Positions 1 through 64,000 of a DNA stretch of 64,000 nt are shown piece by piece; position 1 is the stretch's first letter; each line of letters starts with the position of its first letter. The DNA is from Ecytonucleospora hepatopenaei (lineage: Eukaryota > Microsporidia > Enterocytozoonidae), in assembly GCA_026692725.1 (NCBI GenBank), contig JAPMUG010000008.1, positions 1-64,000 of the forward strand, written 5' to 3'. The notes under the pieces were generated by a model that worked only from the letters and a program-made list of their open reading frames with translations, had not been told where the DNA came from and searched no databases. A program made the translations under genes and the position numbers.

Positions 1-1858
1 ACTCTATATCATATATATTACTATCTCTATATATATTACTATTATTTAATATTCTATTACATAATACTTCTTTATATGTATTAATGAATTCTTTAGTATT
101 AGATATTAGTGATAATAGAGTATTAAATATATTAAATACATTACTATTATGTGTATTATTATTGTTATTATCATTATGTGTGTTATCATTACTATTATGT
201 GTGTTACTATTATGTATTAATGTATTTGTATAATATGCTAATCTATCTGTATAACATGGTTTAATACTTTCTAAATAATATATAAATATATATTTATGGA
301 TAATATTATATGTATTACTGTTTATATTGTTATTTATATTACTGTTATTTATATCACTGTTTATATTGTTATGTGTGTTTATACTGTTATTTATATTACT
401 GTTTATATTACTGTTATTTATATTACTGTTTATATTGTTATGTGTATTATATAATATATTATTTATATTTGTATTATTATATATTTCATATATATTCTCT
501 ATATCACTAACTAACTTATCCTTACTACTTTCTAATGTATTATATATAAATAGTGCATATCCCATTTTACATAATATATTACCAATATTAGTTAGTGATA
601 GATTATGTATTATATTACATATAGTATTATCATTATATAATATATTGTTATTATCATTATATAATATATTATTAGTTGTATCATTATATAATATAGTATT
701 ATTTGTATCATTATCTATTATATATTTCTTTATATTTTTAAATATATCATTATTATAAAATGTATTATATATATTACATATATTATATGTATTATTATCA
801 TTATATATTATATTAGTATTTATATTATATATATTACATATATTACTGTTATATGTATTATTTGTATTACTGTTATATATATTTGTATTATATATTCTAC
901 TTATACTCTCCACTATACTCTCTTCTCTTCCTCTATATAGTAACTCCTCTACTTTACCTGCTACCTTCTCTCTGCTGCTGGGTAGGAAGTAATACTCCAT
1001 ATTCTCTCTTTCCTCCTCTACTATGTCTTTTACTCTTGATGCATATTCACGTATGTCACTTATGTTACATATGTAATTATATTTTAGTATGGTGTTATTT
1101 ATAGCATTACATTCATATTTATTAGTATAATATAATAGTGGATTAGATGGTAGTGGTATAATATATTTAAGAGAATTAATTATAGATAATCTAATAGTAT
1201 TACTACAATCTCTAATAGTGTTATTACTATTATTATTATTATCATATAAAACAGTATCTAATAAATTATTATTATAATCTAACAAATTACTATCAGTTAT
1301 CTTAAACCAATATACCTCATCAAAGAAATTACTTGGTAACTCCTGTATTATACTCTTTTCCCACAACAGAAATGATGCTCTTTCTATTGGCTCCATGTCT
1401 TCTATGCAGTCATTGAGGAAACAACACATTTTATTTAGTGATAATATAAATTGTTTATATTTAGTAAATGCAATGGCATAATTTATAATTAAATTATTAT
1501 TACATACATTGGTGTTATTGTTGTTGTTTGTATTATTATTTGTATTATTATTTAAATTTATATTATTATTTAAATTTATATTTATATTACTGTTATTTAA
1601 ATTAGTATTGTTACTCTGTATAATTTCTTCTCTTAATTTTATACACTTATTATATGCATAATCTAATATCTTCCAATATAGCTTTATCTCTACATTGGTA
1701 ACTGAATTACTTACTGATGTACATATTGTAAATATATTGTTGTATACTTCTGTACAGTCACAGGTTGATGACTCAAATAGACGATTAAGCTCTTTATAGA
1801 TTGATAACCAATATGAATTAAAATCATTATCAGATATATTTTTATTACTGATATCCAT
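1..1858 (-). CDS. Cullin-like protein, N-terminal part (partial, runs off the left edge)
   Basis: An open frame of 619 codons starts at the ATG complementary to 1856-1858 and stays open to position 1, so the C-terminal cullin-homology and neddylation regions lie outside the window. The N-terminus (WLSIYKELNRLF, then VYNNIFTICTS) and a central stretch (REYASRVKDIVEEERENM followed by a charged segment ending near VEELL) resemble cullin N-terminal repeats, where a helix with many Glu residues and an ExxL(I) motif recurs. Cullins scaffold SCF-type ubiquitin ligases, acting in nucleus and cytosol. Long Asn/Ile/Tyr-rich inserts, mostly AAT and ATA codons, separate the recognisable blocks and roughly double the expected length. 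The diagnostic C-terminus is missing, so this is a family-level call; another helical-repeat scaffold is possible. Confidence 0.55.
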   Translation of the reverse strand, partial: MDISNKNISDNDFNSYWLSIYKELNRLFESSTCDCTEVYNNIFTICTSVSNSVTNVEIKLYWKILDYAYNKCIKLREEIIQSNNTNLNNSNININLNNNINLNNNTNNNTNNNNNTNVCNNNLIINYAIAFTKYKQFILSLNKMCCFLNDCIEDMEPIERASFLLWEKSIIQELPSNFFDEVYWFKITDSNLLDYNNNLLDTVLYDNNNNSNNTIRDCSNTIRLSIINSLKYIIPLPSNPLLYYTNKYECNAINNTILKYNYICNISDIREYASRVKDIVEEERENMEYYFLPSSREKVAGKVEELLYRGREESIVESISRIYNTNIYNSNTNNTYNSNICNIYNINTNIIYNDNNTYNICNIYNTFYNNDIFKNIKKYIIDNDTNNTILYNDTTNNILYNDNNNILYNDNTICNIIHNLSLTNIGNILCKMGYALFIYNTLESSKDKLVSDIENIYEIYNNTNINNILYNTHNNINSNINNSNINSNINNSINTHNNINSDINNSNINNNINSNTYNIIHKYIFIYYLESIKPCYTDRLAYYTNTLIHNSNTHNSNDNTHNDNNNNNTHNSNVFNIFNTLLSLISNTKEFINTYKEVLCNRILNNSNIYRDSNIYDIE

Positions 1859-1871
1859 AGGTAGAATAGAA

Positions 1872-2069
1872 ATATATTATATTATTATATTATTATATTA
1901 TTATATTATTATATTATTATATTATTATATTATTATATTATTATATTATTATATTATTATATTATTATATTATTATATTATTATATTATTATTATTATAT
2001 TATTATATTATTATATTATTATATTATTATTATTATATTATTATATTATTATATTATTATATTATTATA
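1872..2069. repeat. Octanucleotide microsatellite (ATTATATT)n
   Basis: About 200 bp of nearly perfect period-8 repeat made only of A and T, interrupted by short ATT trinucleotide runs near 1990 and 2030. It lies immediately upstream of the cullin-like start. A related tract is found at about 37.85-37.97 kb. Confidence 0.9.
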
Positions 2070-2542
2070 AAATATAAATATAAATTATATGGTTTATTTA
2101 TTTTATTTATTTTATATGTTTTATATTGTTTATTGTTTTAAGCTTATTTATTGTTTATAATTTATATTTTATAATTTATAATTTATTATTTTATAATTTA
2201 TAGTTTATAATTATTTTATTAGTTTATAAGTTTATACTGTATCTATAATAATAAATATTTATTAAGGTTATATTTATTTATTAAGGTTATATGATATAAT
2301 TTAATATAAAAGAAATATTATTATATTTTAATATATAATATACAATTTATAATTTATAATATAATTATATATTGTTATAAATAATAAACAGTATTTAATT
2401 TATTTATTTATACATAATAAATAATAAAATTATAAATTATATATAACCCTATTTTTAATATATTATTATAATTAATATACTATTACTATATATTAAATAT
2501 AATTAATATAATTAATATATATTAAAATATAATATAATCAAT
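2070..2542. other. AT-only intergenic spacer without a gene
   Basis: Almost pure A/T sequence between two divergent genes, with many short TTTATA and AATTTATA repeats. No open frame, RNA gene or clear promoter motif is visible apart from an AACCCTATTTT stretch near 2446-2456. Confidence 0.7.
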
Positions 2543-3268
2543 ATGTTTTATATAATTATACATCTATTATCTTCTAGTCTAATTACATGCAAGGATGATG
2601 ATGAAGTTTCTAAGGGTGACCTTAAAATGGGTCAGAGCATTTTAATTTGTGATGACTTGGATTTAAAGACTGAAATCACTGGCAAGCCTGTGTTTTTACA
2701 CTCTGCTGCTCTTTACAGACTGCCCAATAAAAAAGACTCTGGTAATGTTAGAAAAGTATGTGATATTGATGTAGATGACATCAGTGTTAATAAAAATAAC
2801 TATATTGATATTTATAACTTGGGAAATGCACTGATTACATACAAAAACATTTCATATAGGTCTTTACGCTCCTATGCTCCTAAATACTACAAAATTAGAG
2901 AAATTGATGAAAATGACAGAAAAAACATCAGCAATAAAAAACCACCTGTTCCTGAATATGAAAAGATAAACCAGGTAAAGAAGACGCTCTATAGCAAGGC
3001 TTTTATTTTTGACATGTCTGGGGTAATGGACAAGGTGGAAAACAATTCAGAGGATACCCACTACTGCCTGAACTACAAGGTATATAATGACATAGATAAG
3101 AAGAAGATAGAATTTTATTCAGAGCAGTTTAAGTACAATTCAGAGACAAAGTGTTTTGAGCTGGTAGAGGATAATGTAAATTACTTTACCACATGGTGGG
3201 CAATTACTTTGTATGTGTTTGCAGGGTTACTGGCAATAGCATTTGTAGCAACAGCATGTAGTAAATAG
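2543..3268 (+). CDS. Predicted type I membrane protein, function not recognised
   Basis: The 241-residue product has a short hydrophobic N-terminus (MFYIIIHLLSSSLITC) that looks like a signal peptide, a polar body of about 195 residues, and one C-terminal membrane segment at about residues 216-239 (WWAITLYVFAGLLAIAF) followed by only two or three residues. The body has scattered cysteines (17, 32, 73, 173, 201) that could form disulfides in the secretory lumen. Codon use is less AT-biased than in the flanking spacers, which supports a real gene. I recognise no family. Topology suggests a surface or endomembrane protein with its bulk outside the cytosol. Confidence 0.7.
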   Translation: MFYIIIHLLSSSLITCKDDDEVSKGDLKMGQSILICDDLDLKTEITGKPVFLHSAALYRLPNKKDSGNVRKVCDIDVDDISVNKNNYIDIYNLGNALITYKNISYRSLRSYAPKYYKIREIDENDRKNISNKKPPVPEYEKINQVKKTLYSKAFIFDMSGVMDKVENNSEDTHYCLNYKVYNDIDKKKIEFYSEQFKYNSETKCFELVEDNVNYFTTWWAITLYVFAGLLAIAFVATACSK

Positions 3269-3396
3269 TAGATATGATATAATATATTGTTATATTGTTA
3301 TATAATATAATATAATATATTGTTATATAATAAATGTAATAAATTTGTAAATAAAATAAAAATTAATTAGCTATATTTTTTTAACCTTATAAAATT

Positions 3397-4590
3397 ATGC
3401 TTAAAAATAGCAAACAAATGGAAAAGTTAAAAAATAAAATTAAAGAAGACAAAAATAATAATAGTAAAATAAATACTAAAAGAATAAATAGCAATAACAT
3501 CAATAGAATTAATACAAACACTAAATCTAATACTAAGACTAATACTAAGACTAATAGCAAAGAATTAACTGAAGCTAGAAAAAGACTTAAAATTTTGTGC
3601 TTGTGGAGGTTACTGGATATTTTTTCTTTTATTTTTAGCGTTTGGCATATTTACGCTGATTATAAAAGCTGTAAGCTTGAGAAAACCTTTTCAGACATGC
3701 TTAGACTGAAGCATCTTAAAGAATTTGCGTGCTTGCACAATCAGCTGAGGAGAGATGCTGTTTTTTACGTATCTAAGAATTGTTCTTATGGTATTTTTGA
3801 CACGCAGCTAAAAATACATAAAATAAAATATGGATCTTTTGGAATTTCTAATGCGGGAATTTTGTATATGAGGAAAAGTCTCAAACTGGACGCAAACAAA
3901 GTCAACTTCTTTTTATCTGATGATTTTGACCTGTCTGACCTGCAAAAAAACAATAAACTTGCTAAGAAACAAAATGATGTTTTTGTCGATAAAAATAAAG
4001 ATTATTCTAAGACCAAGTGCTATAGGATAGATTTAGGATTTTCTTCTTTTGCTGACAAAGGCGTGGTTAATGAATTTATGAAGCTATTTGAATTCGTTAA
4101 GAAAAATAAAATCAATTCTTTTGAATGTGCTGAAATTTTATACAAGCGAACAAAAACAAACAAATATATTTTGCATGAATTTGAAAGCAAAGAACTTTTT
4201 AAAAGAATAGAAGTAGAATATTTTAAACCATCTAAAACCATGAAAGACCTTAGAAATATAATGAACGAAATAATGTATAGATTTAGCACAAGAGGAGAAT
4301 TTTCAGATCAAGCAGTGGAAAAAGTTTTAAATTACATGGTGAAGCAGGGCATTTTAACCCAAAAAGTGGATTTAGCACAATTTCCAGATTTATTGCAAAT
4401 AGTTATGCCCTTTAAGTTGGTTTTTGATAAATATGATTATTGGAGTAAATTAGAACAGAAAACAATTGGATTTGATTTAAGAAGGGTAAAAGGCAGTAAT
4501 TTAGAGGCACTTTTTAACATAAATGTAATTGAAGAATATTTAAAAGAAGGTGGGGTGTATATTATAAATGAAATAGTAACTTACAAATAA
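3397..4590 (+). CDS. Hypothetical protein with an Asn/Lys-rich N-terminus
   Basis: The product has 397 residues. Residues 1-60 are low complexity (Lys, Asn, Thr) and include TNTK repeats. A hydrophobic stretch at about 65-85 (LWRLLDIFSFIFSVWHIY) may be a membrane segment. The remaining 300 residues are a mixed alpha/beta sequence without a motif I recognise. A TTTTTTTAACCTTATAAAATT stretch sits directly upstream of the ATG and resembles the AACCTTA element of the secreted genes at 60-64 kb. The gene converges on the Tfb4 gene with a spacer of 110 bp. Its ordinary codon use supports expression; no function is proposed. Confidence 0.7.
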   Translation: MLKNSKQMEKLKNKIKEDKNNNSKINTKRINSNNINRINTNTKSNTKTNTKTNSKELTEARKRLKILCLWRLLDIFSFIFSVWHIYADYKSCKLEKTFSDMLRLKHLKEFACLHNQLRRDAVFYVSKNCSYGIFDTQLKIHKIKYGSFGISNAGILYMRKSLKLDANKVNFFLSDDFDLSDLQKNNKLAKKQNDVFVDKNKDYSKTKCYRIDLGFSSFADKGVVNEFMKLFEFVKKNKINSFECAEILYKRTKTNKYILHEFESKELFKRIEVEYFKPSKTMKDLRNIMNEIMYRFSTRGEFSDQAVEKVLNYMVKQGILTQKVDLAQFPDLLQIVMPFKLVFDKYDYWSKLEQKTIGFDLRRVKGSNLEALFNINVIEEYLKEGGVYIINEIVTYK

Positions 4591-4700
4591 TTAATTTAAT
4601 TTAAACTACTAAATTGAATTTAATTTAACAAAAAATAGTTTAATTTAATGTTAAAAAATAATTATAAGTTATTAATTTAATATAAGTTAAAAAATATATT

Positions 4701-5306
4701 TTAGGTAAAATTAAATTTTGTTTTACAACATTTACAAATAGGCGTAAATTTACAAAAAATTGCTAAGCATATTGGACAGCATTGCCCTAGCTTTACGTCT
4801 TTATTGCAGCAAAAACATTTTGCATTGACTTCTAAAGTATTTTTTAGTGTTTTACCACCCAGTGATTTTATTAGAGACACAAAATCATTTTCTATAAAAA
4901 TTCCTGATGTTCCTTTTGCCAGCAATTTCCAGTAAGTTGATGGTTTTGTACAAAAAACATCAATTTTTATGTTTAACTCTATTGCAGCACTAATGCATTT
5001 TATCAAATCTATGTATTTTAAACTGTCACCAAACATACTACATACCAAAATATACGAAGGTTCCAAAAGAAGGGCATAGCCTATGTCTCCTGCTGTAATA
5101 GGGACTGTATTTATTTTTAAAACATCCTTGTAGGTGGTGTTTTTGGAAGAATCAAAGAAAATTTGCTTGTTGTTTACTAATATAAATGTGTTGTGCGTGT
5201 TTAACTCTAAAAATGCATTTATATACGCATATATACTGTTAATAAATATCATTTTGGTATTTTCATTAGCATTTTGGTCATAATCAAACAAAATACATAT
5301 TTTCAT
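4701..5306 (-). CDS. TFB4: TFIIH core subunit Tfb4 (p34)
   Basis: The 201-residue product is a compact version of the p34/Tfb4 subunit of transcription factor TFIIH, which acts in RNA polymerase II initiation and nucleotide excision repair in the nucleus. The N-terminal two thirds form a minimal von Willebrand A-like fold (strands near 3-8, 40-46, 85-91, 113-119). The C-terminus (residues 164-194) is the diagnostic cysteine-rich zinc region with CFCCNKDV, GQCCPICLAIFC and PICKCCKTKF, matching the family's CP.CLSIFC...P.C..C pattern. It is shorter than yeast Tfb4 (over 300 residues), as expected for microsporidia. It is divergently arranged with FCP1 across a 153-bp spacer, so the two transcription genes may share a promoter region. 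Confidence 0.9.
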   Translation of the reverse strand: MKICILFDYDQNANENTKMIFINSIYAYINAFLELNTHNTFILVNNKQIFFDSSKNTTYKDVLKINTVPITAGDIGYALLLEPSYILVCSMFGDSLKYIDLIKCISAAIELNIKIDVFCTKPSTYWKLLAKGTSGIFIENDFVSLIKSLGGKTLKNTLEVNAKCFCCNKDVKLGQCCPICLAIFCKFTPICKCCKTKFNFT

Positions 5307-5459
5307 ATAATGTTTACCCTTAAAAACTTTTGAAATTTAAAGATTTTTAGAATTTTTAAATAAAGTAGACAAAATATAGTATTTGACTATATTCAAACAA
5401 AATTCATAATTATAGAAGTATAGAATTATTTTAATCAAAATCGAATAATATTTTTTATA

Positions 5460-6926
5460 ATGGATGAAGATAATTCAAAAGATAAATTTTTAGAAATAGA
5501 AGAAGAAACTTGTAAAAAAGTTAAATTAAGCACTAAAAAGGCTGTAGATAATATAGTAAGGGAATATTCTGCAGATAATAGTGTTAAAGAACATTCTGCA
5601 GATAAAAACAAAGATCAACAGGATTTTGAAGAAGAAATAGAAGAAATTTTTAAAAGTTTTGAAGAAGAAATTGCAGATAATGAAAGTCATTTAAAAGAAA
5701 GTTGTAGCCACTCAATTGTTGTGCAGGGTCTGTGTGCCATGTGTGGAGATGAAATTGAAGATGTATCAAACTTTGTGTCGGTGGTACATAACTCTGATAA
5801 GGTTCTTCAAAAATATGAAGATGCATATCAAACAAATTTGAAGCATTTTTTTAGTTTATGCAAAAGAAATAAAATGATTTTATTGCTGGATTTGGATCAT
5901 ACTTTAGTGCATGTAACGCTAGCAAAGGCTAAATGTGATTTTTCTTTTGTCAAAGATGGCGTTTCTTTTTATGCAAAAACACGTCCAGGTCTGTGTGAAT
6001 TTTTAGAAGAAATGCATGAACTTTTTGAGATGCACGTTTTTACGTTAGGTGTTAGAGAATATGCAAATGAAATATGTAAAAACATAGATCCAGACAAAAA
6101 GTATTTCGGTGATAGAATTATTAGCAGAAGTGAAAATAACGGGGAGCTAAAGAAAAGCATAAAAAGAATTTTAAACATTGATAAAAATGTTTTGGTGTTG
6201 GATGACAGCCTTGCAACGTGGAGGTTTGTGGAAAATGTAATTGTGATTGCCCAATTTATTTATTATGAAGTTGACGAATTTAGTGATCCTACACTGGTAG
6301 CCAAAAGAAAAATACGGGAAGAAAAACAAAATAAAAGGAATGAAACTAAAAATATCGCTTTAGAAGGCAAAAAAGAGATAAATGACTTTTTAGCAAAAGA
6401 GTGTGAAAAAAACGATAAAGAGATTTCTAATGAAAATGCGTCAAAAATAAAAAGGGATTATGTGCAAATGCAACACAAAGATCTAAATTTTAGCTGTGAA
6501 AATATAAAGAAGACTTTTGAAAAGGATGAGACTAAAAAGACTGTTAAAAAAGAAGATAGAGAATTATACAAAAATATTGGTGTTTTTAAGAAAATTCACA
6601 GTGAGTTTTTTTCTAGTAACAAAAAAGCGATAAAAAACAGTGAAAAATGCAATAACCTTGACGAATTTATTTCTGTTTGTGAATTTTCTAAGCTTAATAT
6701 TTTGGAAGGCATGTCTTTTGGATGTTCTGCTGAATTGGCTAATTATGTTATTTTTATGGGCGGTACAGTCGTTCCCATACAAAATTTAAAATCGATAGAA
6801 AATGTTTACATTGTAGAAAATAAAGAAATGTCAAAAAAATTCAACGTTAAAAATGTTAGAAAAGAATTTTTGCTGGATTGTTTGTGTAATAGACGCCTTG
6901 AAAAAATTGATGCATATTTTATATAA
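5460..6926 (+). CDS. FCP1: RNA polymerase II CTD phosphatase Fcp1
   Basis: The 488-residue product dephosphorylates the C-terminal repeat of RNA polymerase II so that the enzyme can be recycled. The HAD-type catalytic motif DLDHTLVH is at 144-151 (nucleophile Asp144, general acid Asp146). The later acidic pair VLVLDDS, with Asp248 and Asp249, completes the FCPH active site. Upstream is the family signature CSHS...GLCAMCG (82-96). The C-terminal region, about 405-488, fits a BRCT domain (LEGMSFGC, GGTVV, VRKEFLLDCL). A charged linker rich in Lys and Glu joins the two domains. Length is about two thirds of the yeast protein. The gene lies 112 bp before the hydrolase gene on the same strand. Confidence 0.93.
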   Translation: MDEDNSKDKFLEIEEETCKKVKLSTKKAVDNIVREYSADNSVKEHSADKNKDQQDFEEEIEEIFKSFEEEIADNESHLKESCSHSIVVQGLCAMCGDEIEDVSNFVSVVHNSDKVLQKYEDAYQTNLKHFFSLCKRNKMILLLDLDHTLVHVTLAKAKCDFSFVKDGVSFYAKTRPGLCEFLEEMHELFEMHVFTLGVREYANEICKNIDPDKKYFGDRIISRSENNGELKKSIKRILNIDKNVLVLDDSLATWRFVENVIVIAQFIYYEVDEFSDPTLVAKRKIREEKQNKRNETKNIALEGKKEINDFLAKECEKNDKEISNENASKIKRDYVQMQHKDLNFSCENIKKTFEKDETKKTVKKEDRELYKNIGVFKKIHSEFFSSNKKAIKNSEKCNNLDEFISVCEFSKLNILEGMSFGCSAELANYVIFMGGTVVPIQNLKSIENVYIVENKEMSKKFNVKNVRKEFLLDCLCNRRLEKIDAYFI

Positions 6927-7038
6927 GAATAAATTTGTTGTTTTATATTTATTCTAGTTATAGAATGTAGTGATCAAAATTTTATTGTTTTACATTTGGT
7001 GTTTCATTAAAATATTTCAAAATAAACCCTCAAGAAAT

Positions 7039-8202
7039 ATGCTTATTACAATTTTATTACTTGGTTTTTTGCTTTTTTATATTTCTCGTATAAGGAAGCC
7101 TATAATACACTCTTCAAACCAGCGCATGCAGCAACTTGCATTTAGTTTAATCTTTCCCATGATAATTTTTAATTCTGGGGTGTTGCAAAGTCTAATCCAG
7201 CATTTACCAACCTGTTATATTTTATGCAGTGCTAAAAAAAGCGTAATAACACTGAAAATAAGTCCAGGCGTAGAAGTTGTAGTAGAGAAGTTTGAAAATG
7301 TATTTTTTGATGAACCAATTTCATTTATGTTTCGTTGGCTAAAGGTGCTTTACAATGTTTTTCTGAGAATAACAGGATGTTTTTATTTTAGAACAAACGT
7401 GTCAAAGGCAAAAGCATTGGTAAAAGCCATTCAAAAAGAAATAAATGTGATTATTATGCATGGGTTGGGAGGGTCTTCTGAAAGCAACCATGTGGTAAGC
7501 ATGGCAAATATGTTTCTTAGAAAAAGATGCAGGGTATTTTGCATTAACGCAAGAGGTGTTAAGGGAAAGTTGGAAACAACAGAATTTACACATTTTGGGT
7601 TGACCAAGGATTTGCATGTTTTGTCTCAGTATGTGATTGAAAATTATGAAGGAAGTTTATTTTACATAGGATTTTCGCAAGGTGCAAATATAACAACTAA
7701 ATTTATGGGAGAATACAGCAATAGCAGGGTGATGGGCGCAGTGAGTGTTTGTAATCCCTTTGATTTTTTGGCAATAGAAAGGAAAATGAAGGAAAGGTAT
7801 GGGTTTATAAGAAGTTTGGCATATAATTTTATGCTTACTGTTTTTAAGGACCATTTGAAAGCTGTCTTAAAAAGAGAGTTTGAAGGAGATGATATCAGAG
7901 AAATCGTGGAAGAAATGATCAATGAAAAAATATTAAACTATAAAGACATAGATGCATTTTTGGAGGATGTGTCTTCCGAAAAATACATTGAAAAAATTGA
8001 CAAGCCTATTTTGTTTATAAATGCAGATGATGATCCCGTTATTCCTGTTGACGTTATACCCCGTGAAAAAATATTAAAGAACACAAATGCTGTGTTGGTA
8101 ACCATGCAAGGTGGTCATCTGGGATTTAAGTCAATCTTTATGACAAGTACAGTAGAAAATATTGTGCGTGATTATTTCATGCAAATACAGCTAACTAATT
8201 AA
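7039..8202 (+). CDS. Alpha/beta hydrolase of the ABHD1/ABHD3/Eht1 type, membrane-anchored
   Basis: The ATG at 7039 gives 387 residues and follows an AAACCCTCAAGAAAT initiator; the frame is open upstream to a GTG at 6970, but no ATG precedes. A hydrophobic N-terminus (residues 1-16) is a likely membrane anchor. The fold is marked by MHGLGGSS (oxyanion region), the nucleophile elbow GFSQG with Ser213, the acid in NADDDPVIP (330-332), and His360 in GGHLGF, so the catalytic triad appears complete. The combination HGLGG plus GFS.GAN resembles the YheT/ABHD1-3 and yeast Eht1/Eeb1/YMR210W group of lipid esterases and acyltransferases. The substrate is not predictable from sequence; membrane lipid or acylglycerol metabolism is an inference. 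Confidence 0.85.
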   Translation: MLITILLLGFLLFYISRIRKPIIHSSNQRMQQLAFSLIFPMIIFNSGVLQSLIQHLPTCYILCSAKKSVITLKISPGVEVVVEKFENVFFDEPISFMFRWLKVLYNVFLRITGCFYFRTNVSKAKALVKAIQKEINVIIMHGLGGSSESNHVVSMANMFLRKRCRVFCINARGVKGKLETTEFTHFGLTKDLHVLSQYVIENYEGSLFYIGFSQGANITTKFMGEYSNSRVMGAVSVCNPFDFLAIERKMKERYGFIRSLAYNFMLTVFKDHLKAVLKREFEGDDIREIVEEMINEKILNYKDIDAFLEDVSSEKYIEKIDKPILFINADDDPVIPVDVIPREKILKNTNAVLVTMQGGHLGFKSIFMTSTVENIVRDYFMQIQLTN

Positions 8203-8364
8203 TGTTATAAAAATAGACTAAATAAAAGTTATATGAATATGAATGAATAATTAAATTATATGTGTGATTAACTAATTAAATTATAAAATAAATAAATGTA
8301 TGTCATAAAAATAATCTTTTGTTAAAATAATAAAAATAAGCTTAAACGATAAATAGTTAAAAAA

Positions 8365-8449
8365 TAACAGAAGCGAGATTCGAACTCGCGACTCTTTAAA
8401 AGAGATCACGACCTGAACGTGACGCCTTGGACCGCTCGGCCATCCTGTC
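8365..8449 (-). tRNA. tRNA-Leu (anticodon CAG)
   Basis: Read on the minus strand, an 85-nt type II tRNA folds cleanly. It has acceptor GACAGGA paired with TTCTGTT (two G-U pairs), D-stem GCC/GGC around an AGCGGTCCAA loop, anticodon stem TCACG/CGTGA with loop TTCAGGT (anticodon CAG), a long variable arm closed by CTCTT/AAGAG, and T-stem GCGAG/CTCGC with loop TTCGAAT. The long variable arm and CAG anticodon identify leucine. The CCA end is not encoded and no intron is visible. Confidence 0.95.
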
Positions 8450-8743
8450 GTAAAATTTAGTTTTTACGTTATCTAACTTATATAACTAAACATAAAAATC
8501 ATACCTGATAGTTGTTTTCAGGTAAAACAATATAATTTTTAAAACATTTTTATATTTAAAAAGCAATTTAATATAAATTTAAAGTAAATTAAATTTATAA
8601 TCTTATTTTTTAATTAATTTTACTATTAAAAAAATGTTAGTGAATAAACTTGTTTTTTGTGAATGACAAAATAAAAGTATGTGCATTTGATATTAAATTA
8701 TAAATATTTTTTAAAGTATTTAAGGTGAAAGTTTCTTACCCAC
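8450..8743. other. AT-rich spacer downstream of the tRNA
   Basis: This 294-bp spacer has no gene. A TTCTTACCCAC stretch directly before the ATG at 8744 is the C-rich initiator of the next gene. Confidence 0.6.
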
Positions 8744-9778
8744 ATGAATTTTAATTTAACTCTTTTAGTTTTATTTGCTTCATATAAACTCTTTGCAATC
8801 AAGACAGGTAATAAAAAATATAAATTATTAAGCAAGGAAAAAGATAAGTCAAAAACAAAATCATTTGTTGAAATGTATTTTGATAGTTTTTTAAAAGAAA
8901 ATGATGAAAATGAAATCAAAGAACATGTCATTGATGCCTTACAGGATAAAAGCCTTCAAAAATTTCACTCAATTTATTTAAAAAATAATGCTTGTTTTGA
9001 TCTTGATTTTTCAAAAGAATCTTATGAGATCATAGAAGATCTTTTTAGATTTGTACAAGAACATTACATTGATGACTACAATGATTTAAAGCAACTTTTT
9101 ATAGGAAGGAGGATTTGCTTTGATAAATTTTTACAAAAAAATTATAAAAACATTGCATTAAACAGTAAAAATTTAAATGATTTGCAGATTGTTAAAAGAT
9201 ATATGAGTAGACAATCAAAAATACTGTCAAACACAAAAATAAGAACATTATTTGATCTTTCTAATGATTTTGAAAACATATACATTTTAAAATATTTACC
9301 TGAAAAAGAAGATAAGCAGAAATTACCAGATATAAATGAAAATTCTATCTTTAAGATGAGCAGATTCCTCTTTGAAATTAGCCGTAAATTTGAGGATATA
9401 AATTTTAATCGCATGACTTTAAATAATTATCTACAAGGTTATGAAAAACTCAAATTACATTTTGAGTTGGTTATTTTATATGAAACACTATTTAAAGTTT
9501 TTGAGGACTTTTTTGAAGATAAAATAAAAAGGCGCTTTGGAAATACAACCAAAAACTTTGAATTAAAAGAAAGTGACACACCGGTAAAAATATTATTTTA
9601 TATACTGGAGGAAATAATTTTTACTAAGTTTGCAAAAAATACTGAAGATGATTTTTTTATAACAAAATACTATGAGATAATTTCTAGCATGGTAACAAAT
9701 TATGTAGCAATTAATTACATAATCAGTAGCAATGCAAAAAGAGAGGTTTTTGTGTTACAAAAGATAAGAAATGTTTAA
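8744..9778 (+). CDS. Secreted protein, function not recognised
   Basis: The ATG follows TTCTTACCCAC, the local initiator. The 344-residue product starts with a signal peptide (MNFNLTLLVLFASYKLFA), then a Lys/Ser-rich stretch and a largely alpha-helical body rich in Phe, Lys, Glu and Asn, with no internal membrane segment. Only one cysteine-poor helical region follows, so extensive disulfide bonding is unlikely. I recognise no family. The protein may be released into the secretory pathway, spore coat or host cell, but that is inference from the signal peptide alone. It does not resemble the tandem families at 45-64 kb beyond having a leader. Confidence 0.75.
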   Translation: MNFNLTLLVLFASYKLFAIKTGNKKYKLLSKEKDKSKTKSFVEMYFDSFLKENDENEIKEHVIDALQDKSLQKFHSIYLKNNACFDLDFSKESYEIIEDLFRFVQEHYIDDYNDLKQLFIGRRICFDKFLQKNYKNIALNSKNLNDLQIVKRYMSRQSKILSNTKIRTLFDLSNDFENIYILKYLPEKEDKQKLPDINENSIFKMSRFLFEISRKFEDINFNRMTLNNYLQGYEKLKLHFELVILYETLFKVFEDFFEDKIKRRFGNTTKNFELKESDTPVKILFYILEEIIFTKFAKNTEDDFFITKYYEIISSMVTNYVAINYIISSNAKREVFVLQKIRNV

Positions 9779-9843
9779 ATGATATGAAAAAAATAAAAAG
9801 GTTTTTAATTTATCACTAGGTGTAAATAAAGTTTAATAATTTA

Positions 9844-10854
9844 ATGTTTATTTTTACAATAAAATTTGAAGTAAAACGTGTTTCAAAATGTTTTATAATA
9901 TTCTGTGTAAATAACACTAAAATGTTTATATACAGTCCAATAAGTTTTATACTGGCAAAAGAAAAACCAGCAAGTCCATACGAAATAAAAACAGAAGCAT
10001 TGCAAGGGGAGTTGATACAGAACACTGGATTTGTTAAAAACCCTAACAAAAAAGTGCATGGACCTGTCATGGGTGATATGTCTGTAATTTCCATGAACCT
10101 TTTTACAGCTAATTTTATGGATGATAATTTAAACCAACTGACTGAAGAAACCATCCACGTTGCAGACCAACACAATCCATCATTTATAACACTGCAGGCT
10201 GTTGAACGGGAACATTTTGCGCTGCTTAAGAAAGCACTTGCGCCCCATTATGAAGCAATAGGTGAGAAATACGTCAATTACGATCTTAGAAGAAGGAGAG
10301 ACGAATTAAGGCCTATTTTTTATGATGCCACACATTTTGAACTGATAAAAAGTGGACAATTTACGCCTGTTTATAGACCACACCACTCATACGGAACATT
10401 TGGTGTTTTTAGGCAAAAAGGAATGCCACAGCGTATGTTTACAGTGGTAAATATTGATTTGTATAGCGCAGATGCAGAATACATTCAAGAACAGCTTTAC
10501 ACCATAATCAGACATATTGAGGATGGCCCATTTAGTGCGTATCCTGTTATTTTGGGTGGAATGATAAATGACCAAACTTCTGCTGTTAAAAAGCTTATCA
10601 AAACTACCTATAAAAACACACTAACAGCAGATTTAAACAACGAGAATTTACCAAAAACCACTTTCCATTACAGTGGAAGATTGGATGATAATTATCAGCG
10701 CGACTTTATTTTACTCAAAGATGAGCATAAAAACATGAGGGTCAATTATGCAAGGATTTTGTCAAAATTTGAAAGTGTCCGTTTATTGCACTATCCTGTT
10801 TACACAATCTTTTCATTTAACAACAAAGAAGATGAAAAAAGCAAAAAGATATAA
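9844..10854 (+). CDS. Endonuclease/exonuclease/phosphatase-fold protein with altered active site
   Basis: The fold of the EEP superfamily (CCR4, DNase I, APE1) is visible in order: DMSVISMNLFTANF (start of the first strand and the Asn position), PSFITLQAVE (117-121, family LQEVE), RPIFYDATHFELIKSGQF, MFTVVNIDLYS, and PVILGGMIND (238-243, family GGDFN). Several catalytic positions differ: Glu of LQE is Ala, Asp of GDFN is Met-Ile-Asn, and no terminal SDH is seen. The protein may therefore be a non-catalytic relative. The first ATG (9844) gives 336 residues with a hydrophobic leader; a second ATG at 9922 is an alternative start, since neither has a clear initiator. Confidence 0.7.
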   Translation: MFIFTIKFEVKRVSKCFIIFCVNNTKMFIYSPISFILAKEKPASPYEIKTEALQGELIQNTGFVKNPNKKVHGPVMGDMSVISMNLFTANFMDDNLNQLTEETIHVADQHNPSFITLQAVEREHFALLKKALAPHYEAIGEKYVNYDLRRRRDELRPIFYDATHFELIKSGQFTPVYRPHHSYGTFGVFRQKGMPQRMFTVVNIDLYSADAEYIQEQLYTIIRHIEDGPFSAYPVILGGMINDQTSAVKKLIKTTYKNTLTADLNNENLPKTTFHYSGRLDDNYQRDFILLKDEHKNMRVNYARILSKFESVRLLHYPVYTIFSFNNKEDEKSKKI

Positions 10855-11050
10855 AAACAATAATTAAATTTTATAAAGCATCTACTAGTAATGTTTATAA
10901 TATATTAAAGCTTATAACTTATTTTGATTTAAAATATTGTTCTTTTTATATCGTTCTGGGTTAATTCAATAAAATAAAAACTAATTAAAGTAAGTTTATT
11001 TACTATTATTTATTGTCATTTTACTTAAGAAAAACATTAAAAATAATTTT

Positions 11051-11066
11051 TAAAAATTTTGCCCTC
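11051..11066 (+). promoter_or_regulatory. AAATTTT-GCCCTC initiator of the L24e gene
   Basis: TAAAAATTTTGCCCTC abuts the ATG at 11067. An AAATTT-like element followed by a C-rich stretch directly before the start is the known signature of ribosomal protein genes in Encephalitozoon. It decides in favour of the start at 11067 over an upstream TTG. Confidence 0.75.
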
Positions 11067-11426
11067 ATGTATCAAGGTCAAAGTATTTTCAGTGGCTTAA
11101 ATGTTCCTAGGGGAAGTGGATTGCACACAGTTTTAAATGATGGAAGAGTTCAGTATACTGCAAATAGAAAAGAAAGAAATTTTTTAAATGCAAAAGTATC
11201 CGCAAGAAATGTAAAATGGACAGAATCAAGCAGGGCCTTTTTCAAGAAAAATAATAAAACAGCAAAGGTTGAACAGGAAATATTTACAATTACTAAAAAA
11301 GTGAGAGGATTTGCAATGTTACCAGGGACACTTATGAATCAGAAAGTTGCAACAGCACCAAAGACCAGTGCAAAGGTACAGCAAGGTGGTGAAAAAGTTG
11401 GTAAGAACAGTAATATGAGAAAATAA
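11067..11426 (+). CDS. RPL24: 60S ribosomal protein L24 (eL24)
   Basis: The 119-residue basic protein shows the eL24 pattern: SIFSGLNVPRGSG (family SFSGxKIYPGxG), a conserved DGRVQY stretch, FLNAKVSARNVKWT (family NAKxxxxxxxNPRxIxWT) and RAFFKKNN (family LYRRKHKK). It binds 28S rRNA on the large subunit near the inter-subunit face. The tail is Ala/Lys-rich and shorter than in animals. There are no cysteines in the N-terminal zinc-ribbon region, as also in yeast L24. Start choice is set by the adjacent GCCCTC initiator; the frame is open further upstream only from a TTG. Confidence 0.85.
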   Translation: MYQGQSIFSGLNVPRGSGLHTVLNDGRVQYTANRKERNFLNAKVSARNVKWTESSRAFFKKNNKTAKVEQEIFTITKKVRGFAMLPGTLMNQKVATAPKTSAKVQQGGEKVGKNSNMRK

Positions 11427-11838
11427 AGGTTTTTTAAAAATATTTGTTGGTTTTTTATTTAATGGTCATTTAGGTTTATATGTTTTATAAATATGTTATA
11501 ATTTTTTATCGACTCAAAGATAAATTTAATCTTTATGTTGTTAAATGCATTATAGAACATATTAAAATGAAACACAATGTTTTATGCCACAAAATTAGTG
11601 ATTTTTTAGTTTAAAAATAAATATACAGTGGGATCAAAAAATTTTTCAATTTGCATAGATTAAAATAGAACCTAATAATAAACGACAAAATTTATCTTTT
11701 TTTAATGTGAAAAAAATTGGAGCTACAAAATGTTTATGTAACAACGTGAACTGTTACATGTTATTTGTTTATTTTGATCCATTTGTTATTTGTTTTGTTT
11801 TTTAAGTATAAATAAAATTGGGTGGATATTTCTTGACT
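11427..11838. other. Spacer at the entrance of the repeat island
   Basis: There is no open frame of note. The sequence is AT-rich and becomes less gene-like from here to about 25.5 kb. Confidence 0.5.
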
Positions 11839-12041
11839 CATAAAAAATTCTCAAAACCCATAAAAAATTTTGTTTACCCATAAAGTCTGTCCGCCACCCC
11901 TTAAATTAATCTCTAAACCCATAAATTATGTATCTCGACCCATAAATTAGAAGCTTTATTTTCAATTAACCAAGGTAAATATTTGGTTTAAATGATTTAA
12001 TGGTTTAGAGGTTTTTTTATGGGTTTTGAGAATTTTTTATG
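11839..12041. mobile_element. Short inverted-repeat element (MITE-like, 203 bp)
   Basis: A 29-bp perfect inverted repeat bounds the element: left arm 11839-11867, right arm 12013-12041, with a core CATAAAAAATTCTCAAAACC. Inside, the octamer CCCATAAA and variants recur at about 11858, 11877, 11918 and 11939. No coding capacity is present. Perfect terminal inverted repeats around a non-coding core of about 200 bp are typical of non-autonomous DNA transposons. I could not find a target-site duplication, so the exact limits and the parent family remain open. Confidence 0.6.
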
Positions 12042-12287
12042 GGTGTAGCTGTATTTATCCAATAAAATTAGGCCATCTTACCCATCCAAAAACATAACAG
12101 ATATAATAAAGACCACAATGAAAGGTAATTCTTATTTTATAATAACAATCGCCTGAGTTCTGGTAGTTATTAATTAAATAACAAAAAATTTTCAACAAAT
12201 TTAGTTTAATATCTTATATTTTTACCATTTGCCTGCAAAAAAGCAATCTTTCTTGTCAGTTATACTGTGATATAATATCTTGAGGCT

Positions 12288-12327
12288 CAAGTGCAAAATT
12301 TTTCCCCAGGGGGAAATTTTGCACTTG
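12288..12327. repeat. Hairpin-forming palindrome, likely left end of a Merlin element
   Basis: Arms CAAGTGCAAAATTT...CCCC (12288-12307) and its near-perfect complement (12309-12327) are separated by one base. The left arm also matches, inverted, a stretch at 16460-16477 (GGGAGAAATTTTTGCACC), so the palindrome probably marks the left terminal inverted repeat of the outer Merlin copy. Confidence 0.6.
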
Positions 12328-12362
12328 ATAACCTTAATAAATAAGTTTTAATTTTAACCCTT

Positions 12363-12590
12363 ATGTTTTCTTATTATAATGAAATTTTAGAACCAGTCTT
12401 TACAGGTTCACACATTTCTGTCGTGGAGTTCTTTAGAAATAAAGGAATGTTGAAGCGTGATTTAAACTGTCCATGTTGTAAGATACACATGAAAACGGTT
12501 GAATATAGCAGAAATTGTGACAAGATGGCGTTTAAATGCATAAACAGTGCATATAGTGGTTATAAAAAATATCACTCTGTTCTTATCTAG
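12363..12590 (+). pseudogene. N-terminal fragment of Merlin A transposase
   Basis: A 75-codon frame begins after TTTTAACCCTT, the local initiator. It encodes a zinc ribbon (NCPCCKIHM ... FKCINSAYSGY) of the kind found at the N-terminus of IS1595/Merlin transposases, then stops. The matching catalytic core lies beyond the hAT insertion at 15.8-16.4 kb. One of the usual ribbon cysteines appears replaced by Ser/Ala. Confidence 0.6.
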
Positions 12591-13935
12591 TCACCTTTAC
12601 AAGATTTTAATATATCATTATTAGGGGGCAAACATAAACAAAAAAAGTATTTTGTTGTATAGAATATAAAAATATAAAATAAATTTACACGTTTTGTTAA
12701 AATTTTATAATAAATTATTATTTTTTAAAATTAAAGTTTCTCCTTTTATAAACATATTTTTTAAAAATTCAAGTAAAAATACATTGAAAATGAAACTTTA
12801 TAAAAAGAAAATAGAAAACAGATTAAAAAAATAATTAAAGATTATAGAGAAATTTTCGTTATATAAGAAAATTTTAATGTTTTTTGTTTAGAATGCAAAG
12901 ATGCCATTAATTGTAAATCGAGAAATAAGATTATACAACATCTAAAAACAAAAACACACACTAAAAATTCTTTTAACAATATGTGCATAACAAAAGAAGA
13001 TTTATTTTCTAAAGATCAAAAAAATAATAAAAAATCAATAGCACAAATCTTGTGTAAAGGTATGTTAAGGTCAGACATTCCTTTACTTAAGTTAAAAAAC
13101 AATGATTTTAATAAAATGTTAGTAGAATTAACTGGTGATTGTGTTAGCGAGACATTTGTCCGCGCACAAATTTTACCATTATACGAAAAGGAACAAATTA
13201 AATTGATAAATTTAATAAAAAATGAATCTTTTTATTTAATTTTTGATGAAAGTTCTATTAAAACATACAAATTTTGGAATGTTTTGATAGGACTCGTCAA
13301 AAATCCAGGCAAAGAATACTTGTTGGGGAGTTTTCCCACCACAAAAAATTCTGATAGTATAATGGTAAAAGAAGTTTCAGATAATTTAATTATTAAATAT
13401 AAATTATATTATCAAAATTTGTATCTTTTGATCAGTGATGCGGTCAGATACAATATTGCGTTTTATAAAGATTTGGCTTAAAAAATATCCACACGTAATG
13501 CATTTCACATTTATAAGTCACCTTTTACACAATTGTGTGACTTATATATTGAAAAAATTTTATGATGTTGATGAATTGATCAAAAAAATTAATATTCTTT
13601 TAGGCGACAACAAAAGTTTAAGTCTTGCTTTTAAGAACTTGGGACTATTTCAAAAACCCTGTGAGACACGTTGAGGGAAAAGTATTGATTTTTTTAAAAA
13701 ACATTTTAATCAAATACAAAAAGTTTTAAGTGATTTTTAAAATGATAAGTCAGAAACATACAAAAATTGCATGATTTTAATTAATAAAAAAACCGTTTTT
13801 GGTGATATTGCATATATTGTACGAAATTACGGTTTTTTTAGCAAAATCATAATTTATACAGAAAAACATGATTTTAGTATTCTACAAAGTATAGAATTAA
13901 TTTAAAAAATAAGGTTTAATAATGACGGTTAAAGT

Positions 13936-14928
13936 AGTACAATAGTGGGTTAAAAATCAGGGTTCTGAAATTTTTATTTTTTTACTCCAATTTTAATGTT
14001 TTCAAAATTAGAAATTTTTATAAAAGAAATTAAAGCGATTAAGTCAGGGTTTTCATTTAAAAAATGCTATAGGTGTTTTAGTTCAACACGTTTTGAATCA
14101 AAAACGTCCTATTTAGTTATATGTACTAATAAACTATGTAAGCTCAAACAAAGTGTATTTTTAAAAAAAGCCCTCTAGAAAACTTCAAAAAAAGCAAAAT
14201 CAAGCTTTTAGAATTGTTTGAGATGCTTTTTAATTACGAAAAATTAAGTTTTATTCATACTAAATTACTTATAACCAAAAAAAGTTTATCTAAATTTACT
14301 GATAAATTAAAAAAGTATATTAAAAAACTTTTTTTAAATTTACAGATAAGATTGGTTGTCCAAATATCATCGTAGAAATCGATTAAAGTAAATTTGGTAA
14401 AAGAAAGTACCACAGAGGGCATAATGTTGAGAGGGTTTGGGTACTTGGCCTAGTAGAAAGGTCGTCAGATCGAAGAATTGTTTTTGATCCTGTTAAAAAC
14501 AGGAATAAAGAAACTCTTACTAATATTATTCGTGATCACGTACATCCTGGATCAATAATTTATACTGATTGTTGGAAAGGATACAGTGATTTAAAAAAAT
14601 ACTTTATTCACGAAACTGTAAACCATTCAAAAAGCTTTGTAAACCCATTAAATGGTGTTCATACGAATACTATTGAGGGGTATTGGTCAATTTTGAAAAA
14701 AATATTAGTTTTAGATGGAGAACAGAGGAGAAAATATGGTTGCCTTTAGCTATATTTATGAGTAAAAGAAATGGTTGTTTAAACGAATTTATTGCAAACT
14801 TTATTAATTAATAAATAACTAGTTATTATATATATTTAAAATAAATATTTTTAGTTTTTCTTTTTTTCAAAAATTGAGGTAAAAAAATAAAAATTTCACG
14901 ACACCGATTTTTAACCCACTATTGTACT
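13936..14928 (+). mobile_element. Merlin/IS1016-like element B, inserted in the hAT element
   Basis: A 23-bp perfect terminal inverted repeat (core AGTACAATAGTGGGTTAAAA) is at 13936-13958 and 14906-14928; less perfect similarity continues inward for about 30 bp on both sides. The 993-bp element carries one decayed transposase. I found no convincing 8-9 bp target duplication next to these ends. Confidence 0.85.
13996..14811 (+). pseudogene. Merlin B transposase (IS1595/ISXO2-like DDE), inactivated
   Basis: An N-terminal zinc ribbon (KCYRCFSSTRF ... VICTNKLCKLKQS) runs to 14178, where a frameshift occurs. The catalytic core follows in another frame: NIIVEID, then an in-frame TAA immediately after the first catalytic Asp, SKFGKRKYHRGH, HVHPGSIIYTDCWKGY (second Asp), and VNHSKSFVNPLNGVHTNTIEGYW (catalytic Glu). 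The end reads IWLPLAIFMSKRNGC...NFIN and stops at 14811. At least two disabling changes are present, so the copy is non-functional. Confidence 0.85.
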
Positions 14929-15468
14929 CTACCTGCTTCAATGATGACAAAATTAATTTAATGTCATATTTAAGAAAAAGGATATCTGACCATTTTTTAA
15001 AAGATTATATTTTTGTCGTGACTATACGGTAAATGATTAAATTTATTATAAAAATTCAATAAAGATAAAAATTGTTTTGAATCCTTAACCATTTTGAGAT
15101 AAGGGGAATTTATTCAAATTTATATATTTAAAATAACCAATAAATTCGTCTTGAATCAAATGTCAATAACTATTGGATGTTATTTTATAACATATTTTTA
15201 ATAAGAATTTAATCAATCAAAACAAAAATAATGTTTTTTCACTACCTGCAACTGGAGCAGCAGTAGAAAGGTCTTTTAGTATGCTCAAAGACATGCTTAG
15301 GGATAATAAAAATTTTAAAAATGAAAATATTGATAATTTTTTCTTTATTAAATATAATAAATTTTGAAACAAAATTTTTAAAACAATTGTTTTTTATGAA
15401 AAAAATAAAATTCCCTATTTAACATTGATAAATAAGAACAAATATTTTTTATTGTCTTCTAAAAAATT

Positions 15469-15555
15469 AATTTTTACCCACAAAAAAAGTGACTATAGAT
15501 AGCCACTTTTTTTGTATAGTCTCTATAAAAAAAGCATATATTATGGGTAAAAATT
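15469..15555. repeat. Nested hairpins near the right end of the hAT element
   Basis: Outer arms AATTTTTACCCA (15469-15480) and TGGGTAAAAATT (15544-15555) enclose an inner hairpin with arms CAAAAAAAGTG and CACTTTTTTTG at about 15481-15513. Subterminal palindromes are common in hAT elements; a separate tiny insertion is also possible. Confidence 0.55.
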
Positions 15556-15782
15556 TTTTTGTGTTCTGTTTTATATTAGTTTATTTATTATTTTTTTGAA
15601 AAATAAATACAATGTAAACAAATAAAATAATTATCATCATAAATTTATTGACTTTAAAATTTGAGATTAATGCTTAAATTAGTATTTAAAATAAAAAAAT
15701 GTTAAAAACATAGCTTTTTAAGAAATCAAAACTTGTTTTTGATTTGTTTATTTTTTTAATTTGCGCCCTAATCATTATATGA

Positions 15783-16418
15783 TATGTTAAAGGTTGTGTA
15801 GAAAAGGCTTGTAAATTATACGCAAGTTTAGATAAAAGATGAAGTTCATGTTCATCAAGATTAATTATTAAATTAATTGATTTTTATGACTGCATGTACC
15901 AATTATTTTGGTAAAAATCCAGTTTCTCTCAGTGGGGAACATGCAATTGTTGAAACTGATGAAAATCTCTTTCGACACAAGCAAAAGTAACACCGAGGAA
16001 GACAAACAATTCAATAGATGTGGGTTTTTGAAATGATTGACATTTAGTCTAATTCACACAAAACCTCTTTGCATTTGGTCTAGGTAAGGTCTGCAGGTAC
16101 CTTGCTTCCAAAAGTTAAGATGTTAAAAGGAAGGATACGGTTATACATTAAGATGCATGGAAATCGTTTAATGGTATCAGTAGAAACTTAAGATTTACAC
16201 ACAAAAATGTAAATCACAGTAAGAATTTTGTTAACCCTAATACTGGTGTTTATACTCAAAATATTTAGTGTCGTTGGAACAGTTGCAAATATTATATTGA
16301 GCAACAGAAAGGAATTGTGGGAAAGAAACTAGAGAAGTTTCTCTATGAAAAAATGTGGAAACAAAATATTGCTAAAGAAGAAGGTTTTATATATTATTTT
16401 AATAATTTTAAAATTTAA
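15783..16418 (+). pseudogene. Merlin A transposase, catalytic core and C-terminus (fragment)
   Basis: The frame is broken by several stops, but the IS1595/Merlin pattern is recognisable. AIVETDEN carries the first catalytic Asp, a degraded HRGR...WVFEMI stretch follows, then DAWKSFN (second Asp region), VNHSKNFVNPNTGVYTQNI (catalytic Glu position lost to a stop), and the terminal helix KKLEKFLYEKMW. It ends at 16418. It belongs to a different Merlin subfamily from copies B, C and D. Confidence 0.65.
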
Positions 16419-16477
16419 ATAAAATTAACTGGCCATTCTTTTTATAAATTATTTTAAAAGGGAGAAATTTTTGCACC

Positions 16478-17282
16478 AAATTCAAAGTTTTTATGATTTT
16501 GAACTGATTAAATAAACTAAACTTATTTTAAAAAAATTAGTTTAAATTTGCAAAAAAAAATACCCATTGTTGTTTGACGATACCTCATCAATATTATTCA
16601 CTCGAAAATTATTCTTTCGAGTAATAGTCATAATATTTTTTATATCATAACAATTTATAATTTTATAAATCATATCATTCAAATGTCAATTACTAATTCT
16701 AATGATTCCAATACCCATTAAATAGTTTTTAAGCACATAAATCTTTAACAATGCTTTAGAAAAAGCAATTAAAAAAAATATGGGTTTTTATTTAAAAATT
16801 ATATTAAAAAATTTTTGGTACTGTAAAAATATACAATGAATGTTAACAAATAAGAACTAACAATAAAAATTTTGCAGCAAAAATGCTTTTTTTATTTTGT
16901 AATTTAATTTTATTTTACGGACTTTTTTGAAACTTATTGTATATTTTATAAAAAAGTTTTTTGTTGCAATTTTACTTAGTAAGTAATCTTTTACATTTTA
17001 ATTTAAAATTGGTATAATTTGTCAAAAATGCATTTAAAAAAACTTATAAATACTTTTTATAATTTTTAAAAAATGCATAAAATTATTTATTATTATTTGT
17101 TTTTGCCACAAATTCTAAAACCCTATTGTCTGTCTCACCTATATTTTTATTGTCAAAGATTCCTGAATTTTTACTTTTACAGTATCATTCTTTTAACAGT
17201 ATATAAACAAAACCCTGTGAAAATTAAAAAAAGCACTATGCGACTAAGATAACTCTATTTACAAATTACAAAAACAATTTAT
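16478..17282. other. Non-coding spacer in the repeat island
   Basis: No gene was found. A small perfect hairpin (ACTCGAAA / TTTCGAGT, 16600-16622) stands out. The stretch at about 17090-17240 resembles 24630-24740 in the same orientation, so this spacer contains further repeat debris. Confidence 0.5.
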
Positions 17283-17674
17283 GGCTTTCATCTCGTCTTA
17301 AAAGAATCATACACAAACTCACACTATTCTATAAAATGCAATAATGCCGAAGTGCTTCGGTCAAAAATTATTTATAAAGATTTTAAAAAATAAAAATAAA
17401 GTGTTTTTTGACATATAACTAAGCCATTATTTAAAAAAATAATTTTTTTAAAAAAATCTAAACAAATTTTTTAATGCAATAAATTTTAAAAAAAGCAAGA
17501 TGATTATTGACTTAGTTTTAAAGTAAAAAACAACCTGTTGTTTGAATTTTAAATAAAATTTTTTTACAACTAAAAATTAAATATTTCACCGCACACTATA
17601 CATTTTTCCTCACCTGCTTTGTCTTTTAATCAGCCGTGCTTGTATATGAGCCCTTGCCCTACCCTACCAAAACC
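17283..17674. repeat. Left arm of the long inverted repeat
   Basis: This 392-bp arm is the reverse complement, with scattered substitutions and small indels, of 20664-21058. It holds a CCGAAGTGCTTCGG hairpin near 17347 and the start of the coding fragment described at 17585. Confidence 0.8.
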
Positions 17675-17768
17675 TGAACAGCTTTGCCTCCCGTCTCCTT
17701 GAACTCTTCTGGGGGCCTTGGCTTTGGTCTTTGGAACTCCATCCAGTGTTTCTATACTTGGGGTTTGT
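17585..17768 (-). pseudogene. Fragment of unknown repeat-encoded protein, copy 1
   Basis: Read on the minus strand, parts align with copies at 19339, 20664 and 24085. RPKPRPPEEFKE and then, after frame changes, IYKHG...KCIVCGEIFN correspond to RPKPMPPEESER, IKHGWLKKT and KKCPACGEIFNY in the other copies. A C-terminal CxxCG pair is the only motif. Frame breaks show decay; the family is not recognised. Confidence 0.45.
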
Positions 17769-19338
17769 CAAACCTGAACCAACCGGGTTCCTATTTAATA
17801 AAATAAATATTGAAATTTATTAAAAACTTTATATATTTTTTTCAAAAATGTTGCAATAATGTACAACCTATATCCTTAAAAAATACTTATTTTAAAATAC
17901 TTAACTAAAGATAAATCAACAAAATATTTACATTAATATAAACTTTTTAAGTTATTTAAAAAGTTTAGATAATAAAATATGTTTCAAATAGATTAAATAT
18001 TTTGGTTTAAATGTTAAAAATATACCACAAAATTATTAAAAAATCTTTTTATAAGTTTTAAAAAATTTACAAATAGTTTTATATTGACTTTAAAAATTTA
18101 TAATTAACAAAAAATTTTTTGAAGTAGTAAATTTTAAATGTATAAGAAAACTCATGTAAAAAAGTATTGTTTTTACAACCTTAAAATTTAAAAACTACAA
18201 AAAAATTATTAAAAAAAAAAGAAAAATTTTTTTGTTTAAATTATTAAAAACAACACACAAAATTTTAAAATCATTTTACAATTTATTTACTTTTAAGAAA
18301 TTTGTTTATTTATCTTTTAAAAATTAAAAACTTTTTTCTAAATTACCATTTTACAATATGATATTTTCAAAGCGTTTGCTACAAATGATTTAAGTTAAAT
18401 TTCAAAAATTTTTGTACATAATCTTAACACAAAACCTTACAAACAAAAAATTTATATTCATTTGTTTTTTAAATTTTGTTTTTATACAGTCAGTAATTAT
18501 TTGTTTTGATTCTTAAAAATATTTTTTCAGTCTAAAAATATAGTAAATAAACCTGATAAATGAAAATAGTAAAAAAATACATGCAAACCATTTAAACATA
18601 AAAAAAGCAATCTACAAAAGCAAAAAAAATTTATTTTACCAGGCAAAACAAAAAATCAATATAGCTCTTAGTTCTTTTTCAAAAAATTTTAAGACTATGT
18701 AATACAAAAAAATTTAAAGACATAAAGTAAATGTTTGCATTTAGAGAAAAACAAATAAAACTTGCAATATTTTTTAAAAAATAATTACATCAAAAAAATT
18801 AGCAACAAACTATTTTTTTGGTTTATATATGCCTGTGTCAAAAAACAAGCAATTTTGTAAATTTGAAATAAATAAACAATAAAAAATGAAGAAAGATCGT
18901 TAAAAAACTATGTTGTTAAGATACTTTTTAAATGATATAAAAGTTTAAATTTTCACTTTACAAAAAAACGTTTTTAAGCAGCTTTATTACTTAAAATTAG
19001 ATTTAAAAGTTTTACTAACAAATTTTTGCTTTAGTTTATTTTATGTAAATTGTTGTTTTATTTGTTTATAATGATTTTAAAACAAAATTTTTATAAACAA
19101 AAAGATTTAATAACAAATATTTACAAAAATTTTTAAAAAAGTTTTATTTTAATTTAAAAAAATTTATTGTATAAAAAATTTAAACATTAAGTTTAATTTA
19201 AACTTGAATTACCATACACAATTCAATTTAATATTCCTTTAAAAAATGCAAAAAAAATTTTAAAAATTTGTAAAATTGTGTAAGAATTAGTATTTTTTAA
19301 CTAAAAAGTTATTTATTTACTTTTAAAAATTTTGTTTT

Positions 19339-19491
19339 TTACTGTACACTGGACACCTTTTCTCTATCTGTTTTTTTTAACCAGCCGTGTTTTATATGCG
19401 CTTTGACATATTTTAAAAGAATCTGACCTGCATAACCTTTATCTCTTTCGGACTCTTCTGGCGGCATTGGTTTTGGTCTTATTGGTGTTTG
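19339..19491 (-). pseudogene. Fragment of unknown repeat-encoded protein, copy 2 (best frame)
   Basis: This copy has the longest uninterrupted frame of the family, about 50 codons: RPKPMPPEESERDKGYAG, then QILLKYVKAHIKHGWLKKT, ending in a stop where the other copies continue to CPACGEIF. It lies inside the loop of the inverted repeat, in the same orientation as copy 1. Confidence 0.45.
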
Positions 19492-20280
19492 CTAAAAAGT
19501 TTTTTTAATACAAACATCTTAGCAAGTAACAAAAAATGATGTTTGTAACATTAAAAGATTTTTTTACTTCTTCAATTAATAAAACTTAAAACAATTTAGT
19601 ATTAAAAACAAATAAGAAAAAAAGTGTTTGCATAAAAATGTTTTTGTTTTAGAAAAAAAGTGGTTTTGTTTAAAATTAAATTAAATATTTAAAAATATTT
19701 ACTAAAATTTAATTTTCTACGTAAAAGCAAAAAAATTGAAAAATTAATTATAAATTTTTTACTTTTTATTTAACTAGAATAAAAAATTTTTTTGAGTACG
19801 GGAAAACAAGTTTTATAATACGAAAAAAATTTTAAAATTTTTATATTACAAATCTTTATAGAATAAACGCTTTTGACTTTTTTGTTTAAAAAAATTTAAA
19901 ATCGCTTGTTTTTTAAATTATATAAAAGTAAATTTATTATTAAAAACAAGTTTTTTACTTTTTTTTAATAAAAAAGTGTGCATGTTTACAAACCTACGCA
20001 TTACTTTGACTTTAATAAATCAGCTTTACTACAATTTTTTTGATTTTTTAAAAAATAAATGATAAAATTTTAAAAACACACAAATTAAACATTTGATATG
20101 ACCATGTAAAATAACATTTTTCAAAATTTGCCGCTATAAAATTTTATATTTTGATTTAAGCTATAGTAAAAAAAATCTTTTTTGCACTAACAAAAAATTT
20201 TTTAATTTTTTTAAAATTGTTAAAAAACAAAAACTTTTTAAAATTGTGTTTTATTTTAAAATGTATATAAAAAATTTTTT

Positions 20281-20380
20281 AAAATTATTTTATATCATTA
20301 AGAGCAGGTAAAATATTTTTTAAAATTATTTTATATCATTAAGAGCAGGTAAAATATTTTTTTAAAAATTTTATATCATT
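20281..20380. repeat. 41-bp tandem repeat
   Basis: Two exact 41-bp units (20281-20321 and 20322-20362) containing ATCATTAAGAGCAGGTAAAA, plus a partial third. No coding role is apparent. Confidence 0.85.
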
Positions 20381-20663
20381 TTAACTTTTTTATAAGTAAT
20401 AGGTTAAATTTATGTTTTAAAAATTTAAATTTCACACAATAGAAATTAAACATTGAAAACTTTAAATGTGTATTGTGCAATTTTTCTTTTTAAAAACTAA
20501 TTCTTAAATTTTTTCCTCTTTTAATCATTAAATGCAAGATTTTGTGTTAAATAACTTGATTCTTTTACAAAATTATATTTTTAGGTAAAACTGAAAATAG
20601 AGTTTAAGAATCTGTGGTAAAAAAATAATAGTAAATAAATTTATATATATATAAAACTGATTA

Positions 20664-21058
20664 GGTTTTGGTAGAGTATTGCAAGGGCCTAAATACAACA
20701 CGGTTGGTTAAAAGACAAATCAAGTGAGGAAAAATGTATAGTGTGCGGTGAAATATTTAATTTTTAGTTGTAAAAAAATTTTATTTAAAATGCAAACAAC
20801 AGGTTGTTTTTTTACCTTAAAACTAAGTCAATAATCATTTTGCTTTATTTTAAATTTATTGCATTTAAAAAAATTGTTTAGATTTTTTTAAAAAAATTAT
20901 ATCTTTTCAAATAATGGCTTAGTTATATGTCAAAAAACACTTTATTTTTATTTTTTAAAATCTTTATAAATAATTTTTGACCGAAGCACTTCGGCATTAT
21001 TGTATTTTATAGAATAGTGTGAGTTTTTGTATGGTTATCTCAAGGCGGGATGAAAGCC
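20664..21058. repeat. Right arm of the long inverted repeat
   Basis: This arm is the reverse complement of 17283-17674. Its inner end (20664-20757) carries copy 3 of the unknown coding fragment on the plus strand, heavily broken, and a CCGAAGCACTTCGG hairpin lies near 20982. Confidence 0.8.
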
Positions 21059-21123
21059 GCAGGTTTTTTTCTTGATTTTTTTATCCTAAGGGCTTGTTTA
21101 TTGCAAAAGCTAGAATGATGTTT

Positions 21124-21955
21124 TTATAGAATTTTCTGTGAGTAATTTAGTAAAAAACAAATTTGTATATATATAACCTCATTAACACAGCTGTTTCTTT
21201 TAGCCATGGCTATTGCCAAAGGCAACAAACATTTTTTTCTGTTTTCCACTTATGGCTAATATATTTCTTCAAAGGAGACCATTTTCCTTCTATGGTGTTT
21301 GTATGAACACCAGTTAATGAATCCACATAATACAATAAATGATTTCTTTATAATGAATAAGATAATTTTTTAAATTTCCATATCCTTTCCAGGAATCAGT
21401 ATAAATTACCGATCCTGGATGCACATGGGCAAGAAAAAATCAAGTAAAAGCTTGCATTTTCTTGTTTTAAACAGGTATAAAAACAACTCTATTTCCTGCC
21501 GTTCGCTCAACTAACCCTAACACCCAAATACCATTCACATGATGGCCCTATTATATTTTCGCCGTCCAAACTTACTTTCATCAATCTCTACTTTGATACC
21601 GGGGTCACCTACCATATCAGTAAATTTGTTGTAATTATTGTTATTATAAAAATTTACTGATCTAAAAATTTTTAAGGTTTTTTGGATCGTATTGTGATTT
21701 TAATGAAATTTGCTTGCTAGAAAAGTTTTAAAAAAGCATTTTTAACAATTTTAATAGTTTTCTACCCCCTTTTGAAGTTTTTAAGGACACTGTTTTTAAA
21801 TTGTCCTTTTCATTTTGCACATCTTATTACCACAAATGACATAAAAAGAAATTTTGAAAACAAAACGAGTAGAAAAAGAGCAAGTAAACATTTTTTAGCA
21901 AAAAGTTATTCCATACAACTACCAACTCTTTTCTTAATTCTTCATTTTATTTGTT
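21124..21955 (-). pseudogene. Merlin D transposase, frameshifted
   Basis: On the minus strand the order is: a zinc-ribbon remnant near 21772-21955 (STRFVFKISFYVICGNKMCKMKR), GIKVEIDESKFGRRKYNR (first Asp), NGIWVLGLVERTAGNRVVF, AHVHPGSVIYTDSWKGYGN (second Asp), GVHTNTIEGKWSPLKKY (catalytic Glu) and a C-terminus ending LAIAMAKRNSC...KIL with a stop at 21124-21126. Several frameshifts and in-frame stops separate these pieces. It is close to copies B and C. Its 5' terminal repeat appears to have been lost or displaced where Merlin C begins at 21994. Confidence 0.8.
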
Positions 21956-21993
21956 TGCATAAATTCTGGTAAAAAAAGAAATTTTTGGATTAG

Positions 21994-22998
21994 GGGTATT
22001 TTATTGAGTCAAAATTTTAATTTTTTACCACTTTTTTGATAATTAAAAAAACACATAGCTAACAAATTAAAAATTCTTTAAATAAATAAAAAATATATTA
22101 AAACCAATTATTTATTCATTTTTGTGAAAAATTCATTAAAAACTCCTCTAAACAACCATTTATTTTAGCCATTTCAATAGCCAATGGTAACCAAATATTT
22201 TTTTAGTCCTCCATTTTTTATATATATTTTGCTTGATTGGAGCCCAATTGCCTTCAATAAAATTGGTGTGAATGCCTGTTAATGGGTCTACAAAATGTTT
22301 TGAGTGGTTAACAGTCTTGTGGGTGTAATATTCAAAAAGACTGTTATACCCTCTCCACTGATCACTATATATAACTGATCCTGGAGCAACATGCCTTCGT
22401 ATAATAGTAATTAAAGTTTCATTGTTACGATTTTCTACAGGAATTAGGACTATAAGTTTTTCTGGTGTCCTTTCGATCATTCCTAAAACCCAAACACCAT
22501 CAACTCGGTGCCCACGATTATATTTTCTCTTGCCAAATTTGCTTTCGTCAATTTCAACAATTATGCCAGGCCCACCAATTACATCAAGATACTTGAAATA
22601 ATTGTTTTTGACATATTGATTGACTTTTGACACAAAAATTTTTAAATTTCGATAGTCATAAGGCATTAATTTTGCTATTGAGCGCAATCTTATTGACTCA
22701 AATAGCAATTCAAACACTCTAATAATTCCTTCTACACCCTTGTTAAACTTTTTGAAGATGCTTTCTGAAAAAACGGATCTTCTAGTTTTACAAAGAGGGC
22801 GAGTACAAATCGTTTGAAAGGAACTTTTGGATGTAAAACGTACTCTTCCGTTACATTTTATACATTTATTTAATTTTAAATGAATTAAATTTTGAGCAAT
22901 CATGTTTTTTAAATGTTGCTTTTTTGAAAATGCCATTTTAGGGGTAAAAAAAAATAAAAATTTTGACCCTGTCAAAATTTAGACTCAATAAAATACCC
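21994..22998 (-). mobile_element. Merlin/IS1016-like element C (nearly intact)
   Basis: A 17-bp perfect terminal inverted repeat (GGGTATTTTATTGAGTC at 21994-22010 and its complement at 22982-22998) bounds a 1005-bp element with one transposase on the minus strand. A similar but decayed 5' end without a transposase occurs at 23250-23334. Confidence 0.85.
22116..22936 (-). pseudogene. Merlin C transposase (IS1595/ISXO2-like DDE), one frameshift near the C-terminus
   Basis: From the ATG at 22936, which follows a TTTTACCCCTAAA initiator, the frame encodes a zinc ribbon (Cys25, Cys28, Cys44, Cys49). A complete DDE set follows: Asp130 in VEIDESKFG, Asp192 in VIYSDQWRGY and Glu228 in HTNFIEGNW. The frame reads on to a stop at 22160. 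A one-base deletion near 22196 changes the end: the other frame gives WLPLAIEMAKINGCLEEF and stops at 22116, matching the C-terminus of copy B. The core is otherwise intact, so this is the youngest Merlin copy in the window. Loss of the last helix may or may not abolish activity. An upstream ATG at 22975 in the same frame is less likely. Confidence 0.85.
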
Positions 22999-23249
22999 TT
23001 TGGGGGAAATTTTTTAAGCACCCATTTTTGTAGCCGGTATACGACCCCTTTAGCCCATTTTTAGACATGTAATTTAATTTTGTTTATAAACAGTTGCATG
23101 GAATTTTCTATAGATACTATTACAAAACACAAAATATTTTTTTATAATAAGAATGTGTGCAAACCAGCTGAAAAGATGCAAAAGAAACTATACTTACATC
23201 ATCCTTGCATTTAAAGCTTTTATTTAACTTTGGTCCAACAAAAGTTTTT

Positions 23250-23334
23250 TATTTGCTGTTTTTAAGAAAATGTCATTTTAGGAGCAAAAAAGCAATCATT
23301 TTGACCCTGTCAAATTAAGTCTTAATAAATGATC
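23250..23334. repeat. Solo 5' end of a Merlin C-type element
   Basis: The stretch with TGTCATTTTAGGAGC, TTTTGACCCTGTCAAA and TTAAGTCTTAATAAATGATC parallels the first codons, leader and terminal repeat of Merlin C at 22915-22998, with about 80 percent identity by eye. No transposase body follows. Confidence 0.6.
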
Positions 23335-23427
23335 TTTTAACCAAAATTAGAATGTACATTTTTACTTTCTGCTGTAAATGTCCCTATTACATATTTTAAT
23401 GCGTACTTTTTTGCACTTTTTTAAATG

Positions 23428-23997
23428 TCAAAAAACCATTTCTTCGACGAATTTATATGTTTTTGGACCAATATTTAATTCACTTATCAGCCAAACAAAA
23501 TTCTTTTCTAACAAAATCTTTAATTTTACACATATTGTTTCTAAACAGCTAACAAAAATGACTTGGTTTACATAATTAAATCTAACGTCAACTATTTGTG
23601 TATTTGCGGCCTTTAGCATTTTTAAGAGATCTAATTATTTTTACTTTTGACTAGTAAATACTTTTTCTATGACTAAAATTTTATACGCTTCGTAGTCTAG
23701 CTGTGTCAGTTTGTTTGCTATTTCAAAAATATTATGTTTACTTGTGACATAACGGATGTTTAATTTTTCTATTAAATCAAAATTTCATTAATAAAGTGTA
23801 ACTAATCATTATATAAAATTTTTCAAAATATTTTCTAATGTTTCACCTGGTCTCATCTATTTTCTTGCAAGGGTCAGTGTTTCTAAAAAGAGTACTTGAC
23901 AACGTATTTTGTTGTCTTTTATAACAAATTGGCATACAATTCTTGTGAAAATAACTTGAAAAATGTCAGGATCAAGTTTTGGCTTATTTACCTTTTA
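23428..23997 (-). pseudogene. Unrecognised coding remnant
   Basis: Three open segments in different frames of the minus strand have protein-like composition: PKLDPDIFQVIFTRIVCQFV (upstream), EKLNIRYVTSKHNIFEIA ... LDYEAYKILVIEKVF, and a 63-codon frame at 23428-23619. They probably derive from one broken gene, perhaps of a mobile element. I recognise no family. Confidence 0.3.
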
Positions 23998-24084
23998 ACT
24001 TTATAAACATTATTACAAAATAAAAAATATAATCTTGCGGGGTCCTTAGCAATATGTTTTGATTTCAGTAGGTAAATTTGATCC

Positions 24085-24240
24085 AAGGATCAAAGTCAAG
24101 GCCCCTAGAAGAGTCCTAAGGAGATGGGAGGTAAAACTTGTCAGGTTTTGGTAGGGCAAGGGCCCATATACAAGCACGGCTTGTTTAAGGTTAAACAGTT
24201 GAGGAAAAAGTGTCCAGCGTGCGGTGAAATATTTAATTAT
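24085..24240 (+). pseudogene. Fragment of unknown repeat-encoded protein, copy 4
   Basis: One frame with a single early stop reads KSPKEMGGKTCQVLVGQGP, IYKHGLFKVKQLRKKC and PACGEIFNY, then a stop at about 24238-24240. It aligns with copies at 17585, 19339 and 20664. The conserved C-terminal CPACG and the preceding basic stretch suggest a small zinc-binding or nucleic-acid-binding tail. Confidence 0.45.
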
Positions 24241-25566
24241 TAGAAGTAGTAAATAAATTTTTGTTGTAAAAAATAAATTAAAAGATTCATTTATAACCTA
24301 AAAAGTGAAGATTCAATTTTTAAACAGAATTATAACTCAAAACATTTAGGTGCTTTAGTTAAGTAATATTTAGTAAAATGCGAGTTTGACATGCTCGGTT
24401 GGTATTCACAATTGCCTGACATGTGAATCCAATTGATTATCTCTGAGAAATTTTTTTGTATAAAATTGGTAATTTTAGAGCCTGGACAGATGATAAGTTG
24501 TGTAATAAATTTTGCTAATAATAGTATAAAATTTCTACAAAACCACTAGAAATTTAATTCAAACATATAAAATTTATTTTAGTGTTTTATAAACAAGAAA
24601 AATACTATATACACACAAATTTTTAACTACTATTTGTTTTATCACAGATTCTTAAACTCTATTAACTGTCTAATATCATTCTAATTGCCCGTAATAGTAT
24701 ATAAACCATACCCTTGGAAAACACAAAACGCACAAAAACACTAATTATTAAATACAAAATTTTAAATCTTATGTTTTTTACTATTTAATTAGTTTTTAAT
24801 TTTTAAAAACATATTTTATCTTTATAAAACACAAAAAACATGTTTATTTACTAAATCACTGTATAATTTAAAACAAAAATCTAGTTCTAAATCTTTGTTC
24901 CGTTTTTAATTATCCCTTTGTATTTTATTTTTAGTTATTTAGTGTCAGGATGATCCATAAAGAATAATGTATAGTACTATTATTAAATAAATTTATCTCA
25001 AACATAGACAGTTTAAAAAGGTGTAAATATAAAGGAAAAAGATCTTTAAAAATAATTATTATCTACTGAAACATAAATTTTTATACAAAAAAAGAACTTG
25101 TAATGGTTCTAATCCCATTTAAAGTAACAAATATTTTAAAGCAAAACAATGATAAAAACAAAAACATAAACTTTAAAAATTGATTTAAATATACATCAAA
25201 TATCATTTTAAATTTTATTAAAAATATTTTTAAAGTAATGATTATATAATTTTAAAAACAACTTGTATTTTTTGATAAAATATTTCAAAATAAATAATAT
25301 TGATAAAATAATATTGATATATTAAATTTTAAATTTAATGATACATATTAAACACCTATCATAAGACATAATAAACAAACAAAGTCTTAAATGTTTTATT
25401 TATCAGATTTTTAATGTTACTTTTATCAAAATTTAAATATTTAAAAAGGTAAAAATTTCCCCTCATAAACTATTATATTATTTTAATTATTCATAGCACA
25501 TTAAGTATTTTATAATTAAGAATATTATAATCAATTTAAATTAGTTAAATTAGTTAAGTAGGTAAC
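24241..25566. other. Non-coding stretch at the end of the repeat island
   Basis: There is no gene. At 24643-24663 a 21-bp segment is an exact reverse complement of 20596-20616, linking this spacer to the inverted-repeat structure. Near 25447-25460 a GTAAAAATTTCCCCTCATAA stretch looks like a ribosomal-gene initiator but has no start codon behind it; it lies about 105 bp before the TrpRS ATG. Confidence 0.5.
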
Positions 25567-26763
25567 ATGACAGAAAATAACAAAGATAAAGAGGTAAACG
25601 AAAAACTTACCAATATGAAAATTACTCCATGGGAAGTTGATGTGAGCGGTAGTGCTAAAGGTACATTTGATTACGACCACATTATTGAACAGTTTGGTTG
25701 TCAGAAGTTTGATCCGTCTTTTGTTCAAAAGATTCAGGAGGCAACAAAAGAATTGCCCCATGTGTTTTTAAGAAGAAGTTTATGCTTTGCGCACAGGGAC
25801 TTTGACAAGATTTTAGAAATGTACAAAGAAGGAAAGAAATTTTATTTATACACAGGAAGAGGTCCTTCAAGCGAAGCAATGCACCTGGGACACTCAATTT
25901 CTTTTTTGGTATGCCAGTATTTCCAGAAGGCATTCAATGCGCCTGTTGTAATTCAAATGACGGACGATGAAAAGTTCGTGTTTAAAAACAATCTTTCCCT
26001 TGCAGAAGTAACAGGATTTGGTTATGAAAACATGAAAGACATAATTGCATTTGGATTTGACCCTGAGCTGACCTATATTTTCTTGAATTCTGAAAGCAGT
26101 CATTATTTTGAGGAAAATACGCTTAAAATAAGCAAAATGATAAGTTTAAACGAGGCATTTAAAGTATTTGGATTTGACATGAGTGCAAACTGCGGAATGT
26201 TGAGTTTCCCTTCAAAAGAAATTGCACCTGCATACTCAAGTTCATTTTCATTTTTACCTAAACAAATGCCTTGTTTGATTCCTGCTGCGGTAGATCAGGA
26301 TCCATACTTTAGACTTGCGAGAGATAAGGCACGTGGTTTAGGAGAATTGAAACCTGCCACACTGTACGTCAGCCTGTTGCCGGATTTGCGTGGAATTGAC
26401 AGAAAAATGAGTGCTTCAGATGAGTCATCTTCCATATTTTTGTGTGACACTCCAGAAGAAATTGCAGTTAAAATAAAAAAGCACGCATTTTCTGGTGGAC
26501 AGGAAACATTAGAATTGCATAAAAAGCATGGAGCAGATTTGCAAAAAGACATAGCATTTCAGTACTTAAGATTTTTTATGGATGATGACAAAGAAGTTGA
26601 TCGTATTGCAACGGAATATGGCAGTGGAAGAATGATGACTTCTGAAGTGAAAGAAAAATGTATTTCAGTGGTTCAAAAGTTTGTTAAGAATTTCCAGGAA
26701 AAGAGAAAAGAAGTTACAGAGGATGTGGTAAAGAAGTTTATGAGCAAATTAAAGAAGATTTAA
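25567..26763 (+). CDS. WRS1: Tryptophanyl-tRNA synthetase, cytosolic
   Basis: The 398-residue class I synthetase charges tRNA-Trp in the cytosol. The nucleotide-binding HIGH motif is HLGH (106-109) within YTGRGPSSEAMHLGHS, and the second signature is KMSAS (280-284) in IDRKMSASDESSS, both as in eukaryotic and archaeal TrpRS. VIQMTDDEK and AAVDQDPYFRLARD are further family motifs. The length fits the microsporidian enzymes, which lack the N-terminal WHEP extension of animals. The gene has no Asn-rich inserts, and its GC content is clearly higher than the spacers. It converges on EF-1alpha with a 200-bp spacer. Confidence 0.96.
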   Translation: MTENNKDKEVNEKLTNMKITPWEVDVSGSAKGTFDYDHIIEQFGCQKFDPSFVQKIQEATKELPHVFLRRSLCFAHRDFDKILEMYKEGKKFYLYTGRGPSSEAMHLGHSISFLVCQYFQKAFNAPVVIQMTDDEKFVFKNNLSLAEVTGFGYENMKDIIAFGFDPELTYIFLNSESSHYFEENTLKISKMISLNEAFKVFGFDMSANCGMLSFPSKEIAPAYSSSFSFLPKQMPCLIPAAVDQDPYFRLARDKARGLGELKPATLYVSLLPDLRGIDRKMSASDESSSIFLCDTPEEIAVKIKKHAFSGGQETLELHKKHGADLQKDIAFQYLRFFMDDDKEVDRIATEYGSGRMMTSEVKEKCISVVQKFVKNFQEKRKEVTEDVVKKFMSKLKKI

Positions 26764-26963
26764 TTATTTTTAAATAAACTTTTTCCATTGATTAAAAAAT
26801 TATATTTTATATCATTTAACTTTTCATACTTATACACGTAAAAATATACACAACCATATTAACATAACAAATAATAGTTATTAAATTAATATATATAAAA
26901 TATTGCACTGTTTATAAAAACAATAAGAACTAAAGTTTATTAATTAACCCACTTATTTCTTTT

Positions 26964-28421
26964 TTATTTCTTGTTAGCAGCACGCATCTTTTTTATTGCT
27001 TCTTTGTCTCCTGACAACACTGCAACGTCCAAACCATGCTCTTTTCCTTCTTCCAAGGTCAATTTACCTGTAATCTGTCCTGCAACAACTAAGATACCTG
27101 AATCTCTGCATACGAACTTACCTAATCCTGGGAAATCCTTTGCTGTTTCAAATACCACCTGCTTCTTTGGATAAATAATAGCTTCAAACCTTGCACCTGC
27201 TGGAATCACTGTTGGGTTTTCAATCTTTTCCTTGTCTTTTGTAGTTACTGACAAAATCTTACCAAAATTGCATGGTATGTTTGCAGATCCACATGAAATA
27301 ACTGGAGAATATCCTGGTTTAATTCCTGTTGCTTCAGATGCACTTGCCTTTGTCTTTTTCATTGAAATTGCACTTACCTTGTAAAATGGTGAAACAATAA
27401 AGTTAGGATCTTTCTGTGGTCCGACCAAAGAACCTACTTTAACCTTTTCAATAACCTGCTTATCCTTTGTTTCCAGCAAAAATCCTACGTTTGATCCTGC
27501 AGGTGCTTCTTCAACCGCCTTGTTGTATGCTTCAATAGACTTAATTGAAGATTCAACACCTACTGGCAAAACTTTAACAGGTGTTCCTTTCTTAATTGAT
27601 CCATAATCAACTCTTCCACAAAATACAACACCCTGTCCTTTTACGTTTGCAATTGAAGAAATTGGCATTCTCAATGGTCTGTCCAATGCTCTCAATGGCA
27701 CGTCTTGATAGTTAATTGCATCTTCAACTGTTTTAATGTATTTTATCTGTCCCTCGTTTTCCTTATCCTTAACAGGAGATCCTTTGTAAAAGTCATAGGT
27801 TTCACAATCCTTAAAGACACCGATTTCTTTTAATGCTGAAATTGGCAAGAAGATTACGTCTTCCTTTGACACTCCTAATTTTTTCAACAAGTTCATAACT
27901 GCAGCGCATGCAGCATCAAATGCTGTTTCCAAACTGTTTTCGTTTGTAATAGCAACTTCGTCCAACTTGTTAATGCAAACAATAAACTTCTTTGAACCCA
28001 AAACTGCGCATAAAGTCAAGTGAGTTTTCAATGTTCCTTCTGCTGAGCATGATGCCTCGAATCTTGCTGGGCAAACAACAATTGACACGTCTGCCTGCTT
28101 ACATCCAGAAGTTGCGTTCTTAATGTAATCCACGTGCCCTGGACAATCAATGATTGTTAATCTAAACTTATCTGTTTCCATAGGAACCAATGTTGTCTGA
28201 ATGGTAACACCTCTGTTCTTTTCTTCTTCTGTTCTGTCTGTAAAGAATGCTTTTGCGAATGATCCCTTGTTTCTTGAATCTGCATCAGCCTGCAACTTTT
28301 GCATCTGTCTTCCATCAAGTCCTCCTAATTTGCATGCCAATGTACCTGTCAATGTTGACTTACCACTATCGACGTGTCCTACAATTGATACTGCTAGTAA
28401 TGGTTTTGTATTATCTGCCAT
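26964..28421 (-). CDS. TEF1: Translation elongation factor 1-alpha
   Basis: The 485-residue GTPase delivers aminoacyl-tRNA to the ribosome. G-motifs are in place: GHVDSGKS (15-22), NRGVTI in the effector region (69-74), DCPGH (92-96) and NKLD (151-154). The family stretch FEASCSAEGTLKTHLTL follows at 121-137, and domains 2 and 3 follow without gaps. The gene has the highest GC and most balanced codon use in the window, as expected for a strongly expressed gene. The start is set by an adjacent TTTTTACCCCCAAT initiator. Confidence 0.97.
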   Translation of the reverse strand: MADNTKPLLAVSIVGHVDSGKSTLTGTLACKLGGLDGRQMQKLQADADSRNKGSFAKAFFTDRTEEEKNRGVTIQTTLVPMETDKFRLTIIDCPGHVDYIKNATSGCKQADVSIVVCPARFEASCSAEGTLKTHLTLCAVLGSKKFIVCINKLDEVAITNENSLETAFDAACAAVMNLLKKLGVSKEDVIFLPISALKEIGVFKDCETYDFYKGSPVKDKENEGQIKYIKTVEDAINYQDVPLRALDRPLRMPISSIANVKGQGVVFCGRVDYGSIKKGTPVKVLPVGVESSIKSIEAYNKAVEEAPAGSNVGFLLETKDKQVIEKVKVGSLVGPQKDPNFIVSPFYKVSAISMKKTKASASEATGIKPGYSPVISCGSANIPCNFGKILSVTTKDKEKIENPTVIPAGARFEAIIYPKKQVVFETAKDFPGLGKFVCRDSGILVVAGQITGKLTLEEGKEHGLDVAVLSGDKEAIKKMRAANKK

Positions 28422-28437
28422 ATTGGGGGTAAAAAGT
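28422..28437 (-). promoter_or_regulatory. TTTTTACCCCC initiator of EF-1alpha
   Basis: On the minus strand CTTTTTACCCCCAAT directly precedes the ATG at 28421. The C-run next to the start matches the initiator seen before L24e, Merlin C and the secreted genes at 60-64 kb. Confidence 0.7.
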
Positions 28438-28565
28438 AAAATTTTTTAAAAAATAAAATTCATCTTGTTAGTGTTTTTTTACTTTTATGCATATTATACT
28501 TTTTTATATTACAAACAAACAAACTTTAATTTTGTATGTTTGTACTTAATAAGCTTAATACTTCC

Positions 28566-29504
28566 TTAATCAAACAAATTATTAATAAAACCAGGTTGGT
28601 CTAAAAAAGCTTCAATTTCTACTTTGACATCGAGTCCTAATAAAAAATTAGCATCACTATCATCTTCTCCACTTTCAACAATTTTTTTCAACATTTTTCT
28701 TTCTCTTTCATTAAGTCTAATACACCGGTTTTTGTCTATTTTGTACTTAAAAAAACAATTTGTTGTAAGTGTTTTTTTACATTTTATTGTTTTATTGTAT
28801 TGTTTGTAAATGTGCATTCCATATGGATCTAGATCAACAAGACAATATTTATGTAAATTCAATGGAATTTTTTGTAAAAAATCTAGCGTGTTGCGATCAG
28901 GAAATCCCTTTCCGCATACAATTAACGTATCCTTTAGATTTTCATCATTTTTTAAAAAATTAAAAACACTTTCCTTTTCAACGATCAGAACATTTTTTGC
29001 TTTACATATTATTTGAGTGTTTTTGCATATTTTTGGTATAATATTGATATCGTGGTAGTTTTCTGTCCTTAAACATTCTTGTTTGAAATTTTTCTGAATA
29101 TTTTCTTGTTTTTCTTTAAGAATTTCACTAAAATAACTTTTTTCTTTTTTTAAACAGGAAAAAAATTGTGTTTCAATACAATTATCTGTTTGTTTTATTA
29201 TACAAGGTCCTTTAAATAAACCTTTTGCACCTGCTTCTATAAATAAATCTGTTTCTGAGCAGTTAAATTTTTTAATGTATTTGTTAATTAATCTATTTAC
29301 ATTTCTTTGTGTCTTAAAAACATTTACGTTACGATAGTATATTGCTCTTTTTGTTATAAAAATATATTTGTATATGTTTTCATAAACCTGACACAAAAAT
29401 AAAATATCTTCAGTAGGTGTGCTATACTTAAATGCATTATCAATTATTTGCTTTATTTCATTTTTAATACATTTTAATAGCTCCTGTCTTGTATTTTTTA
29501 ACAT
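28566..29504 (-). CDS. SPO11: Meiotic recombination endonuclease Spo11 (Topo VI A-like)
   Basis: The 312-residue product makes the DNA double-strand breaks that start meiotic recombination. The winged-helix CAP domain holds the catalytic tyrosine in TKRAIYYRNV (Tyr57 is the likely nucleophile; Tyr56 precedes it). The Toprim metal-binding domain is complete: Glu176 in VLIVEKES, GKGFPDRNT (198-206), and Asp224 and Asp226 in LVDLDPYG. The conserved GAKGLFKG segment is at 92-99. The protein is about 20 percent shorter than yeast Spo11. The start codon lies 34 bp from the divergent mannosyltransferase start, so they share a very small promoter region. Confidence 0.93.
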   Translation of the reverse strand: MLKNTRQELLKCIKNEIKQIIDNAFKYSTPTEDILFLCQVYENIYKYIFITKRAIYYRNVNVFKTQRNVNRLINKYIKKFNCSETDLFIEAGAKGLFKGPCIIKQTDNCIETQFFSCLKKEKSYFSEILKEKQENIQKNFKQECLRTENYHDINIIPKICKNTQIICKAKNVLIVEKESVFNFLKNDENLKDTLIVCGKGFPDRNTLDFLQKIPLNLHKYCLVDLDPYGMHIYKQYNKTIKCKKTLTTNCFFKYKIDKNRCIRLNERERKMLKKIVESGEDDSDANFLLGLDVKVEIEAFLDQPGFINNLFD

Positions 29505-29538
29505 ATTTTATGCTAAACAAAAACATTTATGCAAAAAA

Positions 29539-30519
29539 ATGTTTTATATTGTTTTTATTATGTTATGTATAATTTTGTACTTTTTAGGCTTTTACGCCAA
29601 GCAAAACGCAGTAATTTTGATACTATGTCGCAATAGTGATGCAGATAGTATTTCAAACACATTGCATAATTTTGAAGAAAGATTTAATAAAGTGTATAAA
29701 TACCCGTATGTTTTTTTAAACGATAAAGAATTTACAGAAGAGTTCAAAGAAAAACTTAATAAAGTTACAAACAATAATGCTGAATATGGCAAAATAGACA
29801 CTGAAGTATGGGATATGCCTAAAAACATAAATTTAAAAACAGCGCAAAAATATTGGAAAGAAATGGTCCAGCAGCGCATTCCATATGCAGATTTATTGTC
29901 ATATCACAATATGTGCAGGTTTTTTTCAAAAAGTTTTTACAAACACCCGCTAGTACAAAAATACGAATATTATTGGCGTATAGAACCAGGTGTTAAATTT
30001 CATTGCGACATAGATTTTGATGTTTTTGATGTCATGAAAAACAATGGATATAAATACTCCTTCGTAATAACAATATATGAGTACATGGCAACCATAAAAA
30101 CCTTAATGAAAACAACAGCACAATTTTTATTAGAAAACAACATAGAAGAAAAGGATAATTTAAAATTTATGTTTGACAAGGGAAAATACAACGGATGTCA
30201 TTTTTGGTCAAACTTCGAGGTTGCGTCATTTGATTTTTTTAGATCGAAGGTTTACAACGATTACGTTGATTATCTGGAAAGAGCAGGTGGATTTTATTAT
30301 GAAAGATGGGGAGATGCTCCCGTGCATTCAATAGCAGCATCTTTATTTTTGGATAAAAAGGAAATACATTTTTTTAATGAAATTGGATACACACACGATA
30401 TTTTTATGCACTGTCCATCCAATGGAAAAAATTGTGACTGTGATCCAGGCAAAAGTGTAGATTTTACATATAGTTCTTGTTTACCAGGGTATTTAAAGGA
30501 ACAATCTCAAGTTATATAG
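29539..30519 (+). CDS. Alpha-1,2-mannosyltransferase, Kre2/Mnt1/Ktr family (GT15)
   Basis: From the ATG at 29539 the product has 326 residues and begins with a type II membrane anchor (MFYIVFIMLCIILYFLGF), as expected for a Golgi enzyme. An in-frame upstream ATG at 29419 would overlap the Spo11 coding region and lacks support. GT15 motifs appear in order: YYWRIEPGVKFHCDIDFDVF (near 140), HFWSNFEVASFDFFRS (near 220, with the Glu in NFEV), FYYERWGDAPVHSIAASLF (near 255) and HFFNEIGYTHDIFMHCP (near 276). These enzymes add mannose to O- and N-linked glycans of secreted and wall proteins using GDP-mannose; the nearby secreted families could be substrates. Confidence 0.95.
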   Translation: MFYIVFIMLCIILYFLGFYAKQNAVILILCRNSDADSISNTLHNFEERFNKVYKYPYVFLNDKEFTEEFKEKLNKVTNNNAEYGKIDTEVWDMPKNINLKTAQKYWKEMVQQRIPYADLLSYHNMCRFFSKSFYKHPLVQKYEYYWRIEPGVKFHCDIDFDVFDVMKNNGYKYSFVITIYEYMATIKTLMKTTAQFLLENNIEEKDNLKFMFDKGKYNGCHFWSNFEVASFDFFRSKVYNDYVDYLERAGGFYYERWGDAPVHSIAASLFLDKKEIHFFNEIGYTHDIFMHCPSNGKNCDCDPGKSVDFTYSSCLPGYLKEQSQVI

Positions 30520-30704
30520 CAATATTTTTATAGAATAGAAAACTTAAAATGTTTTAAATAAAATTTATATAAATTTAACCTTATAATTTACAACAAATTA
30601 TTTGTTGCAGTTAAGCTTTAAAAAATTCTTTCTATTTATTATTTTATTAATTATATATAAAATATTTATTATTTTATTAATTTTATATAAAAATATTTAT
30701 TATT

Positions 30705-31421
30705 TTATTGAAATACCTTACCAAATCCTATTTTTTCACAAATTTTTTGCACGGTTTGTGTATGCACATTTATCTTATAAACATTTCCCTTTTTAGTCAC
30801 AATTTTATGTCTTACCAAATTGTTAAGGGCCATTTTAATCGTTGTTTTGTTTGTCAGTTCCTCGTTAACCTCTTTAACTTCATAACATAATTTTTCTAAC
30901 TTGCTTTCTCTCACCAAACAAAAAACAATTACACACTCCAAATAGTCAAGAGCATTTGCAATGTAAGTGGCAGCATCTATTTTTGTCCTGCTTATGCTAC
31001 AATAAGAAAGCTTTTTATTTTGTATAAATTTTTTTTTCAAGTCGATTTCTTTTTTATTTTCTGTTTCTTCGTCTTGTTTTTTACTTTGTAGCTGTTTCAA
31101 CACCAGTCTTTCCTTTTCACTTTCTGTAAGCACTAATTTATAAGGCACAAATCTGCGATCTCTTTCGTTAGACCACAAAATAACTTTAGAATGATTTCCA
31201 ATTTCAAAATTCTTGTTGTCCTTTAACAAAATACAGAGTTCTTCATCCTCAATGTTATATTTTGAGACAAAAACTTTTTTATATTTTATTTTTTTATATT
31301 GCAGAAAACCTTCTAAAATGTCAAGTGTTTCCAGCGTAAAAATTTGTATTTGAAAAGATTTTTCGTCTTTTAAAATTTTACCGAGTGTTTTAAGACATTC
31401 ATATCCAATATTGACATTCAT
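30705..31421 (-). CDS. Hypothetical protein with a possible C-terminal winged helix
   Basis: The 238-residue product is soluble. The N-terminal half is mixed alpha/beta, followed by a charged Lys/Glu linker (about 115-140). The C-terminal 60 residues (VNEELTNKTTIKMALNNLVRHKIV then GNVYKINV) have the helix-turn-helix-wing pattern of a winged-helix domain, which would suit a transcription or chromatin protein. I do not recognise the family. The start lies 36 bp from the divergent Rix7 start. Confidence 0.65.
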   Translation of the reverse strand: MNVNIGYECLKTLGKILKDEKSFQIQIFTLETLDILEGFLQYKKIKYKKVFVSKYNIEDEELCILLKDNKNFEIGNHSKVILWSNERDRRFVPYKLVLTESEKERLVLKQLQSKKQDEETENKKEIDLKKKFIQNKKLSYCSISRTKIDAATYIANALDYLECVIVFCLVRESKLEKLCYEVKEVNEELTNKTTIKMALNNLVRHKIVTKKGNVYKINVHTQTVQKICEKIGFGKVFQ

Positions 31422-31457
31422 TCCAGTTTAGCCCATATAAATATTTTTGAAAATTTT

Positions 31458-32999
31458 ATGAACGACAAAAAAAGAAGTAACAGAACTTCAGCATCAGACA
31501 TTTTGAGAAATCGTCTTATTCAAAATAATGCAAATAGCAATATTGAAAAAGACGATGGTACAAAATTATCAGAATTAGGAGGCATAGATTATTTAATGGA
31601 TGACATAAAAACAAAAATATACAATGTAATGTTTTCAAGCAACCAATTTGATGATATGCATGTTTTAAAAGTGCGCTCCGTTCTCATTTTTGGAATTAAC
31701 GGAGTTGGAAAAAAGACACTTATAAAAAGTTTTGCTAGGGAATACAAAATTCCAATTTTACACAAAATAAAGTTTGAAAGCTGTATGGAAGTTAAAGAGC
31801 AATTTTTGAAGGCAAAGAATTTAGAAAAAGCAGTGATTTTAATAGATAATCTAGATCAATATGAAGAAAATAAAGACATTTATTTACAGATCAATTCATG
31901 TATAGAAAATATGAGAAATTCAAATTTTATTGTTGTTTTAATTCACAAGGATAAAAACTTGCCTGTTCCATATGATCTTGACATTTTTGTAAAAATACCA
32001 ACGGTTATTGAGAGAAAAGAAATCTTAGAAAAAATGCTGCTTAACACTAAAAAACAAAAAATAGACACCGAAATCATAGCAACTTATACGCCTGGGTTTG
32101 TAGCAAAAGACTTGGAAAGGCTCGTAAGAATTGCAGGAGTGGAAGCAGTTAAAAGAGGAGTAGAAAATGACCAGTTTATCACGATGGAAGATCTTCACGC
32201 TGCTTTACTTAGTATTAAGCCAATTATACAGCCTCTTACATTTAATGACATAGGTGCTATGGAAAAGGTAAAGGACGAATTGACTCTGTCTATCCTCTAT
32301 CCCTCTAAATACCCAAACAAATTCAAAAGGCTTGGAGTGCATAAACCAAGTGGAATTTTGCTACATGGACCGCCAGGTTGTGGCAAAACTTTAATTGCAA
32401 AGGCAGTGAGTAATATGAGTCACTGTAATTTTCTTTCAATCAAGGGTCCTGAGCTTATTACCAAGTACGTGGGAGATAGTGAAAAACATTTGAGGGATTT
32501 GTTTGAAAAGGCAAAAAACCTCAGTCCCTGTGTTCTATTTTTTGACGAAATAGATTCGATTTGTTCTAAAAGAGGGAAAAATGAATTTGGTAACAGAATT
32601 GTCAATCAGATTCTCACACTTTTGGATGGTATAGAAGACAGAGGGGAAGTTTATCTTATCGGTGCAACAAATAGAATTGACCAAATAGACAGCGCAATGC
32701 TAAGAACAGGCAGGTTTGATAAGGTCATAGAAGTGCCACTGCCTGAAAAAGAGGAGGCAATTGAAATTTTTAAGACATGCGTCAGTTCAATTCCTGTAGA
32801 AAATTTTAATTTTTCAACTTTAAATTTTGAAGGGTTTTCAGGCGCAGATATTGCAGGTGTCGTAAAAGAAGCAGCGTTTATGTGTATAAAGGAAAATTTT
32901 GAAAATGATGAAAATTTTATCACAAGAGAGTATTTTGAAAGAGCAATGGTTAAAATTAAAAATATGAAAATACAAGAAACATTAGCGCAAGAGGATTAA
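31458..32999 (+). CDS. RIX7: AAA ATPase of the Rix7/NVL type
   Basis: Two AAA modules are present in 513 residues. The second is canonical: Walker A GPPGCGKT (304-311), ISIKGPELITKYVGDSE (pore-loop region), Walker B FFDEID (361-366), sensor GATNRID and arginine-finger region MLRTGRFD. GCGKTLIAKAV and SIKGPEL.TKYVG.SE favour Rix7/NVL, which pulls factors off pre-60S particles, over Cdc48. The first module is degenerate: Walker A is GINGVGKK (79-86) and Walker B is ILIDNLD (128-133), with Asn in place of the catalytic Glu, so it may bind but not hydrolyse ATP. There is no long N-terminal domain; yeast Rix7 is over 800 residues. Confidence 0.85.
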   Translation: MNDKKRSNRTSASDILRNRLIQNNANSNIEKDDGTKLSELGGIDYLMDDIKTKIYNVMFSSNQFDDMHVLKVRSVLIFGINGVGKKTLIKSFAREYKIPILHKIKFESCMEVKEQFLKAKNLEKAVILIDNLDQYEENKDIYLQINSCIENMRNSNFIVVLIHKDKNLPVPYDLDIFVKIPTVIERKEILEKMLLNTKKQKIDTEIIATYTPGFVAKDLERLVRIAGVEAVKRGVENDQFITMEDLHAALLSIKPIIQPLTFNDIGAMEKVKDELTLSILYPSKYPNKFKRLGVHKPSGILLHGPPGCGKTLIAKAVSNMSHCNFLSIKGPELITKYVGDSEKHLRDLFEKAKNLSPCVLFFDEIDSICSKRGKNEFGNRIVNQILTLLDGIEDRGEVYLIGATNRIDQIDSAMLRTGRFDKVIEVPLPEKEEAIEIFKTCVSSIPVENFNFSTLNFEGFSGADIAGVVKEAAFMCIKENFENDENFITREYFERAMVKIKNMKIQETLAQED

Positions 33000-33182
33000 A
33001 TATATTTTAATTAATAAATTATGATCAAAATAGTGTCAACTTTTTATATCACTCAAAAACATATCATAAACTTATCTAATCACCTTAAAATTATATAAAA
33101 AATATTTTTTTACCCTATTTTATTTATAATTTAAATATTTTACAGTTTTTTATTTTATAGGTTATATTTTACAAATTTTTAT

Positions 33183-33266
33183 TTATATTATAATACACAA
33201 TATTTACAATTTATATTATAACACACAATATTTACAAATTATATTACAACATATAACTATTTAATA
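33183..33266. repeat. 28-bp tandem repeat upstream of ValRS
   Basis: Two near-identical 28-bp units (33183-33210 and 33211-33238, core ACACAATATTTACAA) are followed by a degenerate third that reaches almost to the ValRS start. Confidence 0.75.
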
Positions 33267-33283
33267 TTTACAACTTATAGTTA

Positions 33284-36250
33284 ATGACAGAAAATAATTT
33301 TGAAAAAAATAAACTTTCTAAAGAAGAAAAGAAAGCACTTAAAGAAAAACAAAAGGCAGAAAAATTAGCAAAATTGGCAAAAAAGCAAGCAGCAATTTCT
33401 TTTGAAAAACAAAATGAACAAAAACCTAAGGAAATAAAAGGATCTAAAAATAAATCAAAGGGATACAATCCAAAGGAAGTAGAAGAAAAATGGACAGATT
33501 TTTGGATCAAAAACAAAACATACGAAGTAGAAAATAAACACAAGGATAATTTTTGCATGGTAATTCCACCACCAAATATCACAGGAAGTTTACACATTGG
33601 ACATGCCATGATGGTTGCAATCGAAGATGCCATTGTCAGATATAAAAGACTTAATAAGCACAATGTTTTGTACCTTCCAGGACTCGATCACGCGGGAATA
33701 GCCACACAGTCAGTGGTCATGAAAAAACTTGCAAGGGAGGGAAAAGACATTAGCAAAGTTACAAGGGAAGAATTTTTAAAGGAAGCCCACGACTGGTCAA
33801 ACTTGTACGGCCATAGGATAATTGACCAATTTAACAGGCTCGGAGCATCTCTCGATTTTTCCAAGCAGGTCTTCACCCTTGAACCTAAAGTTGTAAATTC
33901 TGTTACCAAGGCATTTGTAGAGTTGCATAAAAGAAGCTTAATTTACAGAGAAAATAAAATAGTAAACTGGTCAGGTAAGTTGAAAACAACACTAAGCGAC
34001 CTAGAGGTGAATTACAAAGAGATAAAAGGAGGAGAGTACATAGAGGTGGATGGCAAAAAACACCAAATGGCAATGATGTATTATGTAAAGTATTTTCTGG
34101 TAAAAAACAAAAAAGAAGCAGAGGATAAAATAAACCAAATTCTACAAAATGCTTCTTATGATGATTATGAGGTTGAAATGCAAAAGAAGGTATATTGTGA
34201 CCTTCCATACGTATTGGTAGGAACAACCAGACCAGAAACAATTTTAGGAGATTCAGCACTCTGCATAAATCCTAATGACATGCGTTTTAAAGATATTAAT
34301 GGAATATTTAAAAATAAAGCAGTTGAAGATGTGTATAATTTAAAAAACATTAATTTAAATAGTATTAACAATAATATATCTGAAAATAATACTGACATCA
34401 ATTTAAATAAAGAAATTAATAATACTGACATCAATTTAAATAAAGAAATTAAAAATGAAAAAAGAAATAAATACAAAACTAACAGCAGCAAGCAAAATGA
34501 AAAAGAAGAAATTAAAAAGTTTCCTTTTTATGCCATTAACCCCCTTACGTATGAAATAATTGATGTAATTGCAGATTTGCATGCAGATCTGACACTCGGA
34601 ACAGGAATACTAAAAGTAACACCAGCACACGATCCCATTGATTTTGCTCTAGGAAAAAAGCACAGTCTTCCTTCAAAGGTGATTATGGACAAAGAGAATA
34701 AAATCGCACATTCTTTTTATAAAGACATGAAAAGACTGGAATGCAGAGAAAAAGTACGTAAACATCCATGCATTGTCAAGGAAGAAAAAAGAACGCAGAT
34801 CCTCCCATTTTGTTCCAGATCCAACGATTTGGTAGAACCCATGCTGAAGGCCCAGTGGTGGATGAAATGCGACACGATGGCCCAGCGTGCCATAGACGCA
34901 GTAAAAAGCGAGGAGATAGAAATGCATCCACCAGAGGCAAAATGCGTGTGGTACCGCTGGCTCGAAAACATCAAGGACTGGTGCCTGAGCAGACAGCTGT
35001 GGTGGGGACATAGAATTCCTGCGTATAAATATTACAAAGAGGAAGATCCAACCGAGGAGCATTGGGTGGTAGCAGAAAGTGAAGCAGAGGCATCAGCAGC
35101 AGTTGTTAAAAAAGAAGGAAAAGCATACGCACTTAAGCAGGATGAAGATGTATTAGACACGTGGTTTTCATCAGGTCTTTGGCCTTTTTCCACTCTCGGA
35201 TGGGGATGGTTAAAAAACAATAATGATAGTGATAAGAATATTAATGATAATATTGACAATGATAGTGATAACAATAACAATACAAACAACAACAATAACA
35301 ATAACATTAATAACAATAACAATACAAACATTAACAATAACAATAACAATAATGATAATGATAATGATAATAATGATCTCCTATCTAAATTCTTCCCCAA
35401 TTCCATGCTAGAAACAGGCAGTGACATTCTGTTTTTTTGGGTCGCCCGTATGGTAATGCTAAGCTACACCCTTCTGAATAAACCACCATTTAAGAAGATT
35501 CTTCTCCATGGAATAGTCAGAGATGCCCATGGCCAGAAAATGTCCAAATCCCTTGGCAACGTAATAGATCCTATCTATGTAATAGATGGTATTTCCCAAT
35601 CAGATCTGATAAAAAGCATTTCCTGCAACGTGAGCGACAAAGAGAAGAAAAGAGCAGAGCAAAGCATCCGCCTGGACTATCCCTCAGGCATTCCCCAGTG
35701 CGGTGCAGATGCCCTGCGCTTTACCCTCCTGAGCTACACAAACAAAGCCAAAGACATAAATCTTGATATTTTAAGAGTAGCAGGGTACAGTCGCCTCTGT
35801 AATAAAATATACAATGCATACAAATTTATTGATCAAAAAATCAATAGTAGCAATAATATTATATTAAGTAATTTTAATATAATTAACAATACATTAAATA
35901 ATATAAATAATATAAGTGATAGTAGCATATTAATTATTAATCAATTTAATGATCTAATAGATGATCAACACCGCCATATGGAAAGTTATAATTTTATGGC
36001 ACTAACCCAATCCCTCCATAAATTTATATTAAATTGCTATTGTGATGTTTACATAGAAGACATGAAGAGTGTAACAAATAAAAAAGACATAGAGGTGATG
36101 GTGTATGTTTATGTGTCATTTCTTAAGCTATTGCATCCATCCATGCCATTTATAACACAGGAGATATACAGCAGAATAGTAGGGGAGGATAGGATAATAG
36201 AAGATTATCCAGAAAAAATAATATTAAAAAATTTAATTAATAAAAAATAA
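33284..36250 (+). CDS. VAS1: Valyl-tRNA synthetase
   Basis: The 988-residue class I synthetase charges tRNA-Val and edits mischarged Thr. It has a Lys/Glu-rich N-terminal extension (1-60), the HIGH motif in PPPNITGSLHIGHAMM (104-107), GLDHAGIATQ, editing-domain motifs (GTTRPETILGDSA, and ADLHADLTLGTGILKVTPAHD), the WWGHRIPAY core and KMSKS (752-756) in GQKMSKSLGNVIDP, then an anticodon-binding domain. Three low-complexity inserts interrupt it: residues about 346-406, 646-696 (a run of mostly Asn and Asp from AAT/AAC/GAT codons) and 850-885. The core between them has a normal, higher-GC codon use, so the inserts look like microsatellite growth inside an otherwise conserved gene. Confidence 0.96.
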   Translation: MTENNFEKNKLSKEEKKALKEKQKAEKLAKLAKKQAAISFEKQNEQKPKEIKGSKNKSKGYNPKEVEEKWTDFWIKNKTYEVENKHKDNFCMVIPPPNITGSLHIGHAMMVAIEDAIVRYKRLNKHNVLYLPGLDHAGIATQSVVMKKLAREGKDISKVTREEFLKEAHDWSNLYGHRIIDQFNRLGASLDFSKQVFTLEPKVVNSVTKAFVELHKRSLIYRENKIVNWSGKLKTTLSDLEVNYKEIKGGEYIEVDGKKHQMAMMYYVKYFLVKNKKEAEDKINQILQNASYDDYEVEMQKKVYCDLPYVLVGTTRPETILGDSALCINPNDMRFKDINGIFKNKAVEDVYNLKNINLNSINNNISENNTDINLNKEINNTDINLNKEIKNEKRNKYKTNSSKQNEKEEIKKFPFYAINPLTYEIIDVIADLHADLTLGTGILKVTPAHDPIDFALGKKHSLPSKVIMDKENKIAHSFYKDMKRLECREKVRKHPCIVKEEKRTQILPFCSRSNDLVEPMLKAQWWMKCDTMAQRAIDAVKSEEIEMHPPEAKCVWYRWLENIKDWCLSRQLWWGHRIPAYKYYKEEDPTEEHWVVAESEAEASAAVVKKEGKAYALKQDEDVLDTWFSSGLWPFSTLGWGWLKNNNDSDKNINDNIDNDSDNNNNTNNNNNNNINNNNNTNINNNNNNNDNDNDNNDLLSKFFPNSMLETGSDILFFWVARMVMLSYTLLNKPPFKKILLHGIVRDAHGQKMSKSLGNVIDPIYVIDGISQSDLIKSISCNVSDKEKKRAEQSIRLDYPSGIPQCGADALRFTLLSYTNKAKDINLDILRVAGYSRLCNKIYNAYKFIDQKINSSNNIILSNFNIINNTLNNINNISDSSILIINQFNDLIDDQHRHMESYNFMALTQSLHKFILNCYCDVYIEDMKSVTNKKDIEVMVYVYVSFLKLLHPSMPFITQEIYSRIVGEDRIIEDYPEKIILKNLINKK

Positions 36251-36362
36251 TATTAATTAATAAAAAATAATATTAATATATAAAAAATAATATTAAAAAA
36301 ATTTAATATATAATAAATAATATATAATAAATAATATTAAATAATAATAAATAATATTAAAT

Positions 36363-37088
36363 TTATTTAATATTCTTATTTATCTTCCTATTTGTACTGT
36401 ATGTCTTTATTTTTTTATAAAATGCTTCTATTGCACTTGGCACCCTGTGCATGTGCTGGTCTAAAAATGCAAATATTTTCAACACCACCCTTTCCATGGC
36501 TTCATTTTCATGGAACTGCTGCCTTATGATCATCCCTATGAAAAAGACATGGGTGATTCTTAACGTTACCACTGCCAGTGTAAAAATAAAAAAACTGCTG
36601 TATATGGCCATATCACCAACAAATTCTTTATTGCCATATAAAAAGACAATTATATTATGAATAACATTATTATTAGTATTTGTTTTAATATTATTTGATT
36701 TACTGTTTTTAATATCTGTTTTACTATTAATTATTACTTTTTTATAATGCACTATCAAATGATATACACTTAAAAAGTAATATGGCAACAAATATATGTA
36801 AGTAGGAAAACTACTAAAGAATAACACACTCAATATATTTGGATTATGGGTGTATTTACCACCATTGCGTACATGCTGAACTATTACCAGGGAATATGCA
36901 ATAGCCAAGAGAAAGCAGTTTACAGCATTAGGCACACACCAGTGGAGAGTAAAGAAGCTAATAAGGTAGTTAGTATATAAGATAGCAAATAGAATATTAC
37001 AGCATAACCATATATTCTTAATTATAGCATTAGTAGAGTTACTATTAGTATTATTTTTATTAGTGTTACTGTTATATTGTTTAACCAT
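36363..37088 (-). CDS. Pom33/TMEM33-like multi-pass membrane protein
   Basis: The 241-residue product has an Asn-rich N-terminus, hydrophobic segments near 24-45, 55-72, 85-110 and 160-185, and a basic C-terminus. The arrangement of LPYYFLSVYHLIVHYKK after the third segment and the C-terminal part (RITHVFFIGMIIRQQFHENEAMERVV ... D.....PSAIEAFYKKI) resemble the Pom33/Per33/TMEM33 family, which acts at the ER and nuclear envelope, helping nuclear pore distribution and tubular ER shape. The match is from pattern only. An Asn/Lys/Thr insert (about 120-140) corresponds to a TTATTA microsatellite. Confidence 0.55.
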   Translation of the reverse strand: MVKQYNSNTNKNNTNSNSTNAIIKNIWLCCNILFAILYTNYLISFFTLHWCVPNAVNCFLLAIAYSLVIVQHVRNGGKYTHNPNILSVLFFSSFPTYIYLLPYYFLSVYHLIVHYKKVIINSKTDIKNSKSNNIKTNTNNNVIHNIIVFLYGNKEFVGDMAIYSSFFIFTLAVVTLRITHVFFIGMIIRQQFHENEAMERVVLKIFAFLDQHMHRVPSAIEAFYKKIKTYSTNRKINKNIK

Positions 37089-37383
37089 ATTATAATATAT
37101 ATAAATAAAATTATATTAGTATAAATAAATTAATTATATTAGTATAAATAAATAAAATATATTAGTATAAATAAATAAAATATATTTATAGTATAATAAA
37201 ATAAAATATATTTAAGGTTAATTATAAAATATTTTACAAAACAATAAGGGTTAAATAAAATATTATATTATTTATTTATATATTTATTTATATAATATAA
37301 TATAGTATTATAATATTATTTATATAATATATTATAATATTATTTATTTATATAAGATTATATTATTTATATAGTATTTTATC

Positions 37384-37740
37384 TTATAAATTACTAAAAT
37401 CTACTTTGTTTGTTATTGTTTCATCTCCTACCTCTGCATTTAGCAGTGCCTCTGACAGGTGCTTTCCCTCCTTCAGGGTGCTTATCTCCTCGTCTGTGTA
37501 CTTCAGCTCTATGTCGCAGAACTTTGGATCGCCTTCTCGCAGGGAGCACAGCACTATGTCTTTTTCCTGCATCCACACCCTTTTACGCATATTTCCCCTT
37601 ATGCTTGCTATGCGGGTAAGGGCATCTGAACAATATACCTTAAACTTATTGTGGCCCAGCGACTGTAATATTTTGCCGTAGACTGAGTCATCGTCAGCCT
37701 TCATCAGTGCTCTATTCATATGTCTATTTTTTCTTGGCAT
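37384..37740 (-). CDS. TIF11: Translation initiation factor eIF1A
   Basis: The 118-residue product has the conserved basic N-terminus and the OB fold. MPRKNRHMNRALMKADDDS replaces the usual MPKNKGKGGKNRRRG-type start, followed by VYGKILQSLGHNKFKVYCSD, RIASIRGNMRKRVWMQEKDIVL and CSLREGDPKFCDIELKYT. eIF1A binds the A site of the 40S subunit and guides scanning and start-site choice. The acidic C-terminal tail is shorter than in yeast, which is usual for this phylum. No Asn insert is present. Confidence 0.93.
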   Translation of the reverse strand: MPRKNRHMNRALMKADDDSVYGKILQSLGHNKFKVYCSDALTRIASIRGNMRKRVWMQEKDIVLCSLREGDPKFCDIELKYTDEEISTLKEGKHLSEALLNAEVGDETITNKVDFSNL

Positions 37741-37747
37741 GTAAACT

Positions 37748-37972
37748 TATATTATATTTATATTTATATATATATTTATATTTATATTTATATTTATATT
37801 ATATTTAAATTTATATTATATATATATTTATATTATATTTATATTTATATTATTATATTATTATATTATTATATTATTATATTATTATATTATTATATTA
37901 TATTATTATATTATTATATTATTATATTATTATATTATTATATTATTATATTATTATATTATATTCTATGTA
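37748..37972. repeat. AT microsatellite (TTTATATTTA / ATTATATT units)
   Basis: About 225 bp of hexamer and octamer AT repeats start 8 bp upstream of the eIF1A start and end in a period-8 tract like that at 1.9-2.07 kb. The remaining 145 bp to the next gene are plain AT-rich sequence. Confidence 0.9.
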
Positions 37973-38117
37973 TAATTTTAGAATAGGGATAAATTTTTAT
38001 AAAATATAAATTATTTATTTAAATAGTAAATTATAACATAATATAAATTATTTAATATTTAATAAACATTATCACATAATATAAAATATTTAATATTTAT
38101 TTAATATTATTTTCATA

Positions 38118-39302
38118 TCATTCTTTCTTACCCATCAATAACTCAAATAATGCACTTTGCACATTTAAATCTTCAAAATACACTGTTTTTATTCCCATTA
38201 TGTTTTTTTCTAATATCAAATACTTTGATATCATTTGTATTGGATCTTCTGCTAGATCTTCAAGGAGGGAAATGGTGCTAAGCAACTTCTTTTCTAGCAT
38301 TTTATTGCCTTCAATCTTTTTATTCATCATTTTTACTTCATTTTCAAATAAAATTGGCATTTGAGTGATATCATCACAGTCAACTTCAATATCAAACATT
38401 TTAATTTTTTTATCATTATTTATATTGTTATCACTATTTAAATTATTTATATTATCATTAGTATTTAAATTTAAATTATTTATATTATCATTAGTATTTA
38501 AATTATTATTTGATATTTCAATTGTACAATAATCTATTATCTCTAATTTATCCTCTATCATCTCATCAATATCATTAAAATCAAAATATTCCTTTTTAAA
38601 AATATTTTTTAACTTTTCATCACATGTTACTTCCCCTGTTGTATGGTTTAACAATTTATTAAGGGTAACATATTTATAAAATTCTTTTACCACATTAGGC
38701 CTGGAATCTGCATATAAATCAAATAATTCCTGTAGTTCCCTATTAAGCTTAAAATAACCCAGTGTATTTTTAAGCTTAACATACATTTTAAGGGAGTCAG
38801 AAGCATTTTCTACTAAAAAGGCATATGCATTACTTTCTTCAGTCCATTCATAGATTTTAACATTATTACTTATATTAGTTATAGTATTATTACTTGTATT
38901 TATATTATTATCATTACTTATATTTATATTGGTTATGTTATTATCTTTTTTAATTTTTTTATTATCATCTGTAACACTGTTATTATCATTATTTATATTA
39001 TTATTAGTAGTATTAGTATTATCACCAATAATTGCATTTTCATCTACTATAACCACTCTTTTTACCAATTCCCAAAAATCTATGGTATCTTCCTTTAATT
39101 CCCCTGTTAAATTGTTAAATACCTTTGCATAAACCTTTAAAACCTTATTTTCCTTTACGGTGTAAAATCTAATAATTTTGGTTGTTTTGATTCTTTTTAA
39201 ATGTTCAGCTTCAATTTCTAGTCTTTTTTCTAATGCCATTTTATTAAAGGCATTATCTAATTTAGAAAAATACTTATCTATATCTACATTAGTTAGATTC
39301 AT
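38118..39302 (-). CDS. SWI/SNF or RSC complex subunit of the Swp73/Rsc6 (BAF60) family
   Basis: The 394-residue product has the family's N-terminal helix region (KYFSKLDNAFNKMALEKRLEI) and a SWIB domain at about 183-250: FKLNRELQELFDLYADSRP, EFYKYVTLNKLLN, VTCDEKLKNIF and FNDIDEMIEDKLEII. It would be a structural subunit of a chromatin-remodelling complex in the nucleus. A C-terminal helical region follows, as in yeast Swp73. Two Asn/Asp/Thr-rich inserts (about 95-145 and 262-300) are encoded by AT microsatellites and contain short repeats of LNTNDNINN. Whether it serves SWI/SNF or RSC cannot be told from sequence. Confidence 0.8.
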   Translation of the reverse strand: MNLTNVDIDKYFSKLDNAFNKMALEKRLEIEAEHLKRIKTTKIIRFYTVKENKVLKVYAKVFNNLTGELKEDTIDFWELVKRVVIVDENAIIGDNTNTTNNNINNDNNSVTDDNKKIKKDNNITNINISNDNNINTSNNTITNISNNVKIYEWTEESNAYAFLVENASDSLKMYVKLKNTLGYFKLNRELQELFDLYADSRPNVVKEFYKYVTLNKLLNHTTGEVTCDEKLKNIFKKEYFDFNDIDEMIEDKLEIIDYCTIEISNNNLNTNDNINNLNLNTNDNINNLNSDNNINNDKKIKMFDIEVDCDDITQMPILFENEVKMMNKKIEGNKMLEKKLLSTISLLEDLAEDPIQMISKYLILEKNIMGIKTVYFEDLNVQSALFELLMGKKE

Positions 39303-39553
39303 TATAAAATATTATAGTTATTTATATTATAGTTATTTATATATTTATATATTTATATATTTATATATTTATATTATATTTATATTATATTATATTATTA
39401 TAAGTTATAGTATAATATAATATTATATTATATTATTATAAGTTATAGTATAAGTTATTTTTATTATTTAAATATATTTTATATAAAAAATAAAGAGGGT
39501 AAAAAATTTATACTATAAAATTCTCTAATCTTTATTAATGATTTATTATATTT

Positions 39554-39886
39554 TTATGCTCTTCTTTTCATTTTCTTAATAAGTTTCTTTCTCTTCTTGA
39601 CTGTTTTATTTTTATTTTGTCTTTTTTTATCTTCAGCTTCTTCGTCTCTTTCTTCATTTTCTTCTTCTTCTGTATTTGTACTACTGCTTGTTTTATTTCC
39701 TTCACTTTCTTTTTCACTTGAAGTACTTTCATATATCGAATCAGAATTAGTACTTTCTTCTTCATAACCATCTAATCCACCATTTGAATTATCGGATGCA
39801 TATCCACATGCACCTTCATTTGAACTACCACTTGTATTTATAACAAATAAATAATTAAATAGTAAATTAATATAAAATATATACAT
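39554..39886 (-). CDS. Small secreted acidic/basic low-complexity protein
   Basis: The 110-residue product starts with a signal peptide (MYIFYINLLFNYLFVINTS), continues with a Ser/Gly/Glu/Asp-rich acidic segment, and ends with a strongly basic tail of Lys and Arg (about 87-110). The architecture matches that of the next small gene at 40045-40248. Its basic tail could act as a nucleic-acid or wall-binding segment; no family is recognised. Confidence 0.5.
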   Translation of the reverse strand: MYIFYINLLFNYLFVINTSGSSNEGACGYASDNSNGGLDGYEEESTNSDSIYESTSSEKESEGNKTSSSTNTEEEENEERDEEAEDKKRQNKNKTVKKRKKLIKKMKRRA

Positions 39887-40044
39887 TATGTATTTATAAA
39901 TATATTGATTATATATTAAATAATCAAATAAATAAATAAATAATTAATTAAATAACCAAACAATCAAATAAAGGGATAATAAAAGTTAATTAAAACATTT
40001 AATAATAATTTAATACTATTTTTATTAAAATATTTTATTTAATT

Positions 40045-40248
40045 TTAATTTTCTTTATCGCTATCACATGGTTCTGATCTTTTTTTCTTTTTAGTCTTTT
40101 TATTCTTATTTTTATTAGAATTATTTTTTTTATCATCTGTATCACTATCTAAATCATATGGATCTTCATAACATTGTAAATCAATTTCAGTAGAAGTATT
40201 TATTAGTTTAATAGCATAAGATATAAAATAAATATAATTTATAAACAT
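40045..40248 (-). CDS. Very small secreted low-complexity protein
   Basis: The 67-residue product has a hydrophobic leader (MFINYIYFISYAIKLINTS), then an acidic stretch (YEDPYDLDSDTDD), then an Asn/Lys-rich basic run and an acidic end. It has the same plan, strand and leader style as the 110-residue gene just downstream, so the two may be diverged paralogs. Low complexity limits confidence. Confidence 0.4.
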   Translation of the reverse strand: MFINYIYFISYAIKLINTSTEIDLQCYEDPYDLDSDTDDKKNNSNKNKNKKTKKKKRSEPCDSDKEN

Positions 40249-40486
40249 TTGATATTTAAAAGAACGTAATATTGGATATAACTATATTTTATTTTAATTA
40301 AAAGATGGGTTTAAAATTTAATTATAATTTATTAAAATAAATTAATTTTTCTATCATAATAATTTATTTAAATAATATTCATTATATCAATATAAGTGTT
40401 ATATTTTTATTTAATATATTTTTAATTTTATCACCCTTTTATAATAAATATACTATTTAACAATATATACTATTTAACAATATATA

Positions 40487-40888
40487 AAATATAAAATATA
40501 AATATAAAATATAAAATATAAAATATAAAATATAAAATATAAAATATAAAATATAAAATATAAAATATAAAATATAAAATATAAAATATAAAATATAAAA
40601 TATAAAATATAAAATATAAAATATAAAATATAAAATATAAAATATAAAATATAAAATATAAAATATAAAATATAAAATATAAAATATAAAATATAAAATA
40701 TAAAATATAAAATATAAAATATAAAATATAAAATATAAAATATAAAATATAAAATATAAAATATAAAATATAAAATATAAAATATAAAATATAAAATATA
40801 AAATATAAAATATAAAATATAAAATATAAAATATAAGATATAAAATATAAGATATAAAATATAAAATATAAAATATAAAATATAAAAT
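40487..40888. repeat. Heptanucleotide array (AAAATAT)n, about 400 bp
   Basis: About 56 head-to-tail copies of AAAATAT occur with a few ATAAGAT variants near the right end. The array produces a long artificial open frame on the minus strand (a 7-residue repeat of the ILYFIFY kind), which I do not regard as a gene. It lies directly upstream of the ATG at 40902. A related heptamer tract occurs at 55.9-56.15 kb. Confidence 0.95.
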
Positions 40889-40901
40889 ACTATTTAATAT
40901 A

Positions 40902-41735
40902 ATGAATATATTTAAATATTCTCCATTTTCACGTAATGAATATACCATTCCTATTGATACTGAACTATCACTAAATTCTATGCATAATATTGAAGACAAT
41001 AAAAATATAAAATCAACATACACTTGTATTATACCTAATAATACATATATTAAACACAATTATTCATATATATACAATAAACTAACTAACTTAATCAAAA
41101 TCAACAACCCATATTATCAAATATTACATGAGTGGAATGTAAATAATGTTAAGCTCATAAATCAAACAGAATTATGGTTATGTATAACTAAAAATGTATT
41201 AGAAGGAATAAACAGTTTAAATATAAAAGTATATTATAATACTAATAATAAATATAATACTAATAATAAATATAATACTAATAATAAATATAATACTAAT
41301 AATAATTTAGTAGAAATAGATTATAATAATAATTATTACTGTTTTATACCTAAAGAAACTATTTTATTTAAATATCATAATAATCATTTACAAGTGCTAC
41401 ACTATTTAAATAAGAAATGTAACACAATACCATTATATAATGACAAAAACATACAAATAGGAGAAATAAGCCTAAAATGTTTAGTTAGGGTATTAGAATA
41501 TAGTTTAAGCATTCCAATAGCAAGCAATATAGACATATTTATAAATGACAATAAAAATAACAAAATAAAAGAAGAAAATATAAAAATGAAAAGTATAGAA
41601 GACAGTGCAATTAGAGACAATCATAGAGTAGAAATAAAAGTAAAGAAAGTTACAGCAACAGAATATAAAAATATAAAAGAGTTAAACAGAGAATATTATA
41701 TAAGTAGGTTTACAAAAGATTTAAAAATAAATTAA
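40902..41735 (+). CDS. Hypothetical protein, probable tail-anchored protein cut by a stop codon
   Basis: The 277-codon frame encodes a polar, Asn/Tyr/Ile-rich protein with a KYNTNN tandem repeat at about 113-132. After the TAA at 41733-41735 the same frame stays open for 75 codons to a TGA at 41961, encoding a charged Lys/Glu helix and one strong C-terminal membrane segment followed by a short basic end. This continuity suggests that the functional protein was a 352-residue tail-anchored protein and that the TAA is a recent mutation, a sequencing error or a readthrough site. No family is recognised. Confidence 0.55.
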   Translation: MNIFKYSPFSRNEYTIPIDTELSLNSMHNIEDNKNIKSTYTCIIPNNTYIKHNYSYIYNKLTNLIKINNPYYQILHEWNVNNVKLINQTELWLCITKNVLEGINSLNIKVYYNTNNKYNTNNKYNTNNKYNTNNNLVEIDYNNNYYCFIPKETILFKYHNNHLQVLHYLNKKCNTIPLYNDKNIQIGEISLKCLVRVLEYSLSIPIASNIDIFINDNKNNKIKEENIKMKSIEDSAIRDNHRVEIKVKKVTATEYKNIKELNREYYISRFTKDLKIN

Positions 41736-41963
41736 GACAAAACAATAGAAAATAATATAATAGAAAATAATATAATAGACAATAAAACAATAGAAAGTAT
41801 AAAAGACAACAAGTTAATATCAGAAAAGAAAGAAGAAGAAAAAGTAAAGAATAAAGAAATAATCAAAAACAAAAAAAGATTATTATATATAATAATACCA
41901 TTAGGCATAATATTTATAATAATATTAATGGTAGTAATATACATAAAAATAAAGAGAATATGA
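41736..41963 (+). other. In-frame C-terminal extension with membrane anchor after a TAA stop
   Basis: The frame of the preceding gene continues: Lys/Glu/Ile-rich repeats (IENNIIENNIID), then KKEEEKVKNKEI, a membrane segment (LLYIIIPLGIIFIIILMVV) and YIKIKRI before TGA. It has no ATG of its own near the start. Confidence 0.6.
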
Positions 41964-42238
41964 TAATATAAAAATAAAGAGAATATGATAATATTGATAT
42001 AAAATTAATAATATTTTTATACCCTTAAAAAGTTATAAAGTTATAAAATTATAAAATTATAAATATATAAAATAACAAATATTATTTATTTATAAATATA
42101 ATATTTAACATATAATACTTTTTATTTATAAATATAATATTTAACATATAATACTTTTTATTTAATATTTAATATATAATACTATTTAATATATAATACT
42201 TTTTATTATAATATACTATTTATATTTTATTATTTAAT

Positions 42239-42934
42239 ATGAAAACTAATAAAAATCTTTTTATTGTTCTAGAAGGAATTGACCATAGTGGTAAAACATC
42301 AGTAGCTAAAAAATTACATGAAATATTAGGAGGAGTAAAAATAGCATTTCCAAATAGAGAGACTAAGACAGGTAAAGAAATAGATAAATATTTAAAAGGA
42401 AATATATATGATGCTAATAATAATAATAGTTTATTAAATAATACTAATAATAGTTTATTAAATACTAATAACAATAACAATAGTTTATATAATGAAAATA
42501 TATTAAATAATAATTTATATAATAATTTATTAAATAATGATAACAAACATATTCATATATTATTTAGTAATAATAGATATGAACAAGTTGATTATATAAC
42601 TAACACTCTATTACATAATAATATAATATGTGATAGGTATTGGATAAGTGGTGCAGTATATTCAGCAGCAAAGGGATTAGACTATGAGTGGTGTAAGGAA
42701 TTAGACAGTAAGTTACCAATGCCAGACATAACATTCTTCTTAGACGTGCCATTTGAAACAACCAGGCAGTTTAACTTTGGAGATGAAACACACGATACAG
42801 AAGAGTTGCAGCGTAAGATATACAAGAAGTATAAGGAGATAGAGGAAGGAATGGTATATGTAGAGAATGGGACAATAGAAGAGATGACAGAGAGAATAAT
42901 AAAATATTTACAGACTAATAAATATATAATATAA
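42239..42934 (+). CDS. CDC8: Thymidylate kinase (dTMP kinase)
   Basis: The 231-residue enzyme phosphorylates dTMP to dTDP for DNA synthesis. The P-loop is GIDHSGKT (13-20) in LFIVLEGIDHSGKTS. FSNNRYEQ (family F..NR.E) and the DR(Y/W) motif in IICDRYWISGAVYSAAKG follow, then DITFFLDVPFE. A TMPK LID region lies near 175-190. An insert of about 45 residues rich in Asn and Leu (59-103) comes from an AAT microsatellite, in a region that is a short loop in other TMPKs. Confidence 0.93.
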   Translation: MKTNKNLFIVLEGIDHSGKTSVAKKLHEILGGVKIAFPNRETKTGKEIDKYLKGNIYDANNNNSLLNNTNNSLLNTNNNNNSLYNENILNNNLYNNLLNNDNKHIHILFSNNRYEQVDYITNTLLHNNIICDRYWISGAVYSAAKGLDYEWCKELDSKLPMPDITFFLDVPFETTRQFNFGDETHDTEELQRKIYKKYKEIEEGMVYVENGTIEEMTERIIKYLQTNKYII

Positions 42935-43135
42935 TATATATATTGATTATATTATATTATATAATATTGATTATTTATATATTATATAAATTTATTATAT
43001 TATAATTTTATTATTTATATATTATAATTCTATTATTTATATTTTTGAAACAATATAATAAATAAATATAATAATAAAATATAAACATTTTATTAAATAA
43101 CAATATATTTTATTAAATAATAATAATATAATATA

Positions 43136-44473
43136 ATGATATTAGATCTATTTATATGTGATAATACTAACAATATATTATATGGTAATAATATAAAATA
43201 CAATAATATATTAAATAATATTAATTTATCAAATAATAATATATTAAACAATATAAACTATAATATATTATATAATATAAACTATAATATATTATATAAT
43301 ACTTATACTTCATATGGTATTATATCATATTTGTATGTTAATGATATTATAATATGTATATTACATAATGATGATAGTTTTACAGCCAGTAAGCTATTAT
43401 TATATATTAAGAAGTATATTGCATCATGTGGATTGCATATGAATAAAGAGAGTATAATACATAATTATTTTATGTATGTAACTAATTTATATAATATAAA
43501 TTATAATATATATAAATATATATATAAACATAACATACATAACATACATAACATACATAACATACATAATATACATACTGATAACATATATATAGATGTA
43601 ATAGAACAGTATAATATAGTAATATATAACAATAGGGTAATAAAGAATACAGTACATGGAGAGGTGATATATAAAGATAATAGGGAAATAACAGTGGATA
43701 TAAAGATACCAAGTGATATAAATATAATAAATACAAAGCATAATATAAAATATAAGGATTATAGCAATAATGATAATAACAGTAATATAAATAACAGTAA
43801 TATAAATAACAGTAACTTATATAATCATAAATATATACAGTTATATTATAAAAATGGTAATAATACATTATTATCATATTATAAGAATATGTTAGTTAGT
43901 GATAATAATATTACACCTATAATATATGTTAATAAAAATGATAATATATATAAAATAACAATAAACAATACATATAATACATATAACAGTAATATAAACA
44001 ATACATTATATAGTACTAATACATATATTGGTAATGGTATTAAGTTTAATAAGCTTAAAATATCTATTCCTATTCCATATAATTCATATGATGCTATTAT
44101 GCAGTGTAAGAATGGAGAATTAAGGTTAAATAGAGAAAAGAATATGGTGGAGTGGAGAATAACCAATTATATATTAAAAGAAGAGACATTATATATAGAA
44201 CCATTATTGATATTACCAATAGATAATATAAATAGTAATACTTTATATAGTAATACTTTATATAATAATACTTTATATAATAAAAATAGTAATAATATAA
44301 ATAACAGTAATATAAGTAGTAATATAAGTAGTAATATTATGGTTAATTATCAAATTGAAAACTATAATAAAACATTACTAAGGATAGAAAAGAGTGAAGC
44401 AATATTTAACCAGATAGCTAAGGTATGGGTGAAATATTATACACAGGCAAGTAATTATGAAATAAGGGAATAA
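43136..44473 (+). CDS. Clathrin adaptor complex medium (mu) subunit
   Basis: The 445-residue product has an N-terminal longin-like domain (about 1-130, with YGIISYLYVNDIIICIL and the following helix) and a C-terminal mu-homology domain (about 150-445). Characteristic stretches are IDVIEQYNIVIYN, KFNKLKISIPIPYN (family FKIPIP), NGELRLNREKNMVEWRI (family W.I..F) and the closing WVKYYTQASNYEIR, which matches the mu-adaptin ending WVRYIT..G.YE.R. The protein selects membrane cargo at the trans-Golgi or endosome. Asn/Ile/Tyr-rich inserts of microsatellite origin break both domains. AP-1, AP-2 and AP-3 cannot be separated. Confidence 0.85.
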   Translation: MILDLFICDNTNNILYGNNIKYNNILNNINLSNNNILNNINYNILYNINYNILYNTYTSYGIISYLYVNDIIICILHNDDSFTASKLLLYIKKYIASCGLHMNKESIIHNYFMYVTNLYNINYNIYKYIYKHNIHNIHNIHNIHNIHTDNIYIDVIEQYNIVIYNNRVIKNTVHGEVIYKDNREITVDIKIPSDINIINTKHNIKYKDYSNNDNNSNINNSNINNSNLYNHKYIQLYYKNGNNTLLSYYKNMLVSDNNITPIIYVNKNDNIYKITINNTYNTYNSNINNTLYSTNTYIGNGIKFNKLKISIPIPYNSYDAIMQCKNGELRLNREKNMVEWRITNYILKEETLYIEPLLILPIDNINSNTLYSNTLYNNTLYNKNSNNINNSNISSNISSNIMVNYQIENYNKTLLRIEKSEAIFNQIAKVWVKYYTQASNYEIRE

Positions 44474-44580
44474 ATAAAATAATATATTTTTATACCATAT
44501 AAATAATATAATATATAAATAAAATAAATTATAATATTATAAAATAAAGTTATATATTATAAAATATAATATATAAATAA

Positions 44581-44640
44581 AATAAAGTTATATATTATAA
44601 AATAAAGTTATATATTATAAAATAAAGTTATATATTATAA
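44581..44640. repeat. 20-bp tandem repeat
   Basis: Three exact copies of AATAAAGTTATATATTATAA are preceded by one imperfect copy, directly upstream of the ATG at 44647. Confidence 0.9.
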
Positions 44641-44646
44641 TTTATT

Positions 44647-45042
44647 ATGTACAGTATTTCACTAACTAACAGTACTACTAATAATACAAATGATAATAGT
44701 AGTACAAATGATAATAGTTGTACAAATGATAGTAGTAATAATACAAATGATAATAATAGTATAATAGATTATAATATACAGTTAGATACATATTTATATA
44801 ATACACATACATTTTATAATGATATGGATATATATGAAATATATTTATATTATAATATTAACAATACATATAATTGTAATATAAATAATATAGATTATAA
44901 TATAAAATATAATAATATATTTAATATTAATTATTTATCTATTAATGATTATAATATTATAGAATATGATAATAATGTATATTGTTCATGTATGTATAAT
45001 ATATGTATACATAAATATATTTATATAAAACATTTAAAATAA
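44647..45042 (+). CDS. Hypothetical Asn/Tyr-rich small protein
   Basis: The 131-residue product has an N-terminal Asn/Thr/Ser/Asp repeat region (TNDNSSTNDNSCTND) and a Tyr/Asn/Ile-rich body ending with VYCSCMYNICIHKYIYIKH. A cysteine cluster (CSC...C) near the end is the only notable feature. Codon use is extremely AT-biased. It may be a small conserved protein swollen by microsatellites, or a spurious frame. Confidence 0.35.
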   Translation: MYSISLTNSTTNNTNDNSSTNDNSCTNDSSNNTNDNNSIIDYNIQLDTYLYNTHTFYNDMDIYEIYLYYNINNTYNCNINNIDYNIKYNNIFNINYLSINDYNIIEYDNNVYCSCMYNICIHKYIYIKHLK

Positions 45043-45247
45043 TATAAATATATTTATATAAAACATTTAAAATAATATTTATATAAAACATTTACAATAA
45101 AATAAAATATTATTATTTATTATCATAAATATATTGATTGATATATATGACATATATAAAATTATAAAAATGATATATTATATTATTATAATTATAGTAT
45201 TGTTTTTTAATATAAATATATAAATGAAAAATAAAAATTATAAAAAA

Positions 45248-45307
45248 TTTTTTGATCACTTTTTTCAATCATTTTTAAATAGTTGATTTTTTATACCTAT
45301 TATTATA
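45248..45307 (+). promoter_or_regulatory. Conserved proximal block of secreted family 1, copy 1
   Basis: The block TTTTTTGATCA...AATCATTTTTAAATAGTTG...TTTTTTATACCTATT ends at the ATG of the 45308 gene. The same 55-60 bp recur before six other members. A distal block (ATGACATATATAAAA...AAAATGATAT) lies at about 45145-45180. Confidence 0.75.
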
Positions 45308-46444
45308 ATGTTATTCAGTATATTTTATAAATTATATTTTTTTATAATATTTAATATATTATCAATTAAAGCTAATAATATTATTGAAATAGAAAATGAT
45401 ACACCTGTTACTCTATTAAATGATAATTCTCTGTTTATTATAAACTGTACTATAGAAGAACAAAAAAATGTAACAAATAAAGGAAAATACTATTTTTATA
45501 CAACAGTAAAAAATAAAAACAGAATTTTTAAAGTTGAGAGTTCAATTGGATTACAAAGAGATACTATTATAGTTTATAATGATAAACATTATAAAATATA
45601 CAACAATAGTACTGGTAAAAGCAGTGAAGATAAAGGTACTTATTTATTTTTGAATTCTTCATATCCACTATCACAATATGAATTACAATATAAATTACAA
45701 TATAAATTACATAATGCTTTTGATAGTTCATGTTATAAAAGTTTTTTGCATTTAAATTTAGACCAAATCAAAAATGAAGATAGTTTAGATGAGCCTTTAA
45801 AATCACCCTTTAAATTCAGAACAAACGAAAAATATAATAATTCTCAAATTTTTATTTTAAACAAAGAAAAATTTAAAAAATTTTTACAAAATAAAAACTA
45901 TTCTTTTGGTGAAAAATATATAACTTATACACATGCTTTTTTTACGAAAAAAGATGCAAAAATAGTATTGAATAATTGTAAATTAGAAGAAATTAGTGAT
46001 GACAATAAAAATGCAGAACACGATCGTATTGATGGAAGTACTATAGAAGGAAGTCTAAATAAATCAAACACATCACATGATAATGATAAAAACGATAATA
46101 ATTTATATAATTCAGATACTGAATACAATTCATATAACTCAGATAGTGAATACAATTCATATAACTCAGATAGTGAATACAATTCATATAACTCAGATAG
46201 TGAATACAATTCATATAATTCAGATAGTGAATACAATTCATATAACTCAGATAGTAAGAAAAGTGAAGAAAAATCAGATAGTGATTATTATTTAAATAAT
46301 TTATTTGAGGAAGATTTTAAAGATAAGGTTAAAAAGGAAGATAGTGAGGAAAAATCAACAAGTGAATATTATTTAAATAATTTATTTGAGGAAGATTTTA
46401 AAGATAATGATGAAAAGGAAGATAATAAAGATAAAGATGATTAA
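45308..46444 (+). CDS. Secreted family 1, member 1
   Basis: The 378-residue product has a signal peptide (MLFSIFYKLYFFIIFNILSIKA). A conserved N-domain follows (NDTPVTLLND...FIINCTIEEQ, YYFYTTVKN, IFKVESSIGLQRDTIIVYNDKHYKIY), then a conserved C-domain at about 183-236 (FILNKEKFKKFLQNKNYSFG, AKIVLNNCKLEEIS). The tail is hypervariable: five to six copies of a 27-bp repeat encoding NSYNSDSEY (46107-46254), then a duplicated YYLNNLFEEDFKD unit. The C-terminus is KDKDD. The function is unknown; the leader and acidic tail suggest a secreted protein that could contact the host or the spore coat. Confidence 0.8.
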   Translation: MLFSIFYKLYFFIIFNILSIKANNIIEIENDTPVTLLNDNSLFIINCTIEEQKNVTNKGKYYFYTTVKNKNRIFKVESSIGLQRDTIIVYNDKHYKIYNNSTGKSSEDKGTYLFLNSSYPLSQYELQYKLQYKLHNAFDSSCYKSFLHLNLDQIKNEDSLDEPLKSPFKFRTNEKYNNSQIFILNKEKFKKFLQNKNYSFGEKYITYTHAFFTKKDAKIVLNNCKLEEISDDNKNAEHDRIDGSTIEGSLNKSNTSHDNDKNDNNLYNSDTEYNSYNSDSEYNSYNSDSEYNSYNSDSEYNSYNSDSEYNSYNSDSKKSEEKSDSDYYLNNLFEEDFKDKVKKEDSEEKSTSEYYLNNLFEEDFKDNDEKEDNKDKDD

Positions 46445-46501
46445 CTGATATTATATTATTCTTTTATATTTTATAGTTTATTAAAGTATTATTTTTTTAT
46501 T

Positions 46502-46528
46502 AGGGAATTATTATATAAAAATATTCCT
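46502..46528. terminator. Conserved 3' hairpin, family 1 (after member 1)
   Basis: AGGGAAT and ATTCCT arms flank an AT-rich loop about 58 bp after the stop. Equivalent hairpins follow members 3, 4 and 7. A role in 3'-end formation is inferred only from position and conservation. Confidence 0.45.
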
Positions 46529-46776
46529 TATTTTTATATAATACTTAAATGAATTAAATATTTTATTATTTATTATTTGTTTTTAATCATTTTTATGTTT
46601 TAAATGACGCTTATATCAAAAATGATATTTTTTGTAAATATAATATATTATTATTTTAAATATTTCATTAAAAACGTATACTATTTTTTTATGAAATAAA
46701 TAAATTAAAAAACCAATAATTTGATTGTTTTTTAAATCAAATATAAACAATTTATTTGTGTATACCCTATATTATA

Positions 46777-47693
46777 ATGTTATTTAATATATTATATATT
46801 TTATATATTTATATTAAATTACATATAAATATTATATATTTAAATATATTAAATTACATATAAATATTATATATTTAAATATATTATATTTTAATATAAA
46901 TAATGTTAAATGTGCTAATCAAATTCATTTAAATAATAATGTAATTGTTACCCTACTAAATAATGATAATAATTTTACAATAAAATATAACATAGTAGAG
47001 ATAGATCCATTAAATGAAATAATTAATACAAATATCAATAATTGGTATTATTTTTATATTACAGATTATAATCATAATAGATTATTTACAGTTAACAGGT
47101 CATTTATATTAGGTGAAAATAGTATTGTATTATATAATAATAAAAAATATAAAATATACAATACAAATGATAATATAAATGATATTCTGGTTGTTCCATT
47201 ATCATCATATAGGATAATAAATAATTCTGATAATATAAAATCAAATAATACAAAATACAATGATTTGTGTTGCATAGGTTCAAATAGTTATATTTTATTT
47301 GATAACTTAAGAATACATAATTTACTATTTTTACCAAAGTATCCTACTGAAATTAAATATTCTACTGAAGTTGAAATGTGTAATTTATATAACAAACCAA
47401 CAAATTACTATGATAACTTTGATATCATTAAGAAGTTCATTATGGGGAATATATTTAATAAAACAAATAAAAAAATTTCAAAATATTACAGAAGACTACT
47501 TATTGGGCATTCTAAGTGTTTTAGATTATTTGTTATAAACACAGAAAAGTTTAAAGAGTTTATATCAGATAAAAATTATTCTATTGGAAAATGTTATGAA
47601 AGCAGTACACAAGCAGAATTTTTAGAAGAAAATCCACAAATATTGTTAACTGATTGTACATTAGTAGAAATTGGAAATAGCAGTAAAATGTAA
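46777..47693 (+). pseudogene. Secreted family 1, member 2, frameshifted by a 35-bp duplication
   Basis: The ATG at 46777 and a hydrophobic leader are followed by a perfect 35-bp tandem duplication (46816-46850 and 46851-46885). Because 35 is not a multiple of three, the frame from the ATG meets a TAA in the second copy. Downstream the original frame is open to 47693 and encodes a complete family body: CANQIHLNNNVIVTLLNN, FTIKYNIVEID, YYFYITDYNHNRLFTV, CCIGSN, FVINTEKFKEFISDKNYSIG, CLVEIG-type ending. No other lesion is visible, so inactivation is recent or an assembly artefact. Its upstream blocks are also diverged. Confidence 0.75.
46816..46885. repeat. 35-bp perfect tandem duplication in the leader of member 2
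   Basis: Two identical adjacent 35-bp units, beginning AAATTACATATAAATATTAT. A single unit would keep the reading frame open from the ATG to the end of the gene. Confidence 0.9.
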
Positions 47694-48037
47694 ATAATAA
47701 GATTAACTAATTAAATAATTAAATAATAATTATCTAATAATAAATCAGATACATATACATATAATAAACATTTATTTATTAAGAAACATATTATTAGATG
47801 ATTAAAATAATATATTTATATTTTATTATATATTTATATATTTATATATTTATAATTTATTATATAATTTATTATATAATTTATTATATATTTTATTATA
47901 TATTGATAAACAAAATAATTTTATAATGATTTATATGACATACCTTAAATATATAAAATGATATATATTATTTTATTATATTATAATTTGTTTTTATTAA
48001 GTTTAAAACATAAATTAAGAAATAAAATAAATGAAAA

Positions 48038-48098
48038 TTTTTTGATCACTTTTTATTAATCATTTTTAAATAGTTGATTTTTTATACCTATTATTATA
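48038..48098 (+). promoter_or_regulatory. Conserved proximal block of secreted family 1, copy 3
   Basis: The block is nearly identical to that before member 1 (TTTTTTGATCACTTTTTATT, AATCATTTTTAAATAGTTG, TTTATACCTATTATTATA) and abuts the ATG. The distal block lies near 47932-47970 (TATGACATACC...AAAATGATATATA). Confidence 0.75.
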
Positions 48099-49019
48099 AT
48101 GTTATTCAATATATTTTATAATTTTATAATATTTAATATATTATCAATTAAAGCTAATAATATTATTGAAATAGAAAATGATACAACTGTTACTCTGTTA
48201 AATAAAAACTCTGTTTTTTCTATAAAATACACTATAAAAGAACAAAAAGAAATAACAAATGAAGGAAAATATTATTTTTATGTAAAAGAAAATGATAAAA
48301 AAAGAATTTTTAAAGTTGAGAGAAAATTCGGACTGGAAAAAAATACTACTGTAGTTTATAAGGGTAAATGTTATAAAATATGCGATAATAATACTTTTAT
48401 AAGTAATAAAAATAATATTGAATATATATTTTTACCTTTTTCATATCCAAAATCAGATTATGAATTATGTATTGACTTAGGTATTTCGTGTTACAAAAGT
48501 TTTTTGGATTTAAATTTATCAGACAACAAAAAAGAAGATTGTTTAGAACAGCCTATAGAACCACCTTTTAAATACAATACATGCAAAGTTAATAAACAAT
48601 CCAAAAAGGTTGATAAAAACATACTAATTACAGATATAAAACTAAATGAACGCAAACCTTCTAAGAAAGTAGGCAGAAACTTTAATCATTCTCAAGTTTT
48701 TGTTTTAAACAAAGAAAATTTTAAGAAATTTATAAAAGATAAAAGCTATTCTTTTGGTAAACAATATTTACCAACTATACATGCTGTATTTTTAGGCAAA
48801 GATGCAAAAATAGTATTGAATAATTGCAAATTAGAAGAAATTAGCAATATTAATACAGATCATACACGTTTTGATTTCAATAATTTAAAAGAAAAGCCAT
48901 CACTTAATAATGATAAAAAGGAAGATAATTTAGATAATGAATTTGATTTAGATAGTTTATTTTATGAAGATAATTTAAATAATGATAAAAACGAGGATGA
49001 TTTAAATAAAGATGATTAA
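48099..49019 (+). CDS. Secreted family 1, member 3
   Basis: The 306-residue product has signal peptide MLFNIFYNFIIFNILSIKA. The N-domain (NDTTVTLLNKNSVFSIKYTI, YYFYVKEN, IFKVERKFGLEKNTTVVYKG) is close to member 1. The C-domain (FVLNKENFKKFIKDKSYSFG, AVFLGKDAKIVLNNCKLEEIS) is almost the same as in member 1 over 50 residues. The tail is shorter and acidic, ending LNKDD. Two cysteines in the middle (CYKSFLDLNL) are shared with member 1. Coding and flanking similarity make members 1 and 3 the closest pair. Confidence 0.8.
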   Translation: MLFNIFYNFIIFNILSIKANNIIEIENDTTVTLLNKNSVFSIKYTIKEQKEITNEGKYYFYVKENDKKRIFKVERKFGLEKNTTVVYKGKCYKICDNNTFISNKNNIEYIFLPFSYPKSDYELCIDLGISCYKSFLDLNLSDNKKEDCLEQPIEPPFKYNTCKVNKQSKKVDKNILITDIKLNERKPSKKVGRNFNHSQVFVLNKENFKKFIKDKSYSFGKQYLPTIHAVFLGKDAKIVLNNCKLEEISNINTDHTRFDFNNLKEKPSLNNDKKEDNLDNEFDLDSLFYEDNLNNDKNEDDLNKDD

Positions 49020-49115
49020 CTATTATTATAATATTCTTTATATGGTACTAACAGAAAAGAAAAGAATAAAAAGTAATTTATAGTTTATAATATATTAAAG
49101 TATTATTTTTTTATT

Positions 49116-49142
49116 AGGGAATTATTGTTTAAAAATATTCCT
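49116..49142. terminator. Conserved 3' hairpin, family 1 (after member 3)
   Basis: AGGGAAT and ATTCCT arms are spaced as after member 1. The surrounding 80 bp are also conserved between the two spacers. Confidence 0.45.
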
Positions 49143-49338
49143 TATATTTTTTTATAATACTTAAATAAATTAAATATTTTATAATTTATTATTTGTTTTT
49201 AATCATTTTTATGTTTTAAATGACATTTATAATAAAAATGATATTTTTTATAAATAAATGATATTTATTATTTTAAATATTTCATTAAAAACGTATACTA
49301 TTTAATAATGAAAATTAAATAAATAAAAATTATAAAAA

Positions 49339-49393
49339 TTTTTTGATCAATTTTTAAAATCATTTTCAATAGTTGATTTTTTATACCTATATT
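49339..49393 (+). promoter_or_regulatory. Conserved proximal block of secreted family 1, copy 4
   Basis: A TTTTTTGATCAATTTTTAAA, TCATTTTCAATAGTTG, TTTTTTATACCTATATT block ends at the ATG at 49394. It fixes the start there, not at the in-frame TTG at 49373, which lies inside the block. Confidence 0.75.
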
Positions 49394-50386
49394 ATGTTAT
49401 TTAATTTTTTTAACAATTTATTTTATTTAATAATATTTATACTATTTACATTTAGTATTGAAGTTATTTATATTAAAAATGACACACCTGCCGTTTTTAA
49501 TAATAACAATAACAATTTTTTTATTAAATATACAATAAAGGAAATTGATAAAGCTGGTATTAAAAACATAATAAATAATACTGAATCTACAGATGATGAT
49601 GAATACTACTTTTGTATAAATCACAATGGTAAAATAAGAAAATTTAAAATAAAAAGAACATTTGGATTAGAAAAAGATGGTATTGTGCATTGTAATAATA
49701 AAAAATTTACTTTATTTTTATATTTCAATAGCAAATATGATTATATTAAATTTAAATTTGATTCTTCTTATGAAAATAATTCTGGCTATAATTTTGTTTT
49801 TAATAAAAATACAACATACTGTATATGTGTAAAGAATTTAGAATATTTAGACCGTGTAAACATAACATCCTTGCTACATATTGTACAATACAATGCAAAC
49901 TTAGGAAATAAACAAAAAGTTGTAAAATATTTTAAGGATAATTTTTATTCAAACAGCAATACACAGCTTAAATATCTATTTTTAAAAGGAAAGCAATATA
50001 CCTATAAAAATGTTAAAGTAGAAAAAAACAAAGAAGATAAATTATGGCATAATATTTTAAGAAATTCTAATAGACACTGTTTATTTGCTATAAATAGAGG
50101 AGAATTTAGAAATTTTTTAAATAATCCAGATTATTTTGTTGGTAAAAAGTATAAATGCAGTACAAAAGCATATTTTTTAGGCCAAAAAGTCGATATAATA
50201 CTAAGTGAGTGTTATTTAAGAGAAGTTGATAATAAAAAAATTATAAAAAATAAAAGTAAAGTATATCATTCTAAAGAAAAAATTATAAAGAAAACAAATT
50301 CATCACTTGATAATGCTAAAACTGAAGATAATTCAGATAATAATGAGAATGAGAGTAATTTAGATAAAAATAAAAAAAGTAGATAA
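49394..50386 (+). CDS. Secreted family 1, member 4
   Basis: The 330-residue product has leader MLFNFFNNLFYLIIFILFTFS. The N-domain (NDTPAVFNNNNNNFFIKYTI, YYFCINHNGKIRKFKIKRTFG) is followed by a middle-plus-C region of about 150 residues that is almost identical in members 6 and 7: ITSLLHIVQYNANL, LKYLFLKGKQYTYKNVKVEK, LWHNILRNSNRHCLFAINRG, EFRNFLNNPDYFVGKKYKCS. The tail is short, Lys/Ser/Asn-rich, and ends KNKKSR, unlike the acidic tails of other members. Confidence 0.8.
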   Translation: MLFNFFNNLFYLIIFILFTFSIEVIYIKNDTPAVFNNNNNNFFIKYTIKEIDKAGIKNIINNTESTDDDEYYFCINHNGKIRKFKIKRTFGLEKDGIVHCNNKKFTLFLYFNSKYDYIKFKFDSSYENNSGYNFVFNKNTTYCICVKNLEYLDRVNITSLLHIVQYNANLGNKQKVVKYFKDNFYSNSNTQLKYLFLKGKQYTYKNVKVEKNKEDKLWHNILRNSNRHCLFAINRGEFRNFLNNPDYFVGKKYKCSTKAYFLGQKVDIILSECYLREVDNKKIIKNKSKVYHSKEKIIKKTNSSLDNAKTEDNSDNNENESNLDKNKKSR

Positions 50387-50410
50387 TTATTTGATATTAT
50401 ATTTTTTATT

Positions 50411-50437
50411 ATGAAATTATCGTATAGAAACATTCAT
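50411..50437. terminator. Conserved 3' hairpin, family 1 (after member 4)
   Basis: ATGAAAT and ATTCAT arms occupy the same position as the AGGGAAT/ATTCCT hairpins; one stem pair differs on both sides (G-C to T-A), keeping the pairing. Confidence 0.4.
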
Positions 50438-50664
50438 TATATTTTTAGTATACCTAAATAAATTAATTTTTTTAAAAAATTATACTTATATTTTAAAATA
50501 ACTATTTAATAAATTATATTTATTAGTTTTATTTGTTTAAAATCATTTTTTATGATTTACATGACATGTATAAAATTATAAAAATGATATATATTTTATT
50601 TTTTAATTTATAAAGTTGTTTTTTATATTTTAACATATAAACATAAAATAAAATTTTTATAATA

Positions 50665-50724
50665 TTTTTGATCATTTTTTATTAATAATTTTTAAATAGT
50701 TGATTTTTTATACCTATTATTATA
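50665..50724 (+). promoter_or_regulatory. Conserved proximal block of secreted family 1, copy 5
   Basis: ATTTTTGATCATTTTTTATT, AATAATTTTTAAATAGTTG and TTTTTTATACCTATTATTAT abut the ATG. The distal block is at about 50552-50595 (ACATGACATGTATAAAA...AAAATGATATATA). Confidence 0.75.
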
Positions 50725-51645
50725 ATGTTATTCAATATATTTTATAATTTATATAATATAATAATATTACATATATTATCAATAAAAGCTAAAAATACTA
50801 TAAAAATAAAAAATGATACAACTGTTACTCTATCAGATAATAATGATAATTTTATTATTAAATACGAAATAAAGGAAATAGAAAAAGATCAATATAAATA
50901 TAATGATGATTACTACTTTTTTTATATATTGAAAAATAACAAAAAAAGAATTTTTAGAGTTGAAAGAACTTTTCTTTTACATAAAAATAGTATTATATTT
51001 TATAACAATAAAAAATACAAGGTATATATTGATAGCAAAAATATAAAACATGAAAATAACATACCATTTTATCCATGCGCATCTGTACAATTACAATATA
51101 GAATAATACATGTTTTAAATAATTTTTATTGTGTTGGTTCTAAAAGAATGGATTTTTTTGAAGAATTTAAAATTTCTAACTTAATTCATTTATCAGAATG
51201 TCCTGGTACCATTACTTCTTATTCTTATTTTTTACATATTTTTAAGTATGACAGGTTTGATATAACTAAGAAAGTTTATGAAGAAGACATTTTTTTAAAC
51301 CAAAAGAAACTTTTTACAGAAAATATAAAAATAGATTCTACAAGTCATCGTTTCGATTTAAAAACATTTGTTATAGATAGAAAAGAATTTAAAAAGTTTT
51401 TATTAGATTCAAAATATTTTATGGGTAAATGTTATGAAAGCATAACATATGCAGAATTTATAGATACAAAGCCATATATAACAATAAGCAAATGTAAATT
51501 AATAGAAGTTATTAATGATTTTGATACAAAAAATGAAAGTAGCAGTTTAACTAGTTTAAGAGAAAAAAATACTAACAAAATAAATCTACCAAATATAATA
51601 GAAGAAAAAGAGACTGATTCTAATAATCAAACACTAAATGATTAA
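50725..51645 (+). CDS. Secreted family 1, member 5
   Basis: The 306-residue product has leader MLFNIFYNLYNIIILHILSIKA. The N-domain (NDTTVTLSDNNDNFIIKYEI, YYFFYILKN, IFRVERTFLLHKNSIIFYNN) is typical. The middle differs from members 4, 6 and 7 and is nearer to member 2 (CVGSKRMDFFEEFKISNLIH; CIGSN... in member 2). The C-domain is FVIDRKEFKKFLLDSKYFMG and AEFIDTKPYITISKCKLIEV. The tail is short and polar, ending in ND. Confidence 0.8.
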   Translation: MLFNIFYNLYNIIILHILSIKAKNTIKIKNDTTVTLSDNNDNFIIKYEIKEIEKDQYKYNDDYYFFYILKNNKKRIFRVERTFLLHKNSIIFYNNKKYKVYIDSKNIKHENNIPFYPCASVQLQYRIIHVLNNFYCVGSKRMDFFEEFKISNLIHLSECPGTITSYSYFLHIFKYDRFDITKKVYEEDIFLNQKKLFTENIKIDSTSHRFDLKTFVIDRKEFKKFLLDSKYFMGKCYESITYAEFIDTKPYITISKCKLIEVINDFDTKNESSSLTSLREKNTNKINLPNIIEEKETDSNNQTLND

Positions 51646-51717
51646 ATTTATAATTTAATTTAAAACTTACAATAATTTAAATTTTAAAACTTACAATACT
51701 TTATGATTTAAAACTTA

Positions 51718-51798
51718 CAATACTTAATAATCGATTAAATAAAAACAATACTTAATAATCGATTAAATAAAAACAATACTTAATAATCGATTAAATAA
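51718..51798. repeat. 28-bp tandem repeat
   Basis: There are three units (51718-51745, 51746-51773, 51774-51798 partial) with core AATACTTAATAATCGATTAA. The rest of the 493-bp spacer after member 5 is AT-rich and holds the distal block of member 6 near 51960-52005. Confidence 0.85.
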
Positions 51799-52078
51799 CA
51801 ATTATATTTATAAAATAAGCATAATGTTTTGTAAAAAAATAAATAATAGCATAATAATATATTACCTTTTTTATTTATGTTATATATATATTTTTTAATT
51901 TTAACAGGGATAAATATATAAGTAAAATATACAATATATTTAACATCAAAATTTTTTATAATGATTTACATGACATGTATAAAATTATAAAAACTGATAT
52001 ATATTTTGTTTTCTATTTTTAGTATATTTTAATTTAAAATTTATTATTAAAAACAATAATATTTAAAAATAAAATAAA

Positions 52079-52138
52079 ATTTTTGATCAATTTTCAAAAT
52101 CATTTTTAAATAGTTGATTTTTTATACCTATAGTAACA
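52079..52138 (+). promoter_or_regulatory. Conserved proximal block of secreted family 1, copy 6
   Basis: TTTTTTGATCAATTTTCAAA, TCATTTTTAAATAGTTG and TTTTTTATACCTATAGTAAC directly precede the ATG. Confidence 0.75.
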
Positions 52139-53293
52139 ATGTTACTTAATATATTTTATAATTTAGTATTTTTTAATATATTAACAATAAATACTGATGA
52201 TATTTATTTGGACAATGATACACCTGTTACACTCATAAACAAAAATGGTTTTTTTCTTTGTCAATACACCATTAAAGAAATAGCAAATAATAACATATAT
52301 ACTGATATTACAGACATTTCTAATAATAATACATATAATAATACATATAATAATACATATGAAACTAAATACTATTTTTATTTAAATCATAATGGTAAAA
52401 TTAGAAAATTTATAGTAACAATAATGTATATGTTACATAAAAATAGTATTGTATATTATAATAATAAATATTATAAAGTATATAAAAATAAAACTATTTA
52501 TAACAATAATATTAAAAATATACATAATTATGATAATAAACACAATATAAATGATGATAATAAACACAATATAAATGATTATAATAAACATAATTTAAAT
52601 GATAATGATAATAAACATAATTTAAATAATGATGATAATAAGTATAAATGTTTTCATTTTAAATTTTATTCAAAAGATAGCTCTTATTTATATAGGTTAT
52701 TGAATTTAAAACATAATACATTTTGCATATGTTTTAAAAAACAAGAATATTTAAAAAGTGCAAACATAACATCTTTGCTACATATTGTACAATACAATAC
52801 AAATTTAAGAAAGAAACATAAAGTTGTAAAATATTTTTTTGATAATTTTAGTTTAAACAGTAACATACAGCTTAAATATCTATTTTTAAAGGGAAAGCAA
52901 TATAATTATAAAAATGTTAAAGTAGAAAAAAATAAAGAAGATAATTTATGGTATAATATTTTAAGATATTCTGGCACACACTGTTTATTTTCTATAGACA
53001 GAGAAGAATTTAGAAACTTTTTAAATAAGCCAGATTATTTTGTTGGTAAATGCTTTTATAGTGATGCTCTTGCACAGTTTTTGATGAAAGAACAAATCAT
53101 AATTTTAAATAATTGTACATTGGAAGAAGTTACTGAAAAAATCAGAACAAAGAATATTAAAATCAATAAACACTATTCTTTAAAAAAAGGAATTAGTAGA
53201 AAGCCAAACTTTACGACTATTTTTGAAGAAAATAAAAATAAAACAGATTTTTGTGATGATGATGGTGATTCAGGTTTTTCAGATAATGATTAA
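52139..53293 (+). CDS. Secreted family 1, member 6
   Basis: The 384-residue product has leader MLLNIFYNLVFFNILTINT. The N-domain carries an Asn/Thr/Tyr insert with a NNTY repeat, and a second insert of HN(I/L)ND-type repeats at about 120-160. The middle and C-domain (ITSLLHIVQYNTNLRKKHKV, LKYLFLKGKQYNYKNVKVEK, HCLFSIDREEFRNFLNKPDY) are nearly identical to members 4 and 7. The tail is short and ends GDSGFSDND. The leader and first residues (NTDDIYLDNDTPVTL) match member 7. Confidence 0.8.
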   Translation: MLLNIFYNLVFFNILTINTDDIYLDNDTPVTLINKNGFFLCQYTIKEIANNNIYTDITDISNNNTYNNTYNNTYETKYYFYLNHNGKIRKFIVTIMYMLHKNSIVYYNNKYYKVYKNKTIYNNNIKNIHNYDNKHNINDDNKHNINDYNKHNLNDNDNKHNLNNDDNKYKCFHFKFYSKDSSYLYRLLNLKHNTFCICFKKQEYLKSANITSLLHIVQYNTNLRKKHKVVKYFFDNFSLNSNIQLKYLFLKGKQYNYKNVKVEKNKEDNLWYNILRYSGTHCLFSIDREEFRNFLNKPDYFVGKCFYSDALAQFLMKEQIIILNNCTLEEVTEKIRTKNIKINKHYSLKKGISRKPNFTTIFEENKNKTDFCDDDGDSGFSDND

Positions 53294-53908
53294 ATGATTT
53301 TTTAAAATTCTTTATTTAATGTATAAAAAAGATTTTTTAAAATAACTGAAATTTTATTTTTAAAATATCATTAAATTTATATTTTATTTAGGTTTTTATA
53401 TTTTAGCAAAGATATATAATTTTACATTTACTTATATTTTAAATTAATCTATGTTACTCATGTAAACTAAAACATTCTAAGTATTTGTTTAATTCTTATT
53501 TTAACTATTTAATTAAGTATATGTATAGGATGCAAATTTAATCTTAATAAACTTATTTGTTTTTAAACGTTTATAAATTAAATCTAGATAATTTATATAT
53601 AAAATTAATTTTTTATATATACAATTCTAATTTAAATTAGGTTTTTTATATAAAAAATAAAACACAAGTTATTTTTTAAAATTATTATAAATAACTTTTT
53701 TTTAAATATTTTAAAGCTCATGACATGTGTTTAAATTTATTTATTTTTTACATCTAAAGAAAATTTGATATATATATTTATTTTTTGACATGTATAAAAA
53801 CTGATATATATTTTGTTTTCTATTTATACTGTTATTTTATTAAAATTTATTATTTAAAACAATAAAAATATTTTATAAAACAATAAAAAAAATTAAATAA
53901 AAAATAAA
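53294..53908. other. Spacer between members 6 and 7
   Basis: About 615 bp of AT-rich sequence without a gene. A distal block (TTGACATGTATAAAAACTGA) lies near 53786-53815. This spacer lacks the 3' hairpin seen after members 1, 3, 4 and 7. Confidence 0.6.
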
Positions 53909-53965
53909 ATTTTTGATCAATTTTCAAAATCATTTTTCAATAGTTGATTTTTTATACCTATAATT
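53909..53965 (+). promoter_or_regulatory. Conserved proximal block of secreted family 1, copy 7
   Basis: ATTTTTGATCAATTTTCAAA, TCATTTTTCAATAGTTG and TTTTTTATACCTATAATT abut the ATG at 53966. Confidence 0.75.
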
Positions 53966-55849
53966 ATGTTATTTTACAATTTTTATAATTTATTGTTTTT
54001 TAATATATTAACAATAAATACTGATGATATTTATTTAGAAAATGATACATCTGTTACTCTATTAAATAATAATAATGAATTTTTTATTGAATATACCATA
54101 GTAGAAATTGATAAAAGTGATTTTTCTAACATAACAAATAATATTGTAAATACAGATGATGAATACTATTTTTGTATAAATCACGATGGTAACATTAGAA
54201 ATTTTAAGGTTAAAAGAACATTTGGAATACATGAAAATAGTATAATGAATTATAAGGATAAAAAATACAATTTATTTTTAAATTCTAGTGACTTTGAGTA
54301 TTTTAAATTTAAATTTGATTCTTCTTATAAAAAGAATAATCAATACAATTTTGTTTTCAATAAAAATAAAACATACTGTATATGCGTAAAGAAACTAGAA
54401 TATTTAAAAAATAAAAATATAACATCCTTGTTGCACATTGTACAATATAATGCAAATTTAAGAAAGAAACATAAAGTTGTAAAATATTTTAAGGATAATT
54501 TTAGTTTAAACAGCAATACACAGCTTAAATATCTATTTTTAAAAGGAAAGCAATATACCTATAAAAATGTTAAAGTGGAAAAAAACAAAGAAGATAATTT
54601 ATGGCATAATATTTTAAGAAATTCTAATAAACACTGTTTATTTGCTATAAATAGAGGAGAATTTAGAAACTTTTTAAATAATCCAGATTATTTTGTTGGT
54701 AAAAAGTATAAATGTAGCACAAAAGCATGTTTTTTAAATGATAAAATAAAGATAGTGTTAAGTGAGTGTTATTTAAGAGAAGTTAATGATGATAAAAAGA
54801 TTATAAAAAGAAAAAGTAAGGCATATCATTCTAAAGAAAAAATTAAAAAGAAAACAAATTCATCACCTGATATTAAGGATAATGAAAATAATTTAAACAA
54901 ATTAGATATTAATAAAGATATTGAATATAATAAAAATATTGAATATAATCAGAATAATAAAAATAAAAATAAGGAAAGTAAATTAGATAATTTAGATAGT
55001 AAAATCAACAAGCATAATGAAAATAATTCAGACATTGATTTTCATTTAGATGAATTTTTTAATGAAAAATATATTGAAAATAATAATAGTTTAAATAATA
55101 ATCAAAATGAGATTAATCAAGATAATTCAAATAATTTAATAAATGATAACAATGGAAATGATAATAATGATAATGGAAATAATGATAATGATAGCAATGA
55201 AGATAATTTTGAAAATGGTGAAAATTTAGAAAAATCAGAAAATATAAACAAATCTGATGATCTTGTTAATGAAATAAAATCAGTTAATAAAGATAATGCA
55301 AATAATGATAATTTAGAAAATGAGAATACTGAAAATAAATCAGACTATAAATATAATAAAGATAAAGATGAAAATGATAATATTGATGAAAATAATTTAG
55401 TTTATTTAAATAATGAAGATAATGAAAATAAATCAGATGTTTTAAATGATAAAGATAATAAAGACAATAAGAATAATTTTTATAAATTAGATGTTATATA
55501 TAATCGTTTAAAATTGTATAAATCAATTATTTTAGATACTTTATATAATTTAGATAATTTAGATAATTTAGATAATTTAGATACTTTAGATAATGAAGAT
55601 ATTACAGATAATGATAAAAAGAAAAATAAATCATATAATTTAAATAGTGAGAAACTTAAAGATAAATCAGAAAATGATAAAAGTGAAGAGAATAAAGAAA
55701 ATTTAGATAATAAGGATAAACTAAACAATGAAGGCAGTAAAAAGAGCAATGAAAATGAAAATAATGATAATAAGAAAGAAAATTCAAATACTGAAACTAA
55801 TGATGATAATGTTAAAAAGGAAGATAAATCAGACAAAAAAGATGATTAA
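53966..55849 (+). CDS. Secreted family 1, member 7 (longest, with a large acidic tail)
   Basis: The 627-residue product has leader MLFYNFYNLLFFNILTINT. The N-domain, the middle and the C-domain (about residues 20-290) are the conserved family body, with HCLFAINRGEFRNFLNNPDY and KKYKCSTKACFL nearly identical to member 4. The remaining 330 residues are a low-complexity tail of Asn, Asp, Glu and Lys, with LDN repeats (DNLDNLDNLDNLDTLDN), ending KSDKKDD. The tail has no predicted fold and varies completely between members while the body is conserved, a pattern typical of surface or effector families. Confidence 0.8.
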   Translation: MLFYNFYNLLFFNILTINTDDIYLENDTSVTLLNNNNEFFIEYTIVEIDKSDFSNITNNIVNTDDEYYFCINHDGNIRNFKVKRTFGIHENSIMNYKDKKYNLFLNSSDFEYFKFKFDSSYKKNNQYNFVFNKNKTYCICVKKLEYLKNKNITSLLHIVQYNANLRKKHKVVKYFKDNFSLNSNTQLKYLFLKGKQYTYKNVKVEKNKEDNLWHNILRNSNKHCLFAINRGEFRNFLNNPDYFVGKKYKCSTKACFLNDKIKIVLSECYLREVNDDKKIIKRKSKAYHSKEKIKKKTNSSPDIKDNENNLNKLDINKDIEYNKNIEYNQNNKNKNKESKLDNLDSKINKHNENNSDIDFHLDEFFNEKYIENNNSLNNNQNEINQDNSNNLINDNNGNDNNDNGNNDNDSNEDNFENGENLEKSENINKSDDLVNEIKSVNKDNANNDNLENENTENKSDYKYNKDKDENDNIDENNLVYLNNEDNENKSDVLNDKDNKDNKNNFYKLDVIYNRLKLYKSIILDTLYNLDNLDNLDNLDTLDNEDITDNDKKKNKSYNLNSEKLKDKSENDKSEENKENLDNKDKLNNEGSKKSNENENNDNKKENSNTETNDDNVKKEDKSDKKDD

Positions 55850-55920
55850 CTGATATTATAATATTCTTTTAATGGTAAAACTATAAAAAAAAGAATTTTA
55901 AAGTAATTTTTAATTTATAT

Positions 55921-56155
55921 TTTATATTTTATAATCTATATTTTATAATTTATATTTTATTAAGGTATTATATTTTATATTTTATATTTTATTAAGGTAT
56001 TATATTTTATATTTTATATTTTATATTTTATATTTTATATTTTATATTTTATATTTTATAATTTATAATTTATAATTTATAATTTATAATTTATAATTTA
56101 TAATTTATAATTTATAATTTATAATTTATAATTTATAATTTATATTTTATTAAGG
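55921..56155. repeat. Heptanucleotide tracts (ATTTTAT)n and (TATAATT)n
   Basis: Two adjacent period-7 tracts are embedded in the spacer after member 7. The first is the complement of the AAAATAT heptamer that forms the 400-bp array at 40.5-40.9 kb. Confidence 0.85.
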
Positions 56156-56172
56156 TATTATATTTTTTTATT

Positions 56173-56199
56173 AGGAATATATTGTATAAAAATATTCCT
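56173..56199. terminator. Conserved 3' hairpin, family 1 (after member 7)
   Basis: AGGAATAT and ATATTCCT form a perfect 8-bp stem with an 11-nt AT loop. It is the most regular of the four copies, but lies about 320 bp after the stop because the heptamer tracts intervene. Confidence 0.45.
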
Positions 56200-56477
56200 T
56201 ATATTTTTTAGTATACCCAAATAAATTAAATATTTAAACAAATTAAATATTAAATAAATTATGTTTATACTTATATTCTAAATTAGCTATTTAATAATGT
56301 AATTTTATTATACATTTTAAATTTATTGATTTATTGTCACTTTTATTTGTTTTTAATCATTTTTTTGTTTTAAATGACATTTATATAAAAATGATATTTT
56401 TGTTTATAACACTTTTGTATCACTATAAAGAGATTTATTAATTAAAAGAATATAAATTAAGAACAGAACAAATAAAA

Positions 56478-56539
56478 TTTTTTTGATCACTTTTTATTAA
56501 TCATTTTTAAATAGTTGATTTTTTATACCTATTGTTAAA
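56478..56539 (+). promoter_or_regulatory. Conserved proximal block of secreted family 1, copy 8
   Basis: TTTTTTTGATCACTTTTTAT, AATCATTTTTAAATAGTTG and TTTTTTATACCTATTGTTAA precede the ATG; the distal block lies near 56383-56410 (AAATGACATTTATATAAAAA). Confidence 0.75.
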
Positions 56540-58267
56540 ATGATATTCAATATAATTTATAACTTATATAATTTACTAATGTTTAATATCTTATCAATTA
56601 GTGAAAATACAATAATTAATTTGGAAAGAGATACTCCTGTTACACTATTCAATAATAATGATAAATTTATTATTGAATATGAAATAAAAGAAATATTTAT
56701 TAAAAAAACTACTAATAAATCTACTAATATAAAAACTACTTATAAAAATAATAATATAAATACTAAAACTACTAATAATAATATAAAAACTAAAACTACT
56801 AATAATAATATTTACTACTTTTGTATAAATTATAATGGTGTTATTAGATATTTTAAAATGGAAAAAAAATTTAAGTTTCAAAAAAATTCTATTGTTCTAT
56901 ATAAAGGTAAAAAATATGTAACTAATCATAAGAATGATGTAAACAATCAAAAAATTTTTAAATTTAACTTACCAACACCAACTTTATATTATAATTTAGT
57001 TGAAGAACCAAACAAAACATATTGCATATGTGTTAAAAATTTAAATTTATTAAAAAATTCAGGCATTCCAAGTTTATTGCAATTAGTAACATGTAATCCA
57101 TCCAAAGGAAAAAAGCTACTTTATGATTGCATTACTTCAGAAAGTTTTAAAAAAAGCAGCAACATGTCTTTTAAATACATAAACATTAAAGAAAACAGTT
57201 TTTTATATAATATTGTTAAAATACAAAGAAAAAAAGAAGATAAATTATGGGAAAATATTTTACAACATTCTAATAAACACTGTCTTTTTGCAGTTAACAA
57301 AAAAGAATTTAAAGAATTTTTAGATGGAAAAAACAAAACAGAAAATTTATTTATAAGCAGTACACTAGCACAATTTTTTGGAAATAAGACAGAAATATTA
57401 TTAAGTAATTGTGATTTAAAGGAAGTGATGGATGATATTACTTTTATTGCTGATAAAAATAATAATAAACAGTCTACAAATGTAAAAGAAAATATTATTC
57501 TTAAAAATATAAATGAACAACATATAAAAGACAAAGAAGAAAATATTACTAAAAAAAGTACAAGACAATCTAAAACAGATAAAACTAATTTAAGTCAACA
57601 TATTATAAAAAATAAAAACATAAATAAACAACCTAATAAAAAAGATGATATGTTTATCAAACAGACTATCATAAAAAATAAAAACAAAAATGTTGCTAAA
57701 AAACATAAAACAACAGATAAAAACAAAAATGATCTAAGCCAACCTGTTATAACAAAACAATATTTAAATAACTCTGGACATCCCATGCAAAAAGTAGATG
57801 ATGAATTTAATCAATCTATAACAGATAAAGAAATTTATAAATCAAATCTTCTAAATTTAGATTGTAATAATATAACGAAACTTGAAATATTAAATAATTT
57901 TAAAACAAAATATGAGAAGTATTATTATAAAAAAATATATTCACATCCAAATTTAGTAAAAGAAGAACAAGAAAAACCAAGATATAAATTTTACATACTG
58001 GTTTGCAAAATAAACCAGATCATAAATAACTTAGAAGACAATCCCAGAAATACTTTAAATACCGAAAAAGATAACTATAATAAAGAAAAAGATAACTATA
58101 ATAAAGAAAAAGATACTATTAAAATATTAAACAATATTGAAAGTAAAGCTAATAAAAATGATTCAAGGAAAATTTCAAACAGGATATATAATGATCTAAA
58201 TGAAAAAGAAGATTACTCTTTTATAAAATATTTAGATAGTGAAGAAAATAAAGAAGCAGATGATTAA
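56540..58267 (+). CDS. Secreted family 1, member 8 (most diverged)
   Basis: The 575-residue product has leader MIFNIIYNLYNLLMFNILSIS. The N-domain has an insert of NTKTT repeats (about 60-90). The body (YYFCINYNGVIRYFKMEKKF, CICVKNLNLLKN, LWENILQHSNKHCLFAVNKK, EFKEFLDGKN) is recognisable but clearly diverged from members 4, 6 and 7. The tail is long and basic, with DKNK and KNKN stretches, and includes an extra folded-looking segment at about 460-500 (KYEKYYYKKIYSHPNLVK ... FYILVCKINQIINNLE) not seen in other members. It ends NKEADD. Confidence 0.8.
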   Translation: MIFNIIYNLYNLLMFNILSISENTIINLERDTPVTLFNNNDKFIIEYEIKEIFIKKTTNKSTNIKTTYKNNNINTKTTNNNIKTKTTNNNIYYFCINYNGVIRYFKMEKKFKFQKNSIVLYKGKKYVTNHKNDVNNQKIFKFNLPTPTLYYNLVEEPNKTYCICVKNLNLLKNSGIPSLLQLVTCNPSKGKKLLYDCITSESFKKSSNMSFKYINIKENSFLYNIVKIQRKKEDKLWENILQHSNKHCLFAVNKKEFKEFLDGKNKTENLFISSTLAQFFGNKTEILLSNCDLKEVMDDITFIADKNNNKQSTNVKENIILKNINEQHIKDKEENITKKSTRQSKTDKTNLSQHIIKNKNINKQPNKKDDMFIKQTIIKNKNKNVAKKHKTTDKNKNDLSQPVITKQYLNNSGHPMQKVDDEFNQSITDKEIYKSNLLNLDCNNITKLEILNNFKTKYEKYYYKKIYSHPNLVKEEQEKPRYKFYILVCKINQIINNLEDNPRNTLNTEKDNYNKEKDNYNKEKDTIKILNNIESKANKNDSRKISNRIYNDLNEKEDYSFIKYLDSEENKEADD

Positions 58268-58438
58268 ACAAAACATTTATATTTATAAGGTTAATTTCTT
58301 ATTTAAAAACAATAAGTTATATTTAATAAACTATTATAGTATAATTTAATAAGATTTATATTATAATTTAATAAGATTTATATTATTTTATAATATATCT
58401 AATAATAAATATGTTCTTTTAAATATATTAATGTTATA

Positions 58439-59011
58439 TTATATTATCCTTCCTATTATACTCTTATCTTTTATATTCTTCTTTACCATATCTTTTATTA
58501 TGTCATTTTCCAATATATTAGGATATTTCCTTTTAATGTAAAACATAAATTTATGTGTTGCTTCACTATCTGTTTGTAACATACAAATCATATAGTTGGT
58601 ATATGTGTTAGTTAGTATATTTATATCCATATATGGTTCTATTTTAGTCAATACTCTAAATATGTTTTTTATATTTACAATACTGTTTTTTATGTTTATA
58701 ATATTAGTTATATTAAATACATATAAATCCAATACTTTATCTAATATTATATTAGCATATTCTTTATAAAAAATATCATCACATCTTAATAATTTTCTAA
58801 TTAATATTTTATACATAGAAGAATGGTTAAATAAAGAAATTATTTCATCATATGTAGATTTATATTTAGTACTATTAGAAATAGTATTATTGATACAATT
58901 ATTAGAATTATTATTATTTTTAAAACAATTATTAGAAATATTATTGTTAATATAATTTTTAGTACATTTAATGCTTTTTATTTTGGGTGGTATAAAATTG
59001 GAATTATCCAT
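58439..59011 (-). CDS. Hypothetical helical protein
   Basis: The 190-residue product has an Asn-rich stretch at about 20-50, then an all-helical sequence (STYDEIISLFNHSSMYKILI, LLRCDDIFYKEYANIILDKV, FRVLTKIEPYMDINILTN, SEATHKFMFYIKRKYPNILE). It could be an ARM/HEAT- or VHS-like scaffold. It has no signal peptide and no membrane segment. It lies between the secreted family 1 array and IMP3 on the opposite strand. The Asn insert again matches a microsatellite. No family is assigned. Confidence 0.6.
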   Translation of the reverse strand: MDNSNFIPPKIKSIKCTKNYINNNISNNCFKNNNNSNNCINNTISNSTKYKSTYDEIISLFNHSSMYKILIRKLLRCDDIFYKEYANIILDKVLDLYVFNITNIINIKNSIVNIKNIFRVLTKIEPYMDINILTNTYTNYMICMLQTDSEATHKFMFYIKRKYPNILENDIIKDMVKKNIKDKSIIGRII

Positions 59012-59366
59012 TTGTAAATAATTTTTTGTATATTAGTAAATATTAACTTAATTTATATAAATATATTATATTATATTCTGTATAATATATTTTATTATAT
59101 TATATTCTGTATAATATATTTTATTATACTATAATCTATATATATATATTACACTATAATATGTATACTATAATTAGCTAATAGAATAAAATAAAAATAT
59201 TTTTTATTAGGCCTAAAATTTTTATTTTTTAAATTATATCACAATTACATTTTTATATATTAATTTATTATATTAATTATATATCATTTTACTTATATAT
59301 CAAATAAAGATTATATCAAATAACAATTATATTACTATTACAATAACATAAAATATTTAAACCATT
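59012..59366. other. Divergent AT-rich spacer
   Basis: This 355-bp spacer has a duplicated TATATTCTGTATAATATATT segment near 59071-59120. No gene is seen. Confidence 0.6.
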
Positions 59367-59981
59367 ATGAGACAACTTAAACATCATGAAAAAAAGTTAT
59401 TAAAGAAAGTTAACTTGGATGAATGGAATTCTAAAAGAGAACAGTTAGTATGCACCAAATATTTATTACATGATAGAAATACATATGTAAAATATAACAT
59501 AATAGTGGGTAAGATAAGAAAGTTAACAGAAAGTTTAGCTAGATTAAATTATACAACAACAAATATCAGCAATATAAGGAATACTACAAATGATAAAAAC
59601 AATAAAAACAGTAGCACCAATAATACTGCAAATAATATTGTTATTAAGGAATATATTGGTAAGAAATTAATTAATAAATTATATGACATGGGAATAATTG
59701 AAGAAAAGAAACTCAGTGAGTGTTTAAAAATTACAGTCAGTGACTTTTGTAAGAGGAGATTGCCTATTGTCATAGCACACAAGAAAATGGTAGAAAATTA
59801 CAAAGATGCTGATAAATTTGTACAACATGGACATATTAAGGTGGGAACAGAGGTAGTTAGTGATCCAAGCATTTTGATTAGTAAAAGTGCAGAGGAATAT
59901 ATCAAGTGGAAGGAAGGGTCAAAAATAAAGAGGAAATTGGATGAAATACACGGGGATGTAGATGATTTTGAATATTTATAA
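59367..59981 (+). CDS. IMP3: U3 snoRNP protein Imp3
   Basis: The 204-residue product acts in processing of pre-18S rRNA in the nucleolus, stabilising U3 snoRNA pairing. The start MRQLKHHEKKLLKKVNLDEW matches the Imp3 N-terminus (KLKHHEQKLLKKVDFLEW). The S4 RNA-binding domain (about 125-175) reads FCKRRLPIVIAHKKMVENY, DADKFVQHGHIKVG and VVSDPSILISKSAEEYIKW, ending KIKRKLDEIHGDVDDFEYL. An insert of about 25 residues (66-91, Asn/Thr/Lys) separates the two halves at a loop and comes from AAT/ACA repeats. Confidence 0.95.
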   Translation: MRQLKHHEKKLLKKVNLDEWNSKREQLVCTKYLLHDRNTYVKYNIIVGKIRKLTESLARLNYTTTNISNIRNTTNDKNNKNSSTNNTANNIVIKEYIGKKLINKLYDMGIIEEKKLSECLKITVSDFCKRRLPIVIAHKKMVENYKDADKFVQHGHIKVGTEVVSDPSILISKSAEEYIKWKEGSKIKRKLDEIHGDVDDFEYL

Positions 59982-60102
59982 AATAATATTTTTTATGTGG
60001 TATGTTTAAATTATTTAATATAGTTTATTTATAGATTAATTTATATATAAAATATATTACTTAATAATTATTAACTTTTTGATATTTCAAATCAAAAAAT
60101 AT

Positions 60103-60127
60103 TTAACCTTAATTTATTTTATTACCC
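60103..60127 (+). promoter_or_regulatory. AACCTTAA...TTACCC initiator, secreted family 2, copy 1
   Basis: TTAACCTTAATTTATTTTATTACCC lies directly before the ATG and is repeated exactly before the genes at 61047 and 61926. The 35 bp upstream (TATTAACTTTTTGATATTTC, AAATC) are also shared with copy 2. Confidence 0.75.
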
Positions 60128-60766
60128 ATGTTTATTTATTTAAGTCATAATTTCATTTTTATATTTTATTTATTTAATCTATTAACAAATATTAAATGTG
60201 CATTTGGAAATAATTTATCAAATAATTGTGAGTTTTATAAGGAAATACCATATAGTCATGAAACTAATGTAAATGACAATTTATATTCAAATTCAAATGA
60301 TTGTTTAAACAAAAATTATAATTATAATTTGCCAGGAAGTTCTGCTCAGAACCATGATGGTCAAAATGTGGTAGAACTTTCTAATGAGCTATTTCAAAAT
60401 CAAAAGATCAATGATAACGAAACATTTATTAAATATGTAAATTGTATTCATAAAAAAATAGCAACTTTTTCAAATAGTTTAGATCAAGTAAATGATATGA
60501 GGCATAAGGATAACACATTTTTTACATTTAAAGAATCTGATAAAAGAGAAGAATCTAAAGATTTTATAATTGAATTTAATTATTTAAAAGAATGTTTTGA
60601 AAATTTAAAGAGGCAACCATGGTACGGCAATCTCAGCTATAATGGTAATGTAAGAATTGAAATGTTAAATAGGGACTTAGACAAAATAAAGTCTAAATTA
60701 AAAACTAAAAATAAAAAAACAAATAAAAGCAAGATAAAAAATGAAACATATAAATTTTATGACTAG
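60128..60766 (+). CDS. Secreted family 2, member 1
   Basis: The 212-residue product has a signal peptide (MFIYLSHNFIFIFYLFNLLTNIKCAFG), an Asn/Ser/Tyr-rich variable region (about 28-95), then a helical domain (NDNETFIKYVNCIHKKIATF, FNYLKECFENLKRQPW, EMLNRDLDKIKSKLKTKNKK) and a basic tail. The helical domain aligns loosely with member 2 (NDKETFLNQLDSIEYQVAEF). No enzyme motif is seen. Secretion and small size fit an effector or spore-coat role, which is inference. Confidence 0.7.
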   Translation: MFIYLSHNFIFIFYLFNLLTNIKCAFGNNLSNNCEFYKEIPYSHETNVNDNLYSNSNDCLNKNYNYNLPGSSAQNHDGQNVVELSNELFQNQKINDNETFIKYVNCIHKKIATFSNSLDQVNDMRHKDNTFFTFKESDKREESKDFIIEFNYLKECFENLKRQPWYGNLSYNGNVRIEMLNRDLDKIKSKLKTKNKKTNKSKIKNETYKFYD

Positions 60767-61021
60767 TTTATTAATTAAATACATAATTATATAATATTTA
60801 TTTTCATTTTATTTTGGTGATATTTTAAAATATAAAAACTATTATCTGTTTATTTTGTGATTATATTTTATTGTGTTTTTTATATATAAATTGTTTTTTA
60901 AAGCATTAGTGTATTAATAAATTATTTAATAAAATACAATTTATTTATAGATTAATTTATATATAAAATATATTACTTAAGATCTATTATTAACTTTTTG
61001 ATATTTTAAATCACAAAATAT

Positions 61022-61046
61022 TTAACCTTAATTTATTTTATTACCC
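61022..61046 (+). promoter_or_regulatory. AACCTTAA...TTACCC initiator, secreted family 2, copy 2
   Basis: This is identical to the block before 60128, with the same upstream TATTAACTTTTTGATATT element and an ATAATTTATATATAAAATAT-type stretch further up. Confidence 0.75.
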
Positions 61047-61589
61047 ATGTTATTTACAAAAAATATGATGTTTAATTTATTTAAAATATCATTTATAATA
61101 TGTGCACATGGTTATAATCCATCTACTTCTAACAATCCTAATGATAATAGTTATTCCTCACCTGTTTATGTGCCTGTTTTTGGCAATAACTATGATAATG
61201 ATTTTATAAACAATACTGTTCAAAATCAAGGGCATCAAGGTACTTTAAAACTAATAAAATTACCTTTTAATCTTGAATATATAAATGACAAAGAAACATT
61301 TCTTAATCAATTGGATTCTATCGAATATCAAGTTGCTGAATTTTTAAAAAATATAAAACTTATAGCTAAGAATTGTAAATCAAGTAACTTTATGATTGGA
61401 GTTCAAGAATCCAATGAAATAATAACATTAAATGATTATTTAGAACAGTTTAAAAACCTGCAACAAGTCTTTGAAATACAATTTTATAATAATGATTTAT
61501 TAAAAATTAATTTGATAAAAACTAATTTAAAAAAAATAGTGACCTTTCTAACAAAAGAAATATCAAAGAAAAAAAAACTAAATAAATAA
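61047..61589 (+). CDS. Secreted family 2, member 2
   Basis: The 180-residue product has leader MLFTKNMMFNLFKISFIICAHG, a Ser/Asn/Pro-rich stretch with a PVYVPVFGNN motif, and a helical domain from about residue 75 (NDKETFLNQLDSIEYQVAEF, LKNIKLIAKNC, LNDYLEQFKNLQQVFEIQF) with a basic end. A second ATG eight codons in (61068) would give a shorter leader. It shares its initiator and helical plan with member 1, but identity is low. Confidence 0.7.
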   Translation: MLFTKNMMFNLFKISFIICAHGYNPSTSNNPNDNSYSSPVYVPVFGNNYDNDFINNTVQNQGHQGTLKLIKLPFNLEYINDKETFLNQLDSIEYQVAEFLKNIKLIAKNCKSSNFMIGVQESNEIITLNDYLEQFKNLQQVFEIQFYNNDLLKINLIKTNLKKIVTFLTKEISKKKKLNK

Positions 61590-61902
61590 AAAATTTACCA
61601 TTCTTGCTTTTTAAATATATTATTTTTTTAAAATTATTGTTTTATATTTAAATTATTATAATTATAAATAATTTTTCTGATCTTTTTATTAAATAAATAA
61701 AAATACGTTATAAAATTATTTTTAACCATAACTTATATATGTATATATTCTAATTTTATTTTACTATATTACCAAACAAATCATAATAAAAATTGTATAA
61801 AAAATAAATGTTTTTTTCTTAATAAATGTTGTTTTCATAATAAATGCTGTTTTCATAATAAATGTTGTATTAGTGGTAAATAAATAAAATTAAAAATTAT
61901 TT
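61590..61902. other. Spacer with short repeats
   Basis: No gene is present. An ATAAATGTTGTTTTCATA motif is repeated about four times at 61805-61870. Confidence 0.6.
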
Positions 61903-61925
61903 AACCTTAATTTATTTTATTACCC
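61903..61925 (+). promoter_or_regulatory. AACCTTAA...TTACCC initiator, secreted family 2, copy 3
   Basis: AACCTTAATTTATTTTATTACCC abuts the ATG at 61926, identical to copies 1 and 2. Confidence 0.75.
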
Positions 61926-62525
61926 ATGTATAATTGTTTAACATATAATTTATTCTTAGTAATTTATATATTTAATAATTTATTTATAAGATGTGCATAT
62001 AGTTTAAATCCATCTATTTCTAAAACAAAAGAAACTGATTTAGGTAACATTACATATAATGAGATAGACAATACTTTAAGCAACCCACCTCAAAATACAC
62101 ATTTTAATATAAATGATCTTGTTGAAGAAGAAAATATAAAAAGCAATGCAATGAAATACATTGAAAAAGCATTTGATGAAAAAGCATTTGATGAAAAAGT
62201 AATTGATGAAAAAGTAATTGATGAAAAAGTAATTGATGAGGATGATAAATCGTTTATATTTAATTATTCAAATACATTAGAAGAATCAGATGATTCTAAT
62301 ATTTTATTTAATTCACAAAAAACTTTAAATAAAATGAAAAAAGAATTACAAAAAAATAAAGATTTAGAAAATGAATTTGATAATTTAGTGATAGGGTCTA
62401 ATAGTAAAAAAATAGTTGATAATTTTACTAAAAAATTAGAGAGGATGAAAAATATAGTAAAAAGGGATATACATAAAAATAAAAAAAGAGAAGAAGAAGA
62501 AAAACAAAATTTATTTAATCACTAA
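61926..62525 (+). CDS. Secreted family 2, member 3
   Basis: The 199-residue product has leader MYNCLTYNLFLVIYIFNNLFIRCAYS, a polar region, then a five-unit repeat of about five residues (KAFDE twice, KVIDE three times, 62167-62238), then a helical, highly charged segment (LNKMKKELQKNKDLENEFDN, KIVDNFTKKLERMKNIVKR) likely to form a coiled coil, and a Lys/Glu tail. The PSISKTK stretch after the leader resembles PSTSNNP of member 2. Confidence 0.7.
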   Translation: MYNCLTYNLFLVIYIFNNLFIRCAYSLNPSISKTKETDLGNITYNEIDNTLSNPPQNTHFNINDLVEEENIKSNAMKYIEKAFDEKAFDEKVIDEKVIDEKVIDEDDKSFIFNYSNTLEESDDSNILFNSQKTLNKMKKELQKNKDLENEFDNLVIGSNSKKIVDNFTKKLERMKNIVKRDIHKNKKREEEEKQNLFNH

Positions 62526-62626
62526 TAGTTGTAATAAATTAAAACTGATATTTTATAAATTAAATTTGTAAATATTTATACATTAATTTAAAATCAATGT
62601 TTATTTTTATTACCCTTTTGTATAAA

Positions 62627-63334
62627 ATGATTTTTTCATTATTTTCCAATAGTTGTATATTTTATATAATTTACATAATTAATATATTATGCACCAACAG
62701 TAACAATAACAATAACAATAACAATAATAATAATGATAATAATATTTATTATACAAGTACTACTACTACTAATATTAATTCATTTAGTTTATTTTGTAAA
62801 GTACCTAATGAAATAATAGCCATTCCTAAATGTTATAAAACTATAAAAAATATTTTAGATAAACCATATGATCATTTAAATTGTAAAGACAAAAAAGATA
62901 AAAATGTTAAAGAAAAGTTAAATAGTTTAAATAACGATTTTAATTTATTACATGAATGTTTACTAAAAGTAGTAAATTTTATTAGTAAAACACCATATGA
63001 AAGAATAAGACAATCAGACATAAAAATCATAGAAGAATATTTTAATATTTATATAGACATAATACACAAAATAATTATAATGGTTAGAAATAATTATGTA
63101 GATCATTATACATCTTTACCAAGTAATAAACCTGATGATGATATTATATTAGAAGCTGATTTTACTTATACTCAATTTAAAGTGTTACATGATATATTTG
63201 TATTTTTAAATTCATTATTAAAAATCAATATCAGGGGTAAATTTAAATATTTATCAAGTAGTTTTTTTATAAGGTATCACATGAGGTATTATAAGGTTTT
63301 AAAATATTTATATGATAGGAAAAATATTGTTTAA
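62627..63334 (+). CDS. Secreted family 2, member 4 (or separate secreted protein)
   Basis: The ATG at 62627 follows TTTATTACCCTTTTGTATAAA, the C-rich initiator, and gives 235 residues. The earlier in-frame ATG at 62597 lies upstream of that element and is less likely. The leader is MIFSLFSNSCIFYIIYIINILC, then an Asn run (from an AAC/AAT microsatellite), Thr-rich residues, and a helical domain with LNSLNNDFNLLHECLLKVVNF and IIEEYFNIYIDIIHKIIIMV. Three or four cysteines lie in FCKVPN, KCYK and NCKDK. The architecture agrees with members 1-3, but sequence similarity is weak. Confidence 0.65.
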   Translation: MIFSLFSNSCIFYIIYIINILCTNSNNNNNNNNNNNDNNIYYTSTTTTNINSFSLFCKVPNEIIAIPKCYKTIKNILDKPYDHLNCKDKKDKNVKEKLNSLNNDFNLLHECLLKVVNFISKTPYERIRQSDIKIIEEYFNIYIDIIHKIIIMVRNNYVDHYTSLPSNKPDDDIILEADFTYTQFKVLHDIFVFLNSLLKINIRGKFKYLSSSFFIRYHMRYYKVLKYLYDRKNIV

Positions 63335-63565
63335 AAAATAATTCAATAATTGATATTACATTTTAAGTTTTAAAATAGTTATATCATTAACTTAATATTT
63401 TAATAATTAACATATTATTAATAATAATTTAAAAAATTTAAATTAATAATAAAAAACTATTAAGATATAAAAAAAATTATAATTTAATAATATAAATTGT
63501 AATTTATAATTAATTAATTAATTTTTTAATAAAAAATTTTTAACCTTATATTAAAATATACCCTT
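63335..63565. other. AT-rich spacer with degenerate initiator
   Basis: The spacer ends in TTAACCTTATATTAAAATATACCCTT, a diverged form of the family 2 initiator, immediately before the last gene. Confidence 0.6.
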
Positions 63566-64000
63566 ATGTATTTTCATTTAACAAATTTATTTATGTTTGT
63601 GTTTTTATTCAAATATATAATAGGTGCAAATAGTTTATATGAAATTAATTATCCAAACATTATTGATAACAAAAGTGCAAGAGAATTTATTATTTTAGCC
63701 AGAAATCAAATGAAAAAATATGAAAAACACCAAAGATTTTTGAATGATTCAATATCTAAAAGTTTGAAAAAGGATAAACATGGAAAGGTCTTTATACAAA
63801 CAGATTTTTTGAATCAATTGCAAGACCTTATTAAAATAAAAAACGAAGCTATAAAATACAAATGCAATACATTAAATTTATCAAAAAACAACGAAAAAGC
63901 ATTAAAAAGCATCTATGTGGCATCATCAAAGCTTATTATTTCAATGAACAAAATAATTGTTGATATTACAACAAATACAAAGATGATTATAAATAAAGAT
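63566..64000 (+). CDS. Secreted family 2, member 5 (partial, runs off the right edge)
   Basis: The 145 codons visible encode a leader (MYFHLTNLFMFVFLFKYIIG) and the beginning of a helical Lys/Asn-rich body (SAREFIILARNQMKKYEKHQ, DFLNQLQDLIKIKNEAIKY, LKSIYVASSKLIISMNKIIV). The frame is open at the window end. DFLNQLQDL resembles TFLNQLDSI of member 2. The initiator AACCTTA...TACCCTT precedes the ATG. Confidence 0.7.
   Translation, partial: MYFHLTNLFMFVFLFKYIIGANSLYEINYPNIIDNKSAREFIILARNQMKKYEKHQRFLNDSISKSLKKDKHGKVFIQTDFLNQLQDLIKIKNEAIKYKCNTLNLSKNNEKALKSIYVASSKLIISMNKIIVDITTNTKMIINKD

Follow-up and report, generated by a model that had tools for sequence, protein, structure and literature searches.

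A tandem array of eight leader-bearing paralogs with likely modular relatives in the genome of the shrimp microsporidian Ecytonucleospora hepatopenaei

Ecytonucleospora hepatopenaei (EHP) is a shrimp microsporidian that slows the growth of farmed shrimp. The window, that is, the whole stretch of DNA analysed here, corresponds to the first 64 kb (64,000 nucleotides) of contig C12 (170,298 bases) of the EHP assembly (3.09 Mb, 13 contigs). A preliminary description of the window, made from its letters, had placed eight tandem paralogs on the plus strand at 45308-58267, and all eight units are found there (Table 1). The microsporidian origin of the DNA is supported by three products encoded outside the window that are identical to named EHP proteins. 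One product is 100% identical over 327 aa to EHP00_982, and the frames at C7:129438 and C12:109537 equal EHP00_682 and EHP00_1530, respectively, letter for letter. Four full-length matches to the SSU rRNA model RF02542 in the genome agree with this origin, but the support is unspecific, since the same model matches 9 of 14 control genomes.

The flanking genes with Pfam matches nearest to the array encode an adaptor-complex medium subunit (43136-44473) and an S4-type ribosomal protein (59367-59981); two frames with no Pfam match, 44647-45042 and 58439-59011, lie between them and the array. The distance between the array and the left contig end is 45 kb. Elsewhere in the assembly, positions 1-600 of contigs C11 and C13 carry mixed 4- and 5-base TTAG/TTTAG repeats with the look of an irregular telomere, and the repeat orientation flips after ~540 bases at the start of C13. 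This telomere-like repeat is absent from the window. It has 318 forward and 424 reverse matches in the genome, and among the matches listed some lie ~15-19 kb inside C1.

Table 1 Positions of the array genes, their upstream elements, and the related families. Positions refer to the window unless a contig is named.
Feature	Position	Strand	Details
Gene 1	45308..46444	+	378 aa; leader, N and C modules; 145-aa S/N/D/E tail with YNSDSEYNS repeats
Gene 2	46777..47693	+	leader ATG at 46777; body frame 46818-47693, another frame; tail 2 aa
Gene 3	48099..49019	+	306 aa; 54-aa tail; nearest member gene 1 (61%)
Gene 4	49394..50386	+	330 aa; 48-aa tail; body 71% identical to gene 7; body modelled
Gene 5	50725..51645	+	306 aa; 40-aa tail
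Gene 6	52139..53293	+	384 aa; 49-aa tail; relative to gene 7, middle 90%, N 48%, C 54%
Gene 7	53966..55849	+	627 aa; 350-aa N/K/D/E-rich tail
Gene 8	56540..58267	+	575 aa; 275-aa tail
22-bp element, gene 1	45278..45299	+	genome pattern search
22-bp element, gene 3	48069..48090	+	genome pattern search
22-bp element, gene 4	49368..49389	+	genome pattern search
22-bp element, gene 5	50695..50716	+	genome pattern search
22-bp element, gene 6	52109..52130	+	genome pattern search
22-bp element, gene 7	53939..53960	+	genome pattern search
22-bp element, gene 8	56510..56531	+	genome pattern search
Family T (six genes), single entries	C7:129438; C11:12410; C12:79137		
Family T, two-unit genes	C7:131023-133302; C11:14006-16154; C12:109537-111327		units of the C11 gene in two frames
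Family U (eleven genes)	C6, C7, C8, C9, C10, C13		all apparently membrane-anchored by eye

The array proteins start with a hydrophobic leader, continue with N and C modules on either side of a variable middle, and end in a low-complexity tail. The leader, the N and C motifs, and the tail had been noted in the preliminary description and are all present. The tails, counted from a body end that is set by motif, span 2 to 350 residues, in keeping with the earlier estimate of a few to over 300. The count of eight genes holds for the units, whereas only seven frames are intact (306-627 aa, at 82-85% A+T): the leader and the body of gene 2 lie in different frames, and the frame break adjoins a short direct repeat. 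In all seven intact genes, the best 11-residue mean hydropathy of the leader is between 1.5 and 3.0. The leader of gene 8 is the weakest, and a later 11-residue stretch of the same protein is at least as hydrophobic. No second membrane-like stretch is found, as later 19-residue segments never exceed a hydropathy of 0.97.

An HMM built from the eight bodies scores its own members at 261-380 bits and the best other sequence at 20.9 bits (583 six-frame fragments from 25 sources). Single-protein searches of the 3.09 Mb assembly with genes 3 and 4 (E<=10) return no copies outside the array; match counts of such searches are lower bounds.

The preliminary description overstated the conservation of the bodies: pairwise identity is just 30-71% over aligned positions (28 pairs). 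In 25 of these, identity is lower in the middle than in either the N or the C part. The exceptions are the three pairs among genes 4, 6, and 7, in which the middle is 80, 86, and 90% identical. The N and C parts are 43-57% identical in pairs 4-6 and 6-7, and 56% (N) and 84% (C) identical in pair 4-7. In pair 6-7, third positions are identical at 54 of 66 sites in the middle versus 136 of 207 elsewhere (Fisher p 0.014; 0.0085 when the leader is omitted). The simplest reading of these mosaic bodies is that segments have probably been exchanged within the array. Alternatively, duplication followed by uneven change is possible.

An exact 22-bp element is positioned upstream of the ATG in seven of the eight genes. 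It is embedded in a conserved block of ~50 bp that starts with TTTTTGATCA in all seven. Gene 2 carries no such element within 3 mismatches; just a TATACCCTATATTATA stretch is kept there, beside the ATG. When the whole genome is searched with up to 3 mismatches, 7 sites are returned, all with 0 mismatches and all within the array, which rules out a genome-wide promoter; the reversed pattern, used as a control, gives one match. By eye, the element is also missing from the 80-base upstream regions of 24 other genes, namely all six of family T (one measured from the frame start, not the ATG), nine of the eleven of family U, and four and five from two neighbouring arrays. The element contains, by eye, AAATTT-like and CCC-like stretches; AAATTT and CCC signals of microsporidia are described in the accessible part of PMC2803860.

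Two dispersed families in the same genome resemble the array. We name them T (which includes EHP00_682 and EHP00_1530) and U (which includes EHP00_982). The first gene of each was chosen by eye for likeness, in the case of T a C12 frame with a similar N hairpin and C motif, and the matches of these genes were then followed. Family T has N and C modules like those of the array, and their order is also that of the array. It differs from the array in having one or two units per protein, in lacking the 22-bp element, and in having an apparent anchor: in four of the six genes, by eye, a low-complexity stalk leads to an apparent transmembrane segment near the C terminus, after which a short basic tail follows. 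Family U shares with the array a leader, the N-module hairpin, and a low-complexity stalk, and its proteins have an apparent C-terminal membrane segment. Two further U copies, at C1:140537 and C5:11279, are broken by several internal stops; they have equal search scores and lie ~11 kb from contig ends. By eye, the relatives seem enriched toward contig ends, an impression on which we base no claim.

The alignment of the array and T profiles by hhalign has a probability of 94.7 with eight T rows and 92.2 with six. Its score is 62.2 over 230 columns, covering the N and C modules, compared with maxima of 16.2 for 100 column shuffles, 26.8 for 100 composition-keeping block shuffles, and 12.6 for reversed profiles. 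Two unrelated secreted arrays on the same contig give 14.3 and 11.1. Taken by part, each against 20 block shuffles, the N module scores 35.6 (shuffle maximum 22.2), the C module on its own exceeds its controls by very little (27.2 versus 25.1), and no match is seen for the middle (10.2 versus 14.3). Profile comparison thus makes a relationship between the array and family T likely. The match between U and the array is confined to the N module; hhalign gives 68.6 with nine U members and 65.5 with eleven, and the score with nine members is 42.1, against at most 18.4 and 29.2 for the two kinds of shuffle. The probability between U and T falls from 77.8 to 12.3 after two members are added. We consider a relationship between the array and family U possible.

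The array profile was also compared by hhalign with individual open frames from part of the genome, 115 in all and each 200 aa or longer; 18 of them belong to T or U. The ten highest ranks are divided equally between T and U, with five frames each, and the next rank (23.2) goes to an unrelated frame. The top twelve include six of the seven T frames, and the remaining one is 35th. Searches of a profile against single sequences join the families partially. The array HMM reaches one of seven T fragments (E 8.3e-6), the T HMM finds none of the eight array frames, and the U HMM finds one of eight (gene 5, E 3.4e-5) as well as another frame of the window that is assigned to no family (E 1.3e-4). Single-protein genome searches do not join the array with T or U. 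Composition is a real confounder in these searches, because with the correction off in HMMER, unrelated Asn-rich frames score like true candidates and come first or near the top. HMM searches were therefore dropped as proof of family links, which rest on hhalign with composition-keeping controls.

Database searches place the array in no known family. The eight array frames (gene 2 represented by its last 105 residues) have no meaningful Pfam match at E<=1; two matches are attributable to chance. In accordance with the preliminary description, which recognised no DUF1609, InterB, or ricin-B-lectin type, no Pfam match to these is found, InterB being covered only if Pfam models it. The Pfam matches of family U are weak and below the cut-off. 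A profile search of the sequences of solved structures yields one chance match (E 0.2), and the predicted model of the gene 4 body matches no fold in PDB or BFVD. The model of a family U protein (pLDDT 45) is too poor to use, and its PDB search is meaningless. In the protein database, the array profile at E<=1 returns just the products of genes 4 and 5 of the window; of the other members, two are over the length limit of the search, one is frame-broken, and genes 1, 3, and 6 are not returned. The T profile returns two EHP proteins. The U profile returns EHP00_982 together with one record, its source labelled lgn, that is 99% identical to a U protein. These T and U searches scored the ~8,000 candidates sharing most words. 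No homolog outside EHP is found among 5.8 billion proteins by the word-based search; since it depends on shared 5-residue words, distant relatives in other Enterocytozoonidae may exist.

We find no published description of the array family in the open-access literature. In the accessible part of PMC5423893, a large microsporidian gene family is one with at least ten homologous members per species, and 59 of 68 such families are genus- or species-restricted. The array has 8 members, the array with T has 14, and inclusion of the less certain U brings the number to 25; all matches are window proteins, EHP proteins, or the one lgn record. NemLGF1 and other host-exposed families of that paper have a signal peptide or a C-terminal transmembrane segment, are lineage-restricted and often adjacent, and are mostly of unknown function. 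In Nematocida, host exposure is linked to leader-bearing, lineage-restricted families. We liken the array to these families by description; the name 'hepatopenaei' is absent from the main text of the paper. The best reading is that the array represents a new microsporidian family of this known type, specific to its lineage and exposed to the host.

More specifically, we interpret the array as the soluble, secreted members of an EHP-specific family of modular ectodomains, with a probability of roughly 60%. The module would have a strand-rich N part and a small alpha/beta C part with the variable middle between them, and a related module would occur once or twice per protein elsewhere in the genome. 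The array proteins would retain the leader and a stalk-like tail without a membrane segment. Local duplication and segment exchange would have produced the array, and the private 22-bp element probably controls the joint expression of the seven genes that carry it. The leader would direct export from the parasite, and the module may bind a partner where parasite and host meet; in the anchored relatives, a similar module would be held at the surface of the parasite. The surface or effector role proposed in the preliminary description is plausible in view of the module that the array appears to have in common with the anchored relatives. A wider version of this proposal is possible but doubtful: the array, T, and U would be branches of one EHP-specific superfamily of ~25 genes with an unrecorded fold, making up much of the host-facing surface, and the array would be its soluble branch, reshuffled by segment exchange and with a promoter element of its own that drives the genes jointly.

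The leaders and the long, charged, low-complexity tails would also fit coat or spore-wall structural proteins that are secreted and form a matrix through their tails without a host partner, and the anchored relatives could then be attachment points. The spore wall proteins of EHP, including EhSWP1, come from the same organism and have a proposed host-facing role (PMC5848443, accessible part). However, the EhSWP1 clade is described there as having a BAR2 domain and no predicted signal peptide, whereas the array has leaders and no BAR match in the Pfam scan, unlike SWP12/EhSWP1. The host exposure of leader-bearing, lineage-restricted families in Nematocida also argues against a structural coat, which we regard as improbable.

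Somewhat less probable still is that the array expanded recently, is largely redundant, and is heading for decay under relaxed selection. Nei-Gojobori ratios, which segment exchange would disturb, were calculated for five pairs, and three of these were compared with 100 neutral simulations each at local base composition. Whole-body dN/dS is 0.62 for genes 4 and 7 (neutral 5-95% range, 0.95-1.70), 0.63 for genes 6 and 7 (0.97-1.83), and 1.27 for genes 1 and 3 (0.80-1.62). No domain exceeds the neutral 95% value in any of the three. Two pairs are thus under purifying selection and the third is indistinguishable from neutral; the diversifying pressure suggested in the preliminary description finds no support in these pairs. 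The neutral-range ratio of genes 1 and 3, the broken frame of gene 2, and the patternless variation of tail length would fit decay; the purifying selection in two pairs, the survival of seven of eight frames at such a high A+T content, and the identity of the upstream element in seven genes argue against it. Finally, the array proteins might be kept in the secretory pathway of the parasite without export, as four of the seven intact genes end in -DD, but the remaining three end differently and -DD is not known to be a retention signal; retention is very improbable.

If our interpretation of the array as soluble ectodomain proteins is correct, an apparently anchored-and-soluble modular family provides concrete candidates for what the parasite displays to its host, for which the accessible literature on EHP offers spore-wall and polar-tube proteins. 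It also makes two modules available for structural study. Should the relationship hold, it would show a route from a membrane-anchored family to a secreted one. Among such families, it is less common to find a soluble array together with a dispersed, apparently anchored family that has a similar module, and with an upstream element private to the array.

Other runs of secreted-looking genes lie nearby. Six small leader-bearing genes occupy the plus strand from 60128-63334 of the window on to C12:65592-66583. The first two of them match at E 5e-8 and the third weakly (0.04), with no match for the rest in that comparison; a TTAACCTTAATTTATTTTATTACCC-ATG block is common to three of the four upstream regions compared. 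This run does not match the eight-gene array by hhalign. On the minus strand, C12:66673-72132 contains five secreted-looking genes of 293-324 aa that are ~23-29% identical where they match, and the one member scanned has no Pfam match. In the left part of the window, positions 11400-25600 are ORF-poor and contain remnants of ISXO2/IS1595-type DDE transposases at 14387-14746 (plus strand) and 22163-22978 (minus strand). Positions 40482-40889 consist of 58 copies of ATATAAA (98% match) and lie opposite to a reading frame made of YILYFIF repeats.
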